In this document: piece after piece, positions 1 to 64,000 of the stretch
Layout of the letters: every line of letters starts with the position of its first letter
How positions within the stretch are numbered: the stretch's first letter is position 1
DNA from: Anaeromyces robustus
Lineage: Eukaryota > Neocallimastigomycota > Neocallimastigomycetes > Neocallimastigales > Neocallimastigaceae
DNA length: 64,000 nt
Assembly: GCA_002104895.1 (NCBI GenBank)
Contig: MCFG01000136.1
Coordinates: 1 to 64,000, forward strand
Direction of reading: 5' to 3'
Position numbers and translations under genes: made by a program
The notes under the pieces: model-generated
What the model was told of the DNA's origin: nothing
The model's database searches: none
What the model saw: only the letters and a program-made list of their open reading frames with translations

Positions 1-535
1 AAACACAATAAATAAACACGTAAAACATTTTTTTTAATAATTATCTTTTTTATATTTTTATTTTTATTTTTATTTTATTTTTATTTTTATTTTTTATTCT
101 ATTTATATTTTTTATTTTATTTTATTTGTTGTTTTATTTTTTATTTTATTTTGTTTTTATTTTTCTTTCTATTTGATTTATTTTATTTTTATTTTATTTT
201 ATTTTTTTTATTTTATTTTATTTTGATTTTGATTTTTATTATTTGATTTTGATTTTTATTATTTTAATTTTGATTTTGTTATTTTTTTATTTTGTTTTTA
301 TTAGTTTTTTATTTTAATTTTGATTTTGTTATTTTTTTATTTTGTTTTTATTAGTTTTTTATTTTATTTTTTATAAATTATTTAATAATATTAAAATTTG
401 ATAGCATATTAAATAATATTGAAGGTTATTCTATTTTTTATAATAATATTTTATAAAATATTAATAAATCTATGAAAAATCCAAAATTAATATATATTAA
501 TTTTATTAAAATTATTCAACCCCTTCAATAATATA
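1..535. repeat. T-rich low-complexity downstream flank
   Basis: The flank is T-rich with many TTTTA steps and no gene. It holds an exact 50-bp tandem duplication at 261-310 and 311-360. Positions 361-535 match the 3' flanks of the other array genes, including an AGCATATTA stretch followed by a GAAGGTT stretch. Confidence 0.7.
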
Positions 536-575
536 TTATATTACTTTATATATATTATAAAATAACTTTTTCTTT

Positions 576-1262
576 TTAATTATCAATATATTCAGTGATG
601 TTGACATTGTTAACCTTACTGTATAATTCAAGAGTTTTCTTACAACTTTCATGATTGTAATGACTATCACGTCTAATACAGTTAGTAAGGTTAGTGTTAT
701 CTTGGACAACACAGTAAATCTTACCATTAACTCTAACACATTCCTTGTCACTAATACTAACAGAATTCTTTGGAGTAGCTGGTTGAAGACAAATGTATTG
801 GTGAGCAACCTTGTAAGAAAGAACAATACCATCATGACCTCTGCATTCCTTATGGTCAAGAACGTAACTGTCGTAGAAAATCTTTTCATGAGTTGGGAAT
901 TTTCTAATACGGTATGGTAATTTACCACTGTCATCATCTACAAATTCTAAGAACTTGTAAGCACATTCTCTGTAATCAGTAGCACCACTGTTCTTAGAAC
1001 AACTTGGAATGTTGTTGAAACCTTCTTCAACACAAACAACATTATCATCATTATCATTAGTGAAGAAACAAGTTCTGTAATCTAAATCTTCCTTCTTTGG
1101 ATGTTGACGAAGACAAGTATATTCACCATTATCGTTAATGTAGAAGGTAGCTAAACCATCACTTTCACATTGCTTCTTAATAGTTTCAATGTCATTAACT
1201 GGGCTAGCACTAACAGCAGCTAAAGCTAAAGCGACAATACTGAAAATAGTCTTGAAATTCAT
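576..1262 (-). CDS. Secreted two-module Cys-rich protein, array copy 1
   Basis: This 228-residue protein matches no family I recognise. Residues 1-20 form a signal peptide (basic start, hydrophobic core, ASASP cut region), so it is probably secreted or cell-wall bound. It has exactly twelve cysteines, at 32, 50, 65, 77, 88, 100 and 140, 158, 175, 184, 195, 207. The two sets of six have spacings 18-15-12-11-12 and 18-17-9-11-12, and both carry Y-x-C-L and Y/V-C-V steps, so the protein is an internal duplication of one six-Cys module. NLT and NIT near the C-terminus are possible N-glycosylation sites. The ATG has an AACAAAATG context conserved in all five copies. It is the most diverged of the three 228-residue copies. 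Disulfide-rich effector, adhesin or binding protein are all possible; no catalytic motif is visible. Confidence 0.9.
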   Translation of the reverse strand: MNFKTIFSIVALALAAVSASPVNDIETIKKQCESDGLATFYINDNGEYTCLRQHPKKEDLDYRTCFFTNDNDDNVVCVEEGFNNIPSCSKNSGATDYRECAYKFLEFVDDDSGKLPYRIRKFPTHEKIFYDSYVLDHKECRGHDGIVLSYKVAHQYICLQPATPKNSVSISDKECVRVNGKIYCVVQDNTNLTNCIRRDSHYNHESCKKTLELYSKVNNVNITEYIDN

Positions 1263-1432
1263 TTTGTTTAATATGCTTTGTTTTTTATATATTATATTAA
1301 ATTAATTTTTTAGTTTTGTTTTGTTTTATTTTTTTTTTAAATAATAATAATATTTAAAATTTTATTTTAATATTATTAAAATAATTTATATTTTTTAATT
1401 TTTAATTTTTAATATTTTTTATTTTTAAATTT

Positions 1433-1477
1433 GTGTGAAGAACAAAAAATGGATGTACTTTCATTTGATATTTATAC
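1433..1477 (-). promoter_or_regulatory. Conserved upstream block with TATA box, copy 1
   Basis: The minus strand reads TATAAATA at 1469-1476, about 207 nt upstream of the ATG, then AAAGTACATCCATTTTTTG and TTCTTCACAC. The block stands out from the surrounding A/T runs and recurs upstream of all five paralogues. Confidence 0.65.
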
Positions 1478-3424
1478 TTTTTTTTTTCTCTTTAACTCTC
1501 TATAATAAAATTAAATAAATAATATTAAAAAAAAATAAAAATAATAATAATATAAAATATAATTATATTGCAGTAGTATCTTTTATTAATCTATTTTTTA
1601 TTATATTCTTTATATTTTTATATTATAATATTATTATAATATATTAATATTATAATTCAAAAATAAAAATTAATAAAATATATTATTTAATAAAAGAATT
1701 GTTTTGAAACACATAGAAAAAAATTTTTTTCTTTATGTAAATTTTTTCATTATTCATTTAATATTTTAAATTAGTCAATTTATTCCAATTTTTATTATTT
1801 TTTTAAATTTTAAAAATTTTTAATATATTTCTGTATAAGTTTTGTACTTTTTCAATTAATAATTAAATAAATATATTCACTATTTATAAAAAAATTTAAT
1901 ATCATAAAAAAAGAGCCCTCTTCTTTTCCTTTTTCTATTTATATTTATTTATTATTTATTTTTTTATTTATTTCATTTTTTATTTAAATTTTTATTTTTT
2001 TATTTTTTAAAAATATATAAAAAAACTTCTTTTTAAAGCTCAACATCCTTTAATATTAATAATTATTAAAATTAATTAATAATAAATATTTTGTATTAAA
2101 TACCAATTAATAAATATAATTAATTTAATATAAAAAAATTGTATGAAATCTCCATAATCCATAATGAAAAATAAGTGAATGTAATATAATAAATATAATT
2201 CAAATTATAATAATAAAAAGTAATAAATAATAATAATAATAATAATATTGGCAGTACCACAGAATAAGTCTTTAAATGGCATGACTTTTTTTGGGCTTTT
2301 AAATAATTATTCATGTAAAGATTAATTCTTTTTAAATTGTAAATACATTGTATTATGTTTTAATTTATAAATAATAACAATAATAATATACAATAAATTC
2401 ATAATTAATTAATTTATATTCTCTTAATTAAAGTTTTAAGTATTTTCTAATATAAAAAATATTTATTCTATTAAATATTTAATTATTATACTTTCAACTC
2501 TATTATTATTAATATTATTATATAAAAAAGATAAAGAATATATTAATAATAATAAAAAAAAAAAAACACAATTTAAATAATCACATAAAACAAAATATTT
2601 TTTAATAAATATTTTTAATTTTATTTTGTTTTTGTTTTTGTTTTGTTTTTTAGTTTTTTTTTTTTTTACTTTTTAATCTTTCTTTTTGATTTCATTATTT
2701 TCATTTCTTATTATTTAGTTTTAATATTTAGCCTTTCTATTTCATTATTTAATTTTTTATTTGTTATATAAAATTAATAAAACAAATAAAAAGTTATATA
2801 AAATTAATAAAACAGATAAAAAGTTATATAAAATTAATAAAACTTTTTATTTTATTCTATGTTTTTGTTGTTTTTATTTCTATCTTATTTTATTTTTCAT
2901 AAATTATTTAATAATATTAAACTTTTGTATTATATTAAATATCATAGAAAATTATTACCATTCTATTTTATATATAAATAATAAAATCATTTATTCAATT
3001 TTCTCTATATAAAAATTATTATAAAATAAAATTACACTATTTTTTTTTTTTTTTGTAATTTTTGTGTTTAGATATAATATTATATAATATAAAAGAACAT
3101 ATAAAACTAAACAAATTTTATATATTATTTAATAAAAGAATCGTTTTGTATATAAAAGTTATGAAACATATAGAAAAAACTTTTTTATTTATAAAAATTT
3201 TTAAATTTGTTTCTTTTTTATTTAAAATATTATTATTATTTAAAATATTAAATTTAAAATTTTCCTGTTTTCTAATATTTAATTTAATTAATAAATTATA
3301 TATTATTTTATTTTGGTGAAACTTTATTTCATTTTATTTTTTTTTTTTTTTTTGCTTTGCTTTGATTTTATAAATAAATATAGATAATTATAATATACAT
3401 AAAAATCATATTTAAAAATATATT

Positions 3425-3499
<75 letters not shown>

Positions 3500-3500
3500 C

Positions 3501-3535
<35 letters not shown>

Positions 3536-3536
3536 C

Positions 3537-3607
<71 letters not shown>

Positions 3608-3805
3608 TGGTTTATTATTTATGCATATTTGATTATATTTTGTTTCTATTTTTTTTAATTTATATAAAACAATTATTTATTATTATAAATAATTAAAAAA
3701 AGATTATCAGAAAAAAATTTTATTCAAATTTATCCATTTTTGGTATTTATACTATTCCTTTCTCATTCCATAAATTAAAAAAAAAAATAAAATTAAAAAA
3801 TAAAT
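1478..3805. other. Array spacer 1, left part
   Basis: No gene is seen in this A/T-rich spacer. It contains a 30-bp minisatellite of about three units (2764-2850, unit TTATATAAAATTAATAAAAC plus ten bases) and a (TTTA)n tract at 3421-3607. The segment just before 3805 aligns with spacers 2 and 3 up to the LINE insertion point. Confidence 0.7.
3421..3607. repeat. (TTTA)n microsatellite
   Basis: About 46 near-perfect TTTA units with two interruptions to TTAC. It occupies the equivalent place to the tracts near 13460-13617 and 18984-19101 in the following units. Confidence 0.95.
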
Positions 3806-3813
3806 GAATAAAT

Positions 3814-3816
<3 letters not shown>
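3806..3816. repeat. LINE target-site duplication, left copy
   Basis: GAATAAATAAA at 3806-3816 is repeated at 9174-9184. Removing one copy plus the element restores, base for base, the uninterrupted sequence around 13801 in spacer 2. Confidence 0.9.
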
Positions 3817-3849
<33 letters not shown>

Positions 3850-4016
3850 GCAATAAAATAATGAAAACTTTATTTAAATTTAATTTAAAAAGTACATGTT
3901 ATAAAGTAATTGTACATATTAAAACTTAATCTAATAAAGAATAATAATTTATTATTTAATAGATAGTAATAATTTATAATTACTTCATATGGTATAGTGT
4001 ATATTATTAAATTAAA

Positions 4017-7000
4017 TCAAGTTGGAAAGTTATTATCATTATTAGATGCGTGTGACCTACTGTCTTGTCCTACTGAATTGTCAGCTTCGACGCTCTTGGT
4101 TAGATTGTTGGGATACCTATTGAATAATGACCAGATCTGGCCACTAACAGTAGGCATAATTCTAAGTAAAAGTGCGGATGTACGTACCAAAAGTGGAACA
4201 TCCGAAAAGGTGCTAGGTTTAAGTTGCGCCTTACAAAGACTGTTCCACTCCTCTTTCCCCAAGTTATAATGATTAACTCTTCCACCAAGAAGGAAATAAT
4301 ATACCCTACTCCATTCCAACGAGTTGGAATGAAAATTTACCCCACTTGAAGCATTACTAACTAAATTATTATAATTAATACTATTATTTAAACTATTATT
4401 ATTGTTGTTGATACTATAACTGAAAGTATTATTTAAGTTGTAAGTTAAACTAACATAATGAATAAAACTATTAGAAACTAAGAAAGTACTATTTCGTGAA
4501 GAATTCTCCAAGGAGGAGAAATTGTTGAAGTAATTAAAACCAAAAAAAATGTTGTTGATAGTTAAATTATTAATGAATTGAGAGTAGTTGTATAGAAAAT
4601 ATGTAGATAAGCTAGTACTATTACTATTACTAACATTATTAATATTACTATTATCATTGCTATTACCATTATTATTACTATTAATATTAATATTACTATT
4701 ACTACTGCTATTATTATTATAGATATTATCATAAATATTATTATTGTAGTTATTATTAAAATTATTAGAAAAGTTGATATTATCAGAACTAACTAAAGGT
4801 TTTCGATTAACATACAAATAAATGGTTTCAAGATTGCCAAATAACTTAGAACGCCAATGATCGAATGTTGGGCATTCTAAAATCCAATGTTCGAAGGTTT
4901 GACTACCGCCTTTACAACAAGGACAGTAATCAGGGCAAGAGTCAGATACAAGTTTAGCGGCTTTAGCAATTTCACTATTGAATTTATAACCACTACGTAT
5001 TTTGAGGAGCCAATTAAAGCCATAAGCCAAGTTAGGGTATTCAAGTTCAAGATGTAAATAATCACGAGATAATTCAAGGTGATTATCACAATAGGTAACA
5101 GCTTTAACGGAGTCTTTTTTGACATCTCTATTCCAATAAAAAGTCAAAATATCTTCTCTAGAGCCAATTTTAGAAAGTTTCTTTGATAAAGTTCTGCTTT
5201 CTTTAGCCCATGTGTATTTTCTCATCTTCGGAATAATAGTAACTAACTTGGAAATAATACAATTAGAGTCTGCCCATCTCTTAAAACATTTATCTTGAGC
5301 AATGGCACATTTGGCAGAAAGAGGAGGAATATTAAGATCTTTAGATACATTATATAAAGATATGAAGGAAGAGCGCTTCCTAAGACCTGCAATCCAAGAG
5401 AGTCCTTTATTAATTAGCCTTTGAGCACCGTTTGTTCTAGTTTTATTAGATCCAAGTAAAGGTGCAACGTATGATACTTGACTGACAACAACCGAATTAA
5501 AAACTGATTTCTTGAAGGATATAGGCATATAAGGATTAATTAAAAATCCTCTAACAGAAAAAAGCGCTTTCCTAACTTTATTATTCGTCGATTTAATTAT
5601 CGGTTTAAGAGATAAATCACTATCAAAAGGAATTCCCAAATACGTATAACAATTAGTTTTTGGAATAATTTGACCAGCAAGGTAAAAGGTAGGGTCACCT
5701 TTAACTTTAGAATTTTCTGCTTTTACAACCGTAGTTCCACATTTACCAATTCCGAATTCCATAAGGTTAAATTTAGCCCAATCATTAACTTTTTTCAAAA
5801 GCTTATTTAGTTTACTTCTAGTAGGTGCACAAAGGACAATATCATCGGCAAAGAGGCCCCCACAACAGTATTCGTTATCAATACAAACTCCATATTCGTT
5901 ACAATCTCGAAAAATATTGTTGATGAAAAGGTTAAATAAGATAGGAGAGAGGGGACAACCCTGTCTAACACCTTTCTCAATATTGAAAGTATCCGAATAT
6001 TGAGAGTCAAGTTTCACACAAGCTTTGGAAGATAAGTATAAGTTTTTAAGGAAATTATAACATTTTCCTCTAATTCCTAAGCATTCAAGTTTATTCAGAA
6101 TATTATAAATAGGAACTGAATCATAAGCTTTTTTAAGGTCTAAAAAAGCCAAATAAGTATCTTTTCCCATATTCTGTCTGGTCTGACATATAGTACGAAT
6201 GGAGACAAATAAACTGATACATTCTTCTTTATTACGAAAACCAAATTGTTCAGGTCTAATGAAATTATTCTTGTAAGCATATGTTGAGATTCTGGTAGTA
6301 ACAATTTTTGAGATAATTTTAATACAGTTATTGATCAGGGATATACCTCTATAATTATTACAGTCATATAAGTCTCCTTTTTTAGGGATAGAAACAATAC
6401 AAGCAGTATTCCATAAATCCGGAAAGTCACCATCCCAAATACGGTTGTAAAATAAATGTAGAAAAGAGAGACCATAATTAGTAATATCAGAAGAGTCATC
6501 GGAGTTTCCAAGATCAGTAGAAATAGCTTTAAAAAATTCAATAGGAACATCATCAGGACCTGAAGCTTTAAATTTAGGGATATCAGAAATAGCTGAGCGA
6601 ATTTCCTCAATACTAATTTCACCATTAATATCCCACTCTATATTATTGCTGAAGTTATATAACTTATGGTTGGCAGGGTTGGACCAAAAAGGTTTATATA
6701 AACTATGACCAGTAGAATCAGAAGCTAACTTTTCATAATGGTCATGCCAAACGTTAAGTTGTTCACGAGAAGAATAAACAATGTTGTCATCGTTATCTTT
6801 AATAGGATGAAGTGAAAAGTTAGATGATTTACCAATTTTAGTATTCTTTTTGATCCATTTCCACCAATTCCTAGAATCTTTATTAATAGCCAACTGACAC
6901 CCAACTGAAACCCAATGTTGATATTCAAGCATACGAAAGTGATTACACATCTTGTGGATATTATCACACAGCTTCTGATAATTATTGATAAGTCTAATAT

Positions 7001-8441
7001 AATCATCAAGGGCACGAACAGAACCCAATTTTTTAATATCTTTGTAAGCCTTAACTTTGAGTTTCTGAAGGTTAAAGATTTTTTGAGACATATGAAACAT
7101 AGATTCATGAATATCAGGAGTAGATACAATTTCCAATTCATCAGCAATAGAATTAGCAGTAGATACAAACATATCATATATAGCATTAGAAGAATAATAA
7201 TTATCTGTACATTCCTTCATAAGAATACTAAATCTATTACTAGTAGCAATTTTAATACTTTCGTCCAGACATTTGATTCTATTCCAACGAGCTGGTTTTT
7301 TAGGGAGTGAGAAAGTATTATTATCATCAAAATAATTTCCAAAAACAAGAAGAGGCTTATGATCGGAGATAGGAGAGAAATCAATAATTGAAGCTGAAGA
7401 CAGAAGATTTTTCATGGGTTCATTAATAATAGCATGGTCAATAGCAGAGGAACGACTTCCACTTACCCACGAGATAGGAGAACCATTGAGTTGAAATAAA
7501 TACCAGCCATTTATATTAGAAACCCAATTTTGAATATCTTCAAGATTAATGTTAAAATCGCCAAGGAGAATAGAAGGATGATGTAAGTGAAGAGAAAACC
7601 ATGTACAAGCTTCTGCTTTAGCAGATTTATGGTGTAAACTATGCCCTTTCTGAGGTATATAAATATTTCCAATAGAACACTTAGTGAAGTTCCACAAGGA
7701 ATATGTCGTAACTGAGATAATATAATTCAAAGAAAAATCTTCAATAGAAGTCTGTAAAGACCTATTATAAAAGATATATAAACCTCTCAAACCAGGAATT
7801 GTATTATTTGCTCTCTTACAGAAATATTTATATTTAGGTAAAGTGATTTTACAAGGAATAACATTACTAGAATTAGTACCATTACCAGTTTCTTGAAAAC
7901 AAACAAATAGCGGTTTAAAGAGACTAAAGAAATACAGAATACCATCTCTTTTCTTGTTATTCCACCCGTTAGTGTTCCAACTAAGACAAAAGGAAAATTC
8001 ATTCAAATTGTTCTTAGAAGTAAAAGAATTGTTGATTTCAGAAAAGTCAGTAATATCCTTAATGTTCTTTTTAGAGTGGCAAAGTTTTCTCCTGATAAGA
8101 GCAAAGGAAGGCTTGTGATTCTTCCTACTACATCGATGAAAGTTAATGGAACATTTTTTAATAATTAATTTGAAACTATCAATAAATTTATTAATATTCT
8201 CCTCAGAAGCTGTAGTTTTAATTTGATATAAATTATCATTGAGAAGAGAGGAATGTTTAACAGCAACGATGGTATTATTAAACTCAGGGAAATTCTTCTC
8301 AAGAAAATTTCTAAATTTTGGAAGAGTCCAAGAACGAATGCGACGGATAAAAATAACATAAGTATCTGAGATATCAATACCATGACACCTAATACCCCGT
8401 CTGATATAGTTAATCTTATTAGTATAGTTCGTATGATCCAT
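4017..8441 (-). CDS. LINE polyprotein: endonuclease plus reverse transcriptase
   Basis: This 1474-residue frame has no internal stop. Residues about 150-370 form an exonuclease/endonuclease/phosphatase-fold nuclease with LSWNTNGW (153-160), QE (183-184), GDFN (294-297), the IDH step (334-336) and SDH (359-361). Residues about 600-950 form the reverse transcriptase: SGPDDVPIEF, FLDLKKAYDS with D768, GVRQGCPLSP, and FADD with D866 and D867. The three catalytic aspartates are present. Downstream, CPCC-x8-H-x4-C resembles the C-terminal zinc knuckle of many LINEs. A long Asn/Ser-rich stretch follows, encoded by AAT-type repeats, then a conserved tail (YFLLGGR, LLVRTSALLLRIM) shared with the relics near 16.4 and 51.2 kb. 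The N-terminal 130 residues contain no obvious gag knuckle. The encoded protein would nick target DNA and copy the element RNA at the nick. Confidence 0.95.
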   Translation of the reverse strand: MDHTNYTNKINYIRRGIRCHGIDISDTYVIFIRRIRSWTLPKFRNFLEKNFPEFNNTIVAVKHSSLLNDNLYQIKTTASEENINKFIDSFKLIIKKCSINFHRCSRKNHKPSFALIRRKLCHSKKNIKDITDFSEINNSFTSKNNLNEFSFCLSWNTNGWNNKKRDGILYFFSLFKPLFVCFQETGNGTNSSNVIPCKITLPKYKYFCKRANNTIPGLRGLYIFYNRSLQTSIEDFSLNYIISVTTYSLWNFTKCSIGNIYIPQKGHSLHHKSAKAEACTWFSLHLHHPSILLGDFNINLEDIQNWVSNINGWYLFQLNGSPISWVSGSRSSAIDHAIINEPMKNLLSSASIIDFSPISDHKPLLVFGNYFDDNNTFSLPKKPARWNRIKCLDESIKIATSNRFSILMKECTDNYYSSNAIYDMFVSTANSIADELEIVSTPDIHESMFHMSQKIFNLQKLKVKAYKDIKKLGSVRALDDYIRLINNYQKLCDNIHKMCNHFRMLEYQHWVSVGCQLAINKDSRNWWKWIKKNTKIGKSSNFSLHPIKDNDDNIVYSSREQLNVWHDHYEKLASDSTGHSLYKPFWSNPANHKLYNFSNNIEWDINGEISIEEIRSAISDIPKFKASGPDDVPIEFFKAISTDLGNSDDSSDITNYGLSFLHLFYNRIWDGDFPDLWNTACIVSIPKKGDLYDCNNYRGISLINNCIKIISKIVTTRISTYAYKNNFIRPEQFGFRNKEECISLFVSIRTICQTRQNMGKDTYLAFLDLKKAYDSVPIYNILNKLECLGIRGKCYNFLKNLYLSSKACVKLDSQYSDTFNIEKGVRQGCPLSPILFNLFINNIFRDCNEYGVCIDNEYCCGGLFADDIVLCAPTRSKLNKLLKKVNDWAKFNLMEFGIGKCGTTVVKAENSKVKGDPTFYLAGQIIPKTNCYTYLGIPFDSDLSLKPIIKSTNNKVRKALFSVRGFLINPYMPISFKKSVFNSVVVSQVSYVAPLLGSNKTRTNGAQRLINKGLSWIAGLRKRSSFISLYNVSKDLNIPPLSAKCAIAQDKCFKRWADSNCIISKLVTIIPKMRKYTWAKESRTLSKKLSKIGSREDILTFYWNRDVKKDSVKAVTYCDNHLELSRDYLHLELEYPNLAYGFNWLLKIRSGYKFNSEIAKAAKLVSDSCPDYCPCCKGGSQTFEHWILECPTFDHWRSKLFGNLETIYLYVNRKPLVSSDNINFSNNFNNNYNNNIYDNIYNNNSSSNSNININSNNNGNSNDNSNINNVSNSNSTSLSTYFLYNYSQFINNLTINNIFFGFNYFNNFSSLENSSRNSTFLVSNSFIHYVSLTYNLNNTFSYSINNNNNSLNNSINYNNLVSNASSGVNFHSNSLEWSRVYYFLLGGRVNHYNLGKEEWNSLCKAQLKPSTFSDVPLLVRTSALLLRIMPTVSGQIWSLFNRYPNNLTKSVEADNSVGQDSRSHASNNDNNFPT

Positions 8442-8521
8442 TTGATAAGGCTGATAAGAATCTATATAAAAAAAAAAATAATAAAATAAAAAAAATATAA
8501 ATGTATTATAATAGAAAATAG

Positions 8522-8563
<42 letters not shown>

Positions 8564-9173
8564 ATTTTAATATATAATTAAAAAATAAAAAAGTATATAA
8601 AAAAAAAAAAAAACTTAGCAATGAAAAGAATTATAGTAAATGACTGAGAAATATTGTTGAGAGTAAAAGTAAGAGATTCAACTGTGTAGTTGTATATATA
8701 ATTTAACGTTGTGAATGATGTATTAGTGAATAAAAAAAACTTTTATTGTTGGTATGTAAAAAATTGTATTGTATAGTATTTATTGTGTTGTATTGATTGT
8801 GCTGTATATAAGAATAATAGTGTAGAATTGATAGAAACATAAAAAACTTAATTGTAAAAAGAACTGCAATATAAACTAAATAACATAAATAGTGTAAGGT
8901 AATTATTTCAAAGAAAAAAAATGGATTGTAATAAAAAGTCGTACTTTTTATTACTAACATTATCATTGCGCATAATGTTACCTACTTCTTTAACCGAATA
9001 GTGAATATAAATAATCATTGCACCAAGCATTATCATTGCGCATAATGCCCAACTTAGATACAAGTACAATATCATAAGTTGTAACAATGCCATTGACGTC
9101 GCCATGTCTCGACAGGCATTCTTCCTCTTCCGACCATTCCAATAAATTGGAAAGTACAGGACCTCAGAAGAGG
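8442..9173 (-). other. LINE 5' leader with RNA-like structure
   Basis: No convincing ORF is seen. Read on the minus strand, the first seven bases of the element (9173-9167, CCTCTTC) pair perfectly with GAAGAGG (9130-9124). Between them lies a TTCCAAT/ATTGGAA hairpin. Just downstream are AATGCC/GGCATT and TGTC/GACA stems and an ATGGCGA motif. Two sister hairpins with identical CATTAT-GCGCAATG-ATAATG cores lie at 8956-8979 and 9027-9048. A poly(A)-like run lies at 8560-8527. Confidence 0.7.
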
Positions 9174-9184
9174 GAATAAATAAA
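9174..9184. repeat. LINE target-site duplication, right copy
   Basis: Exact match to 3806-3816. It is followed by TAAAATATAAATAAATAAAA, as at the uninterrupted site in spacer 2. Confidence 0.9.
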
Positions 9185-9229
9185 TAAAATATAAATAAAT
9201 AAAAAATTTAATCTTTGTGTACAAAAAAA

Positions 9230-9260
<31 letters not shown>

Positions 9261-10512
9261 CATCATTATTATTATTAATAATTAGTAATTAATAATGGAT
9301 TAATATTAATAATTGATTATAACTGATAATAATAATAATAATTAATAATAATAATTAATAATAATAATAATTAATAATAATAATAATTAATAATAATAAT
9401 AATTAATAATATACTTTGTTTTGAAAAATAATTAATAAAATTGTTAGCCATAAAATAAAAAATAAAACAATATAATAAAGTATAAAAAATAAAAAAATAT
9501 CATAAGTAGTTATATTATGGAATTATCCACTATTCATAATTATTATAAAATATTATGATACATGAACGTAATGTAATTAAAATAATACTAATAGTAATGT
9601 ATTACAAGAATGAAATAAAGTTTTTTTGTGATTATTGTAAAATGAAATGTCATTGAATTTTATTATTTCAACAAAATAAAAAAATATAAATAAAATTATT
9701 TCTTATAATTTAATTTCTGTATTTTGATATTAAAATATAATATAAATGAAATACAAAAAAATACAATTATATAAAATTTAATACATTAAATATATTATAA
9801 AATTATATAAAATGTATTAATAAATAAAAATTTTGGTTTTGTTTTTTTTTTTTTAAAAAATTTATGAAACATATAAAAAAATTTTTTCTTTGTATATTAT
9901 TCTTTTTTTTTTATTATATATTAATAATTATAATTTTAAATAATAATAAATTTTAATTTTTAAATATTTAATTTTTTTATTATTGTTAAATAAATAAGTT
10001 CTGATCTATCAAAAATTTCTGTATAATTTTTTATATTGATTTATATAAAAAAAAACTAAATAAAATAAATATTTTTTTTATATCTTATTCCTTTTTGTTT
10101 ATTTTATATATAATAAAAATATTCATTATCTTTTAAAATAATCCTTCCTTTTTCTTCTACTTTTTCTTTATTTCTTAAAACCTTATATATAAAAATTCTA
10201 CTTTAAAAAAAAAACAAACTTTAATCAATTAAAAATTAATAGTTTATTTATTTTCTTTTGTTTTATTTTATTTTAATTAAAAAAAACAAAACAATAATTA
10301 AGTATTAATATTTATATTGCTTATTTTATTTGTTACTGTTTTTTCATTTTGTATTGAATGTAAAATCACATTTTCATTAACAAATAAAATAGAATAAGCA
10401 TTAAAAACACGTTCTATGTTATTAATATATTAACTTGTTTTTATTTTTTATTTTCTTTGCATTAACTTATGAAGTTGTTTTTATTTTATTGTACTGTATT
10501 TATTTATTTATT

Positions 10513-10591
<79 letters not shown>

Positions 10592-12048
10592 TTATTATTA
10601 GTCATTGATTTCTCTTTTTTTTTTTTTTTTTTTCTATTATAAATAAAATTAATTATTTAATAATATATTAAAATGTAACATAGAAAAAATAATTAAATTT
10701 CTTTATATTTGGTAAAATAGAATATTCTATTTTAATTCTAAAAAAATATGACAAATTAAAAAAAATTAATAAAAATTTTTCTTGTACTCCAAAAGATTTT
10801 AGAGATAAAAAAAATTTTTTTTTTTTTTTTCAATTTCAACATTTTTTTTATTTTTGTAGCACACAATTCGTACTTTAAATTTCAACATTATTATTATTAA
10901 TAACCAGTAATTATTAATTAATAATATATAATATATATTATTATTATATATTAGTATATTGAATATAATAATTAATAAATTTTATTGATATTATTTTCTA
11001 TAGATATTATTAACTATAAAAAATAATATCAATTTAATGTAACATTTATAATCTAAAATGGAATAAAAAAAATTGATAAATGAATGTAATGTAGTATGAT
11101 TATGGACCGATCAAACTTCAAAACTTTATATTTTTTTTATCATTAATGGTATAATTAACAACAACAACAATAATAATAATAATAATAATTACAGTACCAC
11201 TATATATGTTACATACATAATTTGATAATGTAATTTTTTGAAACATTAAGTTCAATAATAAAAGATTTATAAATAACAATTATTTAAAATATACTATAAA
11301 ATAGTATAATAATTAAAATATAAATAAATTATAATTTATTTATATTAATATTTATTAATCAAATATTATATATATAATATTTTATTCTATATATATTGTT
11401 TTTTTTTATATTTCAATTATTAGAAAAAATTATTAAATATCAAATTTATAATATATAAAACACAAATTTTAAAACATAATAATTTTTTTAAATTTAAGAT
11501 TTTTTTTTATTTTTATTTAATATTATTAATTTTTATTTTATTTTAATTATATTATCTTTATTTCTTTTATTATTTTGTTTTAGTTTTTATTTTTATTGTT
11601 TTATTTTAGTTTTTATTTTATTGTTTTATTTTAGTTTTTATTTTATTATTTTATTTTAGTTTTTATTTTATTTTGTTGTTTTTTTTTCTATTCTATTATT
11701 TTTTTTTAATAATTTTATTGTTATTTATCTTATTTTTATTTATTGTTTTTTATTTATTGTTTTTTATTTTATTTTATTTTGTTGTTTTTTTTTTATTATT
11801 TTATTTTTCTTTTGTTTTATTTTATTTTTATAAATTATTTAATAATATTAAATTTTGGTAGCATATTAAAAATGTTATTGAAGGTTCTAATATTATTCTA
11901 TTTTTTATATTATATTAATATTTTATAAAATATTAATAAATCTATGGAAAATATGAAAAATCTATAATTCATAAATATTAATTTTATTGATATAATTAAA
12001 TTCCTTCAATAATATATTATGTTACTTTATATATTATAAAATAACTTT
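9185..12048. other. Array spacer 1, right part
   Basis: No gene is seen. It continues the shared spacer order and includes (TTTA)n at about 10498-10587, a 35-bp LINE micro-insertion at 10843 and, at 11583-11668, tandem units of about 25 bp (TTATTTTAGTTTTTATTTTA). The last 150 bases match the 3' flank of the other array genes. Confidence 0.7.
10843..10877 (-). mobile_element. LINE 3'-end micro-insertion (17 nt plus A tail)
   Basis: The plus strand reads a T-rich run, then TAGCACACAATTCGTAC, which is exactly the 3' terminus of the LINE relic at 50821-50837. It is flanked by direct repeats AATTTCAACAT (10832-10842 and 10878-10888). It looks like a LINE copy cut back to 17 nt. The same insertion is present in the next unit at 15958. 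Confidence 0.75.
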
Positions 12049-12735
12049 TTAATTTTCAATATATTCAGTGATGTTGACATTGTTAACCTTACTGTATAAT
12101 TCAAGAGTTTTCTTACAGGCTTCATGGCTGTATTGTTTATCACGTCTAACACAGTGATCAATGCTAGTGTTATCTTGGACAATACAGTAAATCTTACCAT
12201 CAACTCTAACACATTCCTTGTCACTAATACTAACAGAATTCTTTGGAGTAGCTGGTTGAAGACAGATGTATTGGAAGGCTGCCTTGTAAGAAAGAACAAT
12301 ACCATCATGACCTCTGCATTCCTTTTGGTCAATAACGTAGTTATGAGTGAAAATCTTTTCATGAGTTGGGAATTTTCTAATACGGTATGGTAATTCATCA
12401 CTACCATCATCAACAAATTCTAAGAATTTGTAAGCACATTTGTCATAATCAGTAGCACCACTGTTCTTAGAACAACTTGGAATGTTACTGAAACCTTCTT
12501 CAACACAAACAACTTCATCATCATTATCATTAGTGAAGAAACAAGTTCTGTAATCTAAATCTTCCTTCTTTGGATGATGACGAAGACAAGTGTATTCACC
12601 ATTATCGTTAATGTAGAAGGTAGCTAAACCATCATCTTCACATTGCTTCTTAATAGTTTCAATGTTATTAACTGGGCTAGCATTAACAGCAGCTAAAGCT
12701 AAAACGGCAACACTGAGAATAGTCTTGAAATTCAT
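12049..12735 (-). CDS. Secreted two-module Cys-rich protein, array copy 2
   Basis: This 228-residue paralogue has the same signal peptide and all twelve cysteines of copy 1. Its predicted protein is identical to copy 3, and the DNA differs from copy 3 at only a few silent sites (for example near 12487 and 12677). Compared with copy 1 it differs mainly between the cysteines (for example the stretch before Cys140 and the NTSIDHC stretch), while the Cys frame and the YRIRKFPTHEKIF linker between modules are unchanged. Only one N-glycosylation sequon remains near the end (NIT). Function is unknown; the extracellular location is inferred from the signal peptide. Confidence 0.9.
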   Translation of the reverse strand: MNFKTILSVAVLALAAVNASPVNNIETIKKQCEDDGLATFYINDNGEYTCLRHHPKKEDLDYRTCFFTNDNDDEVVCVEEGFSNIPSCSKNSGATDYDKCAYKFLEFVDDGSDELPYRIRKFPTHEKIFTHNYVIDQKECRGHDGIVLSYKAAFQYICLQPATPKNSVSISDKECVRVDGKIYCIVQDNTSIDHCVRRDKQYSHEACKKTLELYSKVNNVNITEYIEN

Positions 12736-12879
12736 TTTGTTTAATATGCTTTGTTTTTTATTTATAATAAATTAGTTTTTTAGTTTAAATAATAATAATA
12801 TTTAAAAATTTATTTTAATATTATTAAAATAATTTATATTTTTAATTTTTAATTTTTAATATTTTTTATTTTTAAATTT

Positions 12880-12924
12880 GTGTGAAGAACAAAAAATGGA
12901 TGTACTTTCATTTGATATTTATAC
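12880..12924 (-). promoter_or_regulatory. Conserved upstream block with TATA box, copy 2
   Basis: Same block as copy 1, with TATAAATA at 12916-12923, about 181 nt upstream of the ATG. Confidence 0.65.
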
Positions 12925-13463
12925 TTTTTTTTTTCTCTTTAACTTTTTATAATACATATAACAAAATTAAATAAATAAATTTATCTATATTAAAAAATTA
13001 TTATAAAATAATATTACACTATTTTTTTTTTTTTTTTTTTTTTTGTGTTTAGATAAAATATTATATAATATAAAAGAATATATAAAAACTAAATAAAAAT
13101 TTTCCCAATTTTTCAATATTTTATTAATATTTTAAATTTTTATCTTTTTTTTTTTTTAATTTTTATTTAATTTAATAAATAATGATTTAATTATTATTTA
13201 TACATAACTTTATTTTATTCTATTTTGCTATTATATGTAATAAAAATATTTATCTTTTTTTTTTTTTTTGCATTACTTTTTTTTCTTTATCTTTTAAAAT
13301 TTTATAAAAAATATAATTTATAAAACATCAAAAATTAATCGATTACAAATAACTATTATATGTTTTAATTACAAAACAGTCATATCAATAATAATGAATA
13401 TTTTTATAATTACATTTATTTTTTTTTATAAATAAATATCATTATTCATAATTATTATAACTT

Positions 13464-13499
<36 letters not shown>

Positions 13500-13513
13500 T
13501 TACTTATTTGTTT

Positions 13514-13617
<104 letters not shown>

Positions 13618-15331
13618 TGCATATTTGATTATATTTTGTTTCTATTTTTTTTAATTTATATAAAACAATTATTTATTATTAAAATAATTAAAAATAATTA
13701 TCAGAAAAAATTTTATTCAAATTTATCCATTTTTGGTATTTATCATATTTCTTTCTCATTCCATAAATTAAATTAAAAAAAATAAAATTAAAAAATAAAT
13801 GAATAAATAAATAAAATATAAATAAATAAAAAATTTAATCTGTAAATCTTTTGGTGTACACAAAAAAAATTTTTTTTTTTTTTTTTTTTTTTTTTACATC
13901 ATTATTATTATTAATAATTAGTAATGAATAATGGATTGATATTAATAACTGATAATAACTGATAATAATAATAATTAATAATTAATAATTAATAATTAAT
14001 AATATACTTTATTATATTTTGTTTTGAAAAATAATTAATAAAATTGTTAGCCATAAAATAAAAAATAAAACAATATAATAAAGTATAAAAAAATAAAAAA
14101 AAATTAAAAAAAAAAAATATCATATGCAGTTATTATGGAATTATCCACTTTTCATAATTATTATAAAATATTATGATACATGAATGTAATGTAATTGAAA
14201 TAATAATAATGTATTACCAGAATGAAATAAAGTTTTTTTATGATTATTATAAGTTATTGTAAGATATGGAGAAAGATAATAATTATCAGGCGTACTATAA
14301 AATATTTCATAAATTTGCTTAATAATAATAAATTTTTGGTAGTATATTAATGTTATCATTTTCATATACGAATAATATTAATACAATCTTCATGATATAA
14401 GTACATCTATTATAAATATCTTTTTTATTTTTTATAATTCGTATAATAAAATGATTTTATCCATATTAAAAAATAAATCAAAAATAAATATAAATATTTA
14501 TATAAATATAAATATAAATATAAAATAAAAAAATATAAATAAAAAAATTTTTTATGATTTTTATTTCTGTATTTTGATATTAAAATATAAAATAAATTGA
14601 AATACAAAAAAAAATACAAATATATAAAATTTAATACATTAAATATATTATAAAATTATATAAAATGTATTAATAAATAAAAATTTTGTTTTTGTTTTTG
14701 TTTTTTTTAAAAAATTCATGAAACATATAAAAAAAAATTTTTTTGTATATTTTTTTTTTATTATTATATATTAATTATTAAAATTTTAAAAAATAATAAA
14801 TTTTAATTTATAAATATTTAATTTTTTTTTATTACAATTAAATACTAAATCTTGATCTATCAAAATTTCTGTATAATTTTTTTATATTGATTTATATAAA
14901 AAAAAACTAAATAAAATATATATATTTTTTATATTTTATATCATTTCATTTATTATATATATAATAAAAATACTCATTATCTTTTAAAATAATCCTTCCT
15001 TTTTCTTCTACTTTTTCTTTATTTTTTAAAATTTTATATATAAAATTCTACTTTAAAAAAACCAAACTTTAATCAATTAAAAATTAATAGTTTATTTATC
15101 TTCATTTGTTTTGTTTTATTCTAATTAAAAAAACAAAACAATTATATAAGTATTAATATTTATATTGTTTATTATATTTGTTATTGTTTTTTCATTTTGT
15201 ATTGAATGTAAAATCACATTTTCATTAACAAATAAAATATAATAAGCATTAAAAACACATTCTATGTTATTAATTTATTAAGTTGTTTTTATTTTTTATT
15301 TTCTTTGCATTAACTTATGAAGTTGTTTTTA

Positions 15332-15646
<315 letters not shown>

Positions 15647-15663
15647 TTATTATTAGTCATTGA

Positions 15664-15808
15664 TTTCTCTTTTTTTTTTCTTTTTCTGTTATAAATAAAA
15701 TTTAATTATTTTTTCTATGTTACATTTTAATATATTATTAAATGATTAATTTTATTTATAACAGAAAAAGAAAAAAAAAAGAGAAATGTAACATAGAAAA
15801 AATAATTA
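15664..15808. repeat. Fold-back duplication inside spacer 2
   Basis: Spacers 1 and 3 read A-C-B here (A: TTTCTC, T-run, TTATAAATA; B: TGTAACATAGAAAAAATAA). Spacer 2 reads A, then reverse complement of B, C and A, then B. The inverted parts match almost base for base (ATAACAGAAAAAG against CTTTTTCTGTTAT). Confidence 0.8.
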
Positions 15809-15957
15809 AATTTATTTATATTTGATAAAATAGAATATGCTACTCTAATTCTAAAAAAATATGACAAAATTAAATTAAATTAATAAAAAATTTTTTTGTA
15901 CTCTAAAAGATTTTAGAGATAAAAAAATTTTTTTTTTTTTTTTTTCAATTTCAACAT

Positions 15958-15994
15958 TTTTTTTTTTTTTTAATAGCACACAATTCATACTTTA
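15958..15994 (-). mobile_element. LINE micro-insertion, unit-2 copy
   Basis: Equivalent to the insertion at 10843: a T run then TAGCACACAATTCATAC between two AATTTCAACAT repeats (15947-15957, 15995-16005). Presence in two units means it predates their duplication. Confidence 0.7.
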
Positions 15995-16172
15995 AATTTC
16001 AACATTATTATTAATAATAATTTGTAATTATTAATTAATAATATATAATATATATTATTAATATATATTAGTATATTGAATATAATAATAAATAATAAAT
16101 AAATTTTATTGATTATTTTTTATAGATATTATTAACTATAAAAAATAATATCAATTTAATGTAACATTTATA

Positions 16173-16655
16173 ATTTTTTTATTATGTCACACAATTTGTA
16201 CGTCATTTTTATTGAATTTAAATATTAAAATATATGAATCATAAAAAAAAACACATAATTGTTATCAGAATTGACGTTCCTGGAGAGGTTGGTTTTAAAT
16301 TTTATTGAACAATATATGTTGTCTTTTACAGACAACAAGCATGATATCATTCAATAGAGCCGCAGATCGCAACAAGAATAGGGATTTTGAATATGTATCA
16401 GATTCAGTCTGACACTTAAACAAACATTCCCATTCCTTTTTGTATGGACAACTGTTAATTCTATCACTAAAACCATAATCTCTTCCACTAATTAAAAAAA
16501 TATAAATTCAATACCTATTAACTATTTTTCTATTACCTAAAATATCTATATTACTTATACTATTAATCCTAATATTATTACTACTTTTATAACCCTTAAC
16601 AATATTATTAAATCTATTATCTACACTAGAGTTATCACTGGTCACAACTAAACTA
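16173..16655 (-). mobile_element. 5'-truncated LINE relic
   Basis: The minus strand encodes a C-terminal LINE tail: an YKKEWECLFKCQ stretch and LFLLRSAALLNDIM, matching the end of the LINE ORF at 4017 (KEEWNSLCKAQ, LVRTSALLLRIM). It begins with a short 3' untranslated region (CACACAATTTGTAC) and lacks about 200 bp present in the sister relic at 50811. Endonuclease and reverse transcriptase are absent and at least one in-frame stop is present. Absence from spacers 1 and 3 dates it after the unit duplication; about 170 bp of spacer appears to have been lost at the site. Confidence 0.8.
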
Positions 16656-16709
16656 TATATTACATACATAATTTGATAATGTAATTTTTTTGAATGATAT
16701 TTAATATAG

Positions 16710-16742
<33 letters not shown>

Positions 16743-17583
16743 AATCATTAAGTTCAATAATAAAAGATTTATAAATAGCAACTATTTAAAATATACTAAA
16801 AATATTATAATAATTAAAATATAAATAAATTATAATTTATTTATATTAATATTTATTTATTTATATATATAATATTTTTAATGTTTTTTTTAAATTTCAA
16901 TTATTAGAAAAAAAAAATACTTAAGATTAAATTTATAACACATAATACACAAATTTTAAAACAAAAATTTTATAACATTTTTTTTAAATTTAAGATTTTT
17001 TTATTTTTTTTTAATATTATTAATTTTATTTTTTAATTTTATTATTTTTATTTTATTTTAATTTTATTATCTTTATTTCTTTTATTGTTTTATTTTAGTT
17101 TTTATTTTATTGTTTTATTTTAGTTTTTATTTTATTGTTTTATTTTAGTTTTTATTTTATTGTTTTATTTTAGTTTTTATTTTATTGTTTTATTTTTGTT
17201 TTTATTTTATTTTGTTGTTTTTTTTTTCTATTCTATTATTTTTATTTATTTAATAATTTTATTGTTATTTGTCTTATTTTTATTTATTGTTTTTTATTTT
17301 ATTTTATTTTGTTGTTTTTTTTATTATTTTATTTTATTTTTCTTTTGTTTTACTTTATTTTTATAAATTATTTAATAATATTAAATTTTGGTAGCATATT
17401 AAAAATGTTATTGAAGGTTCTAATATTATTCTATTTTTTATATTATATTAATATTTTATAAAATATTAATAAATCTATGGAAAATATGAAAAATCTATAA
17501 TTCATAAATATTAATTTTATTGATATAATTAAATTCCTTCAATAATATATTATGTTACTTTATATATATTATAAAATAACTTT

Positions 17584-18270
17584 TTAATTTTCAATATATT
17601 CAGTGATGTTGACATTGTTAACCTTACTGTATAATTCAAGAGTTTTCTTACAGGCTTCATGGCTGTATTGTTTATCACGTCTAACACAGTGATCAATGCT
17701 AGTGTTATCTTGGACAATACAGTAAATCTTACCATCAACTCTAACACATTCCTTGTCACTAATACTAACAGAATTCTTTGGAGTAGCTGGTTGAAGACAG
17801 ATGTATTGGAAGGCTGCCTTGTAAGAAAGAACAATACCATCATGACCTCTGCATTCCTTTTGGTCAATAACGTAGTTATGAGTGAAAATCTTTTCATGAG
17901 TTGGGAATTTTCTAATACGGTATGGTAATTCATCACTACCATCATCAACAAATTCTAAGAATTTGTAAGCACATTTGTCATAATCAGTAGCACCACTGTT
18001 CTTAGAACAACTTGGAATGTTGCTGAAACCTTCTTCAACACAAACAACTTCATCATCATTATCATTAGTGAAGAAACAAGTTCTGTAATCTAAATCTTCC
18101 TTCTTTGGATGATGACGAAGACAAGTGTATTCACCATTATCGTTAATGTAGAAGGTAGCTAAACCATCATCTTCACATTGCTTCTTAATAGTTTCAATGT
18201 TATTAACTGGACTGGCATTAACAGCAGCTAAAGCTAAAACGGCAACACTGAGAATAGTCTTGAAATTCAT
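17584..18270 (-). CDS. Secreted two-module Cys-rich protein, array copy 3
   Basis: The protein is identical to copy 2 across all 228 residues, with the same twelve-cysteine layout and signal peptide. DNA differences are few and silent (for example GTTGCTGAAACC here against GTTACTGAAACC). Its spacer, by contrast, differs from spacer 2 by insertions, deletions and many substitutions. The identical proteins therefore suggest recent conversion, or strong purifying selection on the coding part. Function unknown. Confidence 0.9.
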   Translation of the reverse strand: MNFKTILSVAVLALAAVNASPVNNIETIKKQCEDDGLATFYINDNGEYTCLRHHPKKEDLDYRTCFFTNDNDDEVVCVEEGFSNIPSCSKNSGATDYDKCAYKFLEFVDDGSDELPYRIRKFPTHEKIFTHNYVIDQKECRGHDGIVLSYKAAFQYICLQPATPKNSVSISDKECVRVDGKIYCIVQDNTSIDHCVRRDKQYSHEACKKTLELYSKVNNVNITEYIEN

Positions 18271-18436
18271 TTTGTTTAATATGCTTGGTTTTTTATTTAT
18301 ATTAAATTAGTTTTTTTAGTTTTGTTTTTGTTTTGTTTTTTTAAATAATAATAATATTTAAAAATTTATTTTAATATTATTAAAATAATTTATATTTTTT
18401 AATTTTTAATTTTTAATATTTTTTATTTTTAAATTT

Positions 18437-18481
18437 GTGTGAAGAACAAAAAATGGATGTACTTTCATTTGATATTTATAC
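18437..18481 (-). promoter_or_regulatory. Conserved upstream block with TATA box, copy 3
   Basis: TATAAATA at 18473-18480 within the same conserved block, about 203 nt upstream of the ATG. Confidence 0.65.
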
Positions 18482-18993
18482 TTTTTTTTTCTCTTTAACT
18501 CTCTATAATTCATATAATAAAATTAAATAAATAATTTTATCTATATTAAAAAATTATTAAAAAATAATATTACACTATTTTTTTTTTTTTTTGTGTTTAG
18601 ATATAATATAAAAGAATATATAAAACTAAATAAAATTTATCCCAATTTTTCAATATTTTATTAATATTTTAAATTTTTATCTTTTTTTTTTTTTAATTTT
18701 TATTTAATTTAATAAATAATGATTTAATTATTATTTATACATAACTTTATTTTATTCCATTTTGTTATTATAAATAATAAAAATATTTATTTTTTTTTTT
18801 ATGTATTACTTTTTTTTTTTTTAACTTTTAAAATTTTATAAAAAATATAATTTTTAAAACATCAAACATTAATCGATTACAAATAACTATTATATGTTTT
18901 AATTACAAAACAGTCATATCAATAATAATGAATATTTTGATAATTATATTTTTTTTTATAAATAAATATCATTATTCATAATTATTATAACTT

Positions 18994-19101
<108 letters not shown>

Positions 19102-20817
19102 TGCACATTTGATTATATTTTGTTTCTATTTTTTTTAATTTATATAAAACAATTATTTATTATTATAAATAATTAAAAATAATTATCAGAAAAAATTTTA
19201 TTCAAATTTATCCATTTTTGGAATTTATCATATTTCTTTCTCATTCCATAAATTAAATTAAAAAAAATAAAATTAAAAAATAAATGAATGAATAAATAAA
19301 ATATAAATAAATAAAAAATTTAATCTGTAAATCTTTTGGTGTACACAAAAAAAATTTTTTTTTTTTTTTTTTTTTTTTTTACATCATTATTATTATTAAT
19401 AATTAGTAATGAATAATGGATTGATATTAATAACTGATAATAACTGATAATAATAATAATAATTAATAATAATAATAATTAATAATACACTTTGTTATAT
19501 TTTGTTTTGAAAAATAATTAATAAAATTGTTAGCCATAAAATAAAAAATAAAACAATATAATAAAGTATAAAAAATAAAAAAATATCATAAGTAGTTATT
19601 ATGGAATTATCCACCATTCATAATTATTATAAAATATTATGATACATAAACGTAATGTAATTGAAATAATAATAATGTATTACAAGAATGAAATAAAGTT
19701 TTTTTTTTATGATTATTTATTATAAATTATGGAGAAAAATAATAATTATCGGGCGTACTATAAAATATTTCAAAATTTTTTTAATAATATTAAATTTTTG
19801 ATAGAATTTTAATGTTATTTTCATATATGAATATTGTTAATATAATATTAATGATTGTATCTATAAGTACATCTATTATAAATATCTTGTTTTGTTTTTT
19901 ATAATTTGTATAATAAAATGATTTTATCCATCTTAAAAAATAAAATAAAATAAAATAAATATAAATATAAATATAAAAAAATATAAATATAAATATAAAA
20001 TAAAAAAAAATATAAATAAAAATTATTTCTTATAATTTAATTTCTGTATTTTGACATTAAAATATAAAATAAATTGAAATACAAAAAAAAAATACAAATA
20101 TATAAAATTTAATACATTAAATATATTATAAAATTATATAAAATGTATTAATAAATAAAAATTTTGTTTTTGTTTTTGTTTCTTTAAAAAAATATTCATG
20201 AAACATATAAAAAAAAATTTTTTTCTTTGTATATTATTCTTTTTTTTTTATTATATATTAATAATTAAAATTTTAAATAATAATAAATTTTAAATTTAAT
20301 AATTAAATAGTAAATATTGATCTTTTAATAAGTTCTGATCTATCAAAAATTTCTGTATAATTTTTTATATTGATTTATATAAAAAAACTAAATAAAATAA
20401 ATATATTTTTTTATATTTATTCATTTTTATTTATTTTACATATAATAAAAATATTCATCATCTTTTAAATAATCCTTCCTTTTTCTTCTCCTTTTTTTTT
20501 ATTTTTTAAAATTTTATATATAAAAATTCTACTTTAAAAAAATTAAACTTTAATCAATTAAAAATTAATAGTTTATTTATCTTCTTTTGTTTTGTTTTAT
20601 TTTAATTAAAAAAACAAAACAATAATAAAGTATTAATATTTACATTGTTTATTATATTTGTTATTGTTTTTTCATTTTGTATTGAATGTAAAATCACATT
20701 TTCATAAACAAATAAAATAAAATAAGCATTAAAAACACGTTCTATGTGTTAATTTATTAAGTTGTTTTTATTTTTTATTTTCTTTGCATTAACTTATGAA
20801 GTTGTTTTTATTTTAAT

Positions 20818-20882
<65 letters not shown>

Positions 20883-21708
20883 GTTTATTTCTCTTTTTTT
20901 TTTTTTTTTTTTTTTTCTATTATAAATAATACTAATTTTATTATTAAATCTAAATTATAATAAAATGTAACAAAAAAAAACTAAATTTATCCATATTTGG
21001 TAATATCGAACTTTCTATTCTAATTCTAGAAAAAAATTTAATATAATAAAAATAAATAAATAAATAAATTTTTTGGAGTACAAAAAAAAAAATTTTTTTT
21101 TTATAATTTAAACATTATTATTAATAATAATTAATAATTAATGATATATTTATTGAATATATTAATTAATTAATTCGTTAACTATAAAAAATATATTATT
21201 AAAGTGAAAAAAAAAAAAAAAATTTGATTGTAATTCAAAACTTTCATAATCTAAAATGTAATAAAAAATTGATAATTGAATGTAATGTAATAAGAGCATG
21301 GATCGACTAAACTTCAAAACTTTATATTTTATTTATCAGGAATAATAATAATAATCGGTAGTATCATAATCATTAATATATATATGTAATAAAAAATATA
21401 TAACAAAAATAAAACCTATAATTAAATATCATAGCATAATAATATTAATTACTATAAAATAATATAATAATAATAAAATATAGTTAAATAATAATTATCT
21501 AATATTATATATTATTTATATTAAAAATTGATTCTATTATTATTATTTTCAATTATTTTTATAGTTTATTCTTTTCTTTAATTATTAGGAAAACTACTAA
21601 AGAATAGATTAAATAATATAAAACACAAATTTTAAAATCATAACAATTTTTTTCTTATTTTTATTTAATATTAATTTTTTATTGTTATTTATTTTATTAT
21701 TAGTTTAT

Positions 21709-22060
21709 ATTTATTTTTATTTTTATTTTTATTTTTATTTTTATTTTTATTTTTATTTTTATTTTTATTTTTATTTTTATTTTTATTTTTATTTTTATTT
21801 TTATTTTTATTTTTATTTTTATTTTTATTTTTATATTTATTTTTATATTATTATTTATATTAGTTTTGTTATTTTTATTTTTATTTTTATTTTTATTTTT
21901 ATTTTTATTTTTATTTTTATATTTATTTTTATATTATTATTTATATTAGTTTTGTTATTTTTATTTTTATTTTTATTTTTATTTTTATTTTTATTTTTAT
22001 TTTTATATTATTATTTATATTAGTTTTGTTATTTTTATTTTTATTTTTATTTTTATTTTT
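21709..22060. repeat. (TTTTTA)n hexanucleotide repeat field
   Basis: Long runs of TTTTTA interrupted three times by an ATATTATTTATATTAGTTTT segment, so the tract is a higher-order repeat. Confidence 0.9.
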
Positions 22061-22462
22061 TTTTATTTTAATTTGTTTTGTTTTGTTTTTTTATTTTGTT
22101 ATTTTTTGTTTTATTCTATTATTTTTATTTATTTTATTGCTTTTTATTATTTTTTATTTTGCTGTTTTTTTTTTTTTATTATTATTATTTTTATTTTATT
22201 TATTCATTTATATTTTATTTTTTTTTTCATAAATTATTTAATAATATTATATTTTGGTAGCATATTAAATTGTCATTGAAAGTTATTATTATTCAATTTT
22301 TTTATATTTATTAATATTTTATAAAATATTAATAAATCTAAATAAAAATCTATAATTAATAAGTATGAAAATATATTAATTTCCTTCAATGCTTTCAATT
22401 ATATTATATGTTTCTTTAATTAAGATATATAAAATAATTTCATTTTGTTATTTTCAATTGAT

Positions 22463-23131
22463 TTATAATTCAGTGATAACGTGGTGGTTAATAGTACCAT
22501 ATTCCTTAAGAATACTACTACATTCTTCATGATCATAACTGTAACTACGTCTATTACAAATTTCAATATTAGTGTTATCTTGAACAACACAGTAAACTTT
22601 ACCATCAACTCTAACACATTCCTTGTCACTAATGGTTGCAGCATTCTTTGGAGTAGCTGGTTCAAGACAAATGTATTGGAAAACTTCTTTGTTAGTAAGG
22701 ACAATACCATTATGACCTCTACATTCCTTTTGATCAATGGAGTAATCATAGAAAATCTTTTCGTGAGTTGGGAACTTTCTAATTCTGTAACTTAATTTAT
22801 TACTACCATTATCTAAGAACTCTAAGTATTTACGAGCACATTCATTGTAATCACTTTCATCACCAGTGTTCTTAGAACAACTTGGAATGTTGTTGAAACC
22901 TTCTTCAACACATCTAATATCGGAATTAACAAAGTAACAAGTTCTGTAATATAAATTATCTTCAATACTGTGTTGACGAAGACAAGTGTATTCACCATCA
23001 TCATTAACATAGAATTTAGCTTTGTGATCAGCTTCACAGTCCTTCTTAATAGTTTCAATGTTATTAACTGGGCTAGCATTAACAGCAGCTAAAGCTAAAA
23101 CGGCAACACTGATAATAGTCTTGAAATTCAT
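22463..23131 (-). CDS. Secreted two-module Cys-rich protein, array copy 4
   Basis: A 222-residue diverged member: same signal peptide, cysteines at 32, 50, 65, 74, 85, 98 and 137, 155, 172, 181, 192, 204. Here module 1 has lost three residues between Cys3 and Cys4 (spacings 18-15-9-11-13), making it closer to module 2 (18-17-9-11-12). The C-terminus is shorter (ends HHVITEL). It differs from copy 5 by a single residue in the signal peptide (Ile7 against Leu). With copy 5 it forms a second subfamily next to copies 1-3. Function unknown. Confidence 0.9.
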   Translation of the reverse strand: MNFKTIISVAVLALAAVNASPVNNIETIKKDCEADHKAKFYVNDDGEYTCLRQHSIEDNLYYRTCYFVNSDIRCVEEGFNNIPSCSKNTGDESDYNECARKYLEFLDNGSNKLSYRIRKFPTHEKIFYDYSIDQKECRGHNGIVLTNKEVFQYICLEPATPKNAATISDKECVRVDGKVYCVVQDNTNIEICNRRSYSYDHEECSSILKEYGTINHHVITEL

Positions 23132-23290
23132 TTTGTTTAATATGCTTTTGTTATTTATTTATATTAAATTAGTTTTTTAGTTTTGTTTTGTTTTTTTAAA
23201 TAATAATAATATTTAAAAATTTATTTTAATATTATTAAAATAATTTATGTTTTTTAGATTTTAGTTTTTAATATTTTTTATTTTAAATTT

Positions 23291-23334
23291 GTGTGAAGAA
23301 CAAAAAATGATGTACTTTCATCGTATTTTTATAC
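23291..23334 (-). promoter_or_regulatory. Conserved upstream block, copy 4
   Basis: The block is kept but its TATA segment reads TATAAAAATA (23324-23333), with one base lost from the neighbouring CATCCATTTTTTG step. Confidence 0.55.
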
Positions 23335-24159
23335 TTTTTTTTTTCTTTCTCTTTCTATTTTATATAATAAAACAATTTATTTAACTTTATCTATATTAAT
23401 ATTAATATTAAAATAACTCATTAATATATAAAACATAATAAATATAAATAAATGAAATTAGATAAAAGATTATAAAATAAAATTATAAATCTTTCTTAAT
23501 ATTTTTTTTTATTAAATAATATATACTAAGTATGAAAAATATATAAGATTTAATACATTCATTAAAAAATTATTATATATATGGTGTAATATGTTGTAAT
23601 AGAAAAAAAATTTTTTTTTGTAAATTTTATGAAACAAATAAAAAAATTTTTATTATAAATTTTCCATTTAATCTTTTTTTTTTTTTTTTTTTAATTTATT
23701 ATTATTTTAAATTTATTATTTAATTAAATTATTAAAATTTTTTTTTAAATTTTAAAAATTTAATCTCAAACTTTTTTTATAAATCTTAATCTAAAATTTT
23801 CTGTATAATAATATTTATATATATTAAATTTAAAATTAAAATTTAATATATATAATTAAATGAATTAAATTAATTGATTTTATATTTGATTTTAATAAAA
23901 TATATAATTAAAAACATCCATCATTCATCACTTATAAATAAAATTCTTTCTTTTATTTTCTTTTTTCCTTTTTTTTTATTCTTTTAATATTTAAACATAA
24001 GATACTTTTTTTTTTATTCTTTTAATATTTAAACATAAAATACTTTTTTTTAATTATAAAAAATTTTAAAATATATAATATTATTAATATCAATATTGTT
24101 ATATTATAGTTGTTTTCTAAATATTATGCATTAATGAATATTAAAAAAATGCAAATTGT

Positions 24160-24160
<1 letters not shown>

Positions 24161-24239
<79 letters not shown>

Positions 24240-24244
24240 TTTTT

Positions 24245-24311
<67 letters not shown>

Positions 24312-24316
24312 TTTTT

Positions 24317-24407
<91 letters not shown>

Positions 24408-24410
24408 TTT
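24161..24410. repeat. (TTTA)n microsatellite
   Basis: About 250 bp of TTTA with two TTTT interruptions. The apparent long Leu/Phe/Ile/Tyr ORFs here are only this repeat. Confidence 0.95.
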
Positions 24411-25749
24411 TTTGTATATTTTATTTTTTCTATTATAAAAAAAATTTATATTTTATTATAATTTAAAATATTATTAAAATATAACATAGAAAAAAAATTT
24501 TTTAAATTTTCCATATTTGGTAATATCGAACTTTCTTTTCTCATTTGTAATTATAAAATAAATAAATTAAAAAAAATAAAATTTTTCATCTGTAAATCTT
24601 TTGGAGTACAAAAAAATTTTTTTTTTTTTTTTAATTTCAATATTATTATTATTTAATATTTATTAATTAATAATTGATAATATTAATTAATAAATTAGCC
24701 ATAAAAAAATAAAAAACTAAAACAGCATAATAAAAAAAAAAAAAAAAAAAAGAATAAAATTAAAAAATAATAATTGAATAAAAGATTCAATTTAATAATG
24801 TAATTATATGTGAATGTAATATAAAAATAAAGTTCGTGATATGGTTTATTTGTTCGATTCTTGAGATATTCTTATAAATTCAATTATATAAATTGTTATA
24901 TTTAATGTTTTTATTAAGCATATAAAAATTTTAAATATAAATAATAAATAAAAAAAGCAAGGAAAAAAAAAGAAAATCATATTAATCATTATAAAGCATT
25001 AACGTACATACTATATTATAGTAAATATTATAATATTAAAACAGAAAATATTAAGTTATTATTAATTATTGTCATTCCTTCATTATTCATTTTATTAATA
25101 TTAAAAACTTAAGATTAATAAAGAAAAAAAAAAAAAAAAAAACACATAATTTATCGACACATTAAACAATTTTTTTTTTATTTTTTTTTTAATAAATATT
25201 TTTTATTTAACTTTATTTTATTAATTCTATTTCTATTTTTGTTTTGTTATGTTTTGTTTTTTGTTTTTATTTTTTTTTAATATTAATTATTCATTTTATT
25301 ATTATTATTATTTTATTATTATTTATTTATTTTAATTTTGTTTTTTATTTTAAATTATTTTATTTTATAATTTTATAATTTTTATTTTTTATAACCCTAT
25401 TTTATTTTATTTTATTTTATTTATATTATTATCTTTAATTTGTTATTTTTATTATTTTATCTATTTTATTTGTTTTTTATTTTTGTTTTTGTTTTTGTTT
25501 TTTTTTTGTTTAGATTATTAGTTTTTCATAAATTATTTAATAATATTTTAGTTTTGTTAGCATATTAAATGTCATTGAAGATTATTATTCTATTTTTTTA
25601 TATTAATATTTTATAAAATATTTAATATAAAAAAACTATGATTATAATTAATACTTTTAATAAATAAATAAATATTCTTCAATTCAAAAAACCCTTCAAT
25701 AATATTAATTTATATATTATAGAATTGTTTTGTGACTTTTTCAACTGAT

Positions 25750-26418
25750 TTATAATTCAGTGATAACGTGGTGGTTAATAGTACCATATTCCTTAAGAAT
25801 ACTACTACATTCTTCATGATCATAACTGTAACTACGTCTATTACAAATTTCAATATTAGTGTTATCTTGAACAACACAGTAAACTTTACCATCAACTCTA
25901 ACACATTCCTTGTCACTAATGGTTGCAGCATTCTTTGGAGTAGCTGGTTCAAGACAAATGTATTGGAAAACTTCTTTGTTAGTAAGGACAATACCATTAT
26001 GACCTCTACATTCCTTTTGATCAATGGAGTAATCATAGAAAATCTTTTCATGAGTTGGGAATTTTCTAATTCTGTAACTTAATTTATTACTACCATTATC
26101 TAAGAATTCTAAGTATTTACGAGCACATTCATTGTAATCACTTTCATCACCAGTGTTCTTAGAACAACTTGGAATGTTGTTGAAACCTTCTTCAACACAT
26201 CTAATATCGGAATTAACAAAGTAACAAGTTCTGTAATATAAATTATCTTCAATACTGTGTTGACGAAGACAAGTGTATTCACCATCATCATTAACATAGA
26301 ATTTAGCTTTGTGATCAGCTTCACAGTCCTTCTTAATAGTTTCAATGTTATTAACTGGGCTAGCATTAACAGCAGCTAAAGCTAAAACGGCAACACTGAG
26401 AATAGTCTTGAAATTCAT
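25750..26418 (-). CDS. Secreted two-module Cys-rich protein, array copy 5
   Basis: A 222-residue protein, identical to copy 4 except for residue 7. Coding DNA differs from copy 4 at only a handful of sites, yet the 3' flanks diverge immediately after the stop codon. The upstream flank stays alignable through the TATA block. It is the last member of the array to the right. Twelve-cysteine layout as in copy 4. Function unknown. Confidence 0.9.
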   Translation of the reverse strand: MNFKTILSVAVLALAAVNASPVNNIETIKKDCEADHKAKFYVNDDGEYTCLRQHSIEDNLYYRTCYFVNSDIRCVEEGFNNIPSCSKNTGDESDYNECARKYLEFLDNGSNKLSYRIRKFPTHEKIFYDYSIDQKECRGHNGIVLTNKEVFQYICLEPATPKNAATISDKECVRVDGKVYCVVQDNTNIEICNRRSYSYDHEECSSILKEYGTINHHVITEL

Positions 26419-26578
26419 TTTGTTTAATATGCTTTTGTTATTTATTTATATTAAATTAGTTTTTTAGTTTTGTTTTGTTTTTTTAAATAATAATAATATT
26501 TAAAATTTTATTTTAATATATTATTAAATAATTTATGTTTTTTAGATTTTAGTTTTAAATAATTTTTATTTTAAATTT

Positions 26579-26623
26579 GTGTGAAGAACAAAAAATGGAT
26601 GTACTTTCATTTTACTTTTATAC
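26579..26623 (-). promoter_or_regulatory. Conserved upstream block, copy 5
   Basis: The TATA segment reads TATAAAAG (26615-26622); the CATCCATTTTTTGTTCTTCA part is intact. Confidence 0.55.
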
Positions 26624-27489
26624 TTTTTTTCTCACTTTCTTTTTTTCCCATAATTTGTATAATAAAATTAAATAAGTGATTTTATCTATATATTAAAGAT
26701 AAAAATAATATAATATATTAATATAAAATTAAATCAATAAATAAAATTATATCTATTTATTTTATTTTTTTTTTACTTTTCTTTATTTTCTTCTTTTTTT
26801 TTTTTCTGTGTTTTGATATTATCATATTATATTAAAAATATAGAATACAAAATATATAATAAATTACAAAAATATATATAAATACATTAAATATATATAA
26901 TTCAATATATAAAAAAATTTTTTTGTATAAACAAATAAATAAAAAAAAAATTTTTTTATTATTAATTTTCCAATTATTTCTTTCTTTTTTTAAATATATA
27001 TTATTATTTTAAATTTGTAACTTTCTATATTTTAATTATTATTATTTAAATTTAAAAAAAAAAAAAAAAAATTATCTAATAATAAATCTTTGATCTATTA
27101 ATAAAATTTTCTGTATATATTTAATTATTTTTTTTATTTAAATTTTTTTATATTATAATATATATACTCATCATACTTATCTAAGAATAATTATTTCTTT
27201 TCTTTTCTCTTTTTCTCTTTTAAAAAAAATTAAATAGAAATTCTACTTAAAAATTATCAAATATAAATCTCAGATGTTAATCGATTAAAAGTAATTACTT
27301 ATTTTTTGTCGATTTTAATAATAAAACAGTCAAAGTTAATTTTTAAAAATATGTTCATTTATATAAAATAAATAAATGTTATATTAGTACTTTTATATTA
27401 TTAAGTTGTATTATATATTTTTAATAATAAAAAAAAGTATAAAAAATATATTAAAAACACTAATTTATTTATTTATTTATTTATTTTTT

Positions 27490-27585
<96 letters not shown>

Positions 27586-27700
27586 TATTTATTAATAATT
27601 AATAAATTATATATATATATATAATTTATTTAATATTAAATTTATTATTATTGAATTAATAATTATACAGAAATGTTAAATTTATTATTTAATTTTACAG

Positions 27701-27731
<31 letters not shown>

Positions 27732-28219
27732 GATATACATTTTGTATTTTTTTTTTTGTATTACAATAAATAAATTAAATAAATTAAATAAATTAAAAAT
27801 TAATTTATTAATTTATGTAAAATTTTACAACATAAAAATTTTCTGTATAATTTTTAAATAGTTATGAAATAATTAAAAAAAATAGATTAAAATAAAAAAT
27901 GGATTTAAAAAAGTTTTCTTGTATTATAATTTTATTTGAAACACCAGATTTATTATAATTAATATAATTTTTTATTCAAGAAAATATTAAAATAAAAATA
28001 AAATAATAAACGAAAAACTATTAGTGAAATTATATATATTTATATTCAATATTTAAAGGATATATATCATATATATTATCATTTTTATATATTATTCTTA
28101 TTGTATATATTTATCAGTAGTTTTGTTATATATATTATTTTTATTTATATCTATTTATTTCAGTATAAATAATAATATATATAAGTAATATAAATAAATT
28201 ATTATTAAACTTTATCTTG

Positions 28220-28381
28220 TACTTTTTTTTCATGTTTTTTTAATGCTTGTTTGTTTATTATTAAAAAAATATTGTTATCATTTTTTTTTTTGCATGAGTC
28301 TACTTTTTTTTCATGTTTTTTTAATGCTTATTTGTTTTTTTTTATTAAAGAAATATTGTTATCATTTTTTTTTTGCATGCA
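28220..28381. repeat. 81-bp tandem direct duplication
   Basis: Two copies, starting at 28220 and 28301, each with TTTTTTTTCATG, a TTTAATGCTT step, AATATTGTTATCAT and a TTTTGCATG end. Few differences separate them. Confidence 0.85.
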
Positions 28382-29027
28382 TTTAAAATAAACAAAGATT
28401 AAATGATACTAAATAGAATTAGTTTATAAATAATAATATAAATAAGACTAATTAAATATATCAGATTAAAAAGATTTAATTCTTATGGTAAAAACGAAAC
28501 ACAAAAAACTTTAAATTATGGATTTATAACAATATAATAAATAATAATAACAAATATTTTTAATATATTTATTAAGTATAAATATGTTTATATATTATCA
28601 TATTTGTATATATATATTTGTTTTTTTTTTTTATTTTTTGTTATATTTTCTTTTTAATTTATTATTTTGTTTATATGTTTCATGTTTTGATTTTTTATTT
28701 TATTCAATTAATAATTACTATTTAATTTGTTAATAAATAAAATAATAATAAAAAAAAAAAAAAAGATAGAAAAAGAAAACAATTTATAAAGCCTTTTTTC
28801 AACATATAAACATTAATAAATTAAATTTTAATTATTAATAATCAGTAATATTAATATATGAAATATCTTTTTAAAATTGATTTAAAAATTTATTGCATTC
28901 ATATTTTTATTAAATATAATAAAAATAACAGGTTAGAAATAAATTTAAAATGAAAATAAAAAATTATTTATTTGTTAATAATTTAAGGTTAGAGTATTTT
29001 TAAAAAAATTGATTTGGTATAATCTAT

Positions 29028-29172
<145 letters not shown>

Positions 29173-29760
29173 TTTGTTTGTTTGTTTGTTTGTTTGTTTG
29201 TTTTTTAAAGTAAATTGATAAAAAAAGACATATTTTTTATATATAATATTATATTTTATTAAAGTAAATGAAAAAAAAATATTTTTATCTATTAATAATA
29301 AAGATTAATCCCTTTTTTTGCTCATTTATATAGTATATTATAATATATATTTATAAAAATTATATCAAAAAAAGCTTATAACAACAATAAAATACTTAAA
29401 TTTATATAGATCGATAAAGTAAATATCAAATTTAAAATTCAATTTATATGTTAATTTATTATTATTATTGTTACTATTATTACTATTATTTTTTTATTAT
29501 TGTTAATATTATTACTATTATTTTTTTATTATTGTTAATATTATTACTATTATTATTATTATCATTATAAGAAATATATAAATAATAATAATAATAGTAA
29601 TACTTCTTAAAGAGTTAATATTATTATTAAATTTATCGTAGGTTAGGCTTAATATATCAATCACATAGGTTAGGTCATAAATATTGATAAAAGAATTATA
29701 ATCTGTGAAATAAAATAAGAAAAATGTACCCTAAATAAAAAAAAAAAGTTTAATAAAATA

Positions 29761-30026
29761 TAATAATTGATTATAAATAAAATTAAAAATAGTAAGCAAT
29801 GATAATTATTAATAAATATAAAGTATAAAAAATTATCTTTAATCATATATATAAATATAAGATATTAAAAATTATTAAATAAAACTATTTTTCTAATAAT
29901 TGATTATAAATAAAATTAAAAATAGTAAGCAATGATAATTATTAATAAATATAAAGTATAAAAAATTATCTTTAATCATATATATAAATATAAGATATTA
30001 AAAATTATTAAATAAAATTATTTTTC
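29761..30026. repeat. 133-bp tandem direct duplication
   Basis: 29761-29893 and 29894-30026 are nearly identical, including the AATAGTAAGCAATGATAATT segment, so the event is recent. Confidence 0.9.
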
Positions 30027-30837
30027 TAATAGTAAATATATAATAAATTAAAATTTTTTCTTAATATTTTTTTTTAATTATTTATTAATTGTATAATAAC
30101 ATTTTTAACTATTTCTTTTTCTTTTATCATATAATATTTTATGTTTTTTATCATTGATTTATTAATATTTAGTTCATATTTTTAGTAATTTAAATAATAT
30201 AATTTATATATAATTTATAATTATTTTTACACCACCAAAAAATATAAAAGATAAAATTCAAAATTTTCAAAAATATTTTATATACAATTTTAATTTTTGT
30301 TTAATAATTAAAATTTTAAATTATTTTAATACAAAAAAAATTACTAAAATATAAATAATAAATAATAATCAATAAATAATAAATAAAATAATAAAATTAT
30401 AAAATAAAGAAATTTAAAAACAAATGAATTATAAGAAAAATAATTCTGCAATTGTTTATAAATTAAAATATTTATTAATAGAATTAATGAAAAGAAAACT
30501 GCAGTGGAGATGAAGAAATGGTAAAATTAGTCAATAAATATAATTCAAAAAATATTAAATGTAATAAATTAAAAAGAAAAATATTCTAGAAACATTTTAT
30601 TAATTAAGTAATTTTTTTTCAATTATTTTATATTTATTTATCTATTTATTATTATTTTATTATTTTATATATTTTTAAAATATAAAATAAAATACAGTAT
30701 TATCAATTTTTATTAAATTTGATAATTAATTTTCATTATATATTATTTATTTATTTATGAAAAAGTAAAGGAAATTTAAATAATTATAATATTTAGGAAA
30801 AAAATTAGATGAAGGTAAAATAATTATAGTTTATATA

Positions 30838-30934
30838 ATGTTATGTATTTAAAGGAATAACCTATTAAATTGTTTACTATTATTATTTTTAAATATAGTA
30901 TTTATTAATGCCACAATAATAAATGTTTATTTTT
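30838..30934 (+). pseudogene. Relic of a receptor 5' coding end
   Basis: The sequence aligns with the first 95 bases of the receptor gene at 36617, and leader sequence just upstream is also similar (AATAATTA, then ATATA before ATG). The frame encodes NLLNCLLLLFLNIVF and INATIIN, against the receptor's IFLNITIINSTIING, but has an early stop, and homology ends about 95 bases in. It is a decayed host-gene fragment, not a working gene. Confidence 0.65.
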
Positions 30935-31661
30935 GATGATGAAAAAAAGTAACGATTATGGATATATATTAAATATAGAAGATATGAGGTTTTTAAATTT
31001 TTAGATAAGAGATATAGGTTATTTTTTTTATTATATATAGGAATAAAATTTTAAAAACACAATGTTGGATATTTGTTATATCAACAAAAATATTTAAACA
31101 ATATTTTAAGTATTTTTAATATATACGTTATTTCGAATTAGTGTTAAGTATAACAGCCAGTGGAAAATAAAAAAATATCAAAAAAAAAAAAAAAAAAAAA
31201 AAAACATAAAAAATCATATGACTCAATAAAGTATAGGCAAGAAATTGAAAATTTATTATATATGACTTTTTGTAATTGGCTGGATATTTTATTCACATTT
31301 AATAAATTATTTATGGAAAGTAAATAAACTAACATCAAAATAATAGATAAATATTAATAAGATAATTAAAAGGTAACCATAAAAATTACTGTATAATATT
31401 TTATAAAAAAAAATAGTTAATATTAAAATTTAAGTAGAATCAGACTTTGTCAGTAATAAAAAAAAAATATACAAAAAAATTATTTTTTCTTTAACTAATT
31501 ATTATACTTTATATTTTTATACTATAAGTATTATTTTGTATAATACTTAGTAATTCTATAGGTTTTTATTATTATTATTATTATTATTATGTATTGTTTA
31601 AATATATGTAAAAATCACATATAAATATTAAATATATGTATTTTATACATAAAAAACACAT
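30935..31661. other. AT-rich intergenic DNA
   Basis: No gene or repeat structure seen beyond A/T runs and a short (TTA)n near 31567. Confidence 0.5.
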
Positions 31662-31670
31662 AAAATAGAA

Positions 31671-33208
31671 GAATGTGTTGCATTTCGCAATGTTGCATTT
31701 GCAATATGATATGGGGCGCATATTAAATTTTTGCAATGAGGCGCATAAAAAATAAATAAAAAAATGAAAAATTTGGGAAGTGTGCATTTTGGCAATGTAT
31801 TTCGTAAATGTATCGCGCATTATTTAAATGTATTATATTGTGGCTTATAAATTAAATTAATAAAAAATTTATTATATTATTAAAATCAATATTTTATTTA
31901 TTATTGATTTATGAAACCAATTTATTAGTGGTATCTTCTTTTTATTAATATTTCTTTTTTTTTTTTTTTATTTAACTTATGAAATAAATAAAATATTAAG
32001 TGAAATTTAAAATTTATATTTATAATTCTTTAAATTATGAAATAAATAAAATATTAAGTGAAATTTAAAATTTATATTTATAATTCTTAAAATTATGAAA
32101 TAAATAAAATATTAAGTGAAATTTAAAATTTATATTTATAATTCTTTAAATTATGAAATAAATAAGAAATGTTTTAATATACAAGTACTAGTATATAAAC
32201 TCTCTTAAAAATTTTTTATATAAATGTGGCGTTAAAAATATTTATATAAATTTACAATATGAAATGTGGCGTAAAGGACCTGTCAATGCAAAAAATTTCA
32301 TGTACATTGCCGAAATGCTACACTCAGGAAAAATTTTTTAACACAAATTATGAAAGCCACGTTATGAAATAAAATAAAATAGAATTTAAAAAAATTAAAT
32401 AAATAAATAAAAAATATATATATAAATAAATGAATAGAAAATAAATAAATAAATAAATATTTCTTTTTTTATTAATTATTTAATTACAAAAAAAAAAAAG
32501 TAAAAAAATTAAAAAAAAAAAAAAAATTTATTTTAAAATTAAATATATTTATATTATTTTTTGATAAATGAATAATAATAAATAAAATAAAAAGATAATA
32601 AATAATATAACAGTATTATATATGTATTTTTATTAAAAAGACGATAACAAATAATAAATAAAAAAATAATATAAATTTTAGAATAAAGAAAAGAAACAAA
32701 TAAATAAATATTTTTTTATAAATTACTTATTTACAAAAAAAAATATAAAATATAAAAATTCATTATAAAATTAAATATTTTTATAAAATTTTTTTGATTT
32801 GAAATATTAAAAGAAATATTCAATATTATTAAAATATTAAATAAAAATTACAATTAAATAAAAAAAATATTCAAAAAATATTCAATATTATTAAAATATT
32901 AAATAAAAAAATATTGAAGAAATATTCAATATCATTAAATAAAAAAAATAAATAAAATATTATTAAAATACTAAAAAAATATTCAATATTAAAAAAAATA
33001 TTTAATATTATTAAAACATTAAATAAAAAAATATTATTAAATAAAAAAAAAATTATTAAATAAAAAAAAAATATTATATAATTCTTTATATTATATTTTT
33101 ATTTATTTAATTATTTATACAATTATGCGCCCCATTGCGAAATGCAACCTACAAATCTTTGTCATGCGTCCCATTGCGAAATGCAACATTGCGAAATGCA
33201 ACTCTCCC
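31671..33208. mobile_element. Non-autonomous TIR element, copy 1 (with nested element)
   Basis: The left end carries GTTGCATTTCGCAATGTTGC and GGGGCGCAT; the right end carries their reverse complements (ATGCGCCCC, ATTGCGAAATGCAAC twice). Flanking direct repeats AAAATAGAA lie at 31662-31670 and 33209-33217 (9 bp). The interior is A/T-rich with AATATT repeats and no coding capacity. A second element is nested at 31775-32328. It is homologous along its length to the copy at 61357. Target duplications of 8-9 bp suggest a hAT-like or Mutator-like transposase acting in trans; none is in the window. Confidence 0.8.
31775..32328. mobile_element. Nested TIR element (554 bp)
   Basis: Inverted ends GTGTGCATTTTGGCAATGTA and TACATTGCCGAAATGCTACA (reverse complement TGTAGCATTTCGGCAATGTA). 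An 8-bp duplication AAAAATTT lies at 31767-31774 and 32329-32336. The copy at 61357 has the uninterrupted sequence with a single AAAAATTT, so it preserves the empty site. The element contains three 58-bp tandem units (31981-32154). Confidence 0.85.
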
Positions 33209-33226
33209 AAAATAGAACAATAGAAT

Positions 33227-33379
33227 GGATGTGGGGCATTTCGATATAATTTATGTATGATTGACATAAATTTCTGTAATATAAGTACAAAATATGTAAT
33301 ACGCCACTTTTTCAACGTATATTTTTATTTATAGTAATTTCACCATTAAAAGAATAAAATAAAAATTAAAAAAAAATAA

Positions 33380-33458
<79 letters not shown>

Positions 33459-35185
33459 AATTTCTGTTAAGAATTATATTTTATTTTTATTAATTTCAAT
33501 TCTTTAATTAGTTTTCCTTTCCATTTTATTTTATTGAGATAAAAATATATAAAATCTATATTTTATTACTTAATATTTTAATAATATATACTATTATATA
33601 TCATATTTTTTTTTGATATTTATTTATTTATTTATTGTTAAAAAATAAAATAAAATAAAATAAAATAAAATAAAATAAAATAAAATAAAATAAAATAAAA
33701 TAAAATAAATAGTAATATAGAACAAGTTACAAGTACAAATAAAATAAAATAAAATAAAATATATTATATGAATTTAAATATTCAAAAATCTAATATAAAA
33801 TTTATATGATTGTTTAGTTAACTTTGAAGAAAAAATTTTATTATAACAACATCTTTTTTTATTGATATTTCTATTTTTATTTAAATTATGAAGTAATATA
33901 ATTAATATATTTATTTAAATGAAATGTAAACTTCATATTTATAATTCAAATATTTGAATTATAAATAATATATTACAATATTTTTAAAAGAATATTATTT
34001 ATTTTTAATTTACAATATCACTCTTATTACTTAATAATTTTATTAAAAATTATTATATCCTTATAGCTATTTTAATTATATATATATAATAAAAATAGCT
34101 ATAGAGATGATTATAAAAAATATTTAAATTATATTGAAGTCAATTTTAATTTATACTATTTATTTATCTTTCAATAAATCAACTTCAAAGCTAAAATTTT
34201 AATTATAAATAATAATAATCAAGCAAAGTGAAATTTTTAATATTTATAATAATATTATTGTTTATTTAAAATACGAGAAATAATTTTAATAAAAAAATGT
34301 ATGGTATTATTATAATTTTTTTTTTACATATATATTTTTTTATTTTAATGTAATTTTTAAGTAACAATAAACTGACTAATATACCAAAAAAAAGTATAAA
34401 ATACAAAGGTTAAATTTAAATTTAAAAAGTCAGGTAAATTCTATATTTATTTATTTATTTATTTTTTTATTTATTTATTATTCATTTATATATTAACTTT
34501 ATTTATTATTTTTATAAGCCACATTGTAATACATTAAAAAACCATCAAACATAGATTATGTCGAAATGCAATACTCCCATTTTCACCATTAAAAGAATAA
34601 AATAAAAATTAAAAAAAATAATAAATAAATAAATAAATAAATTTTATTATATTTTATTTTTATTAATTTCAATTCTTTAATTAGTTTTCCTTTCCATTTT
34701 ATTTTATTGAAATAAAAATATATAAAATCTATATTTTATTACTTAATATTTTAATAATATATACTATTATATATCATATTTTTTTTTTTGATATTTATTT
34801 ATTTATTGTTAAAAAATAAAATAAAATAAAATAAATAGTAAAGTAGAATAAGTTACAAGTACATATAAAATAAAATAAAATAAAATAAAATAAAATATTC
34901 AAAAATCTAATATAAAATTTATATAATTGTTTAGTTAACTTTGAAGTAAAAATTTTGTTATAACAACATCTTTTTTTATTGATATTTCTATTTTTATTTA
35001 TATTATGAAGTAATATAATTAATATATTTATTTAAATGGAATGTAAACTTCATATTTATAATTCAAATATTTGAATTATAAATATATATTACAATAATTT
35101 TAAAAGAATATTATTTATTTTTAATTTACAATATCACTCTTATTACTTTATAATTTTATTAAAAATTATTATATCCTTATAGCTA

Positions 35186-35216
<31 letters not shown>

Positions 35217-35705
35217 ATAAAAATAACTATAGAGATGATTATAAAAAATATTTAAATTATATTGAAGTCAATTTTAATTTATACTATTTATTTATCTTTC
35301 AATAAATCAACTTCAAAGTTAAAATTTTAATTATAAATAATATTAATCAAGCAAAGTGAAATTGTTTAATATTTATAATAATATTATTGTTTATTTAAAA
35401 TACGAGAAATAATTTTAATAAAAAAATGTATGGTATGATTATAATTTTTTTTATTACATATATATTTTTTTATTTTAATGTAATTTTTAAGTAACAATAA
35501 ACTGACTAATATACCAAAAAAAAAGTATAAAATACAAAGGTTAAATTTAAATTTTAAGGTCGATTAAATTCTGTATTTATTTATTTATTTATTTATTTAT
35601 TTATTATTCATTTATATATTAACCTTATTTATTATTTTTATAAGCCACATTGTAATACATTAAAAAACCATCAAACATAGATTATGTCGAAATGCAATAC
35701 TCCCC
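33227..35705. mobile_element. TIR element with internally duplicated body
   Basis: The left end has GGGGCATTTCGATATAATTT; the right end has CGAAATGCAATACTCCCC (reverse complement GGGGAGTATTGCATTTCG). An 8-bp duplication AATAGAAT lies at 33219-33226 and 35706-35713. The body is a tandem duplication of about 1.1-1.2 kb: TTTCACCATTAAAAGAATAA starts a unit near 33338 and again near 34577, and the right terminal sequence occurs at the end of both units (near 34573 and 35704). It lies only 10 bp beyond the previous element's duplication. No transposase is seen. Confidence 0.75.
33645..33709. repeat. (AAAAT)n microsatellite
   Basis: About thirteen AAAAT units inside the TIR element; the second body unit has only a few units at the matching place. 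Confidence 0.9.
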
Positions 35706-35713
35706 AATAGAAT

Positions 35714-36616
35714 ATTTTATATGTATTTATAAAATGTAATGGTAGACAGGATGAACATGTGAGATAAAGCGTAGCGACTCGTAGCATGGAGAACTAGTCG
35801 ATAATGAAATGTAATTGTTTTTTTTAAGCAGTTGATAATTATACATATTTTTGAATTATGAAATACTAACCAGTAGTACCATTTCTAATTTTTGTGAATA
35901 TCTCGTCTTGAACAAACTTAAAAAAATATATATATATATATATATATAAAATATATAAAATCTATGAGCAGATTTAGGAAATACATGAATGATATAATAA
36001 TGTCAAAATTTAGAAATAAATTACTTAAAAAATTTTAAAATTATTAAACTTTAGAGGAATGCTAGAAATATAATATTATAATTTAATTTCTATAATATTA
36101 TTTATATAATATTATAATTTAATTTCTATAATATTATTTATATAATATTATAATTTAATTTCAATTATATTATTTATATATTATTATAATTTAATTTCCA
36201 TACTATTAATTTATATAGTATAATAATGCTTTTTATGCAATTAATATAATGATGTAATAATGTATAATTATAAAGTAGTACAAAATTTAAAGTAGTAATT
36301 TATAACAAAATGAATAATAAAATATTCTATTAAATTTATTACAAAATGAATAATAAAATATCACAAAGCTTAATGAAATAAAAATAGAAATCAAAATTTC
36401 ATTTCAATTTCAAAATTTTATGTAAAAACATAATTACATTAATTATCAAATTAATATATATTTTAATATTTTACATTAGAAATTTTGAAATAATCTTTAT
36501 TATCATTATATAAATAAGATTTTTTAAATTTTTAAATAATAAAAATAAAAATAATAAAACAAAAACAAAAACAAAAACAAAAACAATAATTAAAATGAAA
36601 TAATTAATATACATAA
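35714..36616. other. Receptor upstream region
   Basis: An unexplained GC-richer stretch lies at 35738-35815 (contains GCGTAGCGACTCGTAGCATG). A 37-bp tandem repeat of about 3.5 copies occupies 36070-36195 and five AAAAAC units lie at 36558-36588, just upstream of the receptor ATG. No further gene seen. Confidence 0.5.
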
Positions 36617-39192
36617 ATGCATTTCATAGAACAATTTGTTAAATTGTTTGTTATATTTTTAAATATAACTATAATTAATTCTACAATAATAAATGGTTAT
36701 TTTTATAATATTTTTCCAGAGAGTGAGATTTCAACAAAAGATATTATAGAATCTTATTTTGAAAATCATAAAAATGAATTTAAAATTAATTCAGATATTA
36801 ATTTAAAAATAACAATTTCAAATAGTACTAATTTTAAAGATTATATTGAAGAAGTTAAAAAAGAAATTACTCAATCAAAATATCATATCTTTTTAATTGA
36901 TTATAATACTTTATTTAGTGATTATTCTTATTATAAAGATGGTGACTATGATTTATTATCTGATTTTAATGAAAAAGATATACCTGAGGATTATGAGAGA
37001 ATGGATATACAACCTAAAAAATTAAATACAAAGGATTTTTATACATATACTATACCACTTAATAAATATTTAAGATATGATGATGAAAAAAGTAATAATC
37101 CTGGATATATTAATTATAGAATATATGAAGATTGTGAATTAAATGATAATTATTATGCTTATCCATTTAGTGCTTCATATGATTTATTATTCTATAATAA
37201 AAACTATTTTAAAAAATTAGGAATTGATTTCAATAAACTTGAAAATTGGAATGATGTTAAAAATATTATCTCTGAATATCAACAAAAAGTTGATAATACT
37301 AAATATGGTATAAATATGGGGTTAAATTCACCAGAAGAATTTATAGCTTTTTTATTAGAATATTTTCATATTATAAATAATAAAAGTTATAATGAATGTG
37401 CTACTGGTTATTTACAAAATAAAAATAGTATTAAATCCAATGAAATAAAATATTATGATTATTATCAATGTGGACTTGGATATGAAATATTTTATGAAAA
37501 TGATATAGAAAAAGAAAAAAGTAGTCATATTTTTAAATCTATTAATGATTTATTAAAAAATAAAATTATTAATCCAAATAGTTTATCATATAATGGAATA
37601 CAAGCACTTGATCATTTTTTAAATGAGGAATCCATATTTTTTAAAGGAAATTATACTTCATTTATGAATATTGTAAAAAGAGTTTATTTATCATCAAATA
37701 ATACTAACTTATCATCCAATTCTTTTAGAAATAGTACTACTATTAAATCTATTTTACAAAATGTAACTATATCAACTGAAGATATATTTAAAGAAAGTGA
37801 TAAATTTGGAGTAACAATTATTCCAGGTGGTTATTCAACCTATGATGGTTATGCTTTAATTGGTAATAATCATGCTGATTTTAATCAATTATATTATGAT
37901 ATCACTCAAATAATAATTTTATTAACATCAGAGTATGCACAAGTTGATCGAGCTGTTAATTATGATATGTCTCCAGCATTTAATTATAATAATATTATTG
38001 AAGAATCTATATCTTCTATGTGTCAATATATACCATGTAATATTTATAAGAAAATAAAATCAATATCGTTAACTAAAACATTTTCATCCAAGGCTAGTTC
38101 TACTAATAATAATATAATTAAAAATATGGATGGTATTTTTAGAAAATATTATAATGAAGATGATGATATTTTATTGGATAATGAACTTCTTGATAGAATA
38201 AAAATTCTTTTAACTATTCATCATATGAAATGGTATAGCTTTATTTGTCTATTTACAATTATTCTTGGTATTTTTGGTGTCTTACAATGTATATTTTTAA
38301 TAATATTTATTTTCAAAAATAGAAAGAATGAAATCCTAAAAGAATCTTATCCTATAGCTACTATTATTTATATTTATGGAATATCATATTTTTTCATTAT
38401 CATTATAGCAGATACTTTAGGAAATTCTATAAATTTATATTCACATTGGATGGCTGCTTTTTATCTTCATTTTCATTATTACATGACAACTATAGCTTAT
38501 TCAGCTTATTTCTATAAACTCTGGAATGTAAATATTAAATTTAATCAAGAGAAATTTATACGTTGTGGTATTAATTTTTCAAAAATTCCCATTACTTTCA
38601 TTATTTTTGCTGTTATATTTTTTGAATTTTTTATGATTATATTATTAAACGTATTATCTCCATTAGAATTATCAATCTATTTTTATTATAATAAGAGTAT
38701 TAATAAATATGAAAGATTACCTATGTATTATAGTGACTATTATCCTTTTTTCGTAACAGTATTGAATTATATCGTCTTTATATTGGTATGTTAATTAAAA
38801 TTTTTAATTCTATAAACTGATATATATAATTATTTTATACTATTAATTATTAATAATATAAACTATCATTTTATTTTTATTAATTATATTATATTATATA
38901 TATAATATTATGTAATTATTTTTTTTTAATATATAAAATATAGCTTTTTTTAAATTGTTTTTTCATATTTATGTTAAGAAATGTTAAATATTATTTTAAT
39001 GAATATAAACCATTTATTTATTCAGTAATAATTGTTTTCATTGGATATTTTATAGAAAGCACAGGACATAAATTTAATGAAGAAGTTCAACAATCAATAC
39101 ATTGTAGTATATATTTCTTTACTGGAATAATTTTTTTGATATTAACAGTATTACCAAAAGTTATAGAAGTTAAACAGAAGAAAATTAATTAG
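36617..39192 (+). CDS. SBP-ectodomain / 7TM class C-like receptor (2 exons)
   Basis: The model joins 36617-38785 and 38944-39192 into 805 residues. It has a signal peptide (1-23), then a long ectodomain (about 28-530) resembling bacterial extracellular solute-binding proteins: YAYPFSASYDLLFYNKNYF followed by KLGIDF and W-x-D sets the classic lobe pattern. Next comes a seven-helix bundle with TM1 at about 541, TM2 at 578, TM3 at 612, TM4 at 658, TM5 across the splice at 715-733, TM6 near 746 and TM7 near 776. RNVKYYFNEYK after TM5 resembles the TR-V-x3-F-N-E-x-K stretch of GABA-B-type receptors. Such SBP-7TM proteins are known to be expanded in gut fungi; a nutrient or sugar sensor at the plasma membrane is likely but the ligand is unknown. 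Many NxS/T sequons fit secretion. Exon 1 alone would stop within TM5, so the spliced form is preferred. Confidence 0.85.
38786..38943 (+). other. Intron of the receptor gene
   Basis: The 158-bp intron has donor GTATGT and acceptor ATATAG, phase 0. Splicing joins FIL to LFLNCFFIF and restores a full helix. It has no coding potential and is more A/T-rich than the exons. Confidence 0.8.
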
Positions 39193-39243
39193 AAAAAAAA
39201 AAAAAAAAGGAAAAGGATAATTCAAAATCTTGAATATTAAAAA

Positions 39244-39572
39244 TCAAATATAATAAAAATATACGAAAGAGGAATTTCAAAAGGAAAAAATCAAATATAA
39301 TGAAAATATACGAAAGAGGAATTTCAAAAGGAAAAAATCAAATATAATGAAAATATACGAAAGAGGAATTTCAAAAGGAAAAAATCAAATATAATGAAAA
39401 TATACGAAAGAGGAATTTCAAAAGGAAAAAATCAAATATAATGAAAATATACGAAAGAGGAATTTCAAAAAGAAAAAATCAAATATAATGAAAATATACG
39501 AAAGAGGAATTTCAAAAGGAAAAAATCAAATATAATGAAAATATACGAAAGAGGAATTTCAAAAGGAAAAAA
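39244..39572. repeat. 47-bp minisatellite, seven units
   Basis: Seven almost identical units, each with ATACGAAAGAGGAATTTCAA, start 50 bases after the receptor stop. There are no spacers, so it is not CRISPR-like. Confidence 0.95.
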
Positions 39573-39898
39573 ATCAATAATTATATATATTTTTTGAGTA
39601 TTATTCACATAATAAATATATACTCTAAGATGTGTATTAATTATTAAAATTATATTAATAAAAGAATAAAAGAAAAAAAGTAGAATAAATAGTAATAATA
39701 ATGAAAATAATAATAGTAAATAATAATAATAGTAAATAATAATAATAATGAAAATAATAATAGTAAATAGTAAGTAATGATAATAATAATAACTATAATT
39801 ATTGTTAATTATCAGATGAATGTGTTTAGATAATAAATATATGCAATAAATTGTATATTAATTATTAAAATTATGCTAATAAAAGAATAAATAAAATA

Positions 39899-39993
<95 letters not shown>

Positions 39994-40062
39994 TATTATT
40001 AAAAAAAATAAAATAAATAAAATAAATAAATAAAATAGAATAAAATAAAATAAATTAACGTA
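39573..40062. other. (AAT)n-rich spacer
   Basis: No gene. A (AAT)n run turning into (ATT)n at 39898-39992 forms a long perfect inverted repeat. Confidence 0.7.
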
Positions 40063-40069
40063 TTATTAT

Positions 40070-40075
<6 letters not shown>

Positions 40076-40103
<28 letters not shown>

Positions 40104-41890
40104 CTAGGATTAATCTTTATTTATATTATTAATTTAAAATAAATATACATGTGACATAAATATTACATGAAATGTAAATTAAATACAAGTAATAAAAGAT
40201 ACAAAAAATAAATAAAATTTATTACAGATATTAATCAAATTAAAATATTAAATAAAAAAAAAGGAAAGAAGTTAAACTTCTAACCTCTCCCATTCAACGA
40301 ATGAGATACCATTCGAATCCGTGTCGGAATAAATTCCATGCCTTATCTTTTCGACGTCGACGCCCTTGAAGCCGCCCGGAGTGTTCTTATTGTTATTATA
40401 CCAATTAAGAAGAATCCGAAAGGAAATATTCACAATTGGCATGACAACAGTAAGAAAATGCGACAGACCCGCAATATACGGAACAGGAGACTCGGGTGAA
40501 CCTTTGAAAAGTTGTCCACGCCACCATCTCCGTTCCCTCTTAATATCTAGTTTATCAAATGCATAACACCCATCAAGGAAAGCGTTAAGCATCAAGTAAT
40601 ATATATTATTTTCAAAATCTTCGTCTAAGTCCTCAGAAAATCCCAGTGAGTTAGTTCGATTAATTTGGGTGAACTTCGAGTTTAAGTCAACATTGTGTTT
40701 AATAAAAGTATTTCTATCCTGTTCAAAGGCCTTACAATTGAATATCCAATGAGAGAAACTTTGCGTTTTTTCACCACAGCAAGGGCAGCAAGTAGGAAAG
40801 TTTTCAAGTGAAGACTTACCTTTAAGTAGAAACTTATAGTTAAACTGAAAACCGCTGCGTATTCTCATAATCCAGAAGAACCCCAGTTGGTATTGGGGGT
40901 ATGATAAAGCAAGATCCTGTATATCTTTAGAAGGTCCATATTTACATTCCAAGTATATAGAAGCTCTTTTAGCTGGATTTTTTGTTAGCACATCTCTAGT
41001 TATATACTTATCAATAATTTCCTCTTTAGTAAGACCTGATAATTTCTTTTTTAGGGTACGAGATTCTTTAGTCCATGAATAATAATAAGGCATAGTAGGA
41101 ATATTTGTGATTAGTTCTTTAATAATACAAGAAGATTTTCCCCATTTATCGAAACAACGAATTTGAGCAATAGCACAAATAGCTGAGAAGGGAATGAACC
41201 AAAATTCGCGAGAAATGGAATAGGTACATGTGTTAGGGTTGGTAGATTTATGTCCAAGACTCCAAAATAGACCTCTATTAAATATAGATTGGGCTTTTTT
41301 GGTTTTAGTCTTATTTGAACCTAAAAGGGGGGAATAGTAATTTAAGATACCGATAATATGGGAAGAAAGAATTCTTCGTTTAAGAACCAATGGGATGTTG
41401 CGGTTAAGGAGAAAACGAGAGAATGAATTTATAGTCAGGTTAAGTTTTGAATTAAGATTAGAAATGATAGGTTTAAGGGAAAGAGAATTGTCAAAAGGGA
41501 TACCAAGATATTTATAGGAAGATGTTTTAGGAATTTTATTGATACCTAGAAAGAAGGTCGGGTCAGAATAATTATGAGGAAGAGAGAGTTTAAGTGGTTT
41601 AATAACCATTGTAGCACATTTGTTGATACCAAAGGTCATTTCGTTGGTTTTGGCCCAATCGTGTACACGAGATAAAAGTGCTCTGAGTTTACTCTTGGTA
41701 GGAGCAATGAGAACAATGTCATCAGCAAAGAGACCACCACAACAGATTGAACTACCACATGAAACTCCATAGTTGGAACAATTATTCAAAATATCATTAA
41801 TGAATAAATTGAATAAAATTGGGGATAAAGGGCAGCCTTGGCGAACACCACGGTTTATAGGGAATTCATTTGAAAGTTGATTATTCAGTG
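40076..41890 (-). mobile_element. 5'-truncated LINE of a second family
   Basis: Poly(A) at the 3' end (T run 40076-40100) and direct repeats ATTATTATTATTT at 40063-40075 and 41891-41903 frame the fragment. The repeats lie in simple sequence, so the boundary is less secure than for the first LINE. The 3' untranslated region (40101-40271) shares nothing obvious with the other LINE 3' ends here. The protein is clearly related to, but distant from, the LINE at 4017. Confidence 0.85.
40272..41890 (-). pseudogene. C-terminal part of LINE reverse transcriptase ORF
   Basis: The frame is open from the truncation point to 40272 (about 540 residues) with no internal stop. It starts within the reverse transcriptase at QLSNEF, then GVRQGCPLSP, LFADDIVL (two catalytic aspartates), a thumb-like region and CPCC-x8-H-x4-C. 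The endonuclease and the first catalytic aspartate are missing, so the piece cannot act alone. An in-frame ATG at the natural start is absent because the 5' part was never copied. Intact reading suggests a fairly young insertion. Confidence 0.9.
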
Positions 41891-42194
41891 ATTATTATTA
41901 TTTAAATAGAAATTATTGGTTTATTAATTTTATTAGGAAAATGACTGGATGTTACACAAATTATTACTAATTTATTATAGAATATGTAAAGAAATCATTT
42001 TTTTTTTATAATATATTTACAAATTTATTTATTTACTTAATTATTTATTTGTTTAAAAAAAAAATTATGTTAAGAATTAGTGAGAAAAAAAAGTTTTAAT
42101 CAGTTTAATAGTAAATAAAATGTTTGCAATCTATAATTTAAAAAAAAAATTACAAAATAAAGTAAGATGAAATGAAATAATTAATACATATAAA

Positions 42195-42290
42195 ATGAAA
42201 TTCCTTTAATTGAATTATTTATTAAACTGTTTATAATTACTTTATTTATAAATATAACATTATTTGGTTAATGCTAAAAATAAAAAATGG
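42195..42290 (+). pseudogene. Second relic of a receptor 5' coding end
   Basis: The sequence starts ATGAAATTC after a leader (ATGAAATAATTAATAC) that matches the one before the receptor at 36595. It then follows the receptor's first 95 bases (TTATTAAACTGTTTATAATT, AAATATAACATTA) with several stops. Homology is replaced at 42290 by the mirror image of the fragment itself. Confidence 0.6.
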
Positions 42291-42341
42291 CCATTTATTA
42301 TTTTTAGCATTAACCAAATAATGTTATATTTATAAATAAAG
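42240..42341. repeat. 102-bp near-perfect palindrome
   Basis: The 51-bp arms 42240-42290 and 42291-42341 are reverse complements with one mismatch and no spacer. The centre is ATGGCCAT. Confidence 0.95.
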
Positions 42342-42865
42342 CGAAATTTTCAATTGAAGATAAAAAATAGATTAATATTTTTTTTTTTTAAATTAATTTT
42401 TTTTAATTTTCAAAATAAAATTTTAATTTATATATATATATTATATATAGTAAAAAAACATTCATACACACAAATTTGTTTATATTACACAAACACAAAA
42501 ATTAAATTATTTTTTATTTTTATTTTTTTAAATTATTTATTTAATTATTTATTTTAACTTGTTTATTTTCTTATTTATATATATTTTTTCATTTATTTGT
42601 TTGTTTATATATATTATATTTTACATTTTATGTTATATATTTTACATAATTTTATTTATTTATTTATTTACTTATATTATAATCAATATAATATTTTTTT
42701 ATATTTGTATATGATAATTGAAATAAATTAAATAAATGCTATATTAAAATATTTTAAATAGTTTTTTTTTTTTTTTTTTTTTTTTCCTTTTAATTTTAAA
42801 TATTAAAATATAGTTACATTGAGTTTAAGGGAAAGTATTTATTTATTTTTTTTTTAGATTCTCAT

Positions 42866-43891
42866 CTAACAATAATTATCAATATATTTATCTCTGGCAG
42901 CACAACGATTTAACCAACCTTGTAAAAATTGATATTGTGAAGCATTACTATAAGCAGCATCTATGAAATCTTGACGACTAATGTCATTTAATTTACGAGC
43001 ATATTCCTTACTACTCATGTTACCAATAGGATTTTCACGAATAATATCTCTAGCTCTGTATGGTCCATTTAATGATAAGTCAAGACAAACGAAATAAGCT
43101 GGTTGTGGTATACTATCACAACCGGCAATAGAACCAAATCTTTGAGCATAAAGATTAGAAGTACTTTCTTTGAATTTTTCTTTATTTAAATCAAAAGCAC
43201 ATTTAATAAATAATACAGGATCATTACTACATCTTGATAAAGCATATTGATAATATTTTTTGTTTTCCCAACCAGTAGATGGAGTAACACCCATACAAGT
43301 GTAACCAATTCTACCATTCATTTGATTACCTCTATCATCTGACATATTTTGACATAAACCTTCATTTTGGAAAATTTGTGGCAATGATTCATAAGCTTTA
43401 GATTTTCCAGACTTTGTAGCATTTGGATTTCTAACAGTTGGACATGTATTAGTTACTGGAACATCATTACCAATAACTACGTTATTATCACTTTCTTTAT
43501 TAATATTTGGAACACATAATTGAACTTGTTGACTTCCTGGACATTCAGGAGAACTTATTAAATAATTATCGTTAGTGTTACAATAATTAATATTTATACA
43601 TCTACCAGGAGCATCATTTCTAAGAGTATCACCATTAGTAAGTTTAGTAACGGATTTAATACAACAAATAACATTGTCTGGATCATTTGGACATGGCCAA
43701 TTAGGATAGCTACCTTCATATTTTTCAACACTAGCTATTTGACCTCTTTGTTTCTCACATTGATAATCATATACACAAACACCTTCTATTTTTTTATTTC
43801 CAACTTGCTTAAAACATCTATCATCGGTACGGCCAAAAACAAAAGATGGAGAAACTAAGAAAACAGTAAGTAATTTGTAACTAAAACGCAT
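42866..43891 (-). CDS. Secreted GH108-type muramidase with N-terminal Cys-rich region
   Basis: A 341-residue protein predicted to cleave the glycan strands of bacterial peptidoglycan outside the cell. Residues 1-20 are a signal peptide. A Cys-rich region follows (Cys 26, 39, 45, 67, 76, 77, then 98, 104, 117, 126) with PCPNDPDNVICC and ECPGS, almost the same as in the two NlpC/P60 genes downstream. After a Ser/Asn linker, residues about 165-341 resemble glycoside hydrolase 108 (ZliS-type lysozymes): NEGLC with Glu177 in the place of the catalytic Glu of the EGGY motif, GYTCMGVT in the place of the usual GIT step, LDLSLNGPYRARDII, and FLQGWLNR near the end. The usual EGGY is altered to EGLC and extra cysteines are present, as expected of a secreted eukaryotic version. 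Bacterial origin by transfer is inferred. It is divergent from the gene at 46385. The family call is by motif only. Confidence 0.75.
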   Translation of the reverse strand: MRFSYKLLTVFLVSPSFVFGRTDDRCFKQVGNKKIEGVCVYDYQCEKQRGQIASVEKYEGSYPNWPCPNDPDNVICCIKSVTKLTNGDTLRNDAPGRCININYCNTNDNYLISSPECPGSQQVQLCVPNINKESDNNVVIGNDVPVTNTCPTVRNPNATKSGKSKAYESLPQIFQNEGLCQNMSDDRGNQMNGRIGYTCMGVTPSTGWENKKYYQYALSRCSNDPVLFIKCAFDLNKEKFKESTSNLYAQRFGSIAGCDSIPQPAYFVCLDLSLNGPYRARDIIRENPIGNMSSKEYARKLNDISRQDFIDAAYSNASQYQFLQGWLNRCAARDKYIDNYC

Positions 43892-46384
43892 TTTTTTTAA
43901 TTTATTTATTAATATTAATTTATTTTAATATTAATTATTTTTATTTATTTATTTATTTATTTATTTTAAAAAATTTTTTTAAGAATATTTGTCTTTATTT
44001 ATACTTTTCATATGTTATATACATTGTTTGTAATAACAGTATTATAATAACATAATGTATTATAAATTTAAATATAACATTGTTTATTTTTATTTTTTTT
44101 TAATAACTACTTGATCATATATAAATTATTATATTTATATATATAAGTAATCAAACTTTAAATTAAAAAATAATAATAATTATAGTTAGAAGTAATAATA
44201 ATAATTAATAATAATAATAATTAATAATAATAATAATACTAATAATAATAAATAATAATAATAATATTAATAATATAAAAATAATAATAATAATAATAAT
44301 AATAAAATATTAAATATAATAATTCTTTAGATGTACCATATTTGTATATTTTTTATTAAAAAAAATTTTTTTTATTCTTTTTTTTTGCTATTGTTCATAT
44401 TTAATAATTAATTGACGAATGATTGTACACTTAAAAATTTTTATTGATTTAAATTAAAAAATTTTATTTATTAATAAATAAAATAAATAATTAATAAATA
44501 TATATATATATTTTTTTAAAAAAAAATAAATAATGCTAGTGACAGTTTTAAAAAAATTTTTTTATAACAATTGTTTAATTAATACAAAAAATACCCTCTT
44601 TTTTATGGTAAAATGGTTAATATTATAATTAAGAGATAATATTATAAAAATATATATTTAAATATAAATTAAATTAAAAAAATTAAATTAAATGGTTACA
44701 TCTTTAAAAAAAAAAAAATTAAATTTATATATTTTTCAAAATATTAAATAATAATAAATAATAAATGTTTTTTTTTTTTTTTTTTTTTTTGATTTAATTA
44801 AATACATATATGTTAATGTTAATAGGTATTATTCATTTTAATCCATTTAATTTTTTTTATAAAAAATCTTATTTTATTAAATTTCTCTTTCAAAGCATAG
44901 TCGATAATTTACATATTCTAACATTTATTTATTAAAACAATTATAAATATAATATTGATAATAATAATAACAATGTTTTATTAATATATATTATATGTTA
45001 ATATATATTATAAATAAATAAATAAACAATTCAAATAAAGTACTCCACAGTTTAATCAATTAGTATATAGAAGTTTTTTGATTAAAATTATAAATTAGTA
45101 TTTGTTTTTTATTTATTTATTTGTTTTTTATTTATTTATTTATTTTATAATAAATGCAGATTGTATTAAATTAAAATAATATATTTGTTTGTTTATTTAC
45201 ATTTATTGATTTATAGAATTGAAAAATATAATAATAATTGGTATAATTAAAACTGAAGGTGAAACAATTTCTTTAATAAATAATATATTAAAAAAATCTT
45301 ATTTGACAATGTAACTTTATATAAGAAAAATCATTGTATTATAATAGAAGATAATACAATTGTTTTTTCTTGAATATTATGCTTATTAATTTTTAATCTT
45401 TAATAAATATTTTACCTAAATAAAAAATTATATTAAATGTATAAAAATATATAATAATTCTAACTTGGTATAGATATAACAAGTAATAAGTTATTTAATA
45501 ATTATTAGTAATTTCTAATAATTTATTATAAAATTTATTTAAATAGGCATTTAATAATAATAATTAAAATGAAAATAAAAAAAAAATTACTTTGTAAAGG
45601 ATAAAATAAAATAAAATAATAATTAATAGCAAATCAATATTGATTAAATTAATTAAATCATGATCAGTAATATATTTAATAATAAAAGTGAAACAATTGT
45701 ATAAAAAGTAAAGATATAGACATAACCGTAACAATGAATAAATAATAATAGTTAATAATAAGATTTGAATATAATAATTTTAATAATAATATAATAATAA
45801 TAAAAATATTAATAAATAATAATAATAATAATAAAAAATTTTATTTAAAATATTAAATAAACTGTAACATCAATAAGTATTTAATTATATTTAATAATTT
45901 TTTTTACTTCAATTATTTCCATTTTTATAAGTTGATTGGAAACATTTTCAATATTTACTGTAATATATTTTATTATAACGTGATTAATTATTATATAAAT
46001 AGAATAATATAAAAATAAATATATTTTAAGTATTATTCTATTATATATAATAAATAATTATATTTAATTATTAAAAATATTCATAGATGTTTTATACACC
46101 AATAATATTATAAATAATAGGATAACAATAATAAAAAAATAAAAATTTTTTTTTTTTTAATTATTATTTTATGATAATATATGACAATGATTTAGATAAA
46201 GTATATTATAATTAAATAATAATATATAATAATATAATAATTATGGATATATATATATAAGTATTATATCACTTTTTTTATATAAATAATTATAGAAATA
46301 TATAAAAAAAGAATAAAAATAAAAAGAAAAAAAATTAAAAGAATAAAAAAATAAAATAAAAAAAAATTATTAAAATTTATAAAA
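43892..46384. other. Divergent intergenic region between wall-hydrolase genes
   Basis: A 2.5-kb A/T-rich region with TATAAATA on the minus strand at 43996-44003 (105 nt before the muramidase ATG) and TATATAAATA on the plus strand at 46280-46289 (96 nt before the NlpC/P60 ATG). (AAT)n tracts lie near 44210-44320. No gene is seen; a very weak Mur-ligase-like stretch near 45220 is discussed under findings. Confidence 0.5.
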
Positions 46385-47173
46385 ATGAAATTCAGCATAA
46401 AATTAATTTCTTCACTTTTGACTATAACATCAGCTTATGCTTACCTTGATGAAGCATGCATTGCTGGTAAATATGGTTATGGTGTTTGTGAAAAAAAGTC
46501 TGATTGTATAATGAAAAAAAATCAAATAGGTAATGTCAACTATTTGGAAGCTACTACATCTTATAATCCATGTCCTGATGATTCAAAAGATGTTGTTTGT
46601 TGTGTAAAAGAAATTTCTAAACTTTCAACTGGAGAATATGTTTCTAATATTCCTGGTGTTAAAAAAGGTGCTACTAGTGCTGTATGTCAAAATGCTCGTG
46701 AGTGTAGTGGTACATTATTTGGTGATGAAGAATGTCCAGGAAGTTCTCGTGTATTATTATGTGTTCAAGAAAATCAAAAATCTTTAGGACAACAAATTGT
46801 TGATTATGCAAGACTTTTTATTGGTACACCATATAAGTCTGGAGGAGATGATCTTAATAGTGGTGTGGATTGTTCTGGTTATACTCAACAAGTTTATAAA
46901 CATTTTAATATTAATATCCCAAGAAATGCTGATGCTCAATCTAAGAGTGGTGTATCTGTTAAAAGTACTAATGATGCTCAACCTGGTGATTTATTCTTTT
47001 ATTGTGACAATTCTGGTTATGCTTATCATGTTTCTATGTATGCTGGTAGAAGTCAATTTAATTATTATGATCCAGTTGGTAATGATATGGTTCTTAATGC
47101 ACCTACCCCAGAAACAACAGTTCGTGAACAACATAATTGGGAAAAACCATGTCGTATTAGAAGATTTATTTAA
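46385..47173 (+). CDS. Secreted NlpC/P60 peptidase, Cys-rich N-terminus, copy 1
   Basis: A 262-residue predicted cysteine peptidase that cuts peptidoglycan stem peptides. Signal peptide 1-19. The Cys-rich region spans 25-126 (Cys 25, 35, 41, 63, 72, 73; 101, 107, 117, 126; GVC, PCPDD, VVCC, ECPGSS). The NlpC/P60 domain runs from about 135 to 262: LGQQIVDYARLFIGTPY, VDCSGYTQQV with nucleophile Cys163, QPGDLFFY, and YHVSMYAG with His215. The third catalytic position, His in most relatives and in the second copy, is Asn238 here (VLNAP), and the preceding loop is about ten residues longer. Asn is tolerated in some NlpC/P60 enzymes, so activity is uncertain but possible. It is paralogous to the gene at 49698 and in tandem with it. 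Bacterial-type domain with a fungal-style secretion signal suggests transfer followed by fusion. Confidence 0.9.
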   Translation: MKFSIKLISSLLTITSAYAYLDEACIAGKYGYGVCEKKSDCIMKKNQIGNVNYLEATTSYNPCPDDSKDVVCCVKEISKLSTGEYVSNIPGVKKGATSAVCQNARECSGTLFGDEECPGSSRVLLCVQENQKSLGQQIVDYARLFIGTPYKSGGDDLNSGVDCSGYTQQVYKHFNINIPRNADAQSKSGVSVKSTNDAQPGDLFFYCDNSGYAYHVSMYAGRSQFNYYDPVGNDMVLNAPTPETTVREQHNWEKPCRIRRFI

Positions 47174-47744
47174 ATTTGAAATATTAAAAGAAGAAAAAAA
47201 AATATATTTTTTAAATTTTATTAAAAGTATATTAAAAAAAAAAAAAAAAAAAACAATTTTTAAAGCTAAAAAATAAAAAAATATATAAATTGTATATTTA
47301 TAAATAATTATAAATAAATAAAGCAGAGAAAAAATAAATTATAATAAATATTAAAAAATGTAATATATTAGAAACCTATAAAGTAAATAAAATATATTAA
47401 TAAAAATTATTTGGTATAAATGATAATAATATTAAATCAATAAATACATGTAAAACAAAACAAAACAAAATATAAATATAAATAAATATAAAATAAATAT
47501 AAAATATAAAAAAAAATTAAAGTAATAATAAATATATCTTTAAAAAAGAAAACATTTATATTTATAATGAAAAATAATACAAATAACGAATAATAACAAG
47601 TAATTATCAATAAATAAAATAAATAGAATATTAATGAAGTATAAATTAGAATTATTTAAAATAAATATATAAATATATAAAATGGTAATAATAATAGTCA
47701 ATGATTTTGGTATATACTCTTAATTTTTAATAGTTATATATAAA

Positions 47745-47829
<85 letters not shown>

Positions 47830-48475
47830 TATTATTATTGCTATTTTGATTTATTGATTTATTAAATTATTTATTTATTTTATTTATTTAATGAAAATTA
47901 TAAAAACTATTAATTTTGAATTTATTTATTAAACTTTTTATGATTCTTATTATATATTGTAAGTATTGATTAATTTTTTAATATATTTAAATGAAAATTT
48001 CCAAAAGAAAAAATTTTAATATAAATTATCATTTTTATTTATTTTAGTAGGAATTATTTTACCATGTCTCCCTTTATTTGACTATTGTATAAAAAAAAGG
48101 GTGTTAAAAGAGTGGATATAGGGCAGTAAAATATATATGTATCTAATATTTATTACCCTATCCACTTTATCCATTAATTTGTATTTATTTATACAATACA
48201 GAATTAAAAGGTAAATACAAGACACTTTATAAATGTATGGTATCTTGCATATACAATATTCAGTATTAACTAAAATATAATATATATTTATATACATCAA
48301 TAAAATTAATTATAGATTATTATTATAATATCTAGTTATATAATGAATAAAATTATTGTACATAACAATAACATTCAATAATTAAATTATGATACAAAAA
48401 TTTAAAAAAAAAATATTAATTTTTAATGTTAAGTAATTATTTTCAATATATATAATTGTAAGATAATAACAATAT

Positions 48476-48565
<90 letters not shown>

Positions 48566-48665
48566 TAACAACAACAACAACAACAACAATAATAATAATA
48601 ATAATAATAACAATAATAATAATAATAATAATAATAACAATAACAACAACAACAACAACAACAAC

Positions 48666-48724
<59 letters not shown>

Positions 48725-48734
48725 CAACAACAAC

Positions 48735-48770
<36 letters not shown>

Positions 48771-49697
48771 TTACAACAGAATTTTCATTTTTTCATTAAA
48801 AAAAAGAGGAGAAAGCATAAATAATTAAATATATAAAATAACCATATATTTAATTAAAGTTTTATCAACATTAAATATTTGATTTTTTATACAGACATTA
48901 TACTAATTAATATTAAAAAAAAAAAAAAAGACTATAAAATAAAAAAATTTTATTAATTTTTTTTATTTAATTTTACTCTAAAATTAGAATATATAAATAT
49001 AAAATTTTATTTTTTATTTTTCATTATTAAAAGCTTAATAAATATATAATTATAAAAAAAACTAATAAAAATAATGAATTATTGAATTTATTAAAGATAA
49101 TTCATTATTCATGGAATAAAGAATTATCCTTGATTAAATATAAAGTTAAATATAGATTAAGATAAATCTTAATTATTATATATTTAATTAATTTATACTT
49201 TGCGAAATAATGATCAATTGTTAATTTATATAATAATAATAATAATAATTAATTAAATATATTAGAAAAAAAATCATTTAAAGTAATAATAATAATTATA
49301 AGATAATAATTGAATATAATTATTTATAATTGAATATAATTATTTATTATGTATTTTTAATATATTATTGTTAAATTAAAAGTCCTCTTTATTTATATAA
49401 ATAACTTATATTTTTAAATTTATAATTAAAATTATGATACTATATAAATAATAATATTACAATTAATTTTATAATTAAAATGATGTTACATTACAATTAT
49501 TTTTATAATTAAAATATTAATATAATAATAGTTCATATTGAAAAAAAAAAAAAAAGAAATAAAAAATAATAAATTTAAATAATATAGAAAGTAAAAAATG
49601 AAAAATTATATAAATTGAAGTATTTCATCATTTGTATTTTTATTCAAATAAATAAAATATAAAATAAAATAAAATAAAATAAAAAAAAAAAAAAAAA
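47174..49697. other. Spacer between NlpC/P60 genes
   Basis: No gene. (TAA)n meeting (TTA)n at 47749-47829 forms a perfect inverted repeat; a GC-richer hairpin lies at 48111-48166; (AAT)n/(AAC)n occupies 48478-48767. A TATATAAAT lies at 49608-49616, about 82-90 nt before the next ATG. Confidence 0.6.
48478..48767. repeat. (AAT)n/(AAC)n compound microsatellite
   Basis: About 290 bp of alternating AAT and AAC blocks, two of which are repeated as whole blocks. On the minus strand it reads as a meaningless poly-leucine frame. Confidence 0.95.
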
Positions 49698-50471
49698 ATG
49701 CGTTTTAATTTTAAACTTCTTTCTATTCTTTTAGCTGCTCCAGCAGCTTTTGGTTATATTGATCAACCATGTAATGCTGGTAACTATGGTAAAGGTGTTT
49801 GTGTTAAAAAAAGTGAATGTACAATGTATAGAAATCAAAAAGGTAGCGTTACAGCATATACAGGATATGCTCCAAATTGGCCATGTCCAAATGATCCAGA
49901 TGATGTAATTTGTTGTGTTAAGACTGTTTCTAGACTTATTAATGGTAAAAATGTTTCAAGTATTAGTGGTGTTAAAAGTGGTACTACTAGTGGTAGATGT
50001 TTAAATACTAGTAATTGTTCAGGTATTAAAGTTACAACTCCAGAATGTCCAGGTAGTAATCGTGTTATGTTATGTGTTGATAAAGCCACTGGTGGCGGTG
50101 GTGGCGGTGGCAGCACTTTAGGTCAACAAATTGTTAATTATGGTAGACAATTTATTGGAAATCCATATGTTTATGGTGGTAATGACCTTAATAATGGTGT
50201 TGATTGTTCAGGATTTACTCAACAAGTTTATAAACACTTTGGTTATAATATTCCAAGAATTGCTAATGATCAATCATGGTATGGAAAAGCTGTTAATGGT
50301 GTTAGTAATGCTCAACCAGGTGATTTATTCTTCTATTGTAGTAATGGAAATGCTTATCATGTTACTATGTATACTGGTAATGGTAGAGTTGTACATGCTG
50401 CTGATGAAAGACAAGGTATTAAAGAACAAAATAACTGGGAAACACCATGCCGTATTAGAAGAATTATTTAA
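49698..50471 (+). CDS. Secreted NlpC/P60 peptidase, Cys-rich N-terminus, copy 2
   Basis: A 257-residue paralogue of the gene at 46385 with a complete predicted triad: Cys170 (VDCSGFTQQV), His221 (YHVTMYTG) and His233 (VVHAADE). Signal peptide 1-19. The Cys-rich region has all ten cysteines at the same positions as copy 1 (25, 35, 41, 63, 72, 73, 101, 107, 117, 126), including PNWPCPNDPDDVICC, which is closer to the GH108 protein than to copy 1. A Gly linker (TGGGGGGGST, 131-140), absent from copy 1, separates it from the catalytic domain. Two extra cysteines (214, 251) flank the active site and match 207 and 256 of copy 1. Likely a secreted peptidoglycan endopeptidase; substrate bond not decidable here. 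Confidence 0.92.
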   Translation: MRFNFKLLSILLAAPAAFGYIDQPCNAGNYGKGVCVKKSECTMYRNQKGSVTAYTGYAPNWPCPNDPDDVICCVKTVSRLINGKNVSSISGVKSGTTSGRCLNTSNCSGIKVTTPECPGSNRVMLCVDKATGGGGGGGSTLGQQIVNYGRQFIGNPYVYGGNDLNNGVDCSGFTQQVYKHFGYNIPRIANDQSWYGKAVNGVSNAQPGDLFFYCSNGNAYHVTMYTGNGRVVHAADERQGIKEQNNWETPCRIRRII

Positions 50472-51714
50472 AAAAAATAATAATAAAATACCAAAATACC
50501 AATTTATATATATACTTTTTTTTTTGAATAATAATGATTTAAATTTTTAATATATTTAAATGTAAATTATTATTATGCAAACTATTAAAATAAAAATAAA
50601 TAATAAAAAAAATTTATTATTTAAATTACTTCGTTTCGATTTATCTAAGTTAAATTTTTTCCTTTTTTTTTATTTTATTTTTTTTTTTTTTGTTGTTATT
50701 TTTTATCACTCTTCAATTTTAGGATATAATTGTTTTTTTTTTAATATAATACTTATTTAGAAAATTTAGAATTTTTATGATTATAAATTGTTAATGATTA
50801 ATAATAATAATTTTTTTTTATAGCACACAATTCGTACATCATCTTTATTGAATTTAAATATTAAAATACATGAATCATAAAAAAAAACACATAATGAAAA
50901 AAATGATACTAAAAAAATAAAAAACCAGTAATATATTATAGATAATAATAAATAATACTGGAGGGAAAAAAAATAGTATAATAATATTTAAAAACAATAA
51001 ATCCATACAAGCCCTTAATTCTACATATAGAATTAAAGTAAAATTGATCTATCCTATTCCACTTGGGTCATAAATAGGATCGTCATTTTCCCTACTAGGC
51101 TGTCCTACTGTGTTATCAACATTGACGTTCCTGGAGAGGTTGGTTTTAAATTTTTTGAATAATATTTATTGTCTTTTACAGACATGATATCATTCAATAG
51201 AGCCGCAGATCGCAACAAGAATGGAGATTTTAAATATGTACCAGATTCAATCTGACACTTAAACAAACATTCCCATTCCTTTTTGTATGGACAATTGTTA
51301 ATTCTATCATTAAAACCATATTCTCTTCCACCAATTAAAAAATATAAATTCGATACCTATTAACTATTTTTCTATTGCCTAAAATATCAATATTACTTAT
51401 ACTACTACTATTATCTACACTAGAGTTATCACTGGTCACAACTAAACTATTATAATAATATAATAATAATAATAATAATAAAAATTGCTAATTATATTAT
51501 TTTGAAAAAAAAAAAAAATAAATTATATAATAGGTTTTTTATATTTTTTAAAAAAAAAAGAATAACAAAAAACAAAAAATAATCTTCAAATTAAAACGCC
51601 TTACTATTTTTTTTTTTTTAAATAAGAAATCATTTTATTTATTGTATATTTAAAAATTTTATTTACGTTTAAAAGAAATAAATATATATTTTATAATTAA
51701 AATAATTAAAATAT

Positions 51715-51753
<39 letters not shown>

Positions 51754-52329
51754 TTATTAATTTATTTATTTAATATATATTATTTTAATTTTATTTAATA
51801 TTATGAATAAAAAATGTATAATGAAAAAAAAAGTGTAATAAAATAAATATAAAAAAAAGCTATAATAAATGTAATATGAATATAAATGATATTTTTTGAG
51901 TTTTATATATATTTGAATAAAAAAAAAAAAAAAAGATAAAAATATTTTATATAGAAATCAAAAATATATAAAAAATAAAAATAAAATAAAATAAAATGAA
52001 ATAAAATAATATAAAATATAAAAATACAATAAATAGAAAAATATTTATATATATATATATATATATATTTTATAAATTATTTATTTTATTTTATTTTATT
52101 TTATTATTTTTATATATGTAAAATAAAGTTTTATAATATATGTAATTCAATTTTATTACATATATAAATATGAATATTAATGGAACAAAAAATATAATAA
52201 TAATATATTATTAAAAATATAAAAGAATATATATAAAAAAAGGAAAAAATGAATAAAATAATATATTTATATATATATGAATATCTTTAATTAAATAATG
52301 AAATATCTTTTTTTTTTTTTTTTCCCTAT
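50472..52329. other. Spacer with LINE relic
   Basis: Apart from the LINE relic at 50811-51451 there are only A/T runs, a 30-odd-base T run at 51718-51752 and (AT)n near 52052. No gene seen. Confidence 0.6.
50811..51451 (-). mobile_element. 5'-truncated LINE relic, longer sister copy
   Basis: The minus strand encodes YFLIGGREYGF, YKKEWECLFKCQIES, FLLRSAALLNDIM and ends at a TAG, equivalent to the C-terminus of the LINE at 4017 (YFLLGGR, KEEWNSLCKAQ, LVRTSALLLRIM). Then come about 270 bp of 3' untranslated sequence with AATAAA and a terminus GTACGAATTGTGTGCTA plus A run. It begins at the same internal point as the relic at 16173 (minus strand ATAGTTTAGTTGTGACCAGT). No endonuclease or reverse transcriptase; one frame break is apparent. 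Confidence 0.82.
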
Positions 52330-53430
52330 TTAAACAGTAAATTTATCATTTGGGCTTAATGGACGATTTGAAGAAATTTGTGGAATTTGAGCAAATTTTC
52401 TATCAGCGATACATTTTCTAATACCAACTAATAATTCATGAATAGTGTATTCTTTCTTATCATTTAATAATTTCATTAAATAGTGAGACATTACACCAGA
52501 TTTAACTTTACCCATTTTAATATCAGTACTTTTTTGATCATCTCTACAACTTGAAATTTGAATAACTTCTCCTTTACTTTGTAATTTTTTAATAGTAGCT
52601 GGGTCAATACCATTACTTGCAGCTTTTCTAAGAGAACCATCGAAAATACTTTTAAGAGAATCAGCAATAGCTGCAGGATTACCAGTATTAATAGTTTTTA
52701 CAACATCGTTAGTTTTTTCGAAAATAGCCTTACGTACATCATTATCAATAACTTCAACATCTTGCTTATATTGATAGGTGTATGGAAGATCCATAATAGT
52801 ACCAGAATGACAACAATCGAAAATAGCAGTTAATTTACAACCTTTTGGTAAAGGTTCAACTAATAATTGATGAATTTTATCATCAATAATTCTACCTTTT
52901 GAACCAAAGTCACATGGAATAATAGATTCATCAAAACCATCCATTTCATCACCATTATTATCTTTAACTCGAGCACCATGACCACTGAAGTGGAATATTA
53001 AGGAATCACCAGCTTTAGCATCTTTTACAAGCCATTTCATAGCATTAGTAATATTATTATGAGTTGGTTTTTGTTTTTCATCTTTAGATTCATCAGTTAA
53101 TACCATTATATCTTTAAATCCAAATTTATTTTTAAATAATTCAGAAATATTAATAGCATCACTAACACAACCCATAAGTTTATGTTTTGAATTTACATAA
53201 TTAATACCAATGAAGACACCTTTTTTTTTACCAGAACAATCAGATCTTACAAAATTGTCTCCATCTCTTTCTTCATAGAATTTTTTGATATCTTTACTCC
53301 ATACTTCTTGGATTTTAATTTGATTATGTACATTATCAGTTACATTGACTGGGTTCTTTTTAACAACCTTCTTTTTAACGACCTTTTTTACTGTCTTTTT
53401 TGCTCCCTTTTTTTCTGGTGCAGCAGCCAT
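52330..53430 (-). CDS. Type I metacaspase (peptidase C14 family)
   Basis: A 366-residue caspase-fold cysteine peptidase that would cut after Arg or Lys, used in stress, proteostasis and death-like responses in fungi. KKGVFIGINYVNSKHKLMGC opens the p20-like part. SGHG carries His151 and DCCHSG carries Cys207, the catalytic pair. IQISSCRDDQKS and SGVMSHYLMKLL mark the p10-like part. The N-terminus is not the Pro/Gln-rich prodomain of many fungal metacaspases: residues 7-26 are Lys/Val-rich (KKGAKKTVKKVVKKKVVKK), which could bind nucleic acid or membranes or direct nuclear entry. No signal peptide, so cytosolic or nuclear. Single exon, ending at TAA. Substrates unknown. Confidence 0.93.
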   Translation of the reverse strand: MAAAPEKKGAKKTVKKVVKKKVVKKNPVNVTDNVHNQIKIQEVWSKDIKKFYEERDGDNFVRSDCSGKKKGVFIGINYVNSKHKLMGCVSDAINISELFKNKFGFKDIMVLTDESKDEKQKPTHNNITNAMKWLVKDAKAGDSLIFHFSGHGARVKDNNGDEMDGFDESIIPCDFGSKGRIIDDKIHQLLVEPLPKGCKLTAIFDCCHSGTIMDLPYTYQYKQDVEVIDNDVRKAIFEKTNDVVKTINTGNPAAIADSLKSIFDGSLRKAASNGIDPATIKKLQSKGEVIQISSCRDDQKSTDIKMGKVKSGVMSHYLMKLLNDKKEYTIHELLVGIRKCIADRKFAQIPQISSNRPLSPNDKFTV

Positions 53431-54124
53431 TTTTACTTTATATGAAAATATAAAATTAATTAATTAATTAAAATATAAAAAAATATAAATATTTATTTAA
53501 AGTAATAATAATTAAATTTCTATTAGTTTTTATCTTTTTAATTATTACTATTTTAAAATAAGATTAAAATTTATTTTAATCTTATAATGTATATTTTTAA
53601 AATTTTTATTATATTTATTTATTTACCTTTTATTATTTAAAAACCTTTTTAAAAATATTTATTTATTAAACAAATGTTTAAATAAAGAATATTTTAAAAA
53701 GATAAAATTTTCTTTTTTTGTTATTAATAATATATACCAAAACTTAATAAATAAATGGAATAAAAAGAATTATATTATTTTTTATATTTTATAATATAAT
53801 AAAATATAACATAATATAATAAATGATTTAATTGATAATTTTTATTTTATTTTTATTATGCAAATTTTTATTATATATAAAATCTTTTATTATTAATTAT
53901 TATTTACAAATTTATTAAATATGGAATAATCATTAATTATTTAGATAAAAATTAATAAAAATAAAAAATTTATTAATTTATTATATATCAGTATATATTG
54001 TAATATTAATAATTCAATATAAATAATTTTTTTTTTTTTTTTTACTTTTTGCCACTTTTTTTAAAATTTACCAAATAGCTTTTTATATATTAATTATTAT
54101 AAATAAAAAAATAAAAAAAAAAAA

Positions 54125-54175
<51 letters not shown>

Positions 54176-54418
54176 AAATTAATTAATTAATAAATAAATG
54201 AATAAATAAATAAATAAATAAATAAATAATAAATAAATAAATAATAAATAAATAAATAAATAAATAATAAATAAATAAATAAATAAATAAATAAAAAAAA
54301 AATTAATTAATTAATAAATAAATGAATAAATAAATAAATGAATAAATAAATAAATAAATAAATAAATAATAAATAAATAAATAATAAATAAATAAATAAA
54401 TAATAAATAAATAAATAA

Positions 54419-54454
<36 letters not shown>

Positions 54455-55205
54455 AAATAAATAAATAAATAATAAATAAATAAATAAATAATAAATAAAT
54501 AAATAAATAAAAAATTAATAATAAACTAAGTAAATAAATAATGTGAAATTAATTGCATTGTCACGTCACATCACTAATATTTTTTTTATTATTAATGTAT
54601 TTTTTTTATATTTCATAGTATAATTAATAATTAAATAAAAATAAAAACCTATATAGATTAGCCATTTTATTTTATATATTAAATCTATTAATAATTGTTA
54701 CTGTAATTATAACACTTTGCATTATAATTAATTTTATAAGTTAATAATACAAATTATTAACTTATTATTACTCTCATTATTTTTCTATATATATTTCAAT
54801 ATTTTTATTAATTTTTAAGAAAAGAGAAATAAATTTATTGCTAGATAATTGTATTAATTATATATAATAAAGGGAAAAATTTTTAATGGATTAAAATTTT
54901 ATAAAAATATTTAAAGAAATATAAAATAATAAATAATAATAATAAAAGTAATAAGAAGATATTAATACTATTCTGGGAAAAATATTTAATTTTAAAATAT
55001 CTTTTTTTCACAATAATATAACAAAAAAAATTTTGTTGCTTAAATTTAAATTTATATTAAATAATAAAATGGAAAATGATTTTTTTTTTTTAGGGATTTG
55101 GTTAAAATTTGAGGAAATTAATGTTTCTATTGTATATTTATATATTTATATATTACTTTTTTACTAAATTAAAATGTCTTATAATAATAGAAATAATAAT
55201 ATTCA
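53431..55205. other. Spacer with long AAAT field
   Basis: No gene is seen. An (AAAT)n field with AAT slippages occupies 54121-54512, including a repeated block (AAAAATTAATTAATTAATAA near 54175 and 54299). Confidence 0.75.
54121..54512. repeat. (AAAT)n higher-order microsatellite
   Basis: Nearly 400 bp of AAAT units punctuated by TGAATAAATAAA and TAATAAATAAA blocks. Confidence 0.95.
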
Positions 55206-55626
55206 TTATTTCGTATCAAATTCTTCATCTGATATTAATGGAGAAAGTGGCTCTATTTGAAAAATATTATCAGCTATACTTAGATAACTATCTTCCCATA
55301 TTGGAATATGCGATGTAATTTTAACAATATAAGACTTTCCAAGTTTAAAATCATTAAAAGAATTGTTTACAAAAACAATAGATCCACTTTTGTCCTCCAA
55401 CTCAAGAGTACTTTCACCACCTGATTTTATAAACGAATACATAGTTCTATAGATTATCCGATCATTTGGCAATAGCGTTATATTGTAATTATCTGAAAAT
55501 TTTGTTTTATTAATTAACCCCTCTTTAATTGAACTAAATTCATACTTATAAACATCATAATGTCCTTCAAAAAGACGAAATGTCAATGATTGCTGTGTAT
55601 CATTTTTTACACAGAAATAATCAACT
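55206..55626 (-). CDS. Hypothetical protein, probably last exon
   Basis: The GC-richer island encodes about 139 residues (starting VDYFCVKNDTQQSL; containing FRLFEGHYDVYKYEF and the SGGESTLELEDKSG stretch). No family is recognised. The frame stays open upstream to 55690 through a hydrophobic stretch but has no ATG before a stop. TTTTTTTCTGTTAG just upstream of 55626 looks like a splice acceptor, so this is likely a terminal exon with the first exon unidentified. The internal ATG at 55586 would give 126 residues. Beta-rich patterning and FVNNS/NIT sequons would fit an extracellular domain, but this is speculative. Confidence 0.5.
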
Positions 55627-56714
55627 CTAACAGAAAAAAATATAAAAAATATTATTATTATCGTATAATATTTTATATCTTTAAACTTTTAATTTTTTTT
55701 TCCAATATATTATATGAAATATTATTTAAATTTGGTATTATATATGCATAATACAAATCATATTGATATAATAAGTATTTTTGAAAAAAATAAATAATAT
55801 AATTGAAATTAATTATTTAATTTGTATTAGTTTTTTTGTTCTGTCATTGAATAAGTTTTTTTTATTTCTATTTTTTTATTAATATTGTTAGTTATTTAAT
55901 TATATAAATATTTTTAAATGAGTTATTTTTTTTTTCTTTAAAAAATAATATAAAAAACTGGTATTATTTTATTTTCTATTAATCTGAAAAAAAAAAAAAA
56001 AAATAAACAATCGATTATAAAACTTTATAAAATTAATATTTTTTTAAAAGATTATTCAATCTTTATATAGCAACAATTATTAAAAGATTTATTATATAAA
56101 ATAAAATGACTAATCTATGTAGTTTTTAAAATATTATATACTTTTATAATTATTTTTCATAATTTTTATATATATATTTCTTTTATTCTATTTTATATTA
56201 TTTTTTTGAATTATATTATTTATTAATTAAAAGTTTATTCAAATATATTAATAAGGCATTTTGAATCTTTATATACTAGATATTATAGTTTTAGTGATAT
56301 AGATATATATTTATCAAAGGTAGTAAAATATTTTATGAATATTAAAATGTTTTTTATTTATTTCTTTTACATATATTTAATATTTATTTATATATATAAT
56401 TATTACTTATATATATATCCTATTAATATAATAGTTATATTTATTATCTTATTTTTAATTATTTAAAAATTTAATGTACTAATAATGATCTTAAAATATA
56501 ACAGATTTTGTTATTATTTTTAAATGATTTTATAAATATTTGTTAGTCATTAATATATAATTTATATCTTTATTAATATTATATAAGATAAACATATATA
56601 TTTATATACAGGTAACATAATTGTTTTTTATGAAAAAAAAAAAAATTGTCACTTTTTTATTTAACAATGTTTATATATATATATTTATGTATAGGTAACA
56701 TGTAATTATTTTTT
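55627..56714. other. AT-rich intergenic DNA
   Basis: No gene or clear repeat seen. At 56611-56660 there is a partial duplicate of the leader before 56715 (GGTAACAT, TTTTTTATG, ATTGT-ACTTTTTTA). Confidence 0.4.
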
Positions 56715-56873
56715 ATGGATAAAAAATTGTTACTTTTTTACTTATTCATTCTCTTATATATACCTTTTAATTATTGGGTAACTTGGGCAACAGATGATGA
56801 TCGGTCAATCCAGATACAATTAGTTTCACTTTTCATGTTTAAACTATTATATGAAAAGGTAAATAATATTTAA
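56715..56873 (+). CDS. Possible first exon with signal peptide
   Basis: ATG at 56715 opens a 52-residue frame: MDKKLLLFYLFILLYIPF, a good signal peptide, then NYWVTWATDDDRSIQIQ, in base composition clearly richer than the surroundings. After GAAAAG (ends 56858) comes GTAAAT, a plausible donor. A frame-compatible TTTTAG acceptor near 56929 leads into 34 open codons, but that stretch overlaps the edge of an ankyrin relic on the other strand. Either the first exon of an undetected gene or a broken remnant. No family recognised. Confidence 0.35.
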   Translation: MDKKLLLFYLFILLYIPFNYWVTWATDDDRSIQIQLVSLFMFKLLYEKVNNI

Positions 56874-56984
56874 TCATTAGAACCTTCTTTATTGGCTTCA
56901 GTTTTCATAATATATATTTTCCTTTTAGCAATATTTTCATTTCGATAATATACACCTAATAATAACAATTCATCATTTTATGTT

Positions 56985-57140
56985 ACAATATTTTTATTTA
57001 TATTATCATTATATTCCATTAAATATTTTATAATATTTTTCATTTTCTCTTTCATATGAAATATCTAATAATGTTTCATCATTCTCATTTTATATTAACA
57101 TCTGTTCCATGCTTGATTAAATATTTTCTATATCCTTCTA
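56985..57140 (-). pseudogene. Ankyrin-repeat relic
   Basis: The minus strand reads GYRKYLIKHGTDVNIK, the typical end of one ankyrin repeat. After several stops and a frame change it continues as NDETLLDISYEREN. This is the usual LL-x-H-G-A-D-V-N / G-x-T-L-L repeat signature. No intact gene can be made out, so it is a decayed host-gene fragment. Confidence 0.6.
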
Positions 57141-59659
57141 ATTATATTTAATTAATCAAAAAAACTATAATAATATTTAATACTAATAATACTTGATATA
57201 TATTTATTCGTTATTAATTTTTTGCATTTTATATAAAAAATTTTTTTAAAAAAAAACAAGAATAAGAAAATAAATTTCGCTAAAATGATATATTAAATAT
57301 TGGCAAAAAAAGAACTGTAATATAAGATTGAGTTTTTCCTGTTGTTATTAATGATTTTTTTGATACTGAGATTGAAGACTTTATTGATGACGTGGTGTTA
57401 AAATAAAAATTTAAATTATATATATAAAATAATTTAATTTATATATATATATATATATAAATTTTTAAACACCTAAATATTATTATAGATAATAATATTA
57501 TTAAAAATTATAATCAGTAACTTAAAAATATCAAAATAATAAATTACTAATTGATTTATAGATTATTTATGGAAAAATCTTTTATTTGTTTTATAAAATT
57601 ACAGATATGTAGGTTCTGTTTATTTGACTTATTTAATTATTAAAAAGAGAAAAAAACCATACAATTATAATTTTTAGAAGTAATAATAAATCTTTAATTG
57701 CCTTTTTTTATTACTCTTTAATATTATACAGATATTATATTCATTATCAGTTTAATAAATTAAAGAGTGTTTTAGATAATAGTAATTATTATAATACAAG
57801 TCTTAAAGAAAAATAGAGTTGAAAATAAATATGAAAATTATGAAGATATAAAGGAATATATATATATATATATAAAAGAATTCAATAAAATTAATAAAAT
57901 AGTAAAAATTTAATAAATAACATGACAAATAATGAATTTTACTTGAAATAGTTTTTAATGAATATGAATTAATGTGTAAATTTTTTTAAAAAAAAAAAAA
58001 AAAAAACAAAAGAATAAGATCCAGATATTACTATTGAATATAATACATTTAGATTTGATTAAAAATATTTAGTGTAGAGAGAGAGAATAGATTTAATTTT
58101 GAATAAAAAGATATCATATCTTGTGCTATTCTTATTAAAAAAAACCTCTGAAAATTAATAATTTAAATGATAATAAAATGAAATATTCGTTCCAAGTCGT
58201 ATAGTATGTATGAATATGATAAATCTTTTTATTCAAAATTAATTAATCTATTTTGAAGAAAATTAATTAAATGAAAATAAAATTGACTTTCTTTACAAAG
58301 AAAAAATGTTCTATTTAATTTAAACATACAAGGATGATTGAAACAATGTAGCAAAATATTGTATTATGAATTCCATTTTAACATTAAATATATTTAATAA
58401 TTAATAGATTCAATTAATAGAAGAGGTAATGATATCAAAATTCTGTATAGGGAAAACTTATAAGATGGAATAAAGTAAAAAAATTTCTAATCTACTTTAT
58501 AAATACGCCTAAGATAATGATAGATGCATTGATTTAAATATGTCCGATATCAAAAAATAAAAAGGAGCAACAGTAATTGAATTTATATCTAGTTTATATA
58601 ATTATTATATTATATTGGATTTTTCAAGTTTACACCTTAGTGTAATTATAACTTGTAATATATATTGTACTACATTAATGGACAATAAAGATATTCATAA
58701 TTATTCTGAAGATTCGTATCATAAGATTGATATAAGTAATAAAATATATATAAATATACATATAGGTGTCTTACTATAGATGATAAAAATATTATTATAT
58801 TATTATCAAAATATCACTTTACAAAAATTTACAAAAATTTGTATTTCATCATGTTGTTTAATAAAATATAACAAGAAATATATAAATAATAATGAAAAAG
58901 TTAATAATATTAAAAAGAATAATGACAATAATAAGAAAAAGAATAATAGCAATAACAAAAATAATAATATAAATAATAAAAATAATAATTTTATTAGTGA
59001 TTTTGATCTTGATATATTTATTGACGAAAGTAAGCAAGTAGTAAATTATGTCGTAATTTATTATCAGGAGTTATACATTTAAAATATAAAAATATGCGTA
59101 TATTTATTAGGGAATATTATATATATTTTTATAAAGAAAAAGAAATAGTAAAAATGAAAAAAGAATTACAATTATAAAAAATTCTTCTTGATAATGTGTT
59201 TTATTAATAATCATAAAAAATTTAATCTTGATATTAAAATTAATGAGAAAATTAATTCTAATATTATCTATACAAAAACATTTTCATTTAATAAAATTTC
59301 AAATTATTAGATATTAAAATTATATATATATAATTTTAATATTTATGAAAAAAAAAAAAACTTTTAAAAATGAAGACTATTTTACGAATATTATAATATT
59401 ATACATTTAGCATTCAATATATTATATTACAATATTGTTATTATAATTTGAACTTACATAATTTAATTTTCTTTTGGTATCAAAATAATAATATAATGAT
59501 ATATCATTTGTATAGATATATCATTGTATATTTGTATATATTTTTAAACTTTAAAAATTAATAATAAATAAAAATAAAAATATATTTAATAATGAAATAT
59601 TCAATATAAAAATAAATGAAAATATTAAATAAATGATTAAAAATATATATATATTTTTA
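57141..59659. other. Decayed AT-rich DNA with short open stretches
   Basis: Several short plus-strand stretches have gene-like composition but no recognisable family: 57330-57400 (VINDFFDTEIEDFIDD), 58560-58778 and an Asn/Lys-rich 100-codon frame at 58780-59082. The last consists largely of AAT/AAA repeats. They may be remnants of a gene; none is supported as working. Confidence 0.35.
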
Positions 59660-59660
59660 A

Positions 59661-59766
59661 ATTCTGACAATGGACCTCTTGGTTCTCGCAGCGATGAAGA
59701 ACGCAACAAAATGCGATAAGTAGTGTAATTTACAGAATAAGTGAATATTCGAACTTATATTGAACT
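59661..59766 (+). pseudogene. Decayed 5.8S rRNA fragment
   Basis: GACAATGGACCTCTTGGTTC and CTCGCAGCGATGAAGAACGC, then a CAAAATGCGATAAG step, follow the fungal 5.8S sequence almost base for base. The next part (TGTAATTTACAGAATAAGTG, ATTCGAAC) is increasingly substituted and the fragment ends before the conserved 3' third. No 18S or 28S sequence flanks it. It is therefore an isolated, mutated copy and not a working rDNA unit. Confidence 0.85.
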
Positions 59767-61348
59767 TTTTTAGTTTACTACAAAAATATGTCTGTTTAAG
59801 TATTAGTAAAATATTCTAATAACATATTAAATAAATAATTATTTAAATTTAAGAAAATATATATATAATTTTATTAATATTATAGATCGCTATTGTTATT
59901 GTTAGTTATTAATATAATAATATATTAATGATTGATAATTAAAAAAATGAACAAAAAAATCAAAATAATATTAATAACATAATATAGATATTTTTAATAT
60001 TGTTGATCCATTTAATATAAAATAATTAAATAAAATGAAAATATTATATTAAAAATTATTGTTTTGATTTATTATTGTATTACATTTTATATAACTATTA
60101 ATTCACAATATTAAAAATGATTAAATTTCTTAGTAAAAAATTTTTTTAATAAGTATTAAATAAATAAAAATATTAAATAAATGAAAATATTAAATAAATG
60201 ATTATGTAAATAACAATTTAGTTTTTTTTTTTATATCAATATTATGAATTATAATTATTATTCCATAACTAAAAAATATTAATAATAATGAATGATTTAT
60301 TAAAAAAAAAAAATTTAAATGAAAATATTACATAAATCATTATTTAAATATTAAAAAATTCCCATTATTTACATAAATCTGTTTCAAAAAAGCTTTTATT
60401 GATGATAAATTTTATAAATATATATTAATCTATATTTAGTTAAAATAAAAAAAAAAAAAAACAATGAAATATTATTAAAAATTTAATATAAAAATTTATA
60501 TTAATTAATATTAATATTAAATATTTAATACTTTTTATTGTTTATAGTATATTAAAAATATTTTGTTTAAAAAAAAGAAGTAGTGGATATTTTTTTTTTT
60601 TTTTTGAGAATAAAATAATATTAATATTTAATATTATTTAATAATGAAAAAATTAGATATATGGGGGATTGTTTGTAAATATTAAAAGTTAATAACTATA
60701 TATTATCTTTTTATATTAAAAATTAATAATTAATAATAATTGTATAGTATCTTTTTATATTATAATAAAAAAAATATACATCAATGTAATCTTTTTATCT
60801 TAGATAATTACACAAGGAATATATGCATACATAGGTATACAAGAAGTATATAGTTACACAAAATATACAAGTCAAATGATATATTATTATAAAATGAAAT
60901 GAAAAAAAAATTCTTAATATTTTATTGAAAAACAATATAAATTTATAATTAAATATCATGTGACTTTTTATATATACCGCATGTAAAATAATATAATATA
61001 TATATATCATAATGTAAAATTATTTATGTAATATTGTTTAAATTAAACAATATTAAATAAATATTATATAAATAATAAATAAAAATTTATTTTAAAAATA
61101 ATTATAGTAAAGAATAAGTAAAATTTTACAATATTTTAAAAATTTTATTTAATATATTTGATTTATTATATAAAATTAAAAACAATAATAATATATAATA
61201 ATTAATAATAATAATATTGTTTATTTAATATACAATGAACAATAATAACCTAATTAGAAATAAACTTTTTACTCATTTTTTAATTTAATAAACGTGCTAT
61301 TATCAAAAATTAAGAATAATGAATAATAATTATTATTAATTATTATTA
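59767..61348. other. AT-rich intergenic DNA
   Basis: No gene seen. A/T runs, with TTTAAATTAAACAATATTAAA palindrome-like pieces near 61040. Confidence 0.4.
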
Positions 61349-61356
61349 ATAATAAT

Positions 61357-62397
61357 GAATGTGTTGCATTTCGCAATGTTGCATTTCGCAATATGATATG
61401 GGGCGCATATTAAATTTTTGCAATGAGGCGCATAAAAAACAAATAAAAAAATGAAAAATTTTTTAACACAAATTATGAAAGCCACGTTATGAAATAAAAT
61501 AAAATAGAATTTAAAAAAATTAAATAAATAAATAAAAAATATATATATAAATAAATGAATAGAAAAATAAACAAATAAATAAATATTTCTTTTTTTATTA
61601 ATTACTTAATTACAAAAAAAAAAAAAAGTAAAAAAATTAAAAAAAAAAAAAAATTTATTATAAAATTAAATATATTTATTTTATTTTTTTGATAAATGAA
61701 TAATAATAAAAAAAATAAAAGATAATAAATAATATAACAGTATTATATATATATTTATTAAAAAGACGTTAACAAATAATAAATAAAAAATAATATAAAC
61801 TTTAGAATAAAGAAAAGAAACAAATAAATAAATAAATAAATAAATAAATATTTTTTTATTAATTACTTATTTACGAAAAAAAATATAAAAATAAAAATTC
61901 ATTATAAAATTATATATTTTTATAAAATTTTTTGATTTGAAATATTAAAAAAAAATTCAATATTATTAAAATATTAAATAAAAAATATAATTAAATAAAA
62001 AAAATATTCAAAAAATATTCAATATTATTCAAATATTAAATAAAAAATATTGAAGAAATATTCAATATCATTAAATAAAAAAAAATATTGAAGAAATATT
62101 CAATATCATTAAATAAAAAAAATAAATAAAATATTATTAAAATACTAAAAAAATATTCAATATTAAAAAAAAATATTTAATATTATTAAATCATTAAATA
62201 AAAAAATATTATTAAATAAAAAAATATTATTAAATAATAATTCTTTATATTATATTTTTATTTATTTAATTATTTATACAATAATGCGCCCCATTGCGAA
62301 ATGCAACATTGCGAATTACAACATTGCGAAATGCAACCTACAAATCTTTGTCATGCGCCCCATTGCGAAATGCAACATTGCGAAATGCAACTCTCCC
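61357..62397. mobile_element. Non-autonomous TIR element, copy 2
   Basis: 1041 bp, the same family as 31671-33208, with GTTGCATTTCGCAATGTTGC at the left and an extra ATTGCGAA-type unit at the right (three instead of two before the CCTACAAATCTTTGTCATGC segment). Flanked by ATAATAAT at 61349-61356 and 62398-62405, within simple sequence. It lacks the 554-bp nested element and keeps a single AAAAATTT at that place. No coding capacity. Confidence 0.8.
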
Positions 62398-62405
62398 ATA
62401 ATAAT

Positions 62406-63153
62406 ATGAAAATTAAAATTGATGGAAAATTATTATAAAATATAAAAATTTATTATTGCATATGTAATGTCACGTGGATTAATGAAATAATAAATCATAA
62501 TATTAATGAAAAGTATAATAAATACGACAAATTAATATGACAAATTTAGATAGATAGAAAGTTAATAATAAATGCCTATAATTTATTTAATGATATAAAA
62601 TGAATATTTTATGTATAACTAGATTAATTTCCCTATTAAATGTGTTAACTATTTATACTTTTATTAGTTATTAATTATTATATTTTATTACAAATATATT
62701 ATATTATAACTACTTTATTAAGCTGTAAATAATTATAGTTTCTAAAAATATATATAGAGAGTGAATTTCTTTTTTTATTCTCGAGTGATCATTGTAACTA
62801 AAAGTACTATAAAATAAAGTTTAATAAATGAAATTAATTAAACATAAAACCTTTAATATTAATTTTATATACTCAGTTTAAGGTTGAATGAATTATTAAT
62901 TATTAATTTTTTTTGTTTTATTTTATATTATTCAATTTTTTTATTATTATATTATATTAATTATTCTATTTTATTTTTTTTATTTATTTTCTTGTTATTG
63001 AATATATTTTTATTATTTTTATTATTATCATTAAATAAATTATATATTATTTTTTTTGATTTATTTATACATATATATTATATTATCTAATATATGTTTT
63101 TTATTATTTATTTGTTAATTATCAGCTTTGGTGCACATTGACTAACCAATCCA
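62406..63153. other. AT-rich intergenic DNA
   Basis: No gene seen beyond T-rich frames at 62884-63090 that are compositional. Confidence 0.4.
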
Positions 63154-63360
63154 TTAATGGTTAGATGATATATCATTTAGCATAATTTTTACTAAATAGA
63201 AATTAAACCCACCACAAGTATAGGTGAGCGCATTGTCAGGATTAGAATTTATCAGCTTATTTTTTTGCTCATTCCTATACACTTTTTTTTTACCAGGATA
63301 AGAGAGCAATACATATTTATATATAGGTGTCATTTTAACCCATAATCTATCACTCAAACC
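63154..63360 (-). CDS. Orphan exon or gene fragment
   Basis: A GC-richer stretch encodes 68 residues, starting GLSDRLWVKMTPIYKYV and containing LTYTCGGFNFYLVK, ending at TAA. There is no ATG at the start; TTTCCCAG immediately upstream is a good splice acceptor in phase 0. This fits a last exon whose upstream exons lie outside recognition, or a gene remnant. No family recognised. Confidence 0.35.
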   Translation of the reverse strand, partial: GLSDRLWVKMTPIYKYVLLSYPGKKKVYRNEQKNKLINSNPDNALTYTCGGFNFYLVKIMLNDISSNH

Positions 63361-63825
63361 CTGGGAAATTTAGTTAAGATTTATACTTATATTTTCATAT
63401 TTTATAATATATATATTATTATATATATTTAATGATTTATTATTTATATATATATAATTATATATATTTAATGATTTATTTTTTAATATTTATATATATT
63501 TTTTTATTATATAACTGAATTTATTAGTATTTTTAAATTCTTTTTTATTGGATATTTTTTTTTGTATTTTTATTAATATATCATATAACTATTTTTTTAT
63601 AAATAATTTTTAAAAATCTGAATAAATGATAAACGATGTCTTTTTTATTGCCAATTCTTCATTTATATACTCCAAAAAGATAATTATTATAATTCTCGTT
63701 ATTATAATTACTGTTATTGTTATAATTATTAAAACTATGTTTATCCTCAAGATAATTATTTTTATAGATTTTTTGAAATTTATTGAAATTATTATTATCA
63801 TTATTACTATTATTACTATTATTAC

Positions 63826-63856
<31 letters not shown>

Positions 63857-64000
63857 GTTATTATTATTATTAATATGATTTAAAAAATTGTGATAGTTAT
63901 AATTTTGGATGTTATAATTATTAGAATTATAATTTCTAAAATTAAAGACTTTATTTTTATTATTTGAATATATGATTCTTTATTATAACTACTAGTTTCT
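63361..64000. other. AT-rich end of window
   Basis: (AT)n and ATT-type repeats (63781-63875). No gene seen. Confidence 0.5.

Follow-up and report, generated by a model that had tools for sequence, protein, structure and literature searches.

Eukaryotes that carry borrowed bacterial lysins are already known. NlpC/P60 peptidoglycan hydrolases have been described in Trichomonas vaginalis (PMC6299479, PMC10461829), and excerpts of the former mention that candidate NlpC/P60 transfers into fungi, mites and Acanthamoeba had been published earlier. The transfer of NlpC/P60 genes into fungi is, as such, prior knowledge. Among anaerobic fungi, Piromyces is named in a part of PMC8778642 as one of the fungi with most GH24 lysozymes, and Anaeromyces robustus itself antagonises Fibrobacter in coculture, according to excerpts of a study that also produced RNA-seq of this fungus and whose authors credit the effect to secondary metabolites (PMC8406330); in the main text of that paper the words lysozyme, peptidoglycan and NlpC have zero occurrences. 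Among the open-licence papers listed in our searches we found no description of the cysteine-rich repeat presented below, or of such a hydrolase set in anaerobic fungi.

We analysed a 64,000-nucleotide stretch of the genome of A. robustus, which lives as an anaerobic fungus of the gut (contig MCFG01000136.1, positions 1 to 64,000; hereafter the window). A Pfam scan identified one GH108-like and two NlpC/P60 genes in it, and an ORF check confirmed that all three are complete ATG-to-stop frames free of interruption. The features of this cluster are as follows.

42866..43891, minus strand: putatively secreted GH108-like protein, 341 aa; complete ORF with a PF05838 match
43832..43891, minus strand: its putative signal peptide, residues 1-20, read from sequence
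43661..43816, minus strand: module unit 1 (six cysteines), residues 26-77
43514..43660, minus strand: module unit 2 (four cysteines, C1 and C5 absent), residues 78-126; unit profile 21.2 bits
42869..43453, minus strand: GH108 catalytic region, residues 147-341; Pfam stretch 172-275, invariant Glu177
46385..47173, plus strand: putatively secreted NlpC/P60 protein, 262 aa; complete ORF with a PF00877 match
46385..46441, plus strand: its putative signal peptide, residues 1-19, read from sequence
46457..46603, plus strand: module unit 1 (six cysteines), residues 25-73
46604..46762, plus strand: module unit 2 (four cysteines), residues 74-126
46823..47104, plus strand: NlpC/P60 domain; Cys and His retained, third polar position Asn, not His
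49698..50471, plus strand: putatively secreted NlpC/P60 protein, 257 aa; complete ORF with a PF00877 match
49698..49754, plus strand: its putative signal peptide, residues 1-19, read from sequence
49770..49916, plus strand: module unit 1 (six cysteines), residues 25-73
49917..50075, plus strand: module unit 2 (four cysteines), residues 74-126; unit profile 20.6 bits
50157..50429, plus strand: NlpC/P60 domain with Cys-His-His

The evidence for the catalytic families of these proteins is strong, as judged from profile matches. The two NlpC/P60 proteins scored 63.4 bits (the gene at 46385) and 77.5 bits (the gene at 49698) against PF00877, with a cut-off of 23, and the closest PDB relative of the latter was 7cfl (E 1.3e-17). 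The NlpC Cys and His were invariant in all five aligned sequences; Cys-His-polar is, we assume, the catalytic triad of NlpC/P60, and both proteins are predicted to be stem-peptide peptidases. The GH108 assignment, which a sequence-only reading had proposed, held in the profile search at a modest 25 bits against PF05838 (cut-off 21.2, E 2.8e-5), with 27.2 bits in a six-frame search and a match to the endolysin family phrog_315 (E 0.0022). Glu177, which lies in an EG motif, was invariant across five full-length and seven domain sequences of the GH108 block and presumably has a catalytic role, and muramidase activity may be expected of this protein. A PDB sequence search with it gave no match at E<=1, and no relatives of its GH108 domain were found in phages, bacterial genomes or viral contigs at the sensitivities used. 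The putative signal peptides suggest that all three proteins are exported.

The N-terminal modules (residues 26-126 of the GH108-like protein and 25-126 of both NlpC/P60 proteins) contain exactly ten cysteines each and share the motifs GVC, PCPxDxxxVxCC and ECPGSxxVxLC. Their pairwise alignments exceeded 500 shuffles in which the cysteines were held fixed, with z of 8.0, 14.2 and 13.8; therefore, the likeness goes beyond the cysteine pattern alone, which rules out chance. The sequence-only reading was thus correct that three hydrolase-like genes with two catalytic folds carry one common ten-cysteine N-terminal region. However, this region is not a single domain, as the unit profile and a comparison of cysteines show it to be two repeat units, one of them reduced. 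The pair derives from a six-cysteine repeat of ~35 residues, and its second copy lacks Cys1 and Cys5. When 19 copies were scored against shuffles with fixed cysteines (unit 2 of the protein at 46385 being left out), the score of the GH108-like unit 2 was matched by one of 200 shuffles and that of unit 2 at 49698 by none of 200. Many simpler six-cysteine relatives occur in the same genome, and departures at single cysteine positions of the repeat were seen in P0026 and P0066 and left out of the argument. The cysteines of the module probably form disulfides. SH3 families gave no match at E<=1 in the three window proteins, and an SH3 identity of the module was discarded. PDB sequence searches yielded no credible structure for the repeat: the one match in the first, NFAP, had an E of 0.038 and was judged not credible, and a second search gave none at E<=0.01. 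The repeat was not found in phages or plasmids, and neither NlpC nor the repeat was confirmed in viral contigs.

Across the A. robustus genome the repeat is present at 37 loci, in 1 to 42 copies. The proposal that the hydrolase genes are grouped describes the window but not the genome at large, where 28 of the 37 loci stand alone on their contig; a GH108 twin with a fourth copy of the ten-cysteine module lies on another contig (C590:167819-168853), in whose 215 kb no NlpC match was found. Searches of the same genome with eight wall-hydrolase families gave 28 domain matches, 22 of which share an ORF with the repeat: 10 of 12 for PF18013, 4 of 6 for NlpC/P60, 3 of 3 each for GH108 and M15, the single matches to GH25 and PF11860, neither of the two to PF00959, and 0 of 0 for C39_2. 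Amidase_2 and VanY had zero matches each. The module or its parent repeat is therefore combined with six families in this genome (GH108, NlpC/P60, GH25, M15, PF18013 and PF11860), and the fungal NlpC proteins C495 and C584 lack it. A search with the module alone, which could not have selected for its partners, returned 16 proteins: four with GH25, three with GH108, one with NlpC (the window's own protein), one with PF18013, five with bacterial SH3 (one of them below the Pfam cut-off) and two without a Pfam domain. The parent repeat retrieved 62 proteins, comprising 18 with C39_2, seven each with NlpC and M15_3, three with PF00959, two each with PF11860, PF18013 and VanY, and one ribonuclease (P0077), the rest having none of these families. 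Kin of module and repeat were found in Piromyces and Anaeromyces records. Since one partner is a ribonuclease, and since no enzyme was recognised in the stretches read of several repeat ORFs (C92:113699, C261, C250 and C627), the repeat is not associated with peptidoglycan alone. A tree of 22 window-type modules was poorly resolved, with stars on 3 of its 19 inner branches. Overall, its labels cluster by partner (7 changes, where shuffling gave a mean of 13.6), clearly so for SH3 and GH25; GH108 was unclustered (5 changes, with 244 of 500 shuffles as low). This fits some exchange of partners, short of proof.

Among the families of the cluster, a bacterial placement of the catalytic domain was obtained for NlpC alone. 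In a tree of 11 fungal rows and 34 of the 80 retrieved bacterial loci, the fungal domains branch among Bacillota; that of C255 groups with two Clostridia MAGs (support 98/92), and a single fungal NlpC clade received an AU p of 0.0215. These data suggest that the fungal NlpC domains derive from at least two Bacillota sources, each joined to the repeat. Together with the six families that share the repeat, this placement bears out the earlier idea that a eukaryote had joined bacterial-type wall hydrolases to a common region. That the cluster is bacterial contamination, or consists of whole bacterial genes recently transferred, might be argued from its uninterrupted frames and bacterial-type catalytic domains. 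However, its GC3 (0.08-0.11) is close to that of a metacaspase gene nearby (0.123), the intergenic DNA is 10% GC and further frames in the window resemble LINE reverse transcriptases, and contamination was rejected on these grounds; the relatives in Piromyces and Anaeromyces, and a best bacterial match only 56% identical to the window's NlpC domain, likewise make this explanation scarcely conceivable.

We consider it fairly probable that the three genes belong to a laterally acquired set of putatively secreted peptidoglycan hydrolases which extends across the genome, shares an anchoring repeat and is aimed at gut bacteria. Catalytic domains would have come from bacteria or phages, in the case of NlpC more than once, and would have been fused to the six-cysteine repeat, with the fixed pair of six and four cysteines as the form seen in the window. 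The signal peptide would direct the hydrolase out of the fungus, and the repeat would tether it to a surface, for which the bacterial wall is the likeliest candidate. There, GH108 may cleave glycan strands and NlpC/P60 may sever stem peptides; acting together they might open or loosen the walls of gut bacteria close by, which the fungus would either compete with on plant fibre or use as food. The binding role of the repeat, the hydrolase activities, the synergy of GH108 with NlpC and the antibacterial use are all predictions of this model. A bolder version, which we put forward tentatively and hold to be possible rather than probable, is that the repeat is an undescribed module recognising bacterial walls, a standard landing part to which anaerobic gut fungi fuse each lysin they acquire (at least 22 enzymes of six families in one genome) and that underlies antagonism to rumen bacteria beside small-molecule antibiotics.

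The repeat could instead anchor the enzymes on the fungus's own wall or on plant fibre, as an armed surface. CBM_1 adjoins repeats in C101 and C384 (and, slightly below cut-off, in C252), which suggests plant fibre as a target for part of the set; P0079 combines CBM_1, VanY and one unit, and ORFs such as C92:113699 consist of repeats only. However, CBM_1, where present, would bind fibre already, and wall hydrolases are the commonest recognised partners, as might be expected of a module that binds bacterial walls, so that we regard this alternative as rather unlikely. The cysteine order raises another reading, that of a regulatory or protective prodomain keeping the enzyme inactive or protease-resistant until cleavage. 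Clip domains have the order C-C-C-C-CC with disulfides C1-C5, C2-C4 and C3-C6; the order ending in CC is, we assume, common to CLIP and the repeat, and the joint absence of C1 and C5 from the window-type unit 2 matches the C1-C5 bond, a weak point as it is one event among 15 possible cysteine pairs. The earlier hint of a clip-type fold was indeed weakly borne out by above-cut-off matches to CLIP (PF12032) in C261 (38.1 bits) and P0077 (23 bits), but these cover only positions 1-18 or 1-19 of 54, the first third of the profile, and not the length of the domain; the three window proteins had no CLIP match at E<=1. Moreover, the repeat differs from CLIP in being ~35 residues long and in tandem, and no serine protease was among the partners seen. 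Copy numbers of 1 to 42, and units that stand C-terminal to the catalytic domain (P0080) or alone (C92:113699), also speak against a prodomain, which we think improbable. Fungal cellulosome dockerins are small, cysteine-rich tandem repeats on secreted enzymes, and the module might by analogy dock enzymes on a scaffold. However, CBM_10, which we take to be the fungal dockerin family, had no match in the Pfam scans of the window and repeat proteins (for the tally of 62 proteins, at E<=0.001); a dockerin identity was rejected on this basis, and a docking role appears improbable. We retain the anchoring of acquired hydrolases on bacterial walls as the preferred reading.

To conclude, a single fungal genome has one repeat that links six lysin families and is present 1 to 42 times in a protein. 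Were bacterial walls its ligand, the repeat would represent a new recognition module, of use to target or stabilise lysins. The repeat-hydrolase set offers a protein explanation for the antagonism between A. robustus and Fibrobacter that excerpts of PMC8406330 credit to secondary metabolites. Compared with GH108 muramidases and phage endolysins, the GH108-like protein has an above-cut-off Pfam match and the conserved Glu in its EG motif, but forms a divergent eukaryotic branch with extra cysteines. Fungal wall hydrolases with a common SH3-like wall-binding domain likewise place one domain on different catalytic families; that domain, however, has ~73 residues and two disulfides, whereas the A. 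robustus module, for which no SH3 family scored, carries its ten cysteines on two units. The T. vaginalis enzymes, as far as excerpts of PMC6299479 describe them, resemble the fungal set in belonging to a eukaryote of a bacteria-rich habitat, in lateral acquisition from bacteria, possibly in two events, and in their N-terminal accessory domains. Their activity has been demonstrated and they target bacteria, whereas the A. robustus set is known from sequence and its bacterial target is a prediction; and where T. vaginalis has bacterial SH3 accessory domains on nine proteins of one fold, A. robustus has a cysteine-rich repeat common to six catalytic families.

The ten-cysteine N-terminal region common to the three putatively secreted window proteins had been recognised by a sequence-only reading from its cysteines and the motifs GVC, PCPxDxxxVxCC and ECPGSxxVxLC. 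Indeed, ten cysteines and all three motifs were present in 3/3 window modules, whose pairwise likeness exceeded that of cysteine-fixed shuffles (z 8.0, 14.2 and 13.8), and 10/10 cysteines were invariant across a 20-sequence module alignment. We scored a profile of 170 canonical six-cysteine units, taken from other proteins, on 19 modules of the window type (P0001-P0019, a set without the 46385 protein). Second halves matched at 14.5-31.4 bits, with 0/200 cysteine-fixed shuffles as high in 18 of 19 modules and 1/200 for the GH108 window protein; first halves also matched, mostly lower (about 11-28 bits), and have a longer C3-C4 loop. Since both halves match the canonical-unit profile, the region is, on profile evidence, a pair of six-cysteine repeat units, of which the second lacks C1 and C5. 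All six cysteines were retained in 442 of the 499 unit matches from the proteins and ORFs searched, and C1 and C5 were both absent from 14 fully aligned and 2 truncated ones; the five of these looked at were all second units of window-type modules. An ORF on contig C627, in which a second unit without C1 ends VQLC and is followed by a six-cysteine unit, reads as an intermediate. Clip domains have a C1-C5 disulfide; the joint loss of both cysteines is compatible with such a bond, but as one event it is weak evidence for it.

The region is carried by three complete open frames:

42866-43891, minus strand, GH108 protein (Pfam GH108 25 bits, cut-off 21.2)
46385-47173, plus strand, NLPC_P60 protein (Pfam 63.4 bits, cut-off 23)
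49698-50471, plus strand, NLPC_P60 protein (Pfam 77.5 bits, cut-off 23)

The proposed GH108 identity of the 42866 protein thus holds by profile. A conserved glutamate in its GH108 block, which we take to be the catalytic residue, was kept in 7/7 aligned sequences, and the protein matched the phage endolysin family phrog_315 (E 0.0022); a PDB sequence search with it gave zero matches at E<=1. At E<=0.1 the NlpC domain of the 49698 protein matched 40 different PDB sequences, the best being 7cfl and 3h41. The NlpC cysteine and histidine were kept in 5/5 aligned sequences, the third catalytic position being asparagine in the 46385 protein.

A query of four units found 124 matches (E<=0.01) in the genome (70.17 Mb, 769 contigs). 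Among the loci read, 37 carry one unit or more (3 of them in the window, plus sets of 28 and 6), a count that leaves out weak matches on C69, C438 and C128; units per ORF ranged from 1 to 42, the maximum being in C325 (2104 aa). Eight family searches found 28 domain matches, 22 of them in an ORF with units; as six-frame searches score the best candidates only, counts are approximate or lower bounds, given contig ends, frame breaks and withheld stretches.

Domains sharing an ORF with units, own genome
NlpC, 4/6 (unit-less: C495, C584)
GH108, 3/3
GH25, 1/1
M15_3, 3/3
PF00959, 0/2 (C719; C253, also with two SH3_3)
PF18013, 10/12
PF11860, 1/1
C39_2, 0/0

PF18013 occurs without units at C183:58876, which carries CW_7 repeats (four matched stretches), and in C193 adjoins unit frames within a broken gene, not in the same ORF. 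Amidase_2 and VanY searches of the genome gave 0 matches. Several further loci were seen. C287:64852-65414 (minus strand) is a broken near-copy of the repeat-only gene C92:113699-114415; the public Anaeromyces robustus protein model P0023 (BCR32DRAFT_296909) skips the break, and two frames on C287 contain most of its sequence. In C383 (L159) one six-cysteine unit is fused to a tandem domain that is followed by a hydrophobic stretch and looks, by eye, like the C-terminus of the NlpC proteins C495 and C584. C183:58876-60897, C311 (L161), the C325 end and the database proteins P0024 and P0028 have, by eye, a C-terminal domain in common, perhaps a divergent NlpC/CHAP-type peptidase; an NlpC/P60 match was obtained in C183 alone, below threshold (E 0.074).

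A database search scored on the module alone returned 16 proteins, with partners GH25 (4), GH108 (3), NlpC (1, the window's own protein), PF18013 (1) and SH3_3 (5, including a match below cut-off in P0006); two were without Pfam partners. Scored on canonical units alone, 62 proteins were returned, with the families C39_2 (18), NlpC (7), M15_3 (7), PF00959 (3), PF11860 (2), PF18013 (2) and VanY (2), besides one each of ribonuclease, CBM_1 and CLIP. Whether C39_2 takes part in wall cutting is uncertain; leaving it out, 23 wall-hydrolase assignments stand. Named sources include Piromyces sp. E2, P. finnis, A. robustus, Mycena and Trichophyton, and the record of P0042 is labelled a Bacteroidaceae MAG. 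Two metagenomic PF18013 proteins, P0080 and P0081, have a six-cysteine unit at the C-terminus and P0080 a lipoprotein start of bacterial look, so the repeat may occur in bacteria too.

A bacterial origin of the catalytic domains, as had been proposed, is borne out for NlpC, which falls among Bacillota, but not for GH108, for which our bacterial, phage and viral scans found no relatives. Among the best 80 of 561 bacterial relatives of the window NlpC domain the closest were Bacillota, the top match being Lachnospiraceae MAG RUG13313 at 56% identity (RUG presumably denotes a rumen source); for phages, the top eight records came from human faeces and were 44-50% identical. A tree was built from 11 fungal rows and 34 bacterial ones that were hand-picked from those 80. 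In it the C255 domain joined two Clostridia MAGs at 98/92, being 68% identical to one of them over 90 columns, and the remaining ten fungal rows formed one weakly supported group with an Anaerococcus row (85/80). As a single fungal clade was also rejected (p-AU 0.0215), the repeat was probably joined to two or more incoming NlpC domains. Units were probably gained or lost as well, since both window domains cluster (94/96) with those of C495/C584, which lack units. That NlpC/P60 genes have been transferred into fungi is in itself already published, as passages of PMC6299479 mention.

The claim that the hydrolases are grouped stands for the window but is not general. Three genes fell within 7.6 kb in a fraction 5e-5 of 20,000 random placements (36 genes on one line of genome length), a figure that ignores tandem duplication; chance is therefore an unlikely source of the cluster. 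Tandem duplication would explain the two NlpC genes, whose domains are 63% identical. Outside the window, two repeat loci lie on C92 and four, within 41 kb, on C447, whereas 28 of the 37 loci read are alone on their contig, and C590, the contig of a second GH108 gene with a window-type module, gave no NlpC match.

Other window genes were also noted:

576-1262, 12049-12735, 17584-18270, 22463-23131 and 25750-26418, all minus strand, five paralogues
4017-8441, minus strand, 1474-aa frame reading as a LINE-type reverse transcriptase
36617-38794, plus strand, 725 aa, solute-binding-like N-terminus and class C GPCR-like 7TM part, both under the Pfam cut-off
40272-41789, minus strand, partial frame related to the reverse transcriptase
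52330-53430, minus strand, metacaspase-like (Peptidase_C14 126.5 bits)

The paralogues (222-228 aa, signal-peptide-like starts) are scattered over 26 kb, those at 12049 and 17584 having identical sequences, and a Pfam scan of two of the five found no family above cut-off. Both reverse-transcriptase frames were assigned by reading the sequence.

As a working model, the enzymes would be secreted, the repeat would anchor them, GH108 would cut the glycan and NlpC the stem peptide. Our first choice of anchorage is the bacterial wall. Anchorage to the fungus's own wall or to fibre is kept as second, because CBM_1 accompanies repeats in C101 as well as in C384, where PF18013 is also present. Bacterial-wall attack may be set beside published cocultures. 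A. robustus and Fibrobacter are described as antagonistic in PMC8406330, with bacterial efflux pumps up; its authors attribute the antagonism to secondary metabolites, and lysozyme, peptidoglycan and NlpC have 0 occurrences in its main text. According to passages of the later PMC10734481, which tested A. robustus and C. churrovis, Fibrobacter with anaerobic fungi raised glycosyltransferases of predicted cell-wall roles. Although neither study demonstrates an attack on the wall, the results of both are compatible with one.
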